From contig JAWZSP010000007.1 of the NCBI GenBank assembly GCA_034401135.1, forward strand, positions 620,001 through 684,000: a stretch of 64,000 bases of DNA, read 5' to 3'. Both the position numbers and the translations under genes were made by a program. The stretch is from Volutella citrinella. Lineage: Eukaryota; Ascomycota; Sordariomycetes; Hypocreales; Nectriaceae. Positions 1 through 64,000 of this stretch are shown here, piece after piece. The notes under the pieces were generated by a model. That model ran no database searches. It had not been told where the DNA came from and saw nothing but the letters and a program-made list of their open reading frames with translations. Position 1 is the first letter of the stretch. Every line of letters begins with the position of its first letter.

Positions 1-472
1 GATCCACGAGCGGGAGGCTGCGTCCCATCGTGCATAGCAGACCGGTGTTGTTTGGCGCCGTCGGACCGGCCGGGTCGGTGGTGAGGGGGAGGGCGGTGGT
101 CGACGTGACGGGGGAAAAGCCGCGAGAAGAACCCATCCGGCGGGCGAGAAACGTGCTGGTGTGTGTGCAACTAGGGAATGCTCGCGTCAGAAGCCTCGAC
201 TCTCGAGCAATCCTTTCTTATCGCTTCGACTTTGACTTACACGGTGGATTGGTCCCCACCCATTGTGTTCTCGTCTGGCGCCCTCTCCGCCAGCCGGAGC
301 TGGTCGCCATCCCGCAATGGGCATCAAGGGCTGTGAAGGATTAGGAACGATATACCCCAGAGGAGCCCCATCGCAGCGACATACCTCGCGTCGTCGTTCA
401 GCCTCGCCGGCTGCGATGCTATTGCTCCTACGCCGTAGTGGGTGAAGGGGGGTAGCGTGCTGGTGCAGGCAG
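1..472. other. Intergenic sequence, no gene seen
   Basis: This stretch runs from the window edge to the 3' end of the RBR ligase gene. Short open frames on both strands have no recognisable domain and no convincing splice partners. It probably holds the 3' untranslated region of the ligase transcript. Confidence 0.5.
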
Positions 473-2012
473 TTAGTCAATCCACTTACACTCGTTCAAA
501 GAGACACCCACGTCTTGTCGAGGCCCCGCCCATCTCTCGTCGGCAGGTCGAGGCTCGGGAATCTCGAGTTCGGCCCAGCCACTGTCGGTAGGCCGCATGG
601 GCTCCGGGCCATCTACCAGCCACCGCATCGGATCCCGCTCGTCTCTCTGCCTCTGCGGCAACTCGGCTCCGTCCCTCTGCCGCTGTGGCAGCTCGCGAGT
701 GTCTCTGCGCAAGTGCAACTGCTCGACTTCGTCTCTCAGGCGCTGCAGCATCTCGGCGTCATGCGGTGACTCGGGCTCACCCCTCTGCCGCCTTCGCAAC
801 TCGGCTTCACCTCTCCGCTGCGGCACCTCAACCTCATCCCTCTGCCGCGGCCGCTCAGCTTCTCTTGCCAGACGAGCCAGCCTGTCCCGCGGAATGTTCC
901 ACAGCACCGGCGTCTCCCCCTCACGCGGCCGCAGCTGCGGGATCCTCAACCCACCACTGCCCGCCAGCTCATCTCCCCGGCGCTGCACCCGCATCTGCTC
1001 CGGCTTCGTCCCCGGCCGCTCTCGAATCGGCAACCGCAGCTCGCGTCGCCCAAACACGGGGCAGAAGCACTCCCCCCAGATGCGGCCGCACAGGTAGCAG
1101 AACTCTGTCCCACACGGGCATCTGCCGCCGAGTCAGCAAGCAACGTCGTCACACTTACACACACAGACACCCGTCTCTGTCGCAAGCAGGCCCGGATACT
1201 CACGTCAGGTGGTTGCATCCCTCGAATAGCGAGATGATCCTCCCGCACCCAGGGCAGTTGACCATGCCGTTGCGGTCCATCGTCTCCCACACGTCCTCGA
1301 CGGCCTCGCCCTCCTCGCACCCCTCGCCCCTCCCGTGCGCTCTCCCGCTGCAGCTCCGACACGTCCGCTTCCCGCACGCCGGACACTCGTCTCCGCCCTC
1401 GGTCGGCATCAGCGCCGCGCACCGCTCGTCGTGGCAGTGTGTCTGTTGGTGCGGCGGCACTGCGGCCTCCTCGGCCATCTGCCGGTTCAGGTGCACCAGC
1501 GCCGGCCGTCCAACGAACCGGATCGCCTCTTCTGCGAGCGGCTGGCAGCACCGCGGCGGGAAGCTCTCCCCCGATCGGAGGCCGACCCGTATCGCTTCGC
1601 GGAGGCAGGGCGTGCAGTAGACGCACCCGCACTCGAGCCACGCGTGCGCCTCTTCTCCGCAGATGAGGCACTCGCCGCCGATGCTCACTCGCTGGGCGTC
1701 GGACTCGTCTATCTCGGGCGACGTGCGCACCGCCGCCGCTCTCTCCTCGGCCGTCAACGACACCATCGAGTCCGGGTTTCGAACGTCGGGGTGCTCGAGG
1801 CCCGTCCTCGCTACCTCCTCGTCAGACATGATGCGTGAGACAATCTGCGCCTGTTCCTGAGGCTCCGCCGATTGGATCGCGAGAATGGCCGCCTGCGCCA
1901 GCGCTTCTTCGGACAAGTTCTCCATATCTCCTGGTCGTACTATCTCTTGCCTGTACATGAGATCCACGAGGTCGCCGTGGACCCGGTGCAACGGCCTGTT
2001 GCGTTGCTCCAT
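473..2012 (-). CDS. RBR-type (RING1-IBR-RING2) E3 ubiquitin ligase
   Basis: Predicted 485-residue protein from two exons, complement(join(473..1121,1204..2012)); the 82-bp intron has a GTGAGT donor and a CAG acceptor. RING1 starts at the CLICGEEAHAWLECGC segment (about 114), followed by an IBR with CHDERC...CPACGKRTC spacing and RING2 with CPGCGR...GCNHLTCPCGTEFCYLCG. The intron cuts RING2, and only this splice restores it. Family knowledge: RBR ligases receive ubiquitin from an E2 on the RING2 cysteine of the GC-N-H motif, here Cys266, before passing it to substrate. The roughly 180-residue tail is highly charged (Arg/Glu/Gln) with an imperfect repeat around LPQRQRD, probably a coiled or disordered substrate-binding region. 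The substrate cannot be told. The start is the first ATG before a continuous reading frame. Confidence 0.9.
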
Positions 2013-2787
2013 CGTCAGGTGTGATCGTCAACAGGGTAGGTAGGCTCGAGCTGCCTGGTTGGAAGGCTGATAATGTCTAGATTTCAATGTCCAAGGACTG
2101 GAAATGCCACGGCATGGGAAAAGGATCCATTGAACGAGCGAATAAATAGCCGGATTGCTAGTCGCCATGGTCGTGAAGCGAGTAGAACCAGAAACGAGAA
2201 TGGGTTCGGGCGAGACCTGAATGAATGATGCCCGTTTACACTCATGCCGTACACATCCACATACAATGACGGGCAAATCAGCCCAAGTGGCCATGATTCA
2301 AGAAGGCGTGCAGTGCAATGGATCGACAGCAAGTATTTCGATACGCGAGCTACCTAGCTACTCTCGGCCTGTGACCCGAGGCGCCCTGCCCGCGCTTGTC
2401 TGTTCCCGCGCCCTCACGCTTGGCAATTAATCGCTTCTCAGAGGGTATTCTAACTCCTATCCATCGACGTGATAAAACCCCGAAATGACGGTTCCCGCAA
2501 CCCAAGCAGAGAAAGATGCGTCCCGTCTCTTGTTTCCCATTTCCGAATATTCCCTTCTCACAATACCCTGTTGAGAGGTCATGGCCGGAACCCAAAAAGC
2601 AAGCAAAACCGAGATATAGAGAAAATGATGTCGTCATCGTCCGCAAAAAGCACCATACAAACTCCACCTGGCATGAACTCCATCGCTGATATTCCCTATG
2701 TGACATGATGTTCGCCCAAGACCCGAGCGACGCAAATGATATGGACAAGATGTGATGAGATAATGCGCCTGGTTTTTTTTTAACACC
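2013..2787. other. Intergenic: RBR promoter and sugar-transporter 3' region
   Basis: About 775 bp lie between the start of the minus-strand ligase and the stop of the minus-strand sugar transporter. It should contain the ligase promoter and the transporter terminator. A T-run sits at about 2773-2781 next to the transporter stop. No coding signal was seen. Confidence 0.5.
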
Positions 2788-5017
2788 CTAATAGCTGAAA
2801 TCGATATTGGCCATCGGCACCGCCTTGTTCTGGTTGTTGGCGGTGGTATTGTTGCGGTTGTTGTCGTTATTGTTGTTGTTTGTACTACTACTATTAGTTA
2901 TCGATGCCGTATCGCCGTCGCCCAACGTGGTATCGGCGCTGGACGCGGTTGTCGTTGTCTGCAGCTCGTGGTTTGCGGGGGGCTGTCCGCTAGGCGACCA
3001 TCCTTCGTCGAGCATCTGTTGGAAGCTCCAGCTGGGCTGGAACGACTTGCTGTTCCACGCATGGTTGACTCGTTCGTACATTTCGTCAATCTGCTCCAGG
3101 CTGATCTTGCTCGTCTCGTACACCATGCACCACACAAAGAAAACAGCCAGGATGCAGAATGCACCCCAAATAAAGAAAATCTTAGGGCCAAAGGCGGCAT
3201 TGCCCGGGCCTTCGCCGAGCATGAAAGGTGTGCTGTAGGCGATTGCGAAGTTGAGGATCCAGTTCGAGGCTGTCGACACCGACATGGCCTTGGCTCGAAC
3301 CTTGAGTGGGAAGATCTCTGAGGTGACTACCCACACAACCGGTCCCCATGAAGCGGCGAAGAAGAAGATGTTGATGGAGCAAAACACAATGAGAATAGTC
3401 TGCGATACCTTCTCTAGGCTATCGCCAGTGGCGGCGCTGAAGGAGGCCATTAGCAGCTGGCAGGCAGCCATACCGAGAGCGCCAATCATCAACAACTTGC
3501 GACGGCCCCAATGTTCGATGACGAGAAGACCTGGGATAGTAGAGACAAAGTTGATGACGTTCATAATGAGCGATTTCGTGTACGGGCTTTCGACACCAGC
3601 GCCTCCGAAAAAGGACGTACTGTAGTACATGATGAAGTTGATACCGGTGAGTTGCTGAAGCATCTGGAGGCCGCATCCCGTAAACGTCCGGCGGCCCAGA
3701 TGGGGTGAGCCAACAAAAATGTCCTTGTAAGTATCCGGGCCGAGCGTTAGCTCATACTGATGGTTGGCCACAATTTCCTGGAGCTCGTCCACGAGGGCGG
3801 GGTGGGTAATGTCGAGTCGTCGAAGTCGGCTGAGGGAGAGGCCGGCCTCTTCGTTGAGACCCTTCTTGACAAGGAAGCGGGGGGTTTCCGGCAGGACTAG
3901 GAGTCCAGCAGTGAGAATCACTGCCGGTACAAGCTGGAGGCCGAGAGGGATTCGATAGGCAGATGCGTTTGTGAGTTTTTCAGTGATGATATTTATCACA
4001 GAGGCGGCGAGAAGTCCAATGGTGATGGAAAGCTGGTAGGCACAGACGAGTGTTCCTCGTATCCACTTGGGGGCCATCTCGGACTGATACAGAGGCACAA
4101 GCACAGAGATCTGTCCAACGCCGACACCAGCGAGAAACCTGCACCTTGGTGAGCAGAGGGCACCTGAAACGGCGGGGATGGGCGGCATACCTCCCGGCTA
4201 GCAGCATGGGGACATCCTGTGCGCAGATCTGGAAGATGGATCCGATGCAGAAGATGCCGACGGCGAGTAGAAGCGTCTTCCTTCGGCCAAGGGAATCGGC
4301 TAATGGGGCACCAAGAAGGGCACCGGCTGCTGTGCCAGCGCTCAAAATGGCGACAATGATGGACGACACCTTTGTGCAGATATCTTTTCCCGGTGTCTTG
4401 AGGCCGCAGTCCTCGGTTCCGAATTGTTCTTTGAATTCCGCCATGGCAAGGATACCGTTGATCGCCCTATCAGCAAGAACGAGGGTTAGCATCATACACG
4501 ACTGCGAACAATTTACGAGTCCATGGCGTGTAGGGTCGTTGATGAGGGCTGGGGTCGAAAGGGACGTTTGCGGAGAATGCGTAATCGCGACGGCGTGGAT
4601 TGTCGGCAATTTCGTACGGTGCGACGTTAAGGTTTGACTCCTCCTTGGCCTGCCTGGTGAAGAAATCGCTGCATCGCGGCCTCTACGAATCATCGTTGTC
4701 ACGCGTCGTTCGGGAGCCCGTATGCCGCAGGGTCGAGGATCTCGTGATCGTCGCAAGGACCATCGGTCGCTCGCTGCCATCCGTCGCCGAAGGCTGGCCA
4801 GGTCCATCGAGATCGGCTTCGTCATTCGAGTATCGAGTCGTCGGGCGATCCAGCGGATGCCTCGGGGGTAGGAAGGAGGGGAACAAAGCGACATGGCTTA
4901 CCCAGTATCGTAGCCGAACAGTAACCCGCCCGAGGCCACGAAGAGGCCGACCATGATGGCCGGCGCTGACGAGCCCGCGACATTGTCGGGCTTCTGCCAG
5001 CCCATGGCAATGGCCAT
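2788..5017 (-). CDS. MFS sugar (hexose-type) transporter
   Basis: Predicted 580-residue plasma-membrane sugar:proton symporter, complement(join(2788..4138,4191..4466,4902..5017)); all junctions are in phase. Signatures in order: GGLLFGYDTGAINGILAM (TM1, created by joining exons 1 and 2), DSLGRRKTLL (loop 2-3), PETPRFLVKKG (central loop), LQQLTGINFIMYYSTSFF (TM7), GRRKLLM, and WGPVVWVVTSEIFPLKVRAKA (TM10-loop). The conserved QQLTGIN segment supports a monosaccharide carrier over other MFS types, but the exact sugar is unknown. The C-terminal cytosolic tail is rich in Asn, Ser and Thr, with runs of Asn encoded by AAC/AAT repeats. Intron 1 is long for this genome (435 bp) and keeps an Arg-rich frame open, which could mislead gene callers. 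SYGGRG motifs upstream hint at carbon catabolite control. Confidence 0.93.
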
Positions 5018-8000
5018 GGTGTCGGCTGTTTCGTGCGTCAATCCAGGATCGTGAGTGTTGCCGCGAGCCTCTGAGATGAGCAGCCGTCCGTGGTGGAGTC
5101 GTCGTCGGGGGCGGAGGATGGAGTTCGAGGTCGAGGTCGAGGGATGAGGTTGAGAGAAACGGGACTGGACTGGGGTTGGGAATCGGGACAGTGGGTGGTG
5201 GGTAATATTTGGGGGGAAGGGGCCGCCGTGGGTGGTGGTCGGCGAGGAGCGGGACTGCGACTAGCGCCATAGCGGGCACTTGGCTTGGGCTTGGGGGCTC
5301 GCGCGCACCGGCACCCAGACGCCCCGGTGTCCGAGTGCTTCAGGCGGGTGAGCAGAGTCAGCCAGGACCCGAAGCAGCCACAGGAGCAAGGCCTGGACCT
5401 ACAATAAGGCGCTATGCGGTACCTAGCAGATACGGCACTGCACGACGGGGCACCAAAGGCGTCGCCAGTGGTCGCACCGTGTGGGGCGTGTATCCAAAGG
5501 TATCTTCAGAATTAATTCTGCTGATAGACTCCGTGAGAGCGGGCGCCTGGGTACTTCTAAGCAACTTGGGACTGATGGCGTGTGACGACAGACACACGGG
5601 GGGCGGCGCACAGTCACCCCTTCAAACAGCCACCCACGCACTCACGCCGGGACGGGAAAGCGCCCTCTCAACGCAGCGAGGTGAGGCTGGCGGCGATGCG
5701 GGCGCATGGATGCGGTGCTTAGCCTGCTCTCCTCAAGGAGCAGAGGGAGACAAGAGGAAGGAGAGGCTGTTGTGGCTGAGAATTACCTGTGAGAGAATGC
5801 AGACGCGGAGATGCAAGTACCACTCGCGATCGCTGGGCAGGAGGTACTCACGCGTACCTGTCGTTCAGTCGCATTGCATTACCCAAAGGGTTAAAGGCGA
5901 CAATAGGAAAACTTGAAGGTGAGGAACATGAATGAGAAGGGGTAAGGGTAGCGGAATGTATGAGTACATGCTTTTAGGTGCATGATCATGAGGGGGGGGT
6001 GTAGAGGTACTCCGAGCAGCGAACCAACGTTTAGTGGCACATTCCACAGTGCCAAAACCATTGTGTGTCCTCGCAGCACCTCCGTCGCCTGAAGCCAGAC
6101 TGAGCAGGACGAACAGCACATAGGCCAACCGCCCGAAACTGTGCTGGCTTGGCTGGGTCGGCACGAGCGCACGCGGTATTGCCGGCGCAGGCTACTGTGC
6201 GCTAGCAGATTTGGCGCTGGGAGACAGTCTGCTAAGGCCAAGCACAGCTAGCTCCAGCCAACTCGTACTGTGCGACAGGGTGAGCTGGGGTGGCAGGGAT
6301 CGGCATCGGGGTGGCTCCTGCGAGTGATTGGCCCAGCGATGCTTGGCCCTGTTCGGGTAGCAGTGGAGGAGCGAGGAGGTGCGGGCGCCGTGGGCAGATG
6401 GCGCTTTTGGGAGCCCAGGATAAGTCAAGAGGGAAAATGTGCTGAGAGAGCCCATGGACTGACTGCGTGCGAGGAGTCCCAGGGCGGCACACTGCTGCGG
6501 AACTAGCTGGGGAGGTCATGTTCGTGGGCATCGAGCCAGGCCAGGCCCTGGTAGCCGTTGAGCCAGGGCAACAGGCTTACCCAAAGAGGGACTGGACGCA
6601 GGGACAAGGGCCATGGATTCTGGGGAAGCGCACCGTGCTAGTGTTGCATGGCCGGCAACGTACTGGGAAGCGACTTGGTACCACACCATGATCATAAATT
6701 TCGTCCAGTCCCGTTGCTTGCTCCGTATTACAATGATGGCAGACGGCAGAAGCAGAAATCTTACCCCAGATCGCAGCCAATGGTGCCGCATCCCGCCTGT
6801 TGCGGCACCAACTCAAGGATTCCCAGCGTGACTCCCGTATTGTCATGCAGCCTGCTTGTCTCGCCCAACATTGTATTTCGGCTTCGCAGGGCTTGCGGGT
6901 ATTAGCTAATCTGCCTTTTTGCACACCACGGCCAACCACGAGCCGCTGTCGCTCAGCCGGCTTGAGTAAGCCAAGAGCACGGCTGACGGAGCTGCTCTTG
7001 GCGGGTGTCCAGCAATGTGAGCAGAAGGGGAGTGTGAACTGTGTGATGAGTGGTTTCTGGAACTTGACTCACCTGGCAGGAAGGAGTGTCTGGTTCTTGG
7101 GCCGCTTGCCCAGCCTCAGGATGGCTTCTTGGGGGCCATGTCCCGGGAGCCAGTAACGGGATGGCCGCTCAGCCGGGTTTGCGCCCTGACGGACAGGCGG
7201 GATTCTGGTTGAGATGATGGGAAATTTAGTGTTGGTGCCATCAATATCGAGAATCCGCCTGGTCAATAGCCGTAGCCACCTCATGTACCATGAAGTCCAG
7301 TCTATAGCCAAGGTACGCCCGCAAACCACCTGTAGTATACTGGCAAATGTACGAGCCTGCTGCTTAGCACTTCCTTCAATTGCCTGCCGTCCGTAGGTCC
7401 GCAAGCGAGACCAACGCCACAGTTGTGTCAGGGCTCGCCTGAGTCAAATCGATAGCCAAGAAACAAAACGAACACAATTCGTCTTCACGCGCACATGCAC
7501 TGGGATGCGTGAACAAAAAGCCCTTGTCATAACAATTAGCGGGTGATTTATGACAATAGATATCCGATCCACGAGCTTTGGAAACGGGAATTCCAGCAAT
7601 GACAGGCCAGATACCCAGCAACGCACCCAAGCAGTCAGCACAGTATTTCTGGGTGCGCCGCACACGGCCGGTCCTGCCATTGATCACCTGCCGCCGCCTC
7701 CATCTGTCCTGCAGCGGCAGAAGCAGCAGAAGCTCGACCCGGGACGCTGACACGGCTTTCGCTTTGAGGCCAGAAGACGGAAAAGCAGAGACATGCATCG
7801 GCGATTAGAGACGACCGACAAACCCATCCGTGGAGTCTCGCCTGCAAGCAGCCAGCCAGGCCAGGTGCCCAGAGAATCCAAGGCTCCCAAGCCAGCCGCC
7901 ACAGATGCGACGAGAACAAAGGGTCCTCGACATCCCAGGCGAGCAACAGCCTGCCATCAGCATCCCCTCCGCTTTCGCGGGGGTGGACGCCATCCTGACA

Positions 8001-10013
8001 AAACACGAGCCAATGGCCTCGCCCCCTCACGCCACCATACCGGGCCCTGTGGCTGACATCACACTGACTTTGCTGAGATGAGGCACGCCTGGAGAAGTAC
8101 TGTCCCCGTACCCTTCCCCTCCTGACTGCGCAGCCCTGGCTGCAGCGGTGTGATCTCTGGCGGGCTTCCTGGAGGACGAGACGAAGCGAGCCTTCCTTGG
8201 GACGAGACGGCGCCAGCTGAAGCCCGTCTGTCGTGAGACCATCAGCAAGCAACGCATCCCACGCGGACTCGTTCCGCGAATATTCGTACCGCCCAAGCAC
8301 GAGTGATCCGTGGTCCGTCACGGCAAAAGAGGAACGAACCCAATTTCCCAGAGGCTAGCCCCCATTGCGCCGGCCGCCTGTCTTGCCTGTTTTCGAATTG
8401 TCGTCACGCAGGCTGCGCGGCACCCAAACACGTTGCGTGCGACTGACCACCTGCTTCCCGTCTCCGTCTCCTTGTCGCTTTGCCAAGCACCGGCCGGTGT
8501 GGACTGACGCCCAGGACGGTGAGCGAGGCCGGCACCCAAGGCAGGCTCTGGAGCGTTGAGCTGGCCTGCTGGAGTGACATGCGAAGGCCATGCCAGGCCA
8601 CGACACGAGACAACCGCTCCCTTCTACCAATGGCCCAGCTCGCCCAGCCTCGGCCCAAGAGACAGCCGTCCACCACTAACCAGAGACAGCCTCTCAACCA
8701 CGGCTCGCGACGTGACTGGCCGGCCCTCTCAAGGTTCCGATTCCGCGACACAACGGCGGGCGTTTATCAGGCCACGCACCATAGGATCCTAACCACACAG
8801 GCCTAGTGCAAAAGGTCATATCATTCGAAAGCGCATGCTCCCTCGTCGCACATACATGTCCTGTGCTCTCTGCAAATTAATTCTGCTGCCTAAGCTAGTG
8901 CCTACGGACAAGAGTGGGGCCCGCAAGGGATGGGACTGGAGGGCCTGGCCTGGCCCACTTGGCATTGCGGGGTGCAATGGCCTAGAGGCCACTGGAAGCA
9001 ACGGGCCAAAGTCAATGTGGCCCCAGCCAGCCAGCCCTGATGAATACGGTTTGGCTTCTCAGCCTGGGATCCGCGACATCTACCATGGGAGATCGCAGAT
9101 ACTTTCCGTTAATATCTCATCAAAGCTCTTGGCGGCCAGCTATTCCTGAACAGGGCTGAGAATGGGAAGGGAGAAGCCTCACTTGCGACAAATTATCTGA
9201 CCCTCAAGCCTGAGGAACCTGTACGTACCTACTGGTCCCTGTGAGAGCCTCGTCTTTGTTTGCTCCGTTTATCGGACTGCCGCGTCTTCTTGGTGACCTT
9301 GTGGCATGTCCCTGACGCATCTGCGTCTTAGATTGCAGCAAAAAGTCTCTGAAACCCGATCCCGCATTCCGCCTCGTTCCCGAGTCTTCAACCGAGCCTC
9401 CTCTCGTTCCCATTTGGCAGTTCCCCCATGGTTTGCCTGGGGTTTCTCACTCGCCGGGCACACTTAGATGGATGGGCACTGTAATATCTCATCGCCCCCC
9501 GCAACCTGTTTCTCTGCTTGTGCCTGCTCGCCCATTCCTTGCCGGGCGTGGCCCCATTGTGCCCGCCGCAAGCTCCAACCGTGCCGGCTACGCCGCAGAG
9601 ACCTGATGCCGTCAGTGCCGCATCGGGACAGACTAAGGCGGATTTTTGGCTCCTATCATTTGTGACTGGTAGCACCAGCCAGCCGCTAGACTCAGACCTC
9701 TGCCGAAGCCATCGAGGGAAGCATGACCTTTTGCGCGTGCGCACTGCAAATTAGTCACCAAGTCTCAAAAAGCATGAATGAGCTATTTACTTCTCAGGTT
9801 CAGGAGCTTTAATCCATGGGTTGTGTTTCCAGAACCCCGCGTCCTCTCTCATGGTGGCTTGGTTCTGACGCTGTTGCACAAGGTCACCCTATCAGGCATT
9901 GAGGCGATACAGTACTACTCATCCAACCGTACTTACAATGCCAACAATTCAACTTAGGAGACTAGTATACATCAGCGTACATGGTGTAGTTTGAACAGCC
10001 AAGGTCATCCTAT
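5018..10013. other. Gene-poor 5-kb intergenic region
   Basis: No protein gene or structural RNA could be supported here. Open frames up to 228 codons (minus strand around 7635-8321) have low-complexity, Arg/Cys/Trp-heavy translations with no domain, typical of random frames in GC-rich DNA. The right-hand part of the sugar-transporter promoter lies at its left end. Possible CreA/Cre1-type sites (SYGGRG) occur at 5111-5116 and 5170-5175; such short motifs are weak evidence. A long untranslated leader or a noncoding RNA cannot be excluded. Confidence 0.5.
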
Positions 10014-11063
10014 CTATGACACAACATTCCAGAAGTCCACGCCTGTCTGGTCGTCCTTCCGTGGCTGGTAGCGACGATAGACCGCTCCGAGCTCCCTGTT
10101 TGTTACGGGCCAATCCATTCTGAAGAATCGTACTATTTCGCCGATGCCGGCCCCTTCATCCACGATAACCTACCGCCAATCACATTGCATTGGTGAAGCC
10201 TCAGGCCCTAGATCCTGCCAAACCACAATGTAGGTCTCCCGCAGTTTAGTAACTACTACAAAATCCGTCATGCAGTAAGGCCAATTTCTCCAGACTTGAT
10301 CCCCGGTGTATACTGATGCAGTATCGATGGCATGCAAAAGAATCTCCCTCTGGGAACCGCTGTCGCCAGTTTTTTTGCTGAATTGTGATGGGTTGCTGGT
10401 CTGGTGTCGGCAAACCCAAATTCGGCCCATTGTATAAAGTGTCACAGGGTCGACGTCACGCTTGAAGGTAAATATCTTCTTGATCAGATATCTGCCATCA
10501 GAAATGCTGGGGTGGACGGAATAGTTTGCCTTGATTGTGTTTTTGAATGGGGGGTGTGTCTGGATCGTTCCATGATATGGCTTCAGCAGCGACTGCAGGA
10601 GCTGGGAGCGCTGTCCCGTCCTGGTGTATTTCAGCGCGAGTTGAACATGGTGGTGTTTTAGATGAAAGTCTTTGATCGAGACCCCGACATGAAATCGCCG
10701 TAGCGGGCAGGATTTAGGCGCTTGCTTCTTTGAATGGGGCGTATCGTTCTTGTCGACCTGATGCAGTGTGACACATTCGCTGCACACCCACATATCCATC
10801 AGGTCTCGTGCAAGTAGCGATAGATGCTCCAGAGCATCTTGTCGTGATAAATCTCTAACCGACGGCAGGTGGTAGAGGGCTGTGCGGAGTGTTCGACAGG
10901 TCTTTGAGGTTGCAATTTGACTAGAAAGGGGGACCAGGCCTAGAATATCTAAGAGCAGTGCTCTTGGGAACCGGAGGATCGGAGGGTCATAGTTTCTCTT
11001 TGAGTCAATCGCTGAAGTTATTGAATCGGTTGCGCGATAGTATAAACCCTGTTTTAAACCCAT
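10014..11063 (-). CDS. F-box-like domain protein, hypothetical
   Basis: Predicted 331-residue protein, complement(join(10014..10119,10174..11063)). Residues about 28-66 (FPRALLLDILGLVPLSSQIATSK and following) resemble an F-box, the Skp1-binding element of SCF ubiquitin ligases. The middle has a CxxC and Cys/His-containing stretch (WVCSECVTLHQV) and a segment ending QVWRNWPYCMTDF, a layout seen in many fungal F-box-like hypothetical proteins. I added a second exon: the frame stops at CGG-TAG, but a GTAGGT donor overlaps that stop, and a 54-bp intron ending in TTCAG leads in phase into 34 further codons of ordinary composition. The intron lacks an obvious branch site, so the extension is less certain than exon 1. 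The substrate is unknown. Confidence 0.68.
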
Positions 11064-11997
11064 GTTTAGTATTGGTGACGCCGAACTGGCTGAAGGAGGA
11101 TATTTGTCTGTCCGGAGTAGAGTCTGGTTGCCGAAGTAATATTAAGGAGGACAGCCGAGGATCATGGCGAACAGGCCACCTTACTCCATATGTATATTGC
11201 CGTTCAAAGTCAAATAAACCTTTCAATCAGATGGCATGGGTCATCTCTCGAACGCTCAAGGTTTTCATCTCAAATACACCCTCCGGGTTGTCGTTTAGTT
11301 GGCAGGTACTTTAGGCAGCTCAGAAACAATTTTTTTACAGAAACTGCAAGACCAACACCCGTCAACCTTCCGGGAGGTACTATGGAAATAAATCTCGGAA
11401 TCCAGTCTGAAAGTGGCACTTTCCTTACGGTAGCTGATGTGATCAAGAAACTCTGCCGAGTTTCCAAGTCTGAAGTTGCCCAGTTGCACCTCTTAGGCTC
11501 GAGAATTAGCATTGGGAACTCAACTCCAAGATCTCTGTCCCCTGTGTCCCAAGCCGCTTCCTATTTAGGGCTCCATGTGGCTTCCTTTTCTCACTTCCCC
11601 ACGATTCCATGTAGCATCACGGTCACATGCGGGCCTAAAATATCCACGCCACACTATCGACGCCGCAATGTCCGTTCGCAGAGACATCCGGGATGGAGTA
11701 GTTCATGCACTTTGCTGCAAGTCTCAGTGCACTGGCATTTATGATTAATTATACTATTGGAATCGTGCTTCGTTTTCCGGCTGTTGCCGCACATCGTGCA
11801 TCGTAATTACAGCGCAACCACGTCGGCGTTCAGGGTACATGTATGCATATTCAGGCCGCAAATACGGCGAATGGCGTCGATGTAAGCTCCACTTGGGCAA
11901 TAAATAGATATAAAAAGATGTTATCGACGGTAGAGTGTCCATCTATTGCCTAGAAATATCTATGGCACGGCCCAGCTGGATGTTCATCAGGCCCGTC

Positions 11998-12115
11998 AGA
12001 GATCCTAAGTAGTAAGGCCCGCCCTAACTCTGGATGAATCCACACCCCAGGTGCATCTTAGCCACACCCATCCTGCTGCCTAACCCTACATATACCGACA
12101 CTATTCTCATCATTG
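11998..12115 (+). repeat. Diverged direct repeat, copy A
   Basis: It shares the ordered blocks GATCCTAAG, CTGGATGAAT, GCTGCCTAACCC and CACTATTC with the copy at about 12631-12740. Between blocks the two copies drift by substitutions and small indels. By eye the relation is clear only in the blocks; a pairwise alignment would set the true ends. Confidence 0.55.
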
Positions 12116-12166
12116 ATCATAAAACGCTCACGGGTTCAGTCTTAGGGTAGGTAAAGGGTTAGTACC
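12094..12166 (+). pseudogene. Relic of the hydrolase gene's 3' end, inverted
   Basis: The plus strand reads TCATTGAT, then CACGGGTTCAGTCTTAGGGT, then GGTAAAGGGTTAG and TGACA. The coding strand of the hydrolase at 12909-12862 reads almost the same, covering its last residues (...TFTSSVLGWVKG, stop). Differences are mostly transitions, and one turns the Trp codon of the GWVKG end into TAG. The fragment is inverted relative to the intact gene and lies about 730 bp beyond its stop. It is a decayed partial duplicate and not functional. Confidence 0.65.
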
Positions 12167-12630
12167 TGACATAATACAACGTGACAGCTTTCCCATTCTG
12201 CCATTGATCAACGGTGGCTGCCCTTTCCACAGGTCACCCCGGGCATTCGCGTCGTTCTTCCCGGGCGTTCCGAGTGCTGTGAACCTGCGTGTCATCACCG
12301 GGCTCCTTCCTTCAATGTTCCCATCATGGATCGCGTTGTTACCCGGGCGGCCATTTTGTTTATGTGATGTTATCAGAATCCTTAGCCAACCCTCTCCCGA
12401 TCTTTAGCAATCCTGTTTAATAGTATCGAACGTTGAATACATTTAGTGAAATCATTCTGAGCCATTCTGGTAGGGCCCTATAATAATTACCAGGGGTGGG
12501 TGGTCGAGGGCCCCAGCAGAGCCCGTAGCTCACCGTGGTTGCTGGGTCTAGTAGCCTCCTCGAGGTGAAGCCAACACGAGCAATTAGGTGCTGGGTTGGT
12601 CAGCGTACTCAGCGTACATGTACTCATCAA

Positions 12631-12740
12631 TGATCCTAAGGCCCTGGCCCTGGATGAATTCTAATCCTAGTTGAATCCTAACGACACCAATTCCGCTGCC
12701 TAACCCCACAGACATCTATACACTATTCCCACCCTAAAGC
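12631..12740 (+). repeat. Diverged direct repeat, copy B
   Basis: Same ordered blocks as copy A (11998-12115). It runs directly into a sequence resembling the hydrolase 3' end (CCCACCCTAAAGCTGGAAC at about 12735), in the same orientation as the real gene, so the repeated unit seems to include hydrolase-derived DNA. Confidence 0.55.
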
Positions 12741-12873
12741 TGGAACTCGTGTTTGGATTCGTCTATCAGTTGCTCCTGTGACTAAATTAATAGTCTTATA
12801 CTCTGCGTCGTATCTAGGCCCGTAATAACCCTGACACCAGGAATTAGGTGCTGGCCTTGCGTCTTGTCAAGTC

Positions 12874-13818
12874 CTAACCCTTTACCCACCCCAAGACTGA
12901 ACTCGTGAATGTTTCACGGCCATCAATGAAGCATACATGCCCGGCATTCTTGATAACGACCAAGTTGACATTCGCATCCTTGCCCGCATCTCTAAACCCC
13001 TTTTCGATCTTGTCCCGCATATCAGACATCGTCTGGGGAAGATTTGCATCCTTCTCCCCAACCACCAACAGCGCATCGTCAACCGAGGCACCAATCTTTT
13101 CAAACCGGGGTCGAAGGTCAAAGGTCTCGCTGCGGAGAGCGTGACAGCAGGCCTCGAAGCCATCGAGGGTGGTCCCAACCATCTCGGCCCGCACGCGGCC
13201 GGCCTCTTGAGGGTTCTTCTCTATCCAATCCTTCCCGAACCATCGCTCCATGGTTCCCTGGGTAGTGGCTTCCATGTTGCCAGCTTCCCGCGCAGCAGCT
13301 ACGCGGGGGCCGAAGAGATCCTCTACACCGGCATTGATTGGCGAAGATGAGATGGTGTCACAGATGACGAGCTTGCTGACAATATTTGGGTACTTTGCGG
13401 TGAAAAAGACACCCTTGGCCGCACCCATGGAGACACCGATCCAGGCATGCAGGCTGTTAATGTCCAGTGTCTTGAGAAGATACCGCACATCATCGGCCAT
13501 TGAGTCGAAAGTCGTATCGAGCTCCTTTGGCACTGACGATGCCCCATGACCGGGCTGGTTGTACCTCAGCGTGCGGAAGCCGTCATTGTTGAGGGCCTTG
13601 ACGACGTGATCCCACACACCAAACGTCGTGCAGAGAGAATTGGAGAGGAGGACGACGGGCCCGTTCGCCGGAGCAGTATCCAAGGCATAAGACAGAGTGC
13701 CCGAGTTGGGGAGCTGTAGGGTACTGGCCATCCTGTAGGCGTATCGGGATCGATGAAGCAATGCTGTTCGGGGCCTGATGCTCCGCGTTACATGAATCAT
13801 GGGATTTCGAAGCAGCAT
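12874..13818 (-). CDS. Alpha/beta hydrolase, 3-oxoadipate enol-lactonase-like
   Basis: Intronless, 314 residues. Catalytic triad positions are visible: Ser130 in the nucleophile elbow GVSMG, Asp257 in VVGEKDANL and His294 in NAGHVCF. The NQPGHGASSVP segment and overall length fit the PcaD/enol-lactonase group, which hydrolyses 3-oxoadipate enol-lactone to 3-oxoadipate in the beta-ketoadipate pathway; other small esterases of this fold are possible. Residues 1-29 are basic with no acidic residue (about seven Arg) and precede a second Met that would be the usual family start, so this is either a mitochondrial presequence or an upstream alternative start. The gene is divergent from the Zn2Cys6 factor, with 245 bp between their ATGs and a shared regulatory element, which ties it to the cluster. 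Confidence 0.85.
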   Translation of the reverse strand: MLLRNPMIHVTRSIRPRTALLHRSRYAYRMASTLQLPNSGTLSYALDTAPANGPVVLLSNSLCTTFGVWDHVVKALNNDGFRTLRYNQPGHGASSVPKELDTTFDSMADDVRYLLKTLDINSLHAWIGVSMGAAKGVFFTAKYPNIVSKLVICDTISSSPINAGVEDLFGPRVAAAREAGNMEATTQGTMERWFGKDWIEKNPQEAGRVRAEMVGTTLDGFEACCHALRSETFDLRPRFEKIGASVDDALLVVGEKDANLPQTMSDMRDKIEKGFRDAGKDANVNLVVIKNAGHVCFIDGRETFTSSVLGWVKG

Positions 13819-14063
13819 AACGATAATTCGTGTGTTGGTTGCGGGCGTGGTTTTGATATCGTCAGCGGCTTAAGGTCGCTCCACCCCCGCATTCGGCCCT
13901 AGTCGGCATCGCCGGAAGCATGCATCCGATGCACCGGATCCCATCCGGGGTCGGCCCCATTTGCATCGTAAAGCTCCAACCATCCCTGGATGGAGACATC
14001 GATCCGACGATTCCTCTCAATCCACCCAGCTACTGATCCATTCTCTGTCAGGAGTTCACTTCG
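13819..14063. promoter_or_regulatory. Bidirectional promoter, hydrolase / Zn2Cys6 factor
   Basis: A 245-bp divergent intergenic region. It holds the cluster element at 13919-13931, which is part of a near-palindrome ATCCG-N6-CGGAT (13924-13939), giving a CCG-N6-CGG pair, plus further ATCCG copies at about 13952 and 14002. The density of CCG/CGG triplets suggests that the adjacent regulator also controls its own expression. Confidence 0.6.
13919..13931 (+). promoter_or_regulatory. Cluster element CATGCATCCGATG (copy 1)
   Basis: Identical over 13 bases to 18801-18813, and related to 22177-22186 and 24487-24499. It lies 101 bp upstream of the hydrolase ATG and 133 bp upstream of the regulator ATG. 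Proposed binding site of the cluster's Zn2Cys6 protein; that role is inferred. Confidence 0.6.
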
Positions 14064-16665
14064 ATGGATACCAACTCTGAGTCGTCGGCTGCTGCCAAGC
14101 GCCGCATGCGACGCATCCCGGAATACTCCCGAAAGCGGAACGCCCTGAGCTGTGACCGCTGCCGCAAGGTATGTTGTGGTGCCGTGTGATGCGGGTGGGC
14201 CGTCTTCCGCTGCATACTTGTCCGTCACTTAAGAGTACCCTGGCTGACTAGTCCAGCGCCGTTGTAAGTGTGTGCCGGCCGCGTCTGGCACTGGCTGCGT
14301 GACGTGTTTGGAGAACAATGTGGCTTGCTCGTACACTGCGCCGCGAAAGACGCGTTTCTATGGGAGCTTGGATGATTTGAGTGACAGGTTAGGCTCCTGC
14401 TCATCATCAAGGAGCCAAACAAGCTAATTAGTGGCTAGGTATCGTTGTCTCGAGGCCCTTGTCAAAGGGTCCTTTCCCAATGAAGCCCTCGACACTGTCC
14501 CGGACCTGGTGAAGCTGGGGCAAAAGATGGGTTTCGAGATGCCCAGCCTGTCAGATCCTAGCAGACCAACGATACAAGTTGAAAACCTGGTCCAACCGGC
14601 TGTCCAGTGCTCCTCTCCGCCCCCGACAATCAGCTCCTCGATTGACACACATGCGTCCGTGGATGGCAAGACGCATGGCGAGGAGCCTCAAGTGTCAATG
14701 GTACAGGATAATGCCGGCCACAGGCACTACATTGGGCCCTCAGGCACGCTTAACTTCTGGAACCAACTGCGACGGTTGGTCAACACCAATGATGGTTCTC
14801 ATGGGTCGTCTAGCAGGGACATGGAGGTTGCAACCAGCAAGTTCATGCAGGACGACACCACGCAGGCCCTGGAGGCGGACGAGGAAGACGAGGAGGCCAC
14901 TGAGCAGCCCGATTTCAGTGATCTGGCGACTCAGGATGGCCCGTCTCCTGGCTCCATAACGTCTGCGATTGCTCGGGACTTTACTCGACTCCCGGCTGCC
15001 GACATGGACGAGATCCTACAGCAGTTTCCAGCCCATGAGGTCCTGGAACAGCTGATAGACTCGTACTTCAAGAGGGTGCATGACGACTTCCCCTTGTTCC
15101 ACCGAGCAACCTTTGAGGACGAGTACGAGCTCTACATTGTCCAGGCTCGGCGCCGTCCCAAGCTCACCCAAGCTCGGCAGCGGCATCTCCCGGACTGGGG
15201 CTGGATTGGGTGTCTGCACATGATGATGGTGTTTGGCTCCATCGCTGATCCATCCATCTCCAACGTCGATCATGCCATGCTCAGACGGAGGGCCGTGTCT
15301 GTTGCTCGGGCCCTGCTCCCACAGTTCATCTCCAAGTGTTCGCTCACCAATATCCGCGTGCTGCTGCTGCTGGCTCTCTTTCTGCACAATAACAACGAGA
15401 GAAACGCCGCTTGGAACCTCACCGGGACGGCAACTCGCACCGCTTTTGCGCTTGGGCTTCACAGATCCGACATCGGCTCCTCCTTCCGCCCCTTGGAGAG
15501 GGAGGTTCGCAAATGGGTATTCTGCACCCTTTACTCGTTTGAGCAGTTCCTAGCCTCGAGCCTTGGGCGGCCAAGTGGTCTGCAAGATGTTGACGTTGAA
15601 GTCGTCGCCCCAAGGGAGGGGTTCGTGGATGTTGGCACCGGCACTGACGCCAAGCTTATCTCGTGGTCACTCAAACTTCAGGCAATCCTGGGCAAGACGC
15701 GGTTGCTTCATCTGAGTGCCGAGCGAGTCTCATCAGCTCCGACTGTTGAAGAGATCATGACCTCTTTGGACAACTGGAAGACGGACATCGCAAAAGCGCC
15801 TGGCTTCGATGTTCCGTGGATCAAGAGCTCGGGTCCCGAGTTGATATGTACAGACGACGCCAACGCTTTGGACATGGAGGAGTTGAAGGTATCGCTGGCA
15901 TGGAAGACTCGTGCTCAGCTTCGAGCTGTCCTGCTATTGCACGTACAGTTCAGCTACATCGCCATCGTGGCAACTCGACCAGCCCTCCTCCGCGACGTCG
16001 CCTTGGCACGAAAATCGTCAGCGGGACAGCCCAAGTCGCCGCTCTCTGCACATGGCGCCTTGTGTGTCAAGCACGCGTGCCAACTGAGCTACATCATGGT
16101 GCTGCTCGACTACTTCCAGGTCATAAACGGCCTCTCCGGCTTAGACATCTTTTACGGATATTGCGCTGCCATGATCTTGATCCTGCGACTGCTCCGGCTT
16201 CGGCCGGGTGAGACTGTCGAGGACGAGCACAACGACGAGGCAACTCTGCAGACCAGGACGCGCGAGCTGGTCACAAACGTACGAGACGTGATAAACCGCA
16301 CTAACAAATCAGGGTCGATGAAGCGGTTTGCTCAGGTCGTCGATACCTTCTCGGAGTGCGCCAACAACCCAAGCGAGCCGCCAAAGATCAGCGCTCTTCA
16401 GTATCAAGGACTGATTGGTAGCGTGAACATGGGTGGTGTCCCGTATGACCAGTTCAGCACGATGGAGCATGTCCAGTCAGACCCTACACAGGGTTTAACA
16501 GGATTTGGAACGCTGGAGAGTTTGTTGGATTTCATCCCCATGACTGGCTTTGGGGCAATCGAGGGATCCATGCCGCTGTTTATGCCAACCAACGAGATGG
16601 CGATGCCCGACTGGCCAGATATGGAGCCGTTGCTCGGGTACGGGGATCAGGGGAAGATTGGATAG
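14064..16665 (+). CDS. Zn2Cys6 transcription factor, likely cluster regulator
   Basis: Predicted 820-residue protein, join(14064..14168,14257..14387,14439..16665), junctions in phase. The binuclear zinc cluster is C30-x2-C33-x6-C40-x8-C49-x2-C52-x6-C59 and is split by intron 1 just after CDRCRK. The large third exon carries the fungal-specific middle homology region: YFKRVHDDFPLFHRATF at about 210-226, then NLTGTATRTAFALGLHRSD and the LGRPSGLQDVDVEVVAPRE loop. An acidic Asp/Glu-rich stretch precedes it (about 150-165). Family members bind CGG triplets and activate catabolic or secondary-metabolite genes, often in response to a pathway compound. Its place inside the cluster, with CGG/CCG elements in all the shared promoters, supports a pathway-specific role. 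Confidence 0.93.
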
Positions 16666-16863
16666 GGGGGATTCATCCTTTTACATGTAACATATGAGAG
16701 CATTGTATCATATTCATTTCAGGTCGGCGTTAAAGCGGAATCCAATGATATTAAGCTAAGCTTGGTTCCTGGCAACCTGCCAATAGCCATAACACATGGC
16801 CATTGCAGGCAGCCAACTCGATGGCACCAAAGCCACCAATGCTAACTACGTTGGGGAAACCCT

Positions 16864-18489
16864 TTAGGTGGTGTAACGGAAGTCGGGATGCTTCTCGCCC
16901 AGGGTATTGAGCTCGTCCTCGGGCAGATCCCGGAGATGGTCTCGCTTGCCCATGTCGCGCTGCTTGTTCTCCCAACGGCAACAAATCCACATGTTGATGG
17001 CAGCGATGATGCCGAGAACTTGGAAACCGATGCAGACAGAGATACCGGGCACGTAGAACGGGCCGTCCTTCTTGGGAAAGATGAGGGCCGAGATGATGCC
17101 ACCGACTTGGCCGCAGCTGACGGCAAAGGCCGTGACGGTTCCACGCTTGACATTGCCAACGACTTGGTTCACACTGAGGAAGTTAGTACGCGGATTTGTA
17201 TAAAGACGTCGAGAGAACTTACCACCAGGCGACAACGAGGGGCTGACAGATGTAGATACCAATGGCTGCAAAGTAAAGACCCATGTACCGTATGTTTCCA
17301 TTCAAGTGCAGCATCGTGATAATGCAGCCCATGATGCTGATGAGGTATCCAAGGATGCAGAACGGGCCGCGGCGCTTCATCTTGTCGGAGACCATACCGA
17401 CAAGCACGGACACGATGCCCGATGCGATGCGGATAGGAGCGGAGAGAAGGTTGGACTTGAGGCTTCCCCAGCCGAAGGTCTGGAGGATGGTCGGCGTGAA
17501 GACGCTGATGGAGTAGGCTGTGACGCAGACGGCCAGTAAGAACCTTCCAGTCCTTGAGAGAGTGAAGAGCGCCCTTGAGCGTCATCTTCTCGTGCTTGGT
17601 GTTGCTTGCCTGAGAATCGGCCTCCAGGGATCGAAGTAGCCATGCCTTCTCCTCCGGCTTGAGGAAGGTCGAGTCATGGGGGAAGGGCGGGATATAGAGG
17701 AAAGCAAGGACAGCAGCCGCGCAGGTCATGGCACCCTCGATGAAGAAGATCCACGACCAGCCCGAGTAGCCGCCAGTGCCGTCCAGGGAGCCCAGGCCGG
17801 CGCCCAGGAGGCCGGAGATTGTGCCGGCGATGTCGTTGGAGACCATGAACCAGGCCATGCGGGTCAGGAGCTGGTGTCGTCGGTACCACGAGCCGATGAG
17901 GAACAGGCAGCCGGGGAACATGCCGGCCTCGAAGACGCCGACGAACAGGCGTGCGGTCATGAGGCCGCCAAAGGACTTGCAGAAGCCTGCAAAGGTGACA
18001 GACACTGGATGGAGTTAGCCAAGACTCAGAGGAGGACTTGTACTGGTGCGTTGACTTACAGCCCCATCCCATTACCAGGGCCGCAATGTAGTAGCGTGGC
18101 TGGACGCGGGTGAGAATCATGTTGGAGGGGATCTCGAGCAGGATGTAGGGGATGTAGAAGACTGCATGAATAAGTTAGACCAAGCAACTAAAGCCATCGG
18201 TAGAAGACTCACTCATGACGATAAGATTATACTGATTGCCAGTCATCTTAAGGTCCTTCTCCAGATTCCACAGTCGGGCATTGCCAATGTTGACGCGGTC
18301 CAGAAAGGTCAAGGTGTAGAGCAGGATGAGAAGCGGCAAGATGCGCCAATCAATCTTGCGGACGATCCTCGCGGCCTCGACGGGGTCCGACTCCAGTTCC
18401 TGGAGCGAGCCCCCCTCGATCTTCTCGAGGTGGTCGAAGCCTTCCTTCTCCTTCCGAATGCTCGGAGAGTGAGGTTGCTGCTCGGCCAT
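16864..18489 (-). CDS. MFS permease, anion:cation symporter (Tna1/Dal5-like) type, apparent frameshift
   Basis: Exons complement(16864..17173, 17223..18004, 18060..18161, 18213..18489), giving a roughly 490-residue 12-span carrier. Family marks: IDWRILPLLILLYTLTFLDRVNIGNAR (TM1), YILLEIPSNMIL (TM2), ARLFVGVFEAGMFPGCLFLIGSWY (TM4 region) and a central loop ending LKDWKVL. The family imports organic anions such as nicotinate, allantoate and aromatic carboxylates, so uptake of the pathway substrate is plausible. At about 17537-17543 the frame of the first half (DWKVL) must shift by one base to reach the second half (LAVCVTAYSISVF). One extra base in the CTTACT context explains it, and no intron fits. 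Either the gene is broken or the sequence has an error. It is divergent from the monooxygenase. Confidence 0.82.
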
Positions 18490-18762
18490 TGTGAGGAAGG
18501 TCTTCTTTGTGTTTGAGATTGATGTTGCTTGAGGGTTTAGGTGCTTGAGGGCGAAGCTTCATGACAGAATGTCGAGGAGGGCCACCATGTTTTGTAAACG
18601 GAGGCGACTTGCCGCCAAGCGCGTGGGGTTGTCTGGGGTTGTCCGGGGTTTGGCAGATGTGAAGGGGGATGGATCCGGGGTAGAGGTGTGATTGTGGAGA
18701 AGCTGAAGGTGCTAGCGATGCTAGTGGGAGGAGCCATGGATCCGAACGAGGTCACAGGGTTG

Positions 18763-18777
18763 CGGATGTGGCATCCG
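18763..18777. promoter_or_regulatory. CGG-N9-CCG palindrome
   Basis: Reads CGGATGTGGCATCCG: two six-base arms around TGG. Inverted CGG triplets at a fixed spacing are the classical target of dimeric Zn2Cys6 regulators. It sits 24 bp from a copy of the cluster element and shares its CATCCG half. Confidence 0.55.
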
Positions 18778-18800
18778 ACGGAAGTGGTCTCCTTCGGCTT

Positions 18801-18813
18801 CATGCATCCGATG
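18801..18813 (+). promoter_or_regulatory. Cluster element CATGCATCCGATG (copy 2)
   Basis: Exact 13-base match to 13919-13931. It lies 312 bp from the permease ATG and 219 bp from the monooxygenase ATG. Confidence 0.6.
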
Positions 18814-19031
18814 GGATGTTGGTCAACGTCTGGGGAAGAGTAGTGTCGACAACCAGAGACTAGAGAGACTCTAGCATGTTCGTCATTCCGTCAGTGCTCG
18901 TTGATTAGTCTATTTATTGTCGCTGTGAGAACTCTTGGGTTGTCTTTGTACCCTCACCACCAACCAACATTGAACACTCAGCCAAGAATCAAATCATCTC
19001 CAGTGTCTGACTCTGCACCACCATCAACATC

Positions 19032-20400
19032 ATGCCTACCGCCACTCGATCTCTCAATGTGCTCATTGTTGGAGCTGGCCTTGGCGGTCTCGCTTCCGGC
19101 CTCGCCCTCCAGACCGATGGCCACAAGGTCACCATCATCGACGCCGCCCCTGAGTTTGCTGAGGTATGCTGCCGCCCCCCTGTCTATTCTTTTAGCCACG
19201 GCTCTCTTCTCCACACCGCCATCTTACTGACGCTTGCTCCCCCAGGCTGGTGCTGGAATCCGAGTGCCTCCCAACTCGAGCCGCCTCCTCATTCGCTGGG
19301 GCGTCGACATGGAGAACATGAAGAAGTCGACTTCCAACAAGTACCACTTCATCCGCTGGAAGGACGGCGATACTATCGTCAAGGTTCCCTTTGACAACAT
19401 TGTAGAGACGCACGGTGCTCCCTACTACCTCGTCCACCGTGCGGACCTGCACGCTGGGCTCCTTGACGCCGCTCGTCGGGCTGGTGTCGTGATCCACAAC
19501 AAGAAGCGTGTCATGGAGTATGACTTTGACGCACCCAGCGCCACAACCCAGGACGGAGAAGTCTTCAAGGCCGACCTGGTCATTGGCGCAGACGGCATCA
19601 AGTCCATCGCCCGTCCCCTGCTCACCGGCAAGCCCGATGTGCCCCGGGACACGGGCGATGTTGCCTACCGAATCCTCATCCCTGGCGAGAAGCTGCTGGC
19701 GGACCCCGAGCTGGCCTCCCTCATTACCGATCCTTGCACTACGTCCTGGTGCGGTCCCGAGGCCCACTTGGTTGGCTACCCGATCCGCAACGGCGAGATG
19801 TACAACATTGTCGTGTGCGCCACGTCCCACAACGAGACCACGGACGAGGTCTGGGTCATCAAGGGCGACAACCGCGAGCTGTGCGAGCGCTTCGGCAAGT
19901 GGGAGTCGCGCGTGCAGAAGCTCTGCGCCCTGACTGGCGACTTCATGAAGTGGCGGCTGTGTGATCTTCCCATCCTCTCCCGCTGGGTCCATCCCTCGGG
20001 CAAGGTCGCCCTCCTCGGAGACTCGTGCCACCCCATGCTGCCCTACCTGGCCCAGGGCGCCGCTCAGGCCTTCGAGGATGCCGCTACTCTTCGCCAGTGT
20101 CTTGCTCTTGACACCGACCTGCACACAGCACTGAACAAGTACGAGAGCATCCGCATGCCCCGGGCGAGCCTGGTGCAGGAGAAGACCAGGGAGCACCAGT
20201 ATATCCTCCACGTTGACGACGGCCAGGAGCAGGCTGCTCGCGACGAGCAAATGCAGCTGAATGCCGAGGAGAATCCCGTCTTCTGGGGCTACGATGATCG
20301 CAGGAAGTGGTTGTTCAGCCACGACGCCGAGGTCTTGGACAAGGAGGGCGCAAACTGGTTTGTGTCGGCGAAGCAGGCGGGCAGCGTGACAGCCCATTGA
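19032..20400 (+). CDS. FAD-dependent aromatic monooxygenase, salicylate hydroxylase-like
   Basis: Predicted 428 residues, join(19032..19163,19246..20400). The dinucleotide-binding GxGxxG is GAGLGG at 14-19, the DG motif GADGIKS is near 159-164, and the GD motif is LLGDSCHPMLPYLAQGA near 301-316, the last being characteristic of the salicylate-hydroxylase branch of group A flavin hydroxylases. Such enzymes use NAD(P)H and O2 to hydroxylate, often with loss of carboxyl, turning salicylate into catechol; 4-hydroxybenzoate- or other benzoate-type substrates cannot be excluded from sequence. No signal peptide or peroxisomal tail, so probably cytosolic. In the cluster it would act on the acid made by the aldehyde dehydrogenase. 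Confidence 0.9.
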
Positions 20401-20752
20401 TAGACTAGAGCGTTATTCCTTAATATTTGAGTGCTAGTTATGTTATAAATCCTATTATCTTATCTTGAACGACTCCCCTGTCTTCACTGCTCCATATCAG
20501 CCTCTGGATTTCAGTATCAAAATCATACCTCGGCCGGCAAATCAACGTGTTGAACAATTCGACTTATGTCTGAAGTCCAGTTGCCAACATGAGATACTTG
20601 CTAGTCTTGAGTGAAATGCCTTCCATATGATTGGTTCGGGATAGACAAAGTGCGTCCTTTCCTACGTAGCAACGATAGAAACTGGAGCAAGCACGCTGAT
20701 TCAGAATGCAATATCGAAATTCTGATCAAAGCTTGTGTTACAGTACAGCTCA
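20401..20752. other. Convergent 3' intergenic region
   Basis: A 352-bp spacer between the stops of the monooxygenase and the 2-hydroxyacid oxidase. AT-rich, with no coding signal; it probably holds both terminators. Confidence 0.55.
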
Positions 20753-22060
20753 CTAAAGCCTCGCCTCTACTCTCATCAACGCATGAGGGCCCAGCTCATC
20801 CAAGCCAAGGCAGCCAGCCAGCGCCATACAGGCCCTAAACTCTTCTTCCAGGATACTCAATGCATTCTTTAGTCCTCGTTCGCCATCATACGCAATCGCC
20901 CATAGGGCGGGACGTCCAATCCACACCATGTTGGCGCCCAGACACATTGCCTTGAAGATGTCCGATCCTCTACGGACACCGCCGTCAAAGTGCTGCAGAA
21001 CTCAGCTTCAGAGTCTCTAATAGGTCAAGATGAAGACTTACCACAGGGACACGCCCTCTCACTGTGCTGCAAATGTCCTCGAGGACTCGCAGCGTCGGCG
21101 GCGAGCCATCGAGCTGTCGACCGCCGTGGTTGGACACGAAAATGGCATCGGCGCCATTCTCGATGGCCAGTTCTGCATCCTCGGGAGTCATTATACCCTT
21201 GACCCAGATTGGAAGCTCTGTGATGCCTTTGAGGTATCTCACTGCTTCCCATGTCAGGGAAGGATCTGGCGCTGTTAGCTACGCTTCTCTCTTCTATCAC
21301 ACGAAGCCACGTACCAATCTTATTGCTCGCGTCAGCAGAAACAGTCTTGGACTTGCCCTGAATCTCGTCTGTCCGGTGCTCTGATCCGGTCTTGACACCC
21401 ATCGCCGCGTCAAAGTTGGCCATCCGCAGGTGAGGCGGAACCCTGAAGCCGTTGCGGATTTCCGAAAGACGCCTCCCAAAGAATGGGGTATCAACGGTCA
21501 GCACGATTGCTTTGTACCCGGCCTCTGTATGCATTAGCAGGGGATGAATTGGGTAGAATCAGTTATGGCATACCCTCAGCCCGCCGAATCAGTGCCTGGC
21601 TTGTTGCCCTGTTCTCGAAGAGATACATCTGGAGAACACACTCGCTCTGGCCCTCAAGTCCCGCGGCCTTTCTAGAGGCATCTGCAGCTTCCTTGACATC
21701 TTCCAGCGAAGTCGTCGAGAATGTGCTCAGTCCCATGGGCGTGCCAAATGCACCGCTGCCTCGAGCCGTGGCCACCTCGCCATCTGGATGTGCCATTCTT
21801 TGCATCGCCGCAGGGGCAATACAGCAGGGAAACGGGATCTCATTCCCATTGGGAAACACTTTGGTCTTGGTGTTGGCTCCAGCCGCATTGCATAAGACTC
21901 GTGGCTTGATGTACCACTTCTGGTACTCACTACGGTTGGCTCGCAGCGTTATCCCGTCCATCGAGCCCCCGTTGAAATAGTCTCGGACCATCTTGGGGAG
22001 ATGCTTTGCGGCATGCTCCTCGAGATCATCGATGGAATGGACTAATGGTTTCGCTTCCAT
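20753..22060 (-). CDS. FMN-dependent (S)-2-hydroxyacid oxidase/dehydrogenase, mandelate-oxidase candidate
   Basis: Predicted 386 residues, complement(join(20753..20992,21042..21265,21315..21524,21574..22060)), all phases checked. A single FMN_dh barrel with no cytochrome b5 domain, so it resembles glycolate/lactate/mandelate oxidases and not flavocytochrome b2. Visible active-site residues: Tyr28, Tyr146, Arg180/181 in TVDTPFFGRR, Lys255 in WVKGIMTPEDA, and His279 and Arg282 in SNHGGRQLD; the phosphate-binding end is FDGGVRRGSD...GRP. Phe114 sits where spinach glycolate oxidase has Trp108, a substrate-size determinant. The protein ends ...VEARL, and -ARL is a variant PTS1, so peroxisomal location with H2O2 release to catalase is plausible. 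The start is the first ATG; frames further upstream begin only at GTG. Confidence 0.92.
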
Positions 22061-22446
22061 GTTGGCGGTTCGATAGCAAGTCACAATATTGCGATGAATC
22101 CAGAATCACCAGCGGATGGGGTCTCGAATATGGCTTGAGCTTTGATATAATCTGGCTGAAACTGGTAAGCCTGGTGCGGATGCATGTTTCCGAAGAGGTG
22201 TCGTTGCACGCTAACTACCAGAGTCTCCCACATGATTCTAGTAGCTCTACACCGGTCCCCACAGTAGAATGTTACCTAAAGTATTATCAAATGTCGGCTA
22301 GATCAGCCTAGCCTAGATGTCTGCTGTGGGTAACTAATCTCGTGTATCAACACCCAAGCCCCTGGCGAGTTCACAACCTATTGAACATTATTCCTCCAGC
22401 ACGACGCATTGAGAAGTCGAAAGACACATGTACATTACTCTATGTT
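22061..22446. promoter_or_regulatory. Promoter of the 2-hydroxyacid oxidase gene
   Basis: A 386-bp region between the oxidase start and the decarboxylase stop, both on the minus strand. It contains CGGATG at 22113-22118 and a CGGATGCATG copy of the cluster element at 22177-22186. No coding signal. Confidence 0.55.
22177..22186 (-). promoter_or_regulatory. Cluster element, 10-base match (copy 3)
   Basis: The plus strand reads CGGATGCATG, the reverse complement of the first ten bases of CATGCATCCGATG. It lies 117 bp upstream of the oxidase ATG. Confidence 0.5.
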
Positions 22447-24264
22447 CTAAATAGATTTAATCTTAACCTCCAGAAGAGCACACCTCTTCTCTTCCCGCAC
22501 CACCCTGATGGCCTCCTTAAGAATCTCATCCACCTCGTCGCCCTGGCTAATAATCCGCCACCATGCCCCAGCCGCTCCCTCCGCAATCTTTCCAAACGAG
22601 GGCGACGGAGTGAGGGCTACTTGCAAGTCGTCGCTCAGCCCGGCTTGGCCGCTCAGCTCTCCGTGTAGTCGGAGACATGCGTTCTTCGGAGACGCCCAGC
22701 CGCCATTGTTCCAGATGATGGTCAGGAAGGGCGTCTTGTACTTGTTTGCCATCCAATAGGCGCACGAGGGTACGCCAAAGAGCCATGTGCCGTCTCCCGT
22801 GAAGGCTATGAGCAAGTCATCTCGCCCCTGGGACTGGAGAGCCATGTGAGCTCCCACCGCAGCGCCAGAATACCACCCCAGAGCGCCGCCGCCGCTACCG
22901 ATCAAAGACAAGGGTGTTTCGTGGTGGAGGTGGTCCGCCACGTTTCCGAGGTTGGTTGTGGACTCATTGAGGCCGACTACTGATATGCCAGAACATGCTT
23001 CTCGCAGACGGGCCATTACATATGGGACAGTGACGCTGCCATCCTGGGGAAGTGCCTCGGCGTTCTGAAGCCTCGTCTGCCTCTCCCTGAAACGATCCTG
23101 CAGTCTCGACTTCCTCGCCTCGATCTTGCCGGCAACATCACTCAGGCCACGACGCTGAACGAAGTCGTGGAGCTGTTCCAGCGCAAGACTCGAGTCTGCC
23201 CGCCACCTCTTCTCGCAGGGCAGCGACCAAAGGGTGGTAGCATCTTTCAGCGGATCACTGTCAATGTGGAAAACCCTGGCTGCATTGTTTGGTCGTGACT
23301 GGGCCGGGATCCACGGCACGTCGGCGTCAATCACCAGCACAACGTCCGCCTCGGCCAGCGCTGGGAGCTGGCCGCCACCGTTCCACTGGTGGCCCTGGTG
23401 CAAAAACGATGTGGTGGGGAAGTTGTTGTAAATGGGCGCGTTCTCGTGAACTGGGATAGCCAGCAACTCTGCCAGGGCCTTGAGTGCCTGGAATCCGGCG
23501 GCGGAGCGGCCACAGTAGCTCGTCACGATGAGGGGGTTCTCTGCCTCGGTCAGGGCCTTGGCTAGGTGCTCGAGGCCTCTCTGAGGCATCTCTACAGGCT
23601 CCAAAGCCGAGTTCTTGTCGACAGCTTGAGAAGCCTTGGGGTTGTTTGTAGGGTGTGCCGTTTCAGCCTCGAGGGTCTCGCGGCTGGCAATCAGATATGT
23701 CGGTCCTTTCGGCTCTGTTGTGGCGAATTGAAGAGCTCTAAGTGTGATTTGGACAGCATTATGAGGAGACCTGATTTCATGCTCGTATTTCATGTACTGT
23801 CGCACAATGGCGCGCTGGTCAGGGACGTCTTGGATCCAGTGGATATATCTTGGAGTTGAAGTCAGCAACGTCCAGCTCATCCCTTGCTAGAGGAGGTGGA
23901 CTCACTCATTCCTGCTGCCTACCATCTCGCCCTCCATTGTGACGGGGACAGTGCCAGCAAGGATTATAACGGGAATCCGGCCTTTGCTGACATTGTGAAC
24001 AGCGCCAGCCAGTCCCTGAGTTCCGCATTCAACGTGGACAAGAACTCCAGCAGGCTTCCCCGTCACCTGGGCAAACCCTGACGCTGCCGAGAGCGCATTC
24101 ATCTCATTCGGAGACGTAAAGATGTTGATGTTGTGGCTCTTGCTTGCAAAAGCAGCCAGGAATGCGGGATGGTCGGAGCCCAGGTTCACAAAGAGATGGG
24201 TGATGCCCGCTGCCTCGAGGGCATGCAGAATCGCGGCCGCGCCGCTGATGCGCTGTACAGACAT
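22447..24264 (-). CDS. ThDP-dependent 2-oxoacid decarboxylase-like enzyme (benzoylformate decarboxylase candidate)
   Basis: Predicted 586 residues, complement(join(22447..23848,23906..24264)). Three-domain ThDP enzyme: the Pyr domain has the activating Glu54 in SPNEMNALSAASG, and the PP domain has the ThDP/Mg motif GDGTW (471) to NN (500-501). Compared with bacterial benzoylformate decarboxylase from memory of its motifs, Ser30 in LGSDHPAFL matches Ser26 and His77 in VHVECGTQG matches His70, but the region of His281 reads DADVPWIPAQ with no His. It therefore belongs to the wider acetolactate synthase/decarboxylase family and the reaction is inferred: non-oxidative decarboxylation of an aryl 2-oxoacid to an aldehyde. 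It lies between the hydroxyacid oxidase and the aldehyde dehydrogenase, exactly where such a step is needed. Confidence 0.88.
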
Positions 24265-24428
24265 GGCTGCTAGACCGCTTCAATGAATAACAATGAGCCG
24301 GATACTTGGGATTCAGCAAATACCTGGAGGCACGGGAAGGTAAAGCTTCATCTCAAGACGCCCAGGGTCTTTATGCCGTCTACTTGTGCCGGAACCCATC
24401 CCCCCAGCGGACCCCGCAATGGTTCATC

Positions 24429-24437
24429 CATCCGATG
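24429..24437 (+). promoter_or_regulatory. Cluster element core CATCCGATG
   Basis: Nine-base core identical to the right-hand part of the element at 13919 and 18801. Second site in the decarboxylase/dehydrogenase promoter. Confidence 0.5.
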
Positions 24438-24486
24438 CGTGGGGGCGCGGGGACGCGGGGATGGAGGCGGGGAAGATGGAATCATC

Positions 24487-24499
24487 CATCGGGTGCATG
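24487..24499 (-). promoter_or_regulatory. Cluster element, one mismatch (copy 4)
   Basis: The plus strand reads CATCGGGTGCATG; the reverse complement of the consensus is CATCGGATGCATG. It is 223 bp from the decarboxylase ATG and 169 bp from the dehydrogenase ATG. Confidence 0.5.
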
Positions 24500-24667
24500 C
24501 TTCCTCCACGCCAACGGCTATGTGAATCCGGGGATCCACAGTCTCAGAGTGCCGGGTGTAGCCTCGGAGATAATGGTAGACTGCAACGCCGGGCGGCATC
24601 AGATAAACCTGATGCGTGGTCCTGTTGTATTGTGCCTGGCCCACACGGGATCCAAGACAGTGCAGCC

Positions 24668-26214
24668 ATGTCGTCCCTTTCAGATCCCCAGCTCCTCTTC
24701 ATCAATGGCGAGTACAAGCCCTCCTCCACGAGAGGCACATTCCCCGTCGTCAACCCCATGACGGGGACGCCCATCTACGAAAGCGCAGCCGCCGGCGTTG
24801 AGGATTACGCCCAGGCCATTGACCACGCCCACGCCGGCTTCAAGACGTGGTCGGAGACGCCTCCGTCGACGAGGCGGCTCATTCTTCTCAGGGCTGCGGA
24901 CACCCTCGAGACATATCTTGGCAAGGACGCGCCCGAGATTCTGTCCTCGGAGGTGTCCGCCGTCAAGAGCTGGGTGCAGCTCAACATCAAGGCGACGGCC
25001 ACCATCTTGCGCGACACGGCTGGGCTGGCTACGCACATCAAGGGCGAGATCATCCCAGCTGACCGCCCAGGGACCATGATTCTCGTCGAGAGGTGCCCCG
25101 TCGGCGTCGTGTTTGCCATTAGCCCCTGGAACGCACCGGTAGGTCACCACCTTTGGCTCTTTATACGACCAAGCCCCCTGTTAACGCAGTCAACGTGGAG
25201 GTCAACCTCACAGCCCGCGCAATCGCATGCCCCTTGATCTGCGGCAACACCGTGGTCCTCAAGCCATCTGAGTTCAGCGTAAAGTCCCAGCACCTCGTCG
25301 TGAGAGCCCTTGCCGAGGCTGGACTGCCGCCGGGCTGCCTCAACTTCCTGCCCAGCGCCCCCGGCGACGCCCCAGCCGTCACCGAGTATGCGGTCAAGCA
25401 TCCCAAGGTCCGCCGGGTCAACTTCACGGGCAGTGACCGAGTCGGCCGCATCATCGCCGGCTGGGCCGCAACGTGCTTGAAGCAGTGCGTGCTTGAGCTC
25501 GGCGGCAAGGCCCCGGTGCTGGTGCTAGACGACGCCAACATCGCCGACGCGGTCGAGGCCGTGGTCTTTGGCGCCCTAGCTAACAGCGGCCAGATCTGCA
25601 TGTCGACAGAGCGCGTCATTGTGAGCTCCTCCATCGCAGCCGACTTCAAGGCCGCATTACTCCAGCGTGCCTCAGCTGTCCGCTACGGCAACCACGAGGA
25701 GGACGCTTCCGTGTCCATGTCCGGCCTCTACTCGGCATCCTCGTGCAGCCGCGTGGCAGAACTCGTCAAAACGGCCGTCTCGGAGGGCGCCCAGCTGCTG
25801 GCAGGCGACTGCACGCCCAAGGGCCCCAACAAGACGATACTCGCGCCACACATTCTCGACCAAGTGACCCCGTCAATGTCCGTCTTCCAACGCGAGAGCT
25901 TCGGGCCCATCATCTGCCTGACCGAGGCAGCTTCAGACGACGAGGCCGTTGAGCTTGCCAACAACAGCGAGTTCTCGCTGTGTGCCAGCGTCTTCTCCCA
26001 GGACGTGATGCGGGCTCTTCGTGTGGCCAAGCAAGTGCGCGCCGGGAGCTGTCACGTCAACGGCCCTACAGTCTACATCGAGGCTCCCCTACCGAATGGC
26101 GGCACCGGTGGAAGCAGCGGTTACGGTCGTTTCGGTGGCATGGCGGGCGTAGAAGAGTTCACAGAGCGCAAGATTGTGAGTCTGGCACAGTCGGGCATGA
26201 AGTATATCTTTTGA
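24668..26214 (+). CDS. Aldehyde dehydrogenase, salicylaldehyde/benzaldehyde dehydrogenase-like
   Basis: Predicted 494 residues, join(24668..25138,25201..26214). The 62-bp intron has GTAGGT and an acceptor GTGGAG that keeps phase and rebuilds PWNAPVNLTARAIA; a nearer CAG at 25190 would break the frame. NAD(P)-binding and catalytic marks: FAISPWNAP, LKPSE near 177-181, FTGSDRVG, Glu256 in LELGGKAP and Cys290 in GQICMSTERV. The GQICMSTER form is typical of the salicylaldehyde/vanillin/benzaldehyde dehydrogenase branch, which oxidises aromatic aldehydes to acids. It is divergent from the decarboxylase that would supply the aldehyde and is the right-hand end of the cluster. Confidence 0.92.
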
Positions 26215-26469
26215 GGTGGAAGTCTGCATGTCGTGATTTCGACAATGCAGCGTCGTCGTTTTCTTGTTTCAATAGTATTTAGGAATGAATAGCAATCAGC
26301 CATCTGGAAGCATTGTCTTCTTGATTCTTCCTTCCCATGGTGAGCTCAACGGATTCTCAAAAAACGTGTGTAGTCTCACTGTGATAACGAGCATTGAGAA
26401 CCTGAGATCGTCAGCGCAAGGTATCTTAGACATTAATTTACTTATTAGTACGCATCTCCACATCATCAA

Positions 26470-29400
26470 TCACGGAGTAGGGGGCAGCGGCGGCTCGCTC
26501 AGCGCTCTGCTCATCTCCCGCGGCTTCGTAGCCTCGCCCCCTTGCTTCATGCTGATCCGCCGCTGCGATGCCTCGCGTTGTTCCACCTCTGCATTGACTG
26601 CTGCGCCAACTGCGCGAGCCAGATCCAGCATAAGGTTCCTGCCAGGTCCCTTCCCAGCGTATGCTGCATAATCCACTGCCACGTCGCGCCCGTGTTTCCC
26701 GCAGAGCTCGGCAACGGGAGCCTGGCCCATTGTACCCGCCTCCTCGCCGACCTCGACCTCGGCCAACCGCCGCAAACCACGGACCCCGCGAGCCTTTTCC
26801 CTGCATCTAGAGCACTCCAGTACGGCCTCGATGGTCCGGAAGAGCTGCAGGTTGATCTGGCCCGGGGCGGCAACCCCACGCCCTCGCCAACCGCGCTGGA
26901 CGTGGGCCTTTAGCTTCAGTTCGTGTGCGAGCATGTTAGCAAAGCGCCAATTCCCTGTCTTGAGAGCAGCTTCTAAGGCTGTTCCGCAAAGGATGAGCAT
27001 GTTTTCTGGGTGCAGCTTGAGACATTCCTTCATGATGCGCTTGCAGTCTTCGTCACTCCAGTCATGCTCCATGGCATCGGCGATGCCCGGCAGCAGCTTC
27101 GGGTCGTACCCGCGCCCGTAGCCACCGGCATCAAACCACACTTTCAAATACTTGTTGACGGAAGTCGAGTCGCCGTGCCGGAAGGCGCTGATGAGACATG
27201 CTCTTGTCATGTCGGCTGCCATTTCAGGGTGCCTGCTCGATGAAACATGGCGGTTATTCGTGTAGAAGCTGTGAACGAGTCGGCAGCTGCGGTTGTCAAA
27301 CGACCAGCTGTGCTCGGCGGCGAGGTCCACGATCGATTTTCCCGTAATTGTCCGCATATTGTTGAATCCGTCGAGTCCCATCTTCGTGCTGGCACAGAGA
27401 ATTTCCACTGTGATGTTGAGGTTCTTGACGGCAACAACTGTGGCGAAGACGGCCAGTCTCTGCCGCTCGTCAACATCGTTCTCGTAGCAAGGTCTGACGG
27501 GCTGTACATGTGCTCGGAAGCCATGCTCCAACACGGCCGCGATATCCTCGTGAATCCCACGTCGACGAACCCGCTCAGGGCACGATGCCGCGGTGCACTT
27601 TCCATCAGCGTACTGGACGTCTCGGAAAAGGGGGATGCCTCCAGCTGCCAGCCGCGTAAGAGTATCTATCAACGTGATGTGGTCCATCTGATGGGGCAAG
27701 AGGGTATAGCACTTTCTCGCGCAGTCCACATGCCGGCTTTGCACCATGAAGAAGCTGTACGCCCCGCTCAGGGCCAACAACTGTTTCTGAAAATCCGCCG
27801 AGGAGAGTTCCGTCTGCATACGGGTAAGCTGGTGAGATAACAAGTCCATCACTTTGCATCCCAGTGATGTGACCTGGTCGAAGCCTGCCCAAATCAGAGC
27901 AAATATCAACGACGCCACTAGGGAGGCGTCTTCCAGCAAGGGCCGAATAGATGAGTGCCTTAGGCCCTTATCGGTACTGAAGTGATCGCTAATGTGCAAG
28001 GGAATCGTGGTTCCCCCTGGCACAAGACCGCCTTGGGGCTGCTCGGCGAGATAGACGACCTTTCGACGCCAGTTTTCATCCATCCAGGGCATTTCGAAGA
28101 GAAAGGGCTCCCACAATACCCGACGTCGAAGAATCTGGTCCATGAGTATCTGCCCAAAAACCTGCCAAGCCGGTGAATCGGCAAGCTCCCCAGCGGCGTT
28201 TCGACGGGGAAAGCCCAGAGTTGTTGTGTGTTGGAACCAGTAGCGCGCAGCATATTCCACAAGCGGGTATCTGGCGAGCCGTTGAGTGGTGGGAGCAATC
28301 CTGCGACCAAACCTGATTAGTGGTATATCAGTGCCGGTCTGGTGAGTCGGCTGGCGCGAGATATCAGTGGCCAAAACAGGAGGCGGAATCGGAGTTGCAG
28401 AATGACCGGCCGAGGGACTGACACTAAGTTCGGGGGTGTTTGCCAATTTACTCAGAAAGTTTCCAAAGAAACTGGTGCGTCTCCTAGCCGCTTTCCTCTC
28501 CGTTCGCGCATCAATTGTTGGCTGGCTTGGCGACGGTTGCATCCCTTCCGGCGGCCTCTCTGCCTTGGATCCCAAGCTGATCATCGAATTCGTCTTCTTA
28601 TGACGCGAGTCTTTCAGTTTCATCCCCTCGGGAGTTTCTTTCTCTGGCTGGAGCCCGAATTCGGCTTTGGTGACATCAATATTCAAGAGTGCGAGACATA
28701 TCTCACCCACCACATTATCGACGTCCCAGCGCGTCAGCTCAAGCGTCCTCGGTGAATTCGGTGCGCTGCGCCTAAAAAGGTGCTCTCGACATGTCCTGTG
28801 GCTGAAGTGGACTGTCATATCTGCATCCTCAACATGTAAAAGTCCCTGGGAGTCGCTGATAAGGTTTTCTAGCTGATCTGGCCCAAATGCCGATACAGCA
28901 GGCGTCGAGGTCTCGAGATTTACCGACAGAGCTTGATGCAGCTGGGCGACAGTAAGAGGCTCGCTCACTCCAGCACATATTACTATGCACCCTCGCATAA
29001 TGGCTTTGAAATCTGGCTGCTGCTCCAGTCGACCAATAGCTCGGTCAAGGGCGTCCTTGATATCAAGCGGTATGATCCGTAAAGCAGTTCGAATCTCTTC
29101 ATCCGATTTACCGTAGCAAACATTTTCCATGGCGAGTTGTGCCCATAAGAACCTATCTCGAATTAGCATTCTATTCCACACTTGAGGTTGACCAGGCTTG
29201 AGTCCGTTTACTTACTTCCTTTCGCCCCTGAGAGATATGAAATCAGACACTTGGGTGGCCAGCGAATCGTCTTGGGCCGCAAAATCACCTGAAAACCGCT
29301 TGCTCCTCAAGGTTTCTTCAGCATATTTGCTAATGTCGATTCTCGTCGCCTCGGATGACTCAGTCGTAATGCGATGAACAGACAGGCCATATGCACTCTC

Positions 29401-31118
29401 CACCCGCGGAATGCTTGCGTTGTCGCTCACGAGCAAAAGCTTTAGGGATTTCCAACACTCACGCCTGGAGAAGAAGCCACACACCAACGAGTGCTCCTCC
29501 TTCCTGCAGTTGTCCAGGCCGTCAATGACAACGAAGAAGCTACCGACGGCTCTCAGTGCCTGTCTAAACAGTTCTTGAATGCATTCCGTTTCCCAAAAGT
29601 TATGTTTTGCGCGCTCGAGTGCAGTAATCATTGCCTTCTTGTCGTCGTCTGACATGCTCAACAACGGAGTCGAGCCAAGTAACTGCCAAATTAGTGACCT
29701 AATAATCGTGGCGGCCTCGAGGCTCTCGTTATAGTCGAAGCGGCAGACAAAGAACGCCACTGCCTGGTCGTCTCCAATATTTTGACAGATGTGGTCAATC
29801 ACTCTCGTCCTAACATGACAAATCATGAGCAGCTGGACACAAGCCCATAGTTGAGGGCTTCTTACGCTAATATAGTTTTCCCAGATCCAACTAGTCAAGT
29901 CAGCAAGGCGCTCGAAGCTGTGTCGCAATGCGGCGAGGGGCAATGTCTACCTTTCCCAGTGAGATGGACATTAGAGCGCCCGATATCTCCATTGAATTCT
30001 CGAAATTCATTCAAGTCCAAGACCCAGTCGGTGGTTCCAAGGTGACGCTTATTCCACTCGTGATTAAAAGTCCTGATGTGGTCAAACGAATATAGATCCT
30101 CAAGCAGGTCGCGGTATCTTTTAACTAGGAGGATGTGAGTCAAAGTTTCGCAAGCGCATATTCCTTCTGCCTTACGATAGTCGACTTCCGAAGCCGTTGC
30201 AAGAACTGGCTCCGATGTTTGCCTCCCAAGCCAAGAGTTCTGGGCGGATGGCGTCTCATGTTGGCTCTGAACTGCTTCCAACACTTCTTCATCCGACATC
30301 TCGCCTTGTGGAACTCCTCGCAGTTTGAATGCCCGGATTCTGTCACCCACCACATCCAACCTGGACATGATATCTTGCACGTAGGTTTCCACATCGGCTT
30401 TAAATGCTTCAACCAAAGCGCTGGCCGGCATGGATCTCACTTGAAGCTTGTTAAGCATGAACCGAGAAGAACGTCGCAAACTGGCTCACTTACATGGACG
30501 GCCCATGGCAAAATGGACCTGTTGGCAGCAGGCGAGTACAGATCTGTAGAACCGATAGACCTCATTCTGGAAGACCGTCGACACATTGAAGCGCTGTCGG
30601 TAATCGACGAGGCGCGTGTAGTGAAACTCGAGGCCTCGTATGGCGCGAACGAAGCCCTCAAAAAATGGCGCGAAATGGGCCAAGGTCTATCGGGGGGGCA
30701 GTTAGCAGCCAGAGCACGCAGCGGAAACGAGAGGTTGCGGCCAGGGCACTCATACGTGGAAGGTATACTTGATGTATCCCCAGAACTGATCCATGGGGAC
30801 GAGGGGGAGCCGGCTAGTGGACTCCAGCAGGAAACTCAGCTTGTAGACGCAGCGCAGCAACGGCAGCAGCCTGGGCGCAATGGCCCTTCCATGCGTCTTG
30901 CCATGAAGGCGATCCAGGCCGGCGACGAATCCGATGAGGTTGGCCTCGCGCCAGATTGGTTGGTCAAAGGTCTCGAGGCCGCGCCGCCGCCACGCTTCCC
31001 CCAGCTCCTCGCGCACGTTGTGGAGGGCGCTGGCGAGGTCTTCGCCCGCATTGCTGGAGGGCTGCGGGAGGGTAAGCTTGCGGCGGTACTGGTCTGGGCT
31101 GGGCTGGTCGGCGCTCAT
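26470..31118 (-). CDS. NACHT-domain STAND NTPase (fungal NLR-like protein)
   Basis: Predicted 1448 residues in six exons, complement(join(26470..29152,29216..29809,29866..29890,29951..30439,30494..30686,30756..31118)), all in phase. The N-terminal 200 residues, around FWGYIKYTFH, resemble the DUF7708-type region common before fungal NACHT domains. Walker A is GKVGSGKT (347-354), rebuilt only through a 25-base microexon; Walker B is FFVVIDGLD (448-456), and the module continues to FLWAQLAMENV. The long C-terminal half shows no clear ankyrin, WD40 or TPR repeats. Family proteins act in heterokaryon incompatibility and innate sensing by nucleotide-driven oligomerisation; the trigger here is unknown. 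ATG at 31118 is the first ATG in frame. It is convergent with the aldehyde dehydrogenase (255 bp between stops), so it is probably not part of the pathway. Confidence 0.85.
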
Positions 31119-32481
31119 GGTTTGGGTGGCTGTCGTCAACTCATTCTTGCCTTTGGAGGCGGTTGTGTCATCCCATCGACTGTGTGGGGGCCGTGGCGCT
31201 GTGCTGTTTTTATCAGGCAGGCTGTTGCGCCAAGTGCTGAGGTGGTCTTGGCTCCTGCCATAGTCCGCCTTGCTGCCTAAAACCTGTATTTGAGCATCGC
31301 ATGACGCAACCAAAGCCAGTGGCCAATTTATAGAGTATCATGACAAGCCTAACAATTGACGCATGAACCACTAACGAGAACTGTGTTCTTTTCTGAGCTT
31401 GGCTTAATGGGTGTAGGATACATCATATGGGTTCAATCTGCTCTACACTGATTGACTCGTAAGGCTGACTACCCTACAGAGTCTCATCAAGCATCATGAC
31501 CAAGTAGATGATGCGTTCTTGGAGTCGCAAGTTTGACAACAAACTTTGATTCGTCTTCTGGTCAAATTCCAACAATCTCGATTAGAAATAAACATCAAAT
31601 TGGGCGCTAGTGTGTCGTGTTCAGCTGTTAGCAAACCTGATCAGCGAACAGGCGAACCATCCCGTGCAAAACACCAAACCCAACCATCAGCCCAACGATC
31701 ACAACATGCCAGCCTCAAGCTTACTCAATCGCATGATCAAAGGTCTCCTGCATAACCCTGATACATTTCCCACCTGCCCATGGCCCAAATGCAGCCCAAA
31801 CACTTGCCGCACATCGGAGCCGAGGCACTTCCGCATCAGCCGCATGAGCCGCCCGAGCCACTGGAGCTCCCGCGGCCCGCAATACCCGAGAGCACTGGCA
31901 ACGTATGACACGGGATTACCGGATTCTCTCGACGAAAATTGCAGCAGGATGCACACGGGCTTGCTCGACCGCGCATGGGAACATCCGTGCCAGCTGTCCT
32001 CGGGATTTTGGCATGTCCCAAGGGGTCGCACGCATCTTGAAGATGAGAGCGCCACACGCGTGAGCCACACATCGACAGGCGACCCACCTCATGTCTAGCA
32101 TCAATCATAGAGCAACTCAGGAACGTAGAAGAATAGTGTCAAATAATAGTAGCAAAATCTGCTCCTTGAATGTATAGTCGATACGCGACAAAAGCTGCAT
32201 GCATCATCCCAAACACTATCAATACATTGGTTATCCTGTACGCCAAATATCGGTCCTAGCCACTCCCGTTTTTGGTATGAGCTACAACCCGTTTCCTCTC
32301 TCGTCTGCTGTCCTGTTCCCTGTTCCCGTCTCATCTAAGGGTGTTGGGGGGCGGTCGCCGCTCATAGTTCGTTACAGCGTCGTCAAAACAAGTAAAAAAA
32401 GCAAAGCAGGCCTTTTGATCGTCTTTCCCATCCATCCATCCAGTTGGGAGGGTAGGAGATGAAGGAAAAAAGAGACTGCCC
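31119..32481. other. Intergenic: NACHT promoter and fumarate-reductase 3' region
   Basis: About 1.36 kb. The left part is the NACHT gene promoter and the right part the trailer of the fumarate reductase gene. Short open frames on both strands show no domain. Confidence 0.5.
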
Positions 32482-34907
32482 TTAGATCTCCAGGGTGACC
32501 TCCTGGCCCTTGACACGGCCAATGACCTGTCCAGGGGCGTACTTGGGGATGACCTCGTCGTCGTGCAGCATCTCAAACTCCTCGGTCGCGTCGCGGCCCA
32601 TGAAGTTGAGGATGGCCTGGACGCCGCCGGGGTGCTCCTCGAGCCAGTTGGTCAGGTCCATGACAACACCCTTGACTACCACCCACACATCATCCTTCTT
32701 GTTATGCTTAGCAATCTCTTCCATGGTAAACTCCTTCTCAGGAATCTTGAACTCCTTGGGGTCGGGCTTACCGGCTTCCGCGGTGGGGCCGGCGGAGGTA
32801 GAGGCTTGCTGGGCGATAGCGGCGGGGGCGCCCGAGCCAGAACCGGCACCGGCGGCCCACTCAACGGTCAGCCGGCCAGGAGCAGCAGGGTCGAGGTGGA
32901 GAGAGATCTGGCCGACACGCTGGGCAGCGCCACCGACGGCACCAGAGAGAGCCTGGCGGAAGAGGTAGTTGCTGGCAGTGTCACCAGCAACGCGGCCGTA
33001 GACGACACAGCCGAGCAGCGAGGAACCACCGAGACGGTTGGCGCCGTGGACACCACCGGCAAGCTCACCGCAGGCGTACAGGCCCTCGAAGGGCTGCTTG
33101 TCCTGGTTGAGGACCTCGGCCTTGTCGTTGATCTCGATACCACCCATGGTGAAGTGGAGGACGGGCTCCATGACGGCGACGTGGAAGTCGTCGTCGACGT
33201 CGAGGGGAGTGTTGTGGAAGTACTTCTTGCCCCAGGGGTCCTTCTCCTTGCCGTCGGCGATGGCGTTGTACGTCTTGAAGGTGCTCTGGAGGTGGGCGGG
33301 GGTGCAGCCAATCTCCTTGGCCAGCTCCTTGCCAGTCATCTTCTTCATGAGGCCACGGCCCGAGTAGTGGCGGGTGTGGAAGTCGAGGACCTTGGAGGCC
33401 TTGGAGTTGAGGACGAGGCGGATGGGGAACTTGTTCTTGTCCTTCTCCTTCCACATCATTCCCGAGACGTAGTCACGGTGGCCGAGCTCGTCGCAGAAGC
33501 GGTCGCCGTCGGCGTTGAGCAGCAGACCACCCTCACCACGGAGAGCCTCAGCAGCGAGGAACTTCCACTTGGAGCCGGGGTCCTTGGGGTCGACCAGACC
33601 AGTGGGGTGGACCTGGACCTTGTCCATGTCGATGCCGTTACCGCCAATGGCCATGACCATCTTCTGTCCGTCACCGGTGGCGTGGGTGCCGTTGGTGGTG
33701 GCCAGGTCATAGGTATCGGGGCGGTGCTGCTTGAGCAGAGAGGTCTCGGTGAAATCGGCGGCGTAACCACCGGTGGCCAGGATGACGGGGCCTTCGGCGG
33801 AGATGCTCTCGCCGTTGTGCTCGTACTGGACACCGGTGACCTTGTTGCCCTCCTTGTTCAGGCCAGTGACGCGGGCCTTCTTGATGATCTGAACGCGCTC
33901 GGGCTCCGACTCGGCGAGCTCCTCCAGGCGCTGCATGAGGGCGTAGGTGATGGCCATACCGGGGAACTTGGCATCGTGGCCTCGGTGGGTTCGGGGCTGG
34001 GAGTGACCACTGGACGAGGAACGAGGTTAGCTGGATGCGTATGTGCGCGCGCGCAAGGCGGGCAAGAATGAAGCAGTGCATTGCTTACCCGAGACGGGAG
34101 ACGAGGGTGAGGTCGAGGTTGAAGACATCCTGGAGCCACTCGACGGCGGCAGCAGACTTGTAGGTCAGGACCTTGATGAGGTCGGGACGGGCCTTGTCAC
34201 GGGCGGACTTGAGGGTGTCATCGTAGAACTGCTTGACGCTGTCGGCGATGTGGTTGTCGACCTGTGTGCGGGTCAGGGCACCGTTGATGCCGGAGGTGGC
34301 CTTGGTGGAGTTGCCGCCGAAGAAGCCTGGGCGGAGAGGCGAATCAGGTCAGCTACAATTACAAGCCACAGAAGGGGGCAGAACGTGGGTCGCATCCGGG
34401 GAAACCCCCAGGCTCGGGACAACAGGCGCCTAGTGCCAATGGCGCATTGCTGCGCGTGGGAGCCTTTTTGGGGGCCGTCTGGTTGCCTCGAGCCTTGGGC
34501 CCGGATCTTCACGTGCTAGAAGGCTACTCACTCTGCTTGTCGAGAACAATGACGTTGCCGCCAGCCAGGTAGATGGTGTGAGCTGCTGACAGACCGGAAA
34601 CTGCAGCGCGAGGGAAAGTCAGCAAACGGGAATAAAACACGGCAATTGTGACCGGGAGGAAACCATCGAGATCGCCCCAGACTTGCTCTGGAGGATGCGA
34701 CTGCGCTGCGCTGCGATGTGCGGCGCTGGGGCGGGAGCTTGAGGGTCGCCACCCGCACCCTCAGCGTTGCCATGACCGTAGCGCAGGACTCAAGGCCGAG
34801 GCGAAGTTGCGGTGGGCGCATAGTCGCAAGATGGTGGGCAGAGGGACAGTGGCAAGGAGCAGGAGGAACTTACGGCCGCCGCCCACGACAATCACTCGAG
34901 GAGCCAT
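32482..34907 (-). CDS. Soluble fumarate reductase (Osm1-type) with C-terminal cytochrome b5 domain
   Basis: Predicted 622 residues, complement(join(32482..34009,34089..34326,34532..34600,34874..34907)). FAD-binding N-terminus APRVIVVGGGLSGLSAA is assembled across exons 1-2; then GGNSTKATSGING, LGGHSQPRTHRG and the C-terminal GVHGANRLGGSSLLGCVVYGR, all typical of the fumarate reductase/succinate dehydrogenase flavoprotein family. The last 80 residues form a cytochrome b5 domain with the haem motif EEHPGG and a later His in EMLHDDE. The enzyme reduces fumarate to succinate, reoxidising FADH2/NADH, which matters under low oxygen; the b5 domain probably relays electrons. No presequence is seen, so a cytosolic form is likely. 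The 34-base first exon is easily missed. Confidence 0.93.
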
Positions 34908-37900
34908 GTCTGTGGTAGGTTGTGTCTCTGGGGGGAAGGGTCAACAGGAGGGTTGTGTTGTGTTGGTGTGAGGAGGAAGATGGGCCCGGATCGAGGGAGA
35001 GAGCAGGATGGAGAGGGAGAGAGAGATGGTCGAGAGGGAAAGGGAATGTCGGTCTTTGGGGGTGGGCAAGAGATTCTTTAAGTTTGGCCTGACGGACTTG
35101 GATGGAGACCAGACATGGCCCCAAGGCCGAGGACGAAACGAGGCTTGGGCTTGGGGAAGGGCGGCTTGCGGCAGGCGAGCCGAGGTAGGTTGGAGCACGG
35201 GATACCGCCGTACCCTGAGGAACCCCACGCCCGCCGTCGCCGCTGATCCCGCTGGCTGGCCCCTCGCTGTTGCAGCGCCCTTCAGGGCTCTCCAGCGACT
35301 TTGGTAGCGTCGTGGAGTGAGCAGAGTGGGTGCAAAGGGGGTGGTCACAGCGCTGTTGCTGGGTAAGACCCACTGAGCCGGGGTGCTGCTAGCGGTATTA
35401 CGCAGCTCGCGACTGTCATGTCTGGTCCGTCTCTCATCGATGATGGGCACACCGGCTTCTCACGGATAGTGGCGATATCTATGTTTTGCGCTCGGGGCTA
35501 TAAGTCAACGACAGGCCGGCCGCATAGATTCTGCGGGTGCTTCATAGGCCTCATCATGACGCCGTCTCTCCTTTCTGCGGCTGATTGCGGCCATCTCGCC
35601 AAAGGAATGCTCCTATCATGGTCATGAAGCAAGTGATGTCACCCCCCAGGCCACCCCCCATAAACAGACACAGAGCATGGCAGTGGCTCTACCACTCACT
35701 GGCCACCAGTAGCGTGCGTGCCACGGGGCGAGGCCAAATCAGCTGCCAGCTTTTGCTCAGCACCCCGGACAGACGTACGAGACCGCACAGGCTCTCCAGC
35801 ACTCACACCGAGCAACGCCAACGGCTTCAATTGTATCTTGTCTGCTCGGCTTGTGCCTTTACGAAAATCCAGCACGTCCATAGCATCTCTCTCGGATACC
35901 AGCAGTGATCCATAACGACCCCCGCCACAGGTCCCCCCGTTGAGAAAAAAAACCCAACAGCTTTCCCCTCGTCTCGCGTCAAGATGTGCCGAGCGAGCCA
36001 ACCCCCAGCATGGTCGTCCCAGCACCGCCAGGAGCTACTGAGCCAGCGCCTACGGCCTACACCCCGACTGGCGCCCGGCCATGAGCGCACTTCGTCCTCC
36101 GCTTGCACAAATGCACCGAACAAGATGGTAGCGCGATTGCGGAGTGCAGCGGGATCCCAATCTCTGGGATCGGGGCTTTGATTAATTGCGCGGGCAGCCG
36201 CTCCCGGTCCAACAGCTCACTCTCAGGCAATCGCCCTCCTCCTGTCGGCCCTGGGCCAGACCGTGGCATCCGAACGGACAGACACACTGTAGTACTACAT
36301 AGAAAAGCGCCATGCTCCCCAATTCCCCAGCTCCGAGGAATCTTGCTGTTGCTCCATGTCCTGTGGCCTCGTCTGCGTGCAGCGACGCCCCTGGCGTGCC
36401 GAGGTCCCCGCTTCTTACTTGGGGTCGCTACCTTGTCTTGGGCGGCACCACAAGAGGGGGACGAGGTACTTGGTCTGGCTGGGTCTTACTGTGGGGTGGG
36501 ACCGTGGGATCAGTCTTGCTCGCTGCCCAGAAATACCGAGGCGGCGAGGTCTCCAGAGCCGGCGGGACCTGGCTTGTTACAGACGCACTACTCAATGGCG
36601 ACAGCGGCACATCTGTCCGTCCTCGACTCGTGCGTGCTGTGCCCTGGCTGTGTATAAAGCCCCAAAACTCCAATAGGCGAGGGGCCAGCGGATGGGCACT
36701 GCACCTGCAATCGCTACTTTCCCTTCGCGGCGATGCTCGAGGCCGGCTTCTAGTCAAAAAGTGTCACTGCCGTGCCTTGCCTCTCCCGGAAGCATGTGAA
36801 TGCGCCGCACAGAGAGCGGCAGCTCCCACACGACCGCAAAACAGCCTTCTTGCACGACTCGGACGCACGCCCCGGATTCCCCATTATTTGCACTCGCCTC
36901 CACCACTCCCAGCGCAACGCTGACGCCGGCTCCACCCTGACATCCCCATGCCTCCCCCAGACGGACAACTTCCCGAGCGGCGGCGTCCCGAAACAGAGGC
37001 CCGGACAGGTCGCCGGCAGTGGAACTCGCCGTCTTGCCATCGGTCAGATGACCATGTCCGTCTGTTCGCCGGTCATGGAAAGGACGAGAGAGGCATCAGT
37101 GCATTCTAACACCCTCCCGCCCATTGGCCGCCCCAGCACTCGGCCCCTCGAGTCTACAAAGGCTAATGAGAGGCTAAGCCTCCAGCCCTTTGGCCCGCCC
37201 ATGAGTCGTGTCCGTACTGGGAAGCCATCCAGAACGGCTGAGACGCTTTCACATGTGAAAGGGCGAACGCAGGCGGACGACTGGACACATGACACCCAAC
37301 GTCATTGACAAACATCAGCATCAGCCGCCACTGGCACTGCATCTCCACCAGCTGGGCCGGTCTTGGCCATTCCAATGGCGCTCTGCTGTCTTCCTCCGCA
37401 TGTAGCTAACTGCAGCCCTGCCTCCGGACCCTTTCCCCAGATTCTCCAACGCCCCCATCGCCAAGTTGAAGTCTCGAACCGACCCCAAACAGACCGTCGC
37501 CCGGTTCCTGGGGCGTGGACCCTTGTCTCCTCACTCAGACCATCTGGCTCGTCCACATGACTCCCCTCCATCGCCCCGGCAGTGTCTGTCGCGCAACTTT
37601 TTACATGTGAAAGCCCTCCGCATCACATCATCCACAAAGTCCACCACCCGCTGGTCCATAACCGTTGTCTTCCCCGGATTATACGACCGCATCTGTAATT
37701 TCAGGAAGATGATATCCGGCCCTCCGTCAGCCAATGCTACTCTGGTCTCAGCTGCGGCATGCACATGCGGTCGTCTGATGCAGTCCTCGGACCGTAGGTT
37801 GCATCTCTTCAGGCTTCGCATCGGCCATGGCGTCCATCGGCAATCGGGCTCAGTAGTCTCGCCATGGTGTATGCCCCAAAGGCCTAGTCCGTGCTGTTGG

Positions 37901-38500
37901 ATGAGGAATTTGCTTGTGATTTTCGCCCCACTGACGGTATTCCGTGTACTATTCACAAGGAACCCGCTGGTGCAGGGTCACTCTTGTTCATGGCCCACAA
38001 GGTTGTCATGAGTCGCCCAGCAGGAAATTTTGTGAGGTCGTTTTAGAAATCCCTTATTTTTAGGAGCCACGAGATGGCATCCTGTAGCATCGTTGAATGG
38101 TGGTGTATACCATAACCTTGTTTACGACGGTCCATCCAAAGTCTGTACAAGACATCCAGAACAGTAAACCGAGTTGGTTAAAATAGCTACATGGCGGCCA
38201 AACGGATTCGATTCCTTCTGTTCGCGCTGGCTCTAATACAGGCTATGTGGCTGTCATGTCTAGGATAAACGAACAGTTCATGACAGGCAAGGAATGTTGG
38301 CGCTGGAGTAGTCAGCCAGTGGTCTCGTGACCCGTCACGTTGGACCCCTCAATGCGCAACTTGCTTCTGGCCCATCAGCAGCGAGAATTCCGGTCACTCA
38401 TGACGTACCACGTCGAGCCGCCGTCCCACCTTCGAACCGCCACAGTCGACGACCTCATCTCGCCAGGGGAGCCATTGCTGCTCCTGCGCCCCTCATCGCC
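34908..38500. other. Gene-poor intergenic region, 3.6 kb
   Basis: Lies between the divergently transcribed fumarate reductase and fasciclin genes, so it contains both promoters. The first 150 bp upstream of the reductase are purine/pyrimidine-biased (GAGAGGGAGAGAGAG at about 35010-35024), usual for a strong fungal promoter or leader. No gene was recognised. Confidence 0.5.
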
Positions 38501-39252
38501 ATGAGACCCATCCACATCGCCATCGCAGCCCTCGTGCCCCTCCTCACCACCGCCCAGCAAGTGCCCCTCGCCGACGCCGACCCCAACCCCGCCCCAATGC
38601 CCGATCCCGATCCCCGTGAGCTCATCGGCCACCTCCCCAAGATGGTGCCGCCCGAGGACAGCAACGGCGCTCCGGCCAAGCCCAAGGACGGCGGCAGCAA
38701 CACCATTGACAAGCCCACCACCGTGCAGCCCAACATCGCCATCACCGACATGCTCGGCTCCCTCCGCTCCATCACCACCTTCTCCTCGTTCTCCCGCCTC
38801 GACCCCATCATCGACTCGCTCCTCGGCGACCTCTCCTCCAACGCGACAGTGCTGGCCCCGACCAACGCCGCCATCGACGACCTCCCCCGCAAGCCCTGGG
38901 AGGACCCCCGCCAGTACGACGAGTTCGGCGCCAATGCTTACCAGGGCGACGACGGCCAGGAGCGTGCTCGCAACAACATGCGCCGCTTCGTCGCCGCCCA
39001 CATCGTGCCCCGCAGCCCCTGGCACGCCGACGAGCGCGCAAAGTCACTAGGCGCCGTCAAGGAGGTCTACTGGGTCGAGCGGGATGGCCGCCGCTTCCTC
39101 ATGCCTGACGAGGTCGAGGTCGAGCGCGTGGCTGGCCAGGTCGCCAACGGCGAAGTTGTGAGTTGCCCCCTGCTGAATAGTTGCGCGTCATGCTACCGTT
39201 TACTGACTATTGGTCCTAGTGGATTCTCAAAGGCGTCTTGAACTACGCGTGA
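38501..39252 (+). CDS. Secreted single fasciclin (FAS1) domain protein
   Basis: Predicted 229 residues, join(38501..39157,39220..39252). The start at 38501 gives a signal peptide (RPIHIAIAALVPLLTTAQQ, cleavage near residue 18); the frame is open further upstream, but that extension would bury the signal. A Pro/Asp-rich linker follows, then a FAS1 domain with ITDMLGSLRSI, NATVLAPTNAAIDDL and RRFVAAHIVPRSPW, ending WILKGVLNYA in the small second exon (GTGAGT donor, CCTAG acceptor). FAS1 proteins are extracellular or cell-wall adhesion factors. No GPI signal is seen, so it is probably secreted or vacuolar. High GC at third positions supports coding. Confidence 0.85.
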
Positions 39253-40489
39253 GGGCCCTGGGTGGGAAATCTGGGTGGAATTCTCTATTTCTTTTTAACT
39301 GCATGATGTGAATGATTTCGGGATACCAGCAACATGAGGCAATGAATTTTGTATGACGCGATATAAGCATTTCTTAGAGTTACCTAATGCAATACAAGAC
39401 CGGAGTTGAGCGGCCGTAGCGAAGATGACAAGTTCCTAGTCCTAAATGTGTGTGGCAGCGATATCCGCAGAACGCAGCACAATCGCGCAACCCAAAGACA
39501 GCACCAAGTAAGGATAACTCGGAGATGACTAGATGAGTGCGACCATGGCTTTGCCAACAGTATCTGGCCCACAGATCCTCGCGAATTGAATGCTCAAGGC
39601 CACCTATCGTTGGTGTTTCCAGCTAGCAGGATTTCTACATGTCGCCTGTCCAATCCCACAACCACAAGGTGCAGATTGGGTGTAGGGAGAGGATGCCCTC
39701 CTCTATTCCTGCGTCCAAGATGCCATGGGGCCGTAGTAAAACATCCAGTTCTGGTAAACAGGAAGACGTGCACTTGCCCCGTAGAACACGCGGTTCTACA
39801 GAGCCACGAGTTGGCTCTGTTCGCCCGCGTCAAGGATGTTGAACTTCTTCCCCCTTTACTTAATCAAGGGAACTGCTAATGCCAAGGTCTGCCTGGTAGG
39901 CCACAAGGAATCCTCAATCTTGGACTCATTGGAGCCAAGATCACTGCCACATTTCTTTCCGGTCCTCGTAATTCCACATTGTTCAGATCTCTCCACGTCC
40001 ATGTGTGACAATCACCACTCCTGACACAACATGGCAAGAAGCAATTGGGACTTAATATCTCATTTTAACAAATTTATAGAGCACCTTTGTCGCCAAGATG
40101 ATCTACCAGAAGCACGCCCAAACACCCCAATCAAGCACTGCCACTCTCCAATTTCGGCAACCGTCAAGTACGTACAAGTAAGTTGTTCTCATGCGAAACC
40201 ACGTATGGTCAACGTCCCTCTCCTCGGACTAATACTAGACTAATCCTCCATCCAAAGATGCCCAAAGTATCCAGGTATCAGAATCAATAGGGGAATGTGA
40301 AAGAAACAGCTCAACTGTGCAATAAAGATGCCCCAGACAAACGAAGCACAGTTCCAAATTCGCCTTGGACAGCAAATTGGCAGACATCTGAATAGATGGT
40401 CTGAAGAAACGAAGATGTAAGGTAAAGATGGAAGTCGAAAAACGATTCGAGGCATATATCCCGCCGAGAGACCAAATCTCGTCATTTGA
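39253..40489. other. Convergent intergenic region
   Basis: About 1.2 kb between the stops of the fasciclin gene and the MADS-box gene. It is AT-richer than its surroundings and has no supported gene; both terminators should lie here. Confidence 0.5.
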
Positions 40490-42578
40490 TCATTTTACCT
40501 TTGCCCTTTTTGCATCCGCTCCCTCTTCTGCGGCCTCCGTATGAGCGCTGGCGCCAAACTCAGGCGTTTTTCGCTTCGTAGCTAGCGAGTTGTTTGTAAC
40601 GCTCAAGTTGGAGCTCGAAATATTATTGGGAGCCAGCGAGTTGTCGTCACGTAGGAAACTTGGCCCTGATCCCACCACCGGGGTTGCAAAGTTCAACGGG
40701 CTCGGGAGCGTATTGCTCTCACTGCCTCTAAAGTTCCAGTCCGCCAAGAAGCTGCTGGGGCTAGGAAGAAGCTCATTGTTGAGGAAGCGGGAGGGCAACG
40801 CAGAAACAGGCGTTTCACCTCCATTGACCGGTTGCTGGGGAGGCGGTCGGGCGAATGGGTTCGGCGGCCCAGAAGCCCCAGCAGACAACAGAGCTGAGGC
40901 AGACGGCGAGGGCGGCGGCAAGACAAGACCTGCCTGTGAGTTGTGACGCTGGGGGATTTGGGTGGTAGGCTCAGTCTGGTTCCGTGGTGAGTTCGTTTCT
41001 CCATTCGGAGTAGGTGCACCTTCAGAACCACCGTCCGGGATTTGCACCGTCAACCGTGGACCTCGGGGTCTGCTACCTCCTGAGCCTCCGCCCAACTTCA
41101 AGCTATCTGATCTTGAAGGGGGTGTGAACGTTGTTTCCGGAATTGACGACAGGGAAACGGTGCGAGCCTTCTCCGATAGTTGACCCGGGGGTCCCGAGCG
41201 TGGTGGCTGTGGGGGCGATGACTTTATGCCATTTTCGGCTCTCGTCCCGTCAATCGAATGCGCCCGACTCGCCGCATTAGCAGCCGCAGCAGCTGCTACC
41301 GACTCACCCTTTCCAGACTCGGAAGCGAACGAAGCTAGATGCTGTGATAGTATCGAGCGGTTCTCTTCAATGGGCGTGAAGATGCTGTGCGACTTTCTCT
41401 GAGGGAGTCGGCGTATCGCAGAGTCGGTATTCAACAGAGGAGGGTTCGGGCGGTCTTGGGGCTCGGTCTTGGGTTCAAAGGGCGGCGGCGGTAGTGGTTC
41501 ACGTCGTTCAGGTGGTTGCAACTGCGGCAGAGGCGGGGACATCTGAGGTGGATTGGGTGGCAACGGCTGGGCATGAGGCTGAGGCGATGGGTGCTGCGGC
41601 GGATGAGCAGTAGCTTGCAATCCTTGTGGAGGCGGCTGGGAACTGTAGGCAGGAGGCATCGAAGATCGGCGGTCATCAAGATACGCTTGCTGAGGCTGCT
41701 GCGGTTGAGGAGGCTGCGGTGGAGGTGGAGGCGGCGGTTGTTGCATCTGACTGTGCGGCGGCGGCGGGTAGGGATATTGAGGGTTTGGCTGAGAGACGAG
41801 ATTTGGTTGATGTGCTACAGGGTTATAAATCGGAGGCGCAGGTATGTATGAGACGCCAGGATGTGTCGGGCCTGGAGGACCAGGCTGGGCGAATCTATGC
41901 ACATCGTTTCTCGAGCCCGGGCGGGAACCGATAGGTGGCTGTGGAGTGTGCGCGCGCTGGCCTGGGTGAGGTTGAAACTGGCCATTACCGATCGGCGGTG
42001 ACGCTGAAGGAGTATGATGTCGAATCTGGGGAAAGGGAGGCTGCGGTTGGCCGTGGTAGTGCGGCGGCATCATCTGCCCGTCCATACCATTTGGCGCATG
42101 GGGTGGGGTGCCATCACCCTCCTCCTCTTCATCTTCATCGTTTCCCCCATTGAAGTCAGAGGGTCCCTTGTGCTCGCTAGGACCGCCGTGCTATAATCAA
42201 GTTAGTTACACAATGTACTTTCTAGAGTGAGCCAGAGCGAGAGGGGAGGTGGTTGGCCAAAAAGCCCACGACGGTCGCGGGCGGTCAAGGCCGTTGGGAC
42301 TTACGTATTGGTACCGAGCAATGAGATTTCCCATATCTGACGATGAGTATTCATAAAGCTTCTTGTTGTTGCCGAAGATGAAGACGGCGACATCAACTGA
42401 GCAGAGCACTGAAAGCTCATGTGCCTTCTTGAACAGGCCGCCCTTGCGCTTCAAAAAGGTGCTAGGGACGCGGCAAGTTAGCTGTACTGTATGAGGAAGA
42501 CGAGGGCAAGAAGACGACATACACAGAACGATTCCTGTCATCCTTGATGGCCTTGATCTCAATCTTTCGACGCCCCAT
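40490..42578 (-). CDS. rlm1: MADS-box (MEF2-type) transcription factor, Rlm1 homologue
   Basis: Predicted 637 residues, complement(join(40490..42190,42305..42461,42523..42578)). The N-terminal MADS/MEF2 domain is assembled over three exons: [18 protein letters not shown], then [31 protein letters not shown] and ending [19 protein letters not shown]. The rest is Pro/Gln-rich and probably disordered (activation region), with Ser-Pro and Thr-Pro sites such as TPPSRS that are potential MAP-kinase targets. Rlm1 is activated by the cell-wall-integrity MAPK and controls wall-biosynthesis genes. The gene symbol is used because the domain and exon pattern fit Rlm1, the only MEF2-type factor usually found in these fungi. 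Confidence 0.92.
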
Positions 42579-45500
42579 GATGCCGGGTCGTGCGTATCTG
42601 ATGGCAGCTCTCTGGCCAAATCGCGCCGAACAGAGGAGACGTGTCTTTGGTTTTTGGGCAAAGCTGGGAGCGCTCGAGTATCGTTGCGAGTGGCGTCACC
42701 AGCGTCGGCGATGCTATCGGTTCGTAGTCGCCCTAGGCGCGCAATGCGCGGTAGGATAATCCTCGTCGCGCCAGTCGAGTCGACCCGATGGTCGTCGTCA
42801 GAAAGTGGGCGCCAAGTGCAGTTCGCGCGATCAACCGTGCGACAGTCGTCAGGGAGAGGCGTCGTCGGCGCTAGGGGTATGGCGACAGCGACAGCGGGCT
42901 GAAGCAAAGACAATCGGTGACGGAGAGGGCCGATGCGAATGTGCGGAGGAAGGAAAAGAAGGCACAGTAAATGGCCTGGAATACAGGTTGCGGAAGGGCG
43001 GTACAGCTGCGACAACCAACCAACGAGCTGGCAAAGAAATAATAGAGGGGGTGTGAGAGAACGGACTCTGAGTAGGGAAAATTGAGGGTCTCAAGACGTA
43101 TTGAAGACAGCCGAGGAGAACAAAGCAGGGAGGAGCCCAGACAGAAGGGTTTGATGCTAAGAGGGAAGGTTGTGGAGGCTGCGACGACTGCACTTGGATG
43201 AGCGAGCCGAGAAATTGGGACCCAGCAGCCGTTGCAGAGGCAGTAGCGCGGGCGGTCGCGGTTGGCTTGGGTCGGGGGCTGATACCTTGGCTGGTGGGAG
43301 CGTGAGGTATTGCTTTGGTTGGGGGTCTATGCAAGTGGAACCTGCCGATGGGGCCGACACGAGTACCTGAGGGACGGGAAAAAAAGATGGCGACCCTGCC
43401 TCAGGACGGCAGACAGACAGAGAGGCAGGTGCTGGGGGCGTGCGCGGCGGCCGGGGGCAGCTTGGGGCAAGTGCGATGCAGGGTGGCCTGTCGCTTGGGT
43501 GGAGGGCAGGAGTATTAGCCCAGGTAGGCGTGGTAGCTTCCGTACCTTCTTGGGTTAAGAGGTACTTAGCCTGGGTTAGCAAGCAGGCAGGCGCGCCTTG
43601 TCACTCCCGGACTCGGTCGCGTAGCGCACTTGCTCCGCTTTCTTTGGGGGGGAGGGGGTTTCCCTCTCACTTTCGTGGTCGCTGGCCCTCGTCTCCCGTT
43701 TTTTTTGCCCTCGGGCGCTCTCTCTTTTCGGGAGGCGATGGTCTCGCAGCGCACCACCAAGAGAGGCTGCAAAGAAGGGCTCTGCGCGGTGTGATGCGAA
43801 TGCAGGGCAGGCGCAGCTACAACGGGCGCTGATGCGTTTCGATGGGGCTGGATCTGGCGTCTGGGGGGTGTTCGATGGCGATGGGGATTGGGATTGGGAT
43901 GGTTCTAATAATAGACGGATCGTGTTCACATTTTGCGTGGTGACGGGGTGAGGGGGGAAGAAAAGAAGAAGGCATGGGCGCTGACGGCGAGGGAAAATAC
44001 TAGTCACGGGAGAACGTGGGCCGCGGTGTGGTGTGGTGCGGCATGGTGGGAAGCTGCTACTGGTGCTGATGCTGCTGCTGCTGCTGCTGCTGCTGGCCGA
44101 TGGAAGGACCCCGTGCGCATCACGAACGCACGCACAGTTTGGGATGGAGCCGTAGTTATTGTCAGCCTCATGAAGCTTCTTTGTGATCTTCTTCACGCAA
44201 GATGGAGCGACGATTGCACGGACAGGGTCCCGACGAAAACTCCAAAACTATTGACGAGTCCCGGCCTGCCTCCATCAGCCATTCGTGCTCTACTCACAAG
44301 CTTATCTTCTAGAAGTCGCCCTGCCCCCAGAGATACAACACAGTCATCATCACAAACCCTTCATGCTTCGCCTTCGGTTGATGCGGCTCACTCCCAACTA
44401 GCTCTGGCCCCCGAACTTCCTACGCGCTGCTTTACCACCAACCAAGACCCGCGCAAGCCCGCCAACCCACCCAGTCGCGGGTCATCAATCAGCTTTTCCA
44501 CCGCAAGCAACTGCATCCATCGGTGTACTGTGGCCAGCGCCGGCAGAGTCCAGACTTCCGAAGTCCCATCCTCCACGTGCGCCAGCAAAGCGAGGTGGCA
44601 CAGGCACGACCCCTGGATATGGGCTAGGACACCAAGGCCACCTAGCCGGCCGAGAGAGTACGGGTTTTGGATCGTCGGTGCCAGCAAGGGGTCTGTCTTC
44701 GATTGATTCAATCAGTCACAGGATGAGCTGCATTGTCCAACTCCAGGCTGCACGCCCTTTGTTTCCCCTTCCTTGCTTTGCATTGAGCCCGACTTGCCTC
44801 CCTCCCCACTACCTAGTCAGCCCTTTGTTTTCCTCCCCCATAGGCGCCTGGGATTCGCTGCGGATTCATTCCCTAGCAGCCGCTAACTTCTAAACAGCAA
44901 GCCTGTTGTCCCACAAGGCTGGAATGACCTGGGCCAGGGGATAGCCGCCACTGATGCCACTGGGCATATCTTAATTATCTGGGTCGACGGACGGACCTCC
45001 CCGTCGTCCCAAGCCGGGACCACACGCTGGCTCCCGGCCTCACTGGTGCAGTTGTGCACTCTCTTTCGGGCCTACCAGCGCGCCCTTTTCCGGCTCTCCA
45101 TGACAGGCTCATCTCCGAGTCGAATACTCTCATACCCGCCAAGGCCAAATGCGAACCAAAAAGGGTATGCCTGAGCTTAGAGGAATGGCGCCTGTGGAGG
45201 GGGTGTTGAATTGTGCCGAGCCCCTACGCCAGAGCTCGAGCAGTCTTTGGATGTGCATGATTTCTAGTCGGTCGACACCATCTCTGGGCGACGCCTCGCC
45301 GTCAACTTTCGGCTGGACCAATCATCCTGGCCAGCAACCTGGTCCAACCCAGTCCACAAGAGCATCAGCTCCGGCGCTGTGCGCTTGCTGATGTTTCAGA
45401 TTTCTGCAGCTGCCTCCTCCTTGCCAACCTCCCAGCGCAGATCTGGCGCTTGACGCTTGACGCGCCACTGAGCCTCAGCCTGGTTCAAGGTCACACCCGT

Positions 45501-48500
45501 ACCGCCATCTGCGCTGCAGCCACGGTTTGCGCCATGAATACGGACTACGCCCGTCCGGAGAGGAATGGGAAACGGGAGGCTAGCTCATCGAGCCTTGGAG
45601 GGAGAAGCTGTTGCGTTGGGCCGGTCTGGGCAGCATCGAAGTGACAACGGCAAGCACAGGACTAGCACAGCGTCAGTACTTGATGTTGGCATGCCACATC
45701 ATTCCTCGTCAGTCCGCATTTTGCGCGAACCACTATTTCTTCTTTGTGACGACACAGCCCTACGCCAGACTCACGACGTGTCGCTCGGTGGCTCACCGCA
45801 TGGCATCTCGCCGTACAAACGCTCTCAACACAACAGGCTGACGTCTTGGCCGATCCCACGTTTCGTTTCGAGCTGCTCCTCCCGTCGCCCGTTGGCCCTT
45901 TCTCGCCGGAGGACCCGACCCCAACGCCCTCCATCTCGCCCCAGGCTCTCTTCCCTTCCCCATCCATGCACACAACATCACATAGCCGCCGGTCCCTGTC
46001 TTTCCAAGTCATCCTCCTCCCGCCCACACACGAGCGTCTGACAGGTCTCGCCTTGCGTGCAATGTTCGGGGTCGCTTCTAAAAATACGACTCGTGGCTGC
46101 GTCGCCTCGCATGCAACCCACGTTACCCACCTGGCCGGGCCAATTAGCCCTCATTTCGACCCCGCCTATGGTTCCACTCCGCTCGTAAATGGGGCTAATT
46201 TGTTGCATTAACCCCGACATGGCTCGACTTCCTGGTCATTGTGATTGAGTGGGCATGGGGCTTGTTGCCGGGCATTGGCAGTGGCTTCACCACCTCATCC
46301 GTCATCCCCAGCATCTGAGCATGTATTATCTGCACTGCCTCACTCACATTTTGCTTGGGCTTTTCGACGAGTCCAATGGGCGTCCGTTGTGCAGGCGGCG
46401 GCTTACACGGCGGGGCCATTTTTAGCCTGACGCAGGGGTTCGACCTCCACCTGCTGGTTCTTCTGGGAGACGAGGACGTGAATGGCTGAGACGTGGCAAA
46501 GAACAACTCCTGGCTCCCACGAATATTACAGGCTGCAGCCTGAACTGGTCTCGCTGTTTGTCCTAGACGCCTGCTGCTCTGGTTCCGCCTTCCGGGACCC
46601 CTTGTTCCAGATAGTGGTGTTTCCTTCAGCGTTCGGGCAGATCGGCCGTGTCTGTTTGGTGACACTTGACCTGGGTCGTGCTCATACCAGGCCAGAAGAT
46701 AGCCTCGCCTTGACATTATTGCGCGCCATGCATATTCGCTGGCGGCCAAACAGGCAATTCGTAACCTGATTGCGGCGTTTTCTGGGGGACAGCAATTGCG
46801 GGCTCCCCAAAAACCACGCTCCTGTTCTTGGGAGGCCAGGATTGAGTGCTTGCCATCCTCCCGAATCAGTCTTGTCGGCTTGGGTCTGGATTCTTAGCCC
46901 ATGTTGGAGCAGATCATTGACGCCCAGCCAGTGCAGTTGTTGCACATCGCCGTGGATGTAACTGACTCCTTACGGCACGAAGCTCGCCGTCCGCCGTTTC
47001 TTCAGCTAGGTGGAACTGCTTGCCGTGCACAATCCCCACCTGTATACCTGGCAATACTGGAGCACGGCATCCGTCAATCTCCGCCAACCTCCATGGAACC
47101 CGCAAAATCCGTCCCACGTGCTGGGGACACCGTCCCCTATATTCAACTCTTTGACTGAATCGTTGAGATTGTGGGTGACCAAGAAGCGCAACTCAAGGCC
47201 TAGACTACAGTTACAGGCGACCTTCTCTTGGGCTCTTGGTGCTAATTATTACTAGTATGGATGACATGACCAAAATTAGATCAAGCTGTGGCGGGCCGTG
47301 CCTTTGGTCAGCTAGCACCAGAGCCCACTTACTTGCAGGAATTATTTATAACAACTGTGCCTTCAACCTGCAGTTCTTTGCCTCTCGAGCAGATTATGGT
47401 TCTGACGGCTTCATCGTACTCGAAGGAATCATCTCGATATCTCAATTGACCATTCAATCATGACGTCCATCGACATTATCAACCTCTCTAGTGGTACATA
47501 CTAATTATCATCCCTGAACATGTATCAATCGAGATGCCGTGTGCATGTGATCGCTGCACGAGGTTATCCTCAGCGTCAGATCAGATCAATACACACCAAC
47601 CCCTCAAAACTAAATCCTGATGGCTCTTCCAGCGCAACAAACGGCGGCCGACGGCATGGAGCACCCAAGGTGCGGCGTCAGGCCACTTCAACAGGCCCGT
47701 GAACCCTTCCGCCTCCAAGCATTTCCGGCCGGAAGCCAGCCCGCTTCCAACAGGAGACCCGACGAGGCCACGGAAGGAACAGCACTCTGCCAAAAGGGTG
47801 ATATTTTCCGATCTAGCGCATCCTGTTCCCAAACAGGTTGAGCAATTAATTCCCCAAGCAGGCAAGTAGGAGCCAACCAAAGGGGACCGCACATCCTGGC
47901 AGCTCTATTGAGGTTGGCGCCCCGCTGGATGATGGGTAGGGAATGCTGTGCCTCTGGAACCCTAGTCCAGTCACATCTTCAATTGTGCGCGACGACGGCA
48001 CCCGCATGCCATCCAGTCAGCCCCTGTAGACGCTCTCCCGCCACTTGAAATTGTTCGTGGGACGGTCTAGGCTTGCTGCCCCCCGTTGGACCAAGTTCCC
48101 TATCAAGAAGAGCCTCATGCCCACGAACCGAACGCGCCAGCAAGGGGGTCGGACGTCGAGAATGGCCGCCTGCAGGGGCCCCAGACGCCGCCTGCACGCG
48201 ATTAAAGGACCGTGCTCCAGCCTCCAATCCGCAACAACTCTATCTATGCCGAAAATAGCAGCTGTTCTAGGACACCGGTGACCCAGCCCAGCCTGTGGCC
48301 AAAGTCCCTGGGCCTTTTGCTCCCCAGTGCTGAATAAGACGCAGCATTTTCATTGAGGAGAGGCGTTCCCATCCAAAGAAATGGCTTGGCTGCTCAAGGA
48401 TCTCGCCGGTTGCTGTGAGTGCCCGGGTTGGGGTAGAAAGGAGAATGGTGTTGTTTTGACCTTTACTTTAACAGGAGCCACTGCAGCCCTACGCACCAGT

Positions 48501-49267
48501 CATGGACAATAGATGCCCTTGCACGGCCGCATTGGCCATCTCTGCGAGTTCTTTGCGCAGCGATTGGAGTAATTTCTACGTAGGACAGCTTCCTCTTTCT
48601 TCCAGCTCGCACAGTGATTGTTACTCTACCATCCTCCATGATGACACCAACTAACGACAGCGCCAGTCACAAGCGATTCATCAACGCGGTCCACTGCAAC
48701 AGCTCAATCTTGCGAGTATTTCAGGTGGGTATTATTATTGCAAAGTCGACAACACGCGCGTTGCTCCCAAATCCGGTTTTTATACAGCCTAGCCGCCCTA
48801 GAATGCCAACCACCACCCCAAAAGTAACCATTTGCTCCAACTCCTCGAAATGTAAGCCGAAATGTAAACCTCCCTTTTGGGCCTTCGGGCCGTTTTGCCT
48901 GTTCGTTTTCGTCGGCCCCGCGTTCGCATAGTACCTGCCAACCGACGCAATGTCCCGTCATTCGGCTTCAATCTCCCTGCGACGAACCGCGTTTCATAGG
49001 CCAAGAATCCCCTGGTCGCCGTCCAGGGTGCGCTTCCCTACGCCCAGGGTCGAGACGGCTTCATGCTTCTCTCGACTCATGGAGGCGAGCCGGCGTTAGC
49101 TGTCGGGGCATTGTAGTTACCAAAGCCGCCGTGCTCGGCGGCACCGTTGTCCGCCTTCATCGTCCCGTTAAGCAGAGGGCATAACCTTGAGCCAACCAGT
49201 TAGTACATATGAGATGACAACGCAATGAAAGTGTGAAAATGCGAATGCTTCAGTCCGCGGCAGTCCC
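42579..49267. other. Gene-poor intergenic region, 6.7 kb
   Basis: It starts with the promoter and probable long leader of the rlm1 homologue (42579 to about 43800, with many TG/GA-rich tracts) and ends at the 3' end of TAF1. Open frames of 150-260 codons exist (for example plus strand 43933-44706) but translate to compositionally odd, domain-free sequence. A CTG microsatellite is listed separately. No tRNA or other RNA was recognised. Confidence 0.5.
44071..44095. repeat. CTG/CAG trinucleotide microsatellite
   Basis: Eight uninterrupted CTG units preceded by G. It lies in apparently noncoding DNA far upstream of the MADS-box gene. Such runs are polymorphic between isolates. Confidence 0.85.
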
Positions 49268-52200
49268 TCAGTGTCTCATACGGCTATACCGATACTTCGG
49301 CTTAGCCCTCTCACGTCGTATGCGCTCTGCCTGCCTTCTCCTCTGCTCGGCTTCGCGGCGCGCGCGAGCTCGCTGCTGCCCTTGTTCGCGGGCCCTGCGA
49401 GCTGCCTCCTTTCGCAGCTGCTCAGCTTCGCGAAGTTCGCGGGCCTGCCTCCGCTTCCGCTCCCGCACTTGGCGTTGCTCCTCTTGAAGACGCTCTTTTT
49501 CGGCAGCCCGCTCGTTGCGCAGGCGCTGCATATCAGCAGCACGACGCTGCTGTTCTGCTTTCCTCTCAGCCGCTTGGCGAGCTCTGGCCTCACGACGCAA
49601 CGCCATTCTCTCCTCCACGGCGCGCCTTTGGGCGTTCTTTCTGGCTGCCCGGTCGCTACTCTGAAGAGACTTCTGCAGAGCGGTTTTCGGTCCTTTGCTC
49701 TTCTTTTCATGCTTGTCTTCGTCGCTGCTTCGGGGGGCCCACCAATCAAAAGCAATACGAGGGGGTGGTGAGGCGGGGGAAGGAAACACCATACTTCTTA
49801 TTTGTCTTGATATGTCCCACTTGGCCACAATTGGCACACTTTCGAGTAGTTCCAGTTGGGATCTTGACCTCTCCGCTGACGCTGGGAGATCCGGCGTCTC
49901 CGATGCTGGCTTTTTGGTGGAGTTCTTTTTGCTGTTCGCGGGCTTGTCGTCGTGCCTTGTTCTTCTCCAGTCTCTCGAGTTCCTTCTTAATACTATCCGG
50001 AAGGTCAGTTTGGCGCTCACGGCTACCGAGGCGGCGACGTACCGAATTCCCGCAAGACGGTCGTGGTCGGCATTACCCGTAGGTCGGGAGCTGTAGATGC
50101 TGTGGAAAGATAAGTGTAAGCTGGTGCTCTAAACTCGAGGCCAGCGAGATCCATATCAGAGCCTGGGCTTCCAACTCCGTATGTCTGCTGTTTCTTCTTT
50201 GATGCGAACCCCCTGCGCGGCAGCTGATGACGCCGCGCTTTGGAGTTGGGGCGGTGGACGTACTCTCTTTCCTGCAGATCGGCTTCAGTTCGCCGCTTCA
50301 TATACTGCGAAATGACGACCGGATCGTGTACGACTTCTGCGCGTTCCTGTATTGTTCCATCCGGCATCCGCACTTCTCTGGTGATGCGAATTGCACGCTT
50401 ATTATGTCGACTGGACGACGTCAAACCGCTAATTTGACTAGTCCCGTCATCGAACTGGGCGGGCGTCGCGGCCGTCTGGATGTTGAATCGATCGTCCTCG
50501 TCTTCTGTTACGGCAACATCCTTGTCATCATGCTCCTGAGGATCTGAGAGAGTAGACTTCTGCTTCTCCCAGATCTCACGGATACCTTCCTCGTACATGG
50601 CCTGTTGCTTCTTCACGTTGTAGGCATGGCCACCATTTGCCCGCTTCTCGCGCTCCATGGCATCGGCAGAGGTGGCGAGGGGTCCTTGCACAGCTTCGAT
50701 ATAGCCTCCCTTCATTGAGGTGCGAATGAAGCTGAAACCCAGGCCGTGGCCCGTAGGGTCTCCCTCACCATGAAGCTGCAGCATGGCCTTCTGGGCGCAC
50801 GCATCAATAAACGCTTTGGTCGTCTTCCAGGGGGCCATCTTGTCGGCGAGTGTTTCCTCCTGCTTCTCTTCCTTCTTCTTAGTCCCCTTGGGTGCACGGC
50901 TTCCTTCCTCGTCGCCGTCATCGTCTTCCGCTTCAGCGTCCTGCATTGTCACGTCGTCGTCGATGTTGGCGTTACGAGGGTCGTAGCCGGCATCCTCGAG
51001 TTCTTTGATACCGAGCTGCATAGCATCGAGCAGACAGACCTCTTCAGGCTTGATCATGGCGCGAACCGAGCTTTCATCGGGAAGAACTTCACCGGGCTTC
51101 AGACGCCACATTCCCTTTTCGCCACTCTCCCGGTCATACTGAAGGAATTCTTTGAGTTTCTGCCGGTTCTGGGTGTCTGTCGAGTCCGCAATGTGCTTTG
51201 TTATGTCCGACAACTGGCAATTGTCCGTGCGGCTGTGTCGAATCATTCGGAAGGCCAGCATCTTCATCCGGTTCTTCGAAGCATTAGTCACCTTTCTACT
51301 ATGTGGTCCAGGAACCTCGACGGAGGGAAATTGCTGGCCCACAACATGGACATGATCAATCTTGTGCATAAACCATTTTGATCCATATTCTCCGGTCGTG
51401 CTGCGAGTAATGAGGAAGTCTGTGTTTCGAGGGGTATGCTTGAAGACAGGCGCGCGATACATCTCGTTGTGCAATGTGGGCACAGTCTCTCCGGCGTCGA
51501 CGGTTCCAAAAAGAGAGAATGGAGACCGATCTTCGGGAAGCAGCATGCGGTACTCTCCAAGTTCCCGTTTGGGCAACTGATCGTCTTCGCTGTTGTCCTT
51601 GCGGCGATAGTAGTTGATCAGCCGATTTCCCATTCCAAAGCTGCTCAGCACACGTGGCCGCTGTTCGCAATACTCGAAGAGCACAGCAGTAGAGTTGTCG
51701 CTGATGCTGAGGTCCTTTGACTTGATGAACACCTCATGAGCCTTGCCCTTCATCTGCTTGCGCTTGTGATGGGCAGGTTTGTCGAACTTGATGATGTGAC
51801 CAGCAAACTTCTTATACCTAAAGCGAGGGCGATGATACTCATCGGTCGTACCACCAAGCTTAACTTTGTAGTAGGGCCATGAGAGCTTGATAGCCGGCAT
51901 GCTGTGTTCGACGGAAATGTTGCCAAGGGTTGCGCGGACCTTGCTTTGGTGGTTTTCCTTCAGCGCTTCGTATGCTTCGTCGTTGGAGATATTGAACCGC
52001 TGAGAAACATCTCGACCCAGGTTTCCGTTGGCCATGCGCTTCAGTTTCGCCTCTTGTCGGGGTCGCTTGGCCTGCTTGTAGTCCTGGGGCTCGATGAGAA
52101 GATAGGGGTCGTTTGGTTCCCAATGAACTGTCATTGCGCCCCGCCGGGTGTCCTCCTCGAAGTTGTCAAACGAGGAGGGTGCCTTGTACCGAGGGATCTC

Positions 52201-53232
52201 GGGCAGTCCGGGCTGGATAGCTCTGCGCTTCGTGGGGCGTGGCTGCGAGTCATCTGCAATATCCATCAAGAACTCGGCGTCCCATTCGTCGTCCTGTTCC
52301 TCGATGTGTCGCTTCTTTGACTGAAGGGCCTCCTGTTCGGCAATCTGGCGCTTCTTAAACTCGTCCTCGATCATGTCGATATGGGCGCCCCAGTCCTCAC
52401 AAGCCAATTCGATGTCTCGCAGGGTAAAGCCACCGACAGTTTCGTTGTCAGACTCTTGATCCGCCTCGAATTGCGTGGTATTTTGGGACTCCCCTGTTTG
52501 CTCTTCTGTGCAAATAACCAGGCCCCTTGAGTCACCACTAGCCTTTGGCTTGCCGGGGATTCTAAAAAGCTTCTCTTGGTCGGGGGCGAGGTCAAGGCTG
52601 AGCTTGCTCGTGACAAGGTGCTTAGGTTTTTTGATGGGCTTCTTCTCCTTCCATGTGGCCATCTTCGGAGGCAGCAGCTCGCTCCATGTCAGAACGTGGC
52701 CCTTCTTGAAGGCAGGCCAGGCTGCTTTGAGGAGATCTTCAACCGTCTCGGCCGGCGCGGGGATGTCGGGGTCTTGGTTCGCGCCGGAAAGGTGAGGCTC
52801 AGGGTCGAAGTTGATGCCGGCAAAGCTGAGGCTGGCATCCAGGGGCTGGGTGTCGTCGCCAGCGTCGGCGTCGCGAACATGGGGAGCTGGGGAGGAGGGC
52901 GCGAGCGTGGGGTCCATCGGCGACGATGGCCCTTCGCCAAACAGGTCGTCAGCATCGTTACTAGTTCCACCATCATCCGTCAGGCTGGGCATCTCCATGG
53001 AGGTGCCAGCACCCGGTTCTTCTTCGGGGAGGTCGTCATCGCTGATGTCTTCGAAATCTTCGGCATCGTCCGCCTTGCCCGACTGGTCGAACGGCGTGTC
53101 GTCGAGCTTGAGGCCCCCGTTTCCACCCTCCTGGCTCTGTTCCAGGAGGCGCGAGATCTCGCGCTCGTCGGCGGCATCTTGGGCCTTCCAAGCCTGCTCG
53201 TCAAAAGACGAGAACTCGTTGTCGTCGGCCAT
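49268..53232 (-). CDS. taf1: TFIID subunit TAF1 with zinc knuckle and coiled-coil tail; one junction uncertain
   Basis: Largest TFIID subunit, a scaffold for promoter recognition. The main exon (53232 to about 50027) codes for some 1068 residues: an acidic N-terminus (TAND-like region), then the central TAF1 domain (DUF3591) with SVEHSMPAIKLSWPYYKVKLG, FGMGNRLINYYRRK and GQQFPSVEVPGPHS. As in other fungi there are no bromodomains. A second exon (about 49992-49795) carries KKELERLEKNKARRQ and the knuckle CANCGQVGH; a canonical, in-phase 70-bp intron (49794-49725) leads to a last exon (49724-49268) coding for a long Arg/Glu/Ala coiled coil. The first junction is irregular: the in-phase choice is a 34-bp GTAG...ATAG intron, while the more normal GTACGT donor at 50042 is in phase only with a GG acceptor. 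With that 34-bp intron the protein has 1286 residues. Confidence 0.8.
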
Positions 53233-55921
53233 GATCGTGATGGTGCAATCTCCCCTCGTTCAGGCTCCGGAGCCGCAGCAAGATTGGGGCGCTTATACCA
53301 TGCTTCGGCAGCCGGTAGCTCGATACGTGTTCCGTGCGTCTGGATCTCGATGCAGAAGAGCGGCGGGCGGCGCGGGCGCAGGGGATGGCGATTCTGCGAA
53401 ATGAGGATTCACGGTCGAAGTCGCGATCCAGCTGTCGAAACTCGCGGCCTGTTCTGATGAGTCAGCCAATCGGAGCGAAGGGTGGCGGAAGCCGGTGCTG
53501 GCCCAAGCGCCACAGGTAGAGTAGTGGGGGAATCTCGCGGGTGTGACCCACCAGCTTCAAGGACGAGACAAGGGTGATGGGCGCTTTTCGTGTACTGTCT
53601 TGTCGAGTTGATGGCCTAAATCGGTAGAGACGAGGCAGAGACCTTGGTGTCTACGCAGAAAATTATTTCTGGGCGTTACTGCTAGCCAAAACTCTAGGCG
53701 GCGCTCTGGAGTTGGAGAAAGCCAACAGATGGAGCACCAGTAGCTTCTCACCTGAGTTTCTCACTTTGGCGGGTGAGCACACGGGCAACTTGGGTGCAGA
53801 GTTCAAGTTTTGGGCAATGGTGCTTGCATATAGCGCGGTTTCATAGCAAGTGCACCCTCCAAATCCGAGTCGTCAAGGGATAGAAGTAGCAAGCAAGCGT
53901 TGTAGCCTTCGTAGGGGAGTGTAACGGGGGGTGGGATAACGAAACGCGGAATCCTGCTTGACGGATGCACAAGAAAGGCTTCAGCTACGGAGCACTGTTG
54001 AGGCAAAAGAGCTAAGAGAATTTTGCACTGCAAAACGCGGGTTAAATAGACAGCTCAGGCGTTGGTGATTCACTCTGACGCGTTCCGTGAAGCATTACCT
54101 TGCTGTTCAGTGAACATACAGGTGCGTCGTCCAGGCACGTCAACAACAATCACGGGCAAACCCAAGACTTAAGGAGCAAATCCTCCAAGAAGAAAAACAA
54201 TATACAAGGTACATGTGATGGAGCCCAGATTGAAGGACAGGTGGAGGGCCTGGTAGTCCAGTTTGCATTTCCAGCCAGGCCAGATCATCCGCGACAGCCT
54301 AGGGTAGTCGTGCCTCGACAACCCCCCAGCTCCTCGCCCGTTCATGGTAGTTGCCTTGGGTAAAGAGCTCGAACAGGGCCTCATTCGGCGATCAGAATAT
54401 GTTATATTAGTCATTGGAGAAGAGAGAGGTTGGATGAGTCTTTGGCGTGGCTTGTACGGATTCACTGCCACCTATATTCCTCTTGGCAGACACACTCTAA
54501 CGCGATAGTACAAGAATGACACTCTATCTTCCTAGACTGCGTATACACGCCACCATAATATAGTCTTCTCAAATCGGGCATAGGGATTTTACTTTATCGG
54601 CAGTGTAGCGGCGGGTGTTGGCAGCGATGGATGGGCCGCTACCGTTTGGATGCGGACGCAGGAAGGACTCATTTAGCAAACGCGATTGATTGCTACCTTG
54701 GCTGTCATGTGGAACAGAACATACCGAAAATCCCCATTGCATTTAGCGTTCTCTGCTGCGACGCCAGTCTCCTACTTGCAGGACAGAGACCCAAAGCTCG
54801 CCGCTGTTGGCCTGTCCTTGCGACAAGGCATTCTGACTACTGGTGTTTCAACCTGATCATCGCCACGGGTGGACCCGGATGCTTTGTGTAACCGTCCCTG
54901 ATAGCCCAAAGTACGGGATATAGCTGCGCTGCTGTGGTTATAATCGTGACAGAGCGCGCACCAAGCACGTCGCTGTCGGGGATCCGGTGCCTAAATGAGT
55001 TGTCCAGGAATGATATGTCCAAAGAGCCTCAAGCGGTCAGACCGAGCCAGTCTGTTATGACTACCTTCCATCCGCAAGAGCGAGTCCTTCTGCTACCCGT
55101 GTCTGGCACTTGGCGCGCTCTCTGAAACGCCCAACGAGGCAGTGTCCGCAATCGTGAGCAATCGCTCACACGGTTCAAAGTCCCATGGCTCTGGGTGTGG
55201 TGCTTACGTGGGAGCAGGTCGCATTCCCCCAGCCTGTAGCAATTGGCCACACACTCACGACAGCTCATTCCTGTGTGCCTCTAGTGGCATGATGGTGTTG
55301 TGTGAGGTGGCGTTGCCGTGTGCCATGCTGCGTTGGCGGTAGCGAATCCAGGGGCTTTGAACGGCCTCAGACCAACTAAGGCATCCCATTATCGTGGCTG
55401 GAATATCGTCGTACCCGAACCCAGGCAATGTTGAACCTCCGATGCTTGATGGGAGGGCTCAAGCCCCCCGCCGAGCTTAGGAGGTTGCCAGGTAGGAGGG
55501 GGCGTGGCGTTGTTCGGTGTAGTTCTGCTCCGGAGGTGCCCATCAAAGGCGCGAAGAACAGGTCTTATCTCCAGATCATCATCCATTGTTGGTGCCGTCT
55601 GGCAGTGAATTGACGTTGGCATGTAACTTGACATCAGAAGAATTGGCGAGAAAGAACCCGTCGTAGGTATCCAGCTGGCACTGATTTATACATAAAATGG
55701 TGGTTAAATTTTCAGGAGCTATCTACGTTGCCGTCCCAGTCTATCCCATTTTGCAAAACACTGGATTGCTTGCTCCAGGCGCAAGTCGAACCAAACGCCC
55801 CCAAGAAGAAAACCCCCCGGTCTGGCTTCCTCAAACCATCATAAAGAGTCATAAAGCGGACATGGTATCTAATCGAAAGAGGCAAAAGTACAAACGCAAA
55901 AGACAGCACTCAATCGAGCGA
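53233..55921. other. Intergenic region, 2.7 kb
   Basis: Promoter of TAF1 at the left and trailer of the Gly/Ser-rich surface-protein gene at the right. Nothing else is supported; open frames are short and without domains. Confidence 0.5.
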
Positions 55922-56846
55922 TTAGATCATGTACACGGCGCCCACGACAGCCACAACCACAGGCCAGAGGCCGAGCACCTCGACAGCGCGGGATGCGCCG
56001 GAACCGGTGGACGAGCCGGCGGGGACGGCGCTGGCCTCGCTGGTGTCGTTGGCCAGAGTGCCGTTCACCAGCAAAGTCTTTGTGCCCTTGTACTCGCCCA
56101 CGGTGACCACGTCGTGCTTAAGCTTGCTGTACTCGCCGTCGCCAACCAGGGAGTCGAGATATGTCTTGTCCATGTTGTTTTCGCAGCCGCAGTAGGCGAA
56201 ACGGGCGCAGGCGCACATGACGGGGAGCTTCTCATCCTTGTCGGTGGTCTTGTTGTGGAACTCGTACGTTGTGGTGTTGTCCTTCTGGTACATGTAGGCG
56301 CCGTAAAGCCAGACGCCGGGCCAGAAGGCCAGAGCGGTGCCGAGAAGGAGGAAGGGAACGATGCCGGTGAGCTTGGATCGGGCGCCGGCGGCGTAAGGGC
56401 TGCCACCGCCACCGGCGTAGACACCGCCGCCGTAGCGGGTGGTACTGCCACTGTTGGGAGAGCCTCCTCGGGAACTATTATAGGAATTGGGTTAGCAAAA
56501 AGTCCCGGGTGGCTTGAACGATCGTCATGAGGCTGACTTACCCGCTTGAAGAGCCAGACGAGCCGGATGAACCTGAGCGACTCGATGAGCTTGACGAACT
56601 ACCCGACGAGGAAGAGCTTCCTCCACGGCTGCTGGATGACCCACTTCCGCCTTTGCTTCCACTGCTGCTGCTGCCACCACCTCCGCCTCCACGACCACCG
56701 CCGCCGCCGCCGCCACGACGCTTGTAAAGCTCGTGCTCTGGATGTGCGTCGCCGTCGATGCGCGCGTTTAGGCGCGGGGGCTCAATGATACCGGCGGCTG
56801 TGTAGCCGATAACGGTGAAGAGAAGAAGAGAGAAATCGGCCCTCAT
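55922..56846 (-). CDS. Gly/Ser-rich surface protein, probably GPI-anchored (DUF7732-like)
   Basis: Predicted 285 residues, complement(join(55922..56474,56542..56846)); donor GTAAGT, acceptor ATAG, in phase. An N-terminal signal peptide (RADFSLLLFTVIGYTAA) is followed by IEPPRLNARIDGDAHPEHELYKRR and a long low-complexity Gly then Ser region. Then come a hydrophobic span (TGIVPFLLLGTALAFWPGVWLYGAY) and a Cys segment, CACARFAYCGCENN, with several N-glycosylation sites. The C-terminus (GSGASRAVEVLGLWPVVVAVVGAVYMI) looks like a GPI-attachment signal or a last membrane span. This order matches a widespread uncharacterised fungal family that I recall as DUF7732. Function unknown, cell-surface location likely. 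CT/GA-rich leader upstream. Confidence 0.8.
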
Positions 56847-59800
56847 GTTTGTGAGAGGCGTTGTGTGATGTGATGCGCGAACGTATTTAGAGCGCCGGGC
56901 GCTGGGGGTATAGGTGGAGCGGCTTTGGTTGAGTGTGCTCTTGTATGAATGAATAAACAAGAAGTGATGCCAAGCAAGTCTATGTAGGAGACTGCAGGTC
57001 TTGGCGATGTTGGTCTGTGATGATGATGTGGGAGAGGAGGCCGGTTGCGGGAGAGTGCGATGGGCGCAGGTATTAATAAGATGATGAGCCTGAAGGATGC
57101 AGACGGACCCCCTGTGCAAGGTAAAACCTAAAGTACCTCCTGGTGCCCGGCGCGCACTGCCGGTACATCGCCCCCCCCCGCTAGCGCTTTCGGTTGGATG
57201 GTGGGCACACTGGATTGTGACTGGAACCCAGCGACTTGCTGCGGCGGACCTGTGGTAAGGCCCCTCCCAGGACCTAGCTTGGAAGCCGGTTGTGCAACGC
57301 CGCAGGCTAGTCGAGGATTCATGTCACGGGCCCCGGGGCTGAAAAATTGGGCTGATTCTGGTGAATGGGTCTTCGGGAGTAGGTGAAAGGGAGATGGGCG
57401 CAAGGGTCTGCTAGTGGCAGTGTGGCACTCGCCGGCTCTGATGATCTCACAGCTGTGTACGGATGCTCCGCTGCGAAGTCCATGATGGTCATGATCGGCT
57501 GTCGATAGGGCCCCAGGCAGGATCATCGGGCTTTCCGCTGTGCCTGATGAGGTCACCGCTGCGACCCATTTCAAGGCCAACTCGGGTAGCACCAGGCGTC
57601 ATCAAGCTCAAACCAACCATCGCCATGATGCGCAGATGTACAGAATTGGTCAGCCGCAGTTGGGCAAAGGAGAATTACTGAGGCCGCCTTGGTCTACGGA
57701 GTAGATGTGGCGTATTTGCAGAGATGGAAGTGCACACCGCAAAGGATACGGACCTGGATGAGATGCAACTAACGCGCTTGGGCTGATGGCTCGTCGCCGG
57801 TGACTGAGCTAGCCAACACATTCAACAGGAAGAATACCACCTTTGTGAAAGACATGCATGTCGGCATCGTCGCGAAACAGCAGTGCCAAACAGGGATGAG
57901 CTTGAACCGCTGGCACCTTCCTTCCATCATCCACTCCATCCACATGTAGGACTCACAACAAACACTGGGCTTGCCATGTCCATGCCGGTCCGTCTGTCAG
58001 TTTGTATCAAGATGCTTTATCCGATGCATGGCCCCTCACATCCCCCGCCCAAGCACACCATGTGATTGCATCGCATAGAGCAATGCTTCCCCAGTGCAGC
58101 GAGGCGCAGCGGCCTGTGAAAGGCAGCTATTCGCATGGATTGCTCCCAATCACACGGGCGGGCATGGCTGGAGGGGGCGGAGCCACTGGGCCGCTCTGTT
58201 TGCACGCCACCAGTGACCACGGAATGACTTGTACCGCATGGCAAAGTTCCGAACTCTGATTGAACAGGGGGGTTGCTCGCTGGCATGCTGCTGTCACAGC
58301 CGCGGCGCTACTGGCCAGGGCAGCGATCCGGGTCTCGGTCAGGCCAAACAGCAGAGCAAGCCTGCCGGTATGGAGTCTGTCCGTTGCTGACACTGCAGGA
58401 GGGCTGTCTCAGTGCCCACGAGCATCGCGCCTCGTCCGCCGGGCGTTCTCTGGTTTGCGGCCATCTGAATTGAAGCTTTTCTGCTATAAATAATTCTACC
58501 ACTATTGGCCCACTAGAGTGTCATAGTGAGATGCGCTGGCTCTCAGCCTCTCGCTGGAGCCTTCAGAGTGGCTACACTGGCAGGATGGATTCCATCCCCT
58601 CCAAATGGGCCAAGGCGCAGGGGGCTCAAAGCGCTTTAGCACCGTTGGCCCTGCAGCAATCGGTGACGGCCATTGGTGGAGAGCCTCAAGATCCCCATGA
58701 GGCTGACTCCCGAGGTACCATTTTTTTTGCTGACCTTCCACTAAGGGCGCTGCGTCTGACCCGATTGCGGTGACTTGACTGTTCCATTTCTTGCACGAGC
58801 TGAACCAGGCGTGGGATTCAAGAAAAAAGGAAACCAACGGAGCGTTTGAAGCCACGGAATGATTTGCATGGAGCCGCCCCCTAATTGTTTTCTTGTGCAA
58901 CCTGAGCCGTTGGCCCAGCCACATGGAACTCGGGCCGCTCTGAGATTTGGAATTTGGGATCGGGGACAGTGACAGTCAATCTCCACTTTGCAAGCCACCT
59001 GCAGGGCCCCGTTGCATGAGCCAAAACACAAATGCATCAAAGATAACCTTACCTAACCAATGTAGGACTTTATCTCAAGACCTGGGTCGATCCAGGGTGG
59101 GGATTGGGGGACCCAGTTGGGGGAGCAACCTCCGCGGTTTCCCGTGCCCTGAATCTGCCTGCGAGTCCGCCTGGCCATCAAAACCCCTCAAGGTGGCACA
59201 CGATTGGTGTCGCTAGAGTCGTAGCAATTACTCTGTTGCAGACAAGCGAATTGGCGACGGCCGAAGCAACCACCACCAACCCCCCTTCGCTCGATGGCGG
59301 GAATTGCTCTCGGAGATATCCAGTTTCGTCCTCTCTACGCCTTCATTGTGCAGATCCATCCAGGCCGACACGCGATGTTCATGTCGCCACGGGGTGGTCC
59401 CACATGAACATCCTTTGGCCTCCGTGGCTGTGCACTGAAGTCTGTACCACAGGGTCCACACCAGCCAGTGACTGTGCATGACCTGCCGCAAGTTTCTAGA
59501 AGCCGTCAGCCAAGACACACTGACACAAGGGCCTTGGCGATCGGGAAACACACAGGCCATCATCCCCCTAGGCACCTGTATTTCCGGCGAGTTCATAGGT
59601 CCACGACTCCAGATGGGCGGCGAACTTTGAACTGACGTAGGTCGCTGCCACCGACGGTCCCCAGATCCGACTCGGTTGCTGCCGCCAGTGGCGCGGCCAG
59701 CTGACCGGAGCTGCGGAGTTGCACTGCGCTCCGCCTGTTCCGGGCGATTGACAGCAGCATCCTCGGGAGACCAGACAAGGGACGGTGGGTGTCTCGCGCC

Positions 59801-62179
59801 CGAGGCAGTCTGGTAATGCCCGGTGGGTGGAGGTTGCACCAGAATCTTGCTTCACCCACCCACCGGAGAACCGCGCAATGACTCCATCAATGACCAACCT
59901 CCCACCGACCTCCACGAGTGATTGATCTCGAAATGGAATGAGTCGAGTTCCCATCGCAACACCGTCATTTTTGTTCACGTGACACTTGAGCCACGTTGGA
60001 TCCCGGTGCGAAGGTACGCCGGGCCGCCTTGGCAGGCGCTATCCGTCGATTGCACCGATGCACAGCCTTGTGGTCGCCAGTTCGCAGCGGCGTAGCCTAC
60101 TAACCCCCCATCCAGTTAGCTCAGCCTTGTTCGAGATGTTGGAGATCGATCTGGGAGGCAGCCAAGTGTCAGCTGCTTGTCATGCCATCATAGGTCATAG
60201 GGGCTAGGCGGACTCGGCTACAATTCGAACATCAGCAACGCTGCACATGTGGTAGCAAATAGAGTTTGTCACAGAGGCAGCCGGAATTCCTTGGGGGTTC
60301 AGCTCCCAGGGCTCACGTCAGATGGAACATTGAACATGAAGTAACCCCTTCACAATAGGGACCCAGTAGTGACCGAAGGAATGTCAGTGTCAGCTACCGG
60401 AATGGCGAAGAAACTTGAAATGTGTCAAGCGCTTGTGTGAGTTTCGTTCTGGTCATGCCGTTGCGGTGCCTGCTCTTCCTCGTGATGAAGCGTGATGAAA
60501 ATCGAATTCAGACCGTAGCGCGACTGCCCATGGGGGGATTTCGTACACCGAGTGTCACAGTTAAAATACCGCCTTCTGTTGAATTGAGTTGTTGCTTCTG
60601 TCTAATTGTACGTTAATAGGCGCCAACATGAAATTCACTAGCAGTCAATGTTCTATGGAAATAATGAAGTTGAAACCGCTATGTAGGGGCTGAAGTAAAA
60701 CTACTTGGGAAATGGAGAAAAGCCGGAGGTTTCTCACCCAGCCAGCCTTGACTTCCGTCTGGCACTGCGGGTAGTGGGATGCTTAGATTGAGATACTCGG
60801 TTTTTGTGTGTGGCTCACATGTATATGGTGTAGCACGACTATTTCAACTACTAACTCATGTTAGAAGAGGGACAAATAGTTCTGTTGCTCACGAAGTGTT
60901 TCATTTCATGGATAGGCTCGCACGAGAAGCGAAAACGGCGATCATGTTCATCTATAGTTTTGGAGTGAGTTGAATACCATGGTTGATACGATGGATTTGA
61001 ATATGTATGGTCAAAGTCTACTAACCTTTCCAGTCCCAGACCTTGGGATAATGCACTGAAAAGATTGGAACATACAGTCTGAATGGGTTTTCATACTTGA
61101 ACTGTGTACTTGGGTCATATGGGCTCGCTTTGGGAACATGAACGCGGTCTGCGGATCGACGAGATTGACGAGCATGGCGCCTGATCTGAGAAAATCGTCT
61201 CACTCCAATTCAACATTGGCATCAACCATGGTTGCTAGGTCTGGCGCTGCCTACTCTTGCAGCCTTGCTGCAATGTGTTGGCTTGTGTGGATATAGTTCT
61301 TGGGCTTTCTCTGCTGGGTTGAACCGTTGGAGGCAGACTTGGGCAGTTACCAGCGATTCGCCTCGCGTACCCAACATCCACAGCTTTGCATCAACCGCAA
61401 GAGCCATACCTGGATAGAGTGGGGATTGAATGACTGCGAATACCTGTATTGGACAACATGATCGTGTTGGGCGTATTAATTAACGTTATGCAGCTCAGAT
61501 GGCACAGTTGCTTGTTATTATTGAGTTTGTATCTGCGCTTGCGTTGAGGATTGAAGCGTAGGTAACTATTCCACAGGGTTGCTAATGCCCTGTCGTCCTC
61601 TTATCAGCTCGACTTGGGCACTGCTCCGACCTGTCTGGCATGTTGCCGACGGGAATTAAGTGGAGAGGCTTATTTCCCCATTGATCGTCGGTCTGTAGAT
61701 TGCGGCGGGCTGTGTTGCTCAAAAGTTCGGGCGCGACAGTGCTGGGATCCATGGATTGTTTTTTCAGCTGCCCCTACTGAGCCCCGTACGAGTGGGCCAT
61801 CTCCAGGCCACCTGCGGCACTCCAGCGCTTCCGTTGGCTCTGAATTGGGCGCTGCTGCGTCATTGCCAGGCTTTCTGATCCTGCGACAGGTGCCGCTCCG
61901 ACCGAAGCTTTGCAGCATTTCTCCACCAGAGAGTTGTCGCGTGCAAGAAGGGGAGCGGCTATTATGGACGGCTATCTGGCAGCTTAAAGCCACGGGGCAA
62001 CTTCTCGCGGCGGTCGAAGAACGCCTCTCTAGCTGTCAACAACGCTTCGATCTGGTGCGGCAGGCCAATGGACGCTCGTCACTGTCGGTAAGCGGGCTGT
62101 CCAGAGACCAGGCATCTTCAACACGACAGCGGCACGCCACTGATTTCCTATCTGGCTGCTCACCACTAGCGGCGAACCA
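56847..62179. other. Gene-poor intergenic region, 5.3 kb
   Basis: Separates two divergent genes. Several open frames of 100-280 codons are present (for example minus strand 59228-59839), but none shows a domain, a signal peptide or splice continuity. A C-run of nine bases lies at about 57171-57179. The stretch 60400-61600 is AT-richer. No RNA gene was recognised. Confidence 0.5.
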
Positions 62180-63139
62180 ATGGCAATGGCCGAGGCTCAC
62201 AACCCTCACGATCCCAATGATCCGCTACAGGATAATCCGTGGAGGGACGAGCCATGGTATACGCGATCGGAGCAGTATTGGCCGGCGTCGGATCGCTTCA
62301 GCCAGCACTCGCAAGAGAACCTGGGAGTGGCGGATAGGCCAGCAGACAGCTATGGACACACTACTACAGTCCCAGAAGCGACATACAGCAGCAACCGACA
62401 CAAGGCTGCCGCCAACAACGGCGTCTCCGAAAAACCTCCGAGCAATGTGAACGTGCCTAAGAAGCAGAACAAGAAGAAGGAGAACAAGCCTCCGCCAAAG
62501 CCAAAGATCGAGCCTCTGGATGTCGAATCTGGCCCTACGCCACCCAACCCCCCTCCGCCCGTCCGCCGCAAGCGCAGGGAGAAGAGGACAGCCGCCGTGC
62601 CGTTCCGCATCCTTCTCTTCGCCAACCTGATGGGCATGATGGTGTTCGGAGCCATCGAGCCCGGCCCAATGCTCAAGGTCAAGGCCGAGGTGGTGGCCAT
62701 CGCCGTCACGGGCTTCGCCATGTTCGTCCAGTTCTGCGCGCCCTGGTACAAGTGGTGCCGGTGCTGCCCCTACAACATCTGGGTCGTCATCGGGGCCGAC
62801 GCGCTCTGTCTCGTCGGCTGGGTCGCCTCGATTGCCGTGCTGTCGTACTGGGACCGCAACATGCTCTACACGCCGGGCAAGGGCGACCCCATGGCGTGGC
62901 ATGCGTGCTACAAGGCTAAGGGTAGTACGACGGTCTGGACGGGTGACGAGTTTGGCAGCTGGATCGTGATAAAGTGGTGTCCCATCGAGGTCGATGGACG
63001 CAGCCTGCTGGTTGGGAATGGTATGGCGCGCACGCAGCTGCACGCCATGATTGGGCTGTCTAGCGTGTCTTTGTTTTTTACCATGATTCTGCTCGTCTGG
63101 ATCTGGAAGAGGGGGAAGCTCCTGGGATTTATTCATTAG
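62180..63139 (+). CDS. Four-span membrane protein, hypothetical
   Basis: Single exon, 319 residues. Residues 1-140 are hydrophilic and disordered: an Asp/Pro/Trp-rich start, then a Lys-rich block (KKQNKKKENK) and PPNPPPPVRRKRREKR. Four hydrophobic segments follow at about 141-159, 170-189, 200-223 and 290-312, with a Cys-rich loop (YKWCRCCPYN) between spans 2 and 3 and a longer loop with two Cys between spans 3 and 4. The four-helix layout recalls MARVEL-like membrane proteins, but I see no diagnostic motif. Third positions of the membrane part are strongly G/C, as expected for coding DNA here. A second Met at codon 3 is an alternative start. I do not recognise its function. Confidence 0.75.
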   Translation: MAMAEAHNPHDPNDPLQDNPWRDEPWYTRSEQYWPASDRFSQHSQENLGVADRPADSYGHTTTVPEATYSSNRHKAAANNGVSEKPPSNVNVPKKQNKKKENKPPPKPKIEPLDVESGPTPPNPPPPVRRKRREKRTAAVPFRILLFANLMGMMVFGAIEPGPMLKVKAEVVAIAVTGFAMFVQFCAPWYKWCRCCPYNIWVVIGADALCLVGWVASIAVLSYWDRNMLYTPGKGDPMAWHACYKAKGSTTVWTGDEFGSWIVIKWCPIEVDGRSLLVGNGMARTQLHAMIGLSSVSLFFTMILLVWIWKRGKLLGFIH

Positions 63140-63513
63140 GTAGTTGTAGTTGATAGACACGCTGGTTCTGCGCTTCAATTAACGGCCAACGATTTACACG
63201 TCAAATAGGTGGACTGGGGCCCTATTCTAATGCTTTCGCAGCCACGGAGACACTCAATGGCCGTACTACGTAAAAGAATGTGTAAACGAGGAGGAATATG
63301 CGTTTTGTCAACAGACTCGATTTTGTCTCACCTGGTCGGTTCGTCTTCTGATCAAGTCCCGGGTGACATGCCTCCCCAGCGTGACCTCACTGTGGCCTCG
63401 AGACTTATCAGCACCGTGGGCCGCTTATCGCCCGCCGCTAAATGTCCTGAGCTCAGAGCATGCCTGGCGAGGACCTCACAACACATTCATCAGGGTCATT
63501 GCTATCCGTCGAC
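63140..63513. other. Short intergenic region
   Basis: A 374-bp spacer between two plus-strand genes, holding a terminator and the promoter of the MFS gene that follows. No other feature seen. Confidence 0.5.
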
Positions 63514-64000
63514 ATGGCCTTAGTAGATGAGCCCGACGGCCCTGAGCGGCCAGTAATCCATGTCGGAGAGCCATATCGCGATGAGAGCGCCCCAGTGCAG
63601 AGTCAAAAGCCTCGTCGCGTGCGCGCAATTGCGTCGCTGCTGACGCTGCTCGTCCTCGTCAACCTGGCCATGAGCCTCTACCAACTACCGCTGAACCGCG
63701 CCGTCGAGCGCCGCCTATGCCGCGAACACTACGCGGCGAGCGACCCGAAGGCGGTGAGGCCGGACGAGGAGATTGACGAGAAGCTCTGCAAGATGGACGA
63801 GATCCAGAAGACGCTGGGCTGGATCCAGGGCGTGATGGAGTTTCTCTGGATCGCGGGAGGTTCGTTACGGCTTCAGAGCAGCATCCTGTGTCACTGGGGA
63901 ACCAGACCAGCAGACTGACAACGCGCAGACTTCGTCATGACGATCCCCCTCAGCTTCCTGGCCGAGAAATGGGGCCGCGCCGCCGTGCTCCGCCTCAACC
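63514..64000 (+). CDS. MFS transporter, 5' part only
   Basis: N-terminal part of a gene cut by the window edge: join(63514..63859,63929..>64000). The 69-bp intron (GTTCGT donor, GCGCAG acceptor) keeps phase. The protein starts with a polar leader, then the first membrane span (AIASLLTLLVLVNLAMSLYQLPL), a loop with RAVERRLCREHY and a paired-Cys region, and after the intron DFVMTIPLSFLAEKWGRAAVL, which is the loop 2-3 signature of the major facilitator superfamily. The long first extracellular loop with a conserved RLCREHY-like motif recalls a group of fungal MFS proteins of unknown substrate. It follows the four-span membrane protein on the same strand. Confidence 0.82.

Follow-up and report, generated by a model that had tools for sequence, protein, structure and literature searches.

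A seven-gene cluster of the fungus Volutella citrinella predicted to break down ring-hydroxylated mandelate-type 2-hydroxyacids

Seven adjacent genes in Volutella citrinella are rather likely to serve the catabolism of mandelate-type (S)-2-hydroxyacids that carry a hydroxyl group on the ring, most likely in the para position; 4-hydroxymandelate and vanillylmandelate are examples. The genes lie in a 64-kb stretch of DNA (hereafter, the window) on contig C7; the genome assembly has 26 contigs and a size of 45.1 Mb. An earlier note on this DNA proposed a mandelate-type chain and favoured a branch from 2-hydroxymandelate via salicylate to catechol. The chain is supported by the present analysis and the favoured branch is not; sequence comparison suggests para-hydroxybenzoates, in place of salicylate, as the acids entering ring hydroxylation. 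In the proposed scheme, permease C would import the hydroxyacid, the FMN oxidase E would convert it to the arylglyoxylate and H2O2, the ThDP enzyme F would convert the arylglyoxylate to the benzaldehyde, and the dehydrogenase G would oxidize the benzaldehyde to the benzoate. The FAD hydroxylase D would then hydroxylate C1 with removal of the carboxyl group, yielding a hydroquinone, and ring cleavage would fall to dioxygenases encoded elsewhere. A later ester or lactone may be the substrate of hydrolase A. Regulator B would switch the genes on, perhaps via a CATGCATCCGATG-like site.

The seven gene models were rebuilt from splice sites, and their families were checked with Pfam and NCBIfam profiles. 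The genes are as follows.

12874-13818, minus strand: gene A, alpha/beta hydrolase, PcaD-like (Abhydrolase_1), 314 aa, start at 13818 or 13731
14064-16665, plus strand: gene B, Zn2Cys6 and Fungal_trans regulator, exons 14064-14168, 14257-14387 and 14439-16665, 820 aa
~16864-18489, minus strand: gene C, MFS permease (MFS_1), frame lost near 17515-17552 as assembled
19032-20400, plus strand: gene D, group A FAD hydroxylase (FAD_binding_3), exons 19032-19163 and 19246-20400, 428 aa
20753-22060, minus strand: gene E, FMN (S)-2-hydroxyacid oxidase (FMN_dh), exons 22060-21574, 21524-21315, 21265-21042 and 20992-20753, 386 aa
22447-24264, minus strand: gene F, ThDP-dependent enzyme of NCBIfam PRK08327 with three TPP_enzyme domains, exons 24264-23906 and 23848-22447, 586 aa
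24668-26213, plus strand: gene G, aromatic-type aldehyde dehydrogenase (Aldedh), exons 24668-25138 and 25201-26213, 494 aa

Each family proposed for the seven genes was matched by Pfam, the assignment of C resting on a scan of its first 281 residues. A, B, D, E, F, and G are open throughout, but the set is not intact as assembled: in C, two frames meet near 17515-17552 with no space for an intron. A paralogue of C on contig C9 (L122) is uninterrupted there and has 54 nt at this place, 17 more than the 37 nt in C. Either the gene itself is broken or the assembly is wrong at this place, and the damaged permease counts against the mandelate-type reading. The three introns of E are 49 nt each. B scored 20.6 bits for Zn_clus against a 21-bit cut-off, and its six-cysteine motif is complete. 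A, described earlier as enol-lactonase-like, resembles the 3-oxoadipate enol-lactonase PcaD (TIGR02427), but its score of 147 is under the cut-off of 255.85. In the flanks, ten of the larger open reading frames were scanned as single exons, and no further aromatic-catabolism domain was found in them. Elsewhere in the genome, there are 10 intradiol dioxygenase matches at ~8 places and 9 HgmA-type matches at ~8 places, in agreement with the earlier view that ring-cleavage genes lie outside the cluster. These matches would be enough for hydroquinone, catechol, or hydroxyquinol routes, without deciding among them.

F is probably a ThDP 2-oxoacid decarboxylase, as assigned earlier. F passed the cut-off of NCBIfam NF006203 (PRK08327, ThDP-requiring protein; 527.3 against 456 bits), and the solved structures nearest to it in a fold search were benzoylformate decarboxylases (BFDCs; best 50 rows). 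Its score on the NCBIfam BFDC equivalog (PRK07092) was 111.5 bits, far below the cut-off of 493. S30, E54, and H77 of F, which from an alignment we take to be the equivalents of the BFDC active-site residues Ser26, Glu47, and His70, are invariant in 34 of 34 fungal-type and 50 of 50 bacterial-type sequences; both groups include metagenome sequences. The stretch VPWIPAQSRP of F is aligned, with some uncertainty in the exact position, to the region of BFDC His281. It contains no His, and the Trp in it is invariant; a His at this position seems to be missing from 4q9d as well, a structure named BFDC. The low equivalog score and, with the uncertainty of the alignment, the missing His speak against the mandelate-type reading. 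Among the matches listed, F is closest to proteins of Fusarium nematophilum (87%), F. decemcellulare (85%), and F. zealandicum (84%). F is a probable aryl-2-oxoacid decarboxylase acting on arylglyoxylates, because bacterial PRK08327 genes often adjoin genes for aldehyde dehydrogenases, FMN oxidases, or isatin hydrolases.

This bacterial context was obtained with an alignment of bacterial relatives as the query; with F alone as the query, no bacterial relative was found. The alignment search gave 243 stretches, of which the best 80 were kept; these loci are not independent. Partner genes were counted with tblastn in the fetched flanks of all 80 loci. The longest-frame rule recovered the ThDP family in 61 of the 80, and the antisense frame was apparently taken in the others. 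Among the best 80 of 243, a G-like aldehyde dehydrogenase was present in 35 loci (within 400 nt in 14), an E-like FMN oxidase in 6, each also with the dehydrogenase, ketopantoate-reductase-like genes in 11, and isatin hydrolase in 8, a representative of which scored 253 bits to 4j0n. Seven of the eight isatin hydrolase genes lie 48-131 nt from the ThDP match, and the dehydrogenase is present in all seven loci. We infer that PRK08327 enzymes would act on arylglyoxylates. In the same 80 loci, an A-like hydrolase occurred once and a D-like hydroxylase in none. None of the four partner genes was found in 42 of the best 80 loci, which counts against the mandelate-type reading.

Plasmids also carry the ThDP gene. 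It overlaps a dehydrogenase gene on the Comamonas plasmid pBHB, near reductive dehalogenase and protocatechuate 4,5-dioxygenase genes. It lies near catechol-branch genes on a Novosphingobium plasmid and is adjoined only by an MFS transporter gene on an Aneurinibacillus plasmid.

In fungi, there is conserved linkage between F and the genes E, D, and G. The best 120 relatives of F, E, and D each were listed, one per 90% cluster, and linkage was read from contigs of equal length, locus tags, and misfused gene models. Among the matches listed, E is on an equal-length contig in 15 of the 29 fungal F entries named by NCBI, and one more entry (P0068, Parascedosporium) is a fused model in which the gene finder joined F and E; D is on an equal-length contig in 9 of the 29. 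F, E, and D occur together in this way in seven listed entries (Thelonectria olida, Hypoxylon trugodes, H. crocopeplum, H. texense, Hypomontagnella, Thozetella, and the Dothideomycete Lineolata). About 100 N-terminal residues of the Hypoxylon cercidicola entry P0065 correspond to the antisense strand of G (57% identity, E 1e-27); therefore, G is divergent beside F there, as in the window. Some equal-length contigs span millions of bases, and length alone is no proof of closeness; closeness was shown where contigs are short (11.6 and 27.9 kb) and where locus tags adjoin. In Sporothrix bragantina, the locus tags are eleven apart. In 13 of the 29 F entries, E was found neither on an equal-length contig nor in a fusion; the lists are incomplete, so the absence of E is not implied. 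Four Verticillium entries have F without a listed E or D, which counts against the mandelate-type reading, and in Phialemonium, D is on another contig. The linkage spans Sordariomycetes, Exophiala (Eurotiomycetes), and Lineolata (Dothideomycetes). The earlier note had made conservation in relatives a check on the cluster, and the grouping, checked for F, E, D, and G, does recur. Its reading of oxidase, decarboxylase, and dehydrogenase as the upper mandelate pathway likewise fits the adjacency of E, F, and G and the linkage of F to E and to G in relatives. The conserved linkage and the bacterial context of F together strengthen the mandelate-type reading.

The promoters share a candidate motif. 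The palindrome CATCSGATG occurs three times in the 64 kb, in the divergent promoters between A and B, C and D, and F and G. A longer CATGCATCCGATG-like motif is common to the promoters of six genes, with a weak copy at the seventh (E).

13919-13931, plus strand: candidate regulatory site in the A-B promoter, exact CATGCATCCGATG
18801-18813, plus strand: candidate regulatory site in the C-D promoter, exact CATGCATCCGATG
24425-24437, plus strand: candidate site in the F-G promoter, 1 mismatch to CATGCATCCGATG
24487-24499, minus strand: second candidate site in the F-G promoter, 1 mismatch to CATGCATCCGATG
22174-22186, minus strand: weak copy upstream of E, 3 mismatches to CATGCATCCGATG

The motif was picked post hoc, after inspection of the promoters, which limits its weight for the mandelate-type reading. 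At two mismatches or fewer, CATGCATCCGATG occurs 7 times in the window (5 in these promoters) against 2.3 expected, and 0 of 100 shuffles were as high. The exact 13-mer occurs 5 times in the whole genome, twice in the cluster. Four intervals at a time were also drawn at random from outside the cluster; such sets equalled the number of exclusive shared 9-mers in 19 of 5000 trials and the number of shared 9-mers in 105 of 5000. For the shorter CATCCGATGC at 1 mismatch, the 11 occurrences were no significant excess over the 6.5 expected; 7 of 100 shuffles reached that number. The CATGCATCCGATG-like site is a candidate regulatory site.

E matched PF01070 (FMN alpha-hydroxyacid oxidase) with 411.5 bits against a cut-off of 24.9. 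Its catalytic Tyr, Tyr, Lys, His, and Arg are kept in at least 21 of the 22 orthologues compared (rows P0140 and P0144-P0149 left out), the sole exception being a gap. Its best matches were human HAOX1 (327 bits), L-lactate oxidases (307-319), and glycolate oxidase (306); the match to 4-hydroxymandelate oxidase was weaker (251 bits), which counts against the mandelate-type reading. The likeness of E to HAOX1 and glycolate oxidase, and the database labels of F relatives as acetolactate synthase or pyruvate decarboxylase, would fit genes of unrelated pathways (glycolate or lactate oxidation, acetolactate-type chemistry, aldehyde detoxification) that are neighbours for other reasons. Such an origin is very unlikely in view of the linkage in Sordariomycetes, Exophiala, and Lineolata, the E-F-G combination in 6 of the best 80 of 243 bacterial loci, and the candidate promoter motif in common. 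The substrate pocket of E argues in the same direction: in 22 of 22 orthologues, F or Y stands at what we take to be the glycolate-oxidase Trp108 position and F at Leu161.

The salicylate-hydroxylase-like character ascribed to D turned out to be a database label, the name 'salicylate hydroxylase' being carried by many D relatives. D scored 155.2 on the salicylate 1-monooxygenase profile TIGR03219, below the cut-off of 446.35. By sequence, its nearest solved relatives are the decarboxylating 1-hydroxylases GsMNX1 (8r2t), vanillate 1-hydroxylase (8x38), and VibMO1 (8gsm); in a fold search with an orthologue of D, these were rows 1, 3, and 4 of the best 50. D is thus nearest to the decarboxylating 4-hydroxybenzoate/vanillate 1-hydroxylase type (MNX1 type). 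We know of no characterised member of D's own clade. A route from 2-hydroxymandelate via 2-hydroxyphenylglyoxylate, salicylaldehyde, and salicylate to catechol, with D as salicylate 1-hydroxylase, would agree with the names of D relatives and with the resemblance of A to an enol-lactonase. The best solved match of G is also a salicylaldehyde dehydrogenase (6qhn, 415 bits), with vanillin dehydrogenase close (9ihb, 402 bits). We consider this route quite improbable. As the first choice it was dropped, since D failed TIGR03219 and both sequence and fold favour the decarboxylating 1-hydroxylases.

Another aryl series is unlikely as well. The substrates could be meta-hydroxylated mandelates, with D as a 3-hydroxybenzoate 6-hydroxylase, or isatinate-type acids with a 2-amino group, in which case D would act on anthranilate. 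The best NCBIfam match of D is in fact 3-hydroxybenzoate 6-monooxygenase, at 268 bits against a cut-off of 459, and isatin hydrolase adjoins some bacterial F relatives. 

The identity of D with Aspergillus niger PhyA (protocatechuate 1-hydroxylase) was considered because ARAD1D27984 (P0347), which is 60% identical to D, is given as 51.8% identical to PhyA in an excerpt of PMC9204233. ARAD1D27984 is 54% identical to the A. niger relative P0343. PhyA homologues are reported in A. nidulans, N. crassa, and F. graminearum in an excerpt of PMC8262893; these species are not among the D relatives listed, with one representative per cluster. Relatives of D also occur in Penicillium and Aspergillus, two genera that do not appear in the name lists of F and E. 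Therefore, D need not be tied to the hydroxyacid route or confined to the cluster.

The same genome carries two more F-like genes. They are 39-40% identical to F in their best long pieces, and each has a D-like neighbour within ~6 kb. On contig C6 (453.6-460 kb), the F-like gene lies between a D-like hydroxylase gene, whose best solved match is VibMO1, and a GlcD/D-lactate-dehydrogenase-type gene, with a Fungal_trans regulator beyond. The GlcD-like gene, which stands in place of the FMN oxidase, has a FAD-oxidase_C domain, and its single exon scored 110.5 against a cut-off of 567.9. On contig C2 (3785-3799 kb), the F-like gene, whose single exon scored 405.9 on PRK08327 (under the cut-off of 456), is accompanied by a D-like hydroxylase gene, a PhyH-domain gene, and a Zn2Cys6 regulator, the last recognised by eye. 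At two mismatches or fewer, CATGCATCCGATG is absent from L031-L033 (C6) and L035, and single 2-mismatch copies occur in L034 and L036 (C2); therefore, the parallel clusters seem not to share the motif. From the enzyme family, our guess is that the C6 cluster may handle the opposite mirror form of the hydroxyacid. A tentative and rather doubtful extension is that the (S)-acid is oxidized by the FMN oxidase and the (R)-acid by the C6 GlcD-type flavoprotein, both routes leading to hydroquinones through a terminal decarboxylating 1-hydroxylase, and that PRK08327 is a general aryl-2-oxoacid decarboxylase for isatin, hydroxymandelate, and related routes in both domains. Fungal arylglyoxylate modules would then be built on PRK08327-like decarboxylases in common with bacteria.

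In Pseudomonas putida, the mdl pathway consists of FMN-dependent 2-hydroxyacid oxidation, ThDP-dependent decarboxylation, and aldehyde oxidation. The order of chemistry in E, F, and G is the same. However, no racemase is among the seven genes, F belongs to PRK08327 and is under the BFDC cut-off, E is HAOX1-like, and the cluster adds a ring hydroxylase, a regulator, and a permease. The bacterial pairs of isatin hydrolase and PRK08327 genes likewise place the same ThDP family beside a source of arylglyoxylate, but there the arylglyoxylate would arise from isatin opening and not from a hydroxyacid oxidase; a literature search on isatin found nothing.

No published fungal gene cluster of such composition, or for mandelate breakdown, was found in the open-licence literature, as the earlier note had supposed. 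It was also right that fungal mandelate breakdown is known biochemically: Jamaluddin (1970), as cited in an excerpt of PMC12388069, described in Aspergillus niger a route from mandelate via benzoylformate, benzaldehyde, benzoate, and 4-hydroxybenzoate to protocatechuate. The steps from mandelate to benzoate are those proposed here; the A. niger route then runs via 4-hydroxybenzoate to protocatechuate, whereas D suggests decarboxylating 1-hydroxylation. The genes for the first steps are unnamed in that excerpt, and the present cluster supplies named, testable candidate genes for a fungal mandelate-type route. It also offers a candidate function for the unnamed ThDP family PRK08327, found in bacteria and fungi, and putative new oxidases, decarboxylases, and hydroxylases for arylglyoxylates. 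According to an excerpt of PMC11288888, which links arylglyoxylates to lignin breakdown, mapping in the gardens of leaf-cutter ants showed 4-hydroxyphenylglyoxylate together with a fungal benzoylformate decarboxylase.

GsMNX1, vanillate 1-hydroxylase, and VibMO1, the nearest characterised relatives of D's orthologue, are 36-41% identical to it, a distance that counts against the mandelate-type reading. The A. niger vanillin/vanillate route vdhA-vhyA-mhdA-omeA, with vanillate 1-hydroxylation and homogentisate-dioxygenase-type ring cleavage, is described in an excerpt of PMC8336404. It resembles the proposed scheme in its aldehyde dehydrogenase, decarboxylating FAD hydroxylase, homogentisate-dioxygenase-type cleavage, and esterase. 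It differs in that it is fed by vanillin, without the oxidase and ThDP steps, and in that the gene identifiers given there show only mhdA and omeA adjoining.

The host genome (G000) carries further relatives of the cluster's FAD hydroxylase (D) and ThDP enzyme (F, NCBIfam PRK08327), as well as ring-cleavage genes of the homogentisate-dioxygenase (HgmA) type, at the following loci.

G000:C6:453630-460000 (L032 629-6996), parallel cluster
G000:C2:3785600-3799000 (L035, L036), gene group
G000:C9:883824-888003 (L124), HgmA-type dioxygenase and D-like hydroxylase fragment
G000:C5:3718953-3722420 (L125), HgmA-type dioxygenase and aldehyde dehydrogenase gene

In the C6 cluster, an F-like ThDP gene is accompanied by a D-like hydroxylase and a GlcD/D-lactate-dehydrogenase-type flavoprotein, with a Fungal_trans regulator beyond them. 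An intradiol dioxygenase match was located at C6:438331, approximately 15 kb from this cluster. The C2 group contains the third F-like gene of the host genome; a D-like hydroxylase and a PhyH-domain gene lie nearby, and a Zn2Cys6 regulator was recognised by eye. On C9, the hydroxylase fragment is approximately 3 kb from the dioxygenase, and the two could be a vanillate-type ring-cleavage pair. On C5, the corresponding distance to the aldehyde dehydrogenase gene is approximately 1.5 kb.

Permease gene C (window 16864-18489) contains a frameshift in the sequence as assembled; its nearest paralogue, on C9 (L122), reads through the same stretch without frame loss. Left of the cluster, two similar stretches forming a diverged direct repeat (window 11980-12870) were spotted by eye; they are perhaps a mutated repeat element. 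Two long frames in the window gave the following results in a Pfam scan.

26470-29211, (-), on the cluster's right-hand side, open frame of 913 codons, no Pfam match
50023-53259, 1078-codon frame, DUF3591 domain (607 bits)

In seven bacterial loci (L091, L094, L109, and L112-L115), the PRK08327 ThDP gene is 48-131 nt from an isatin hydrolase gene, and a dehydrogenase is also present within the fetched flanks.
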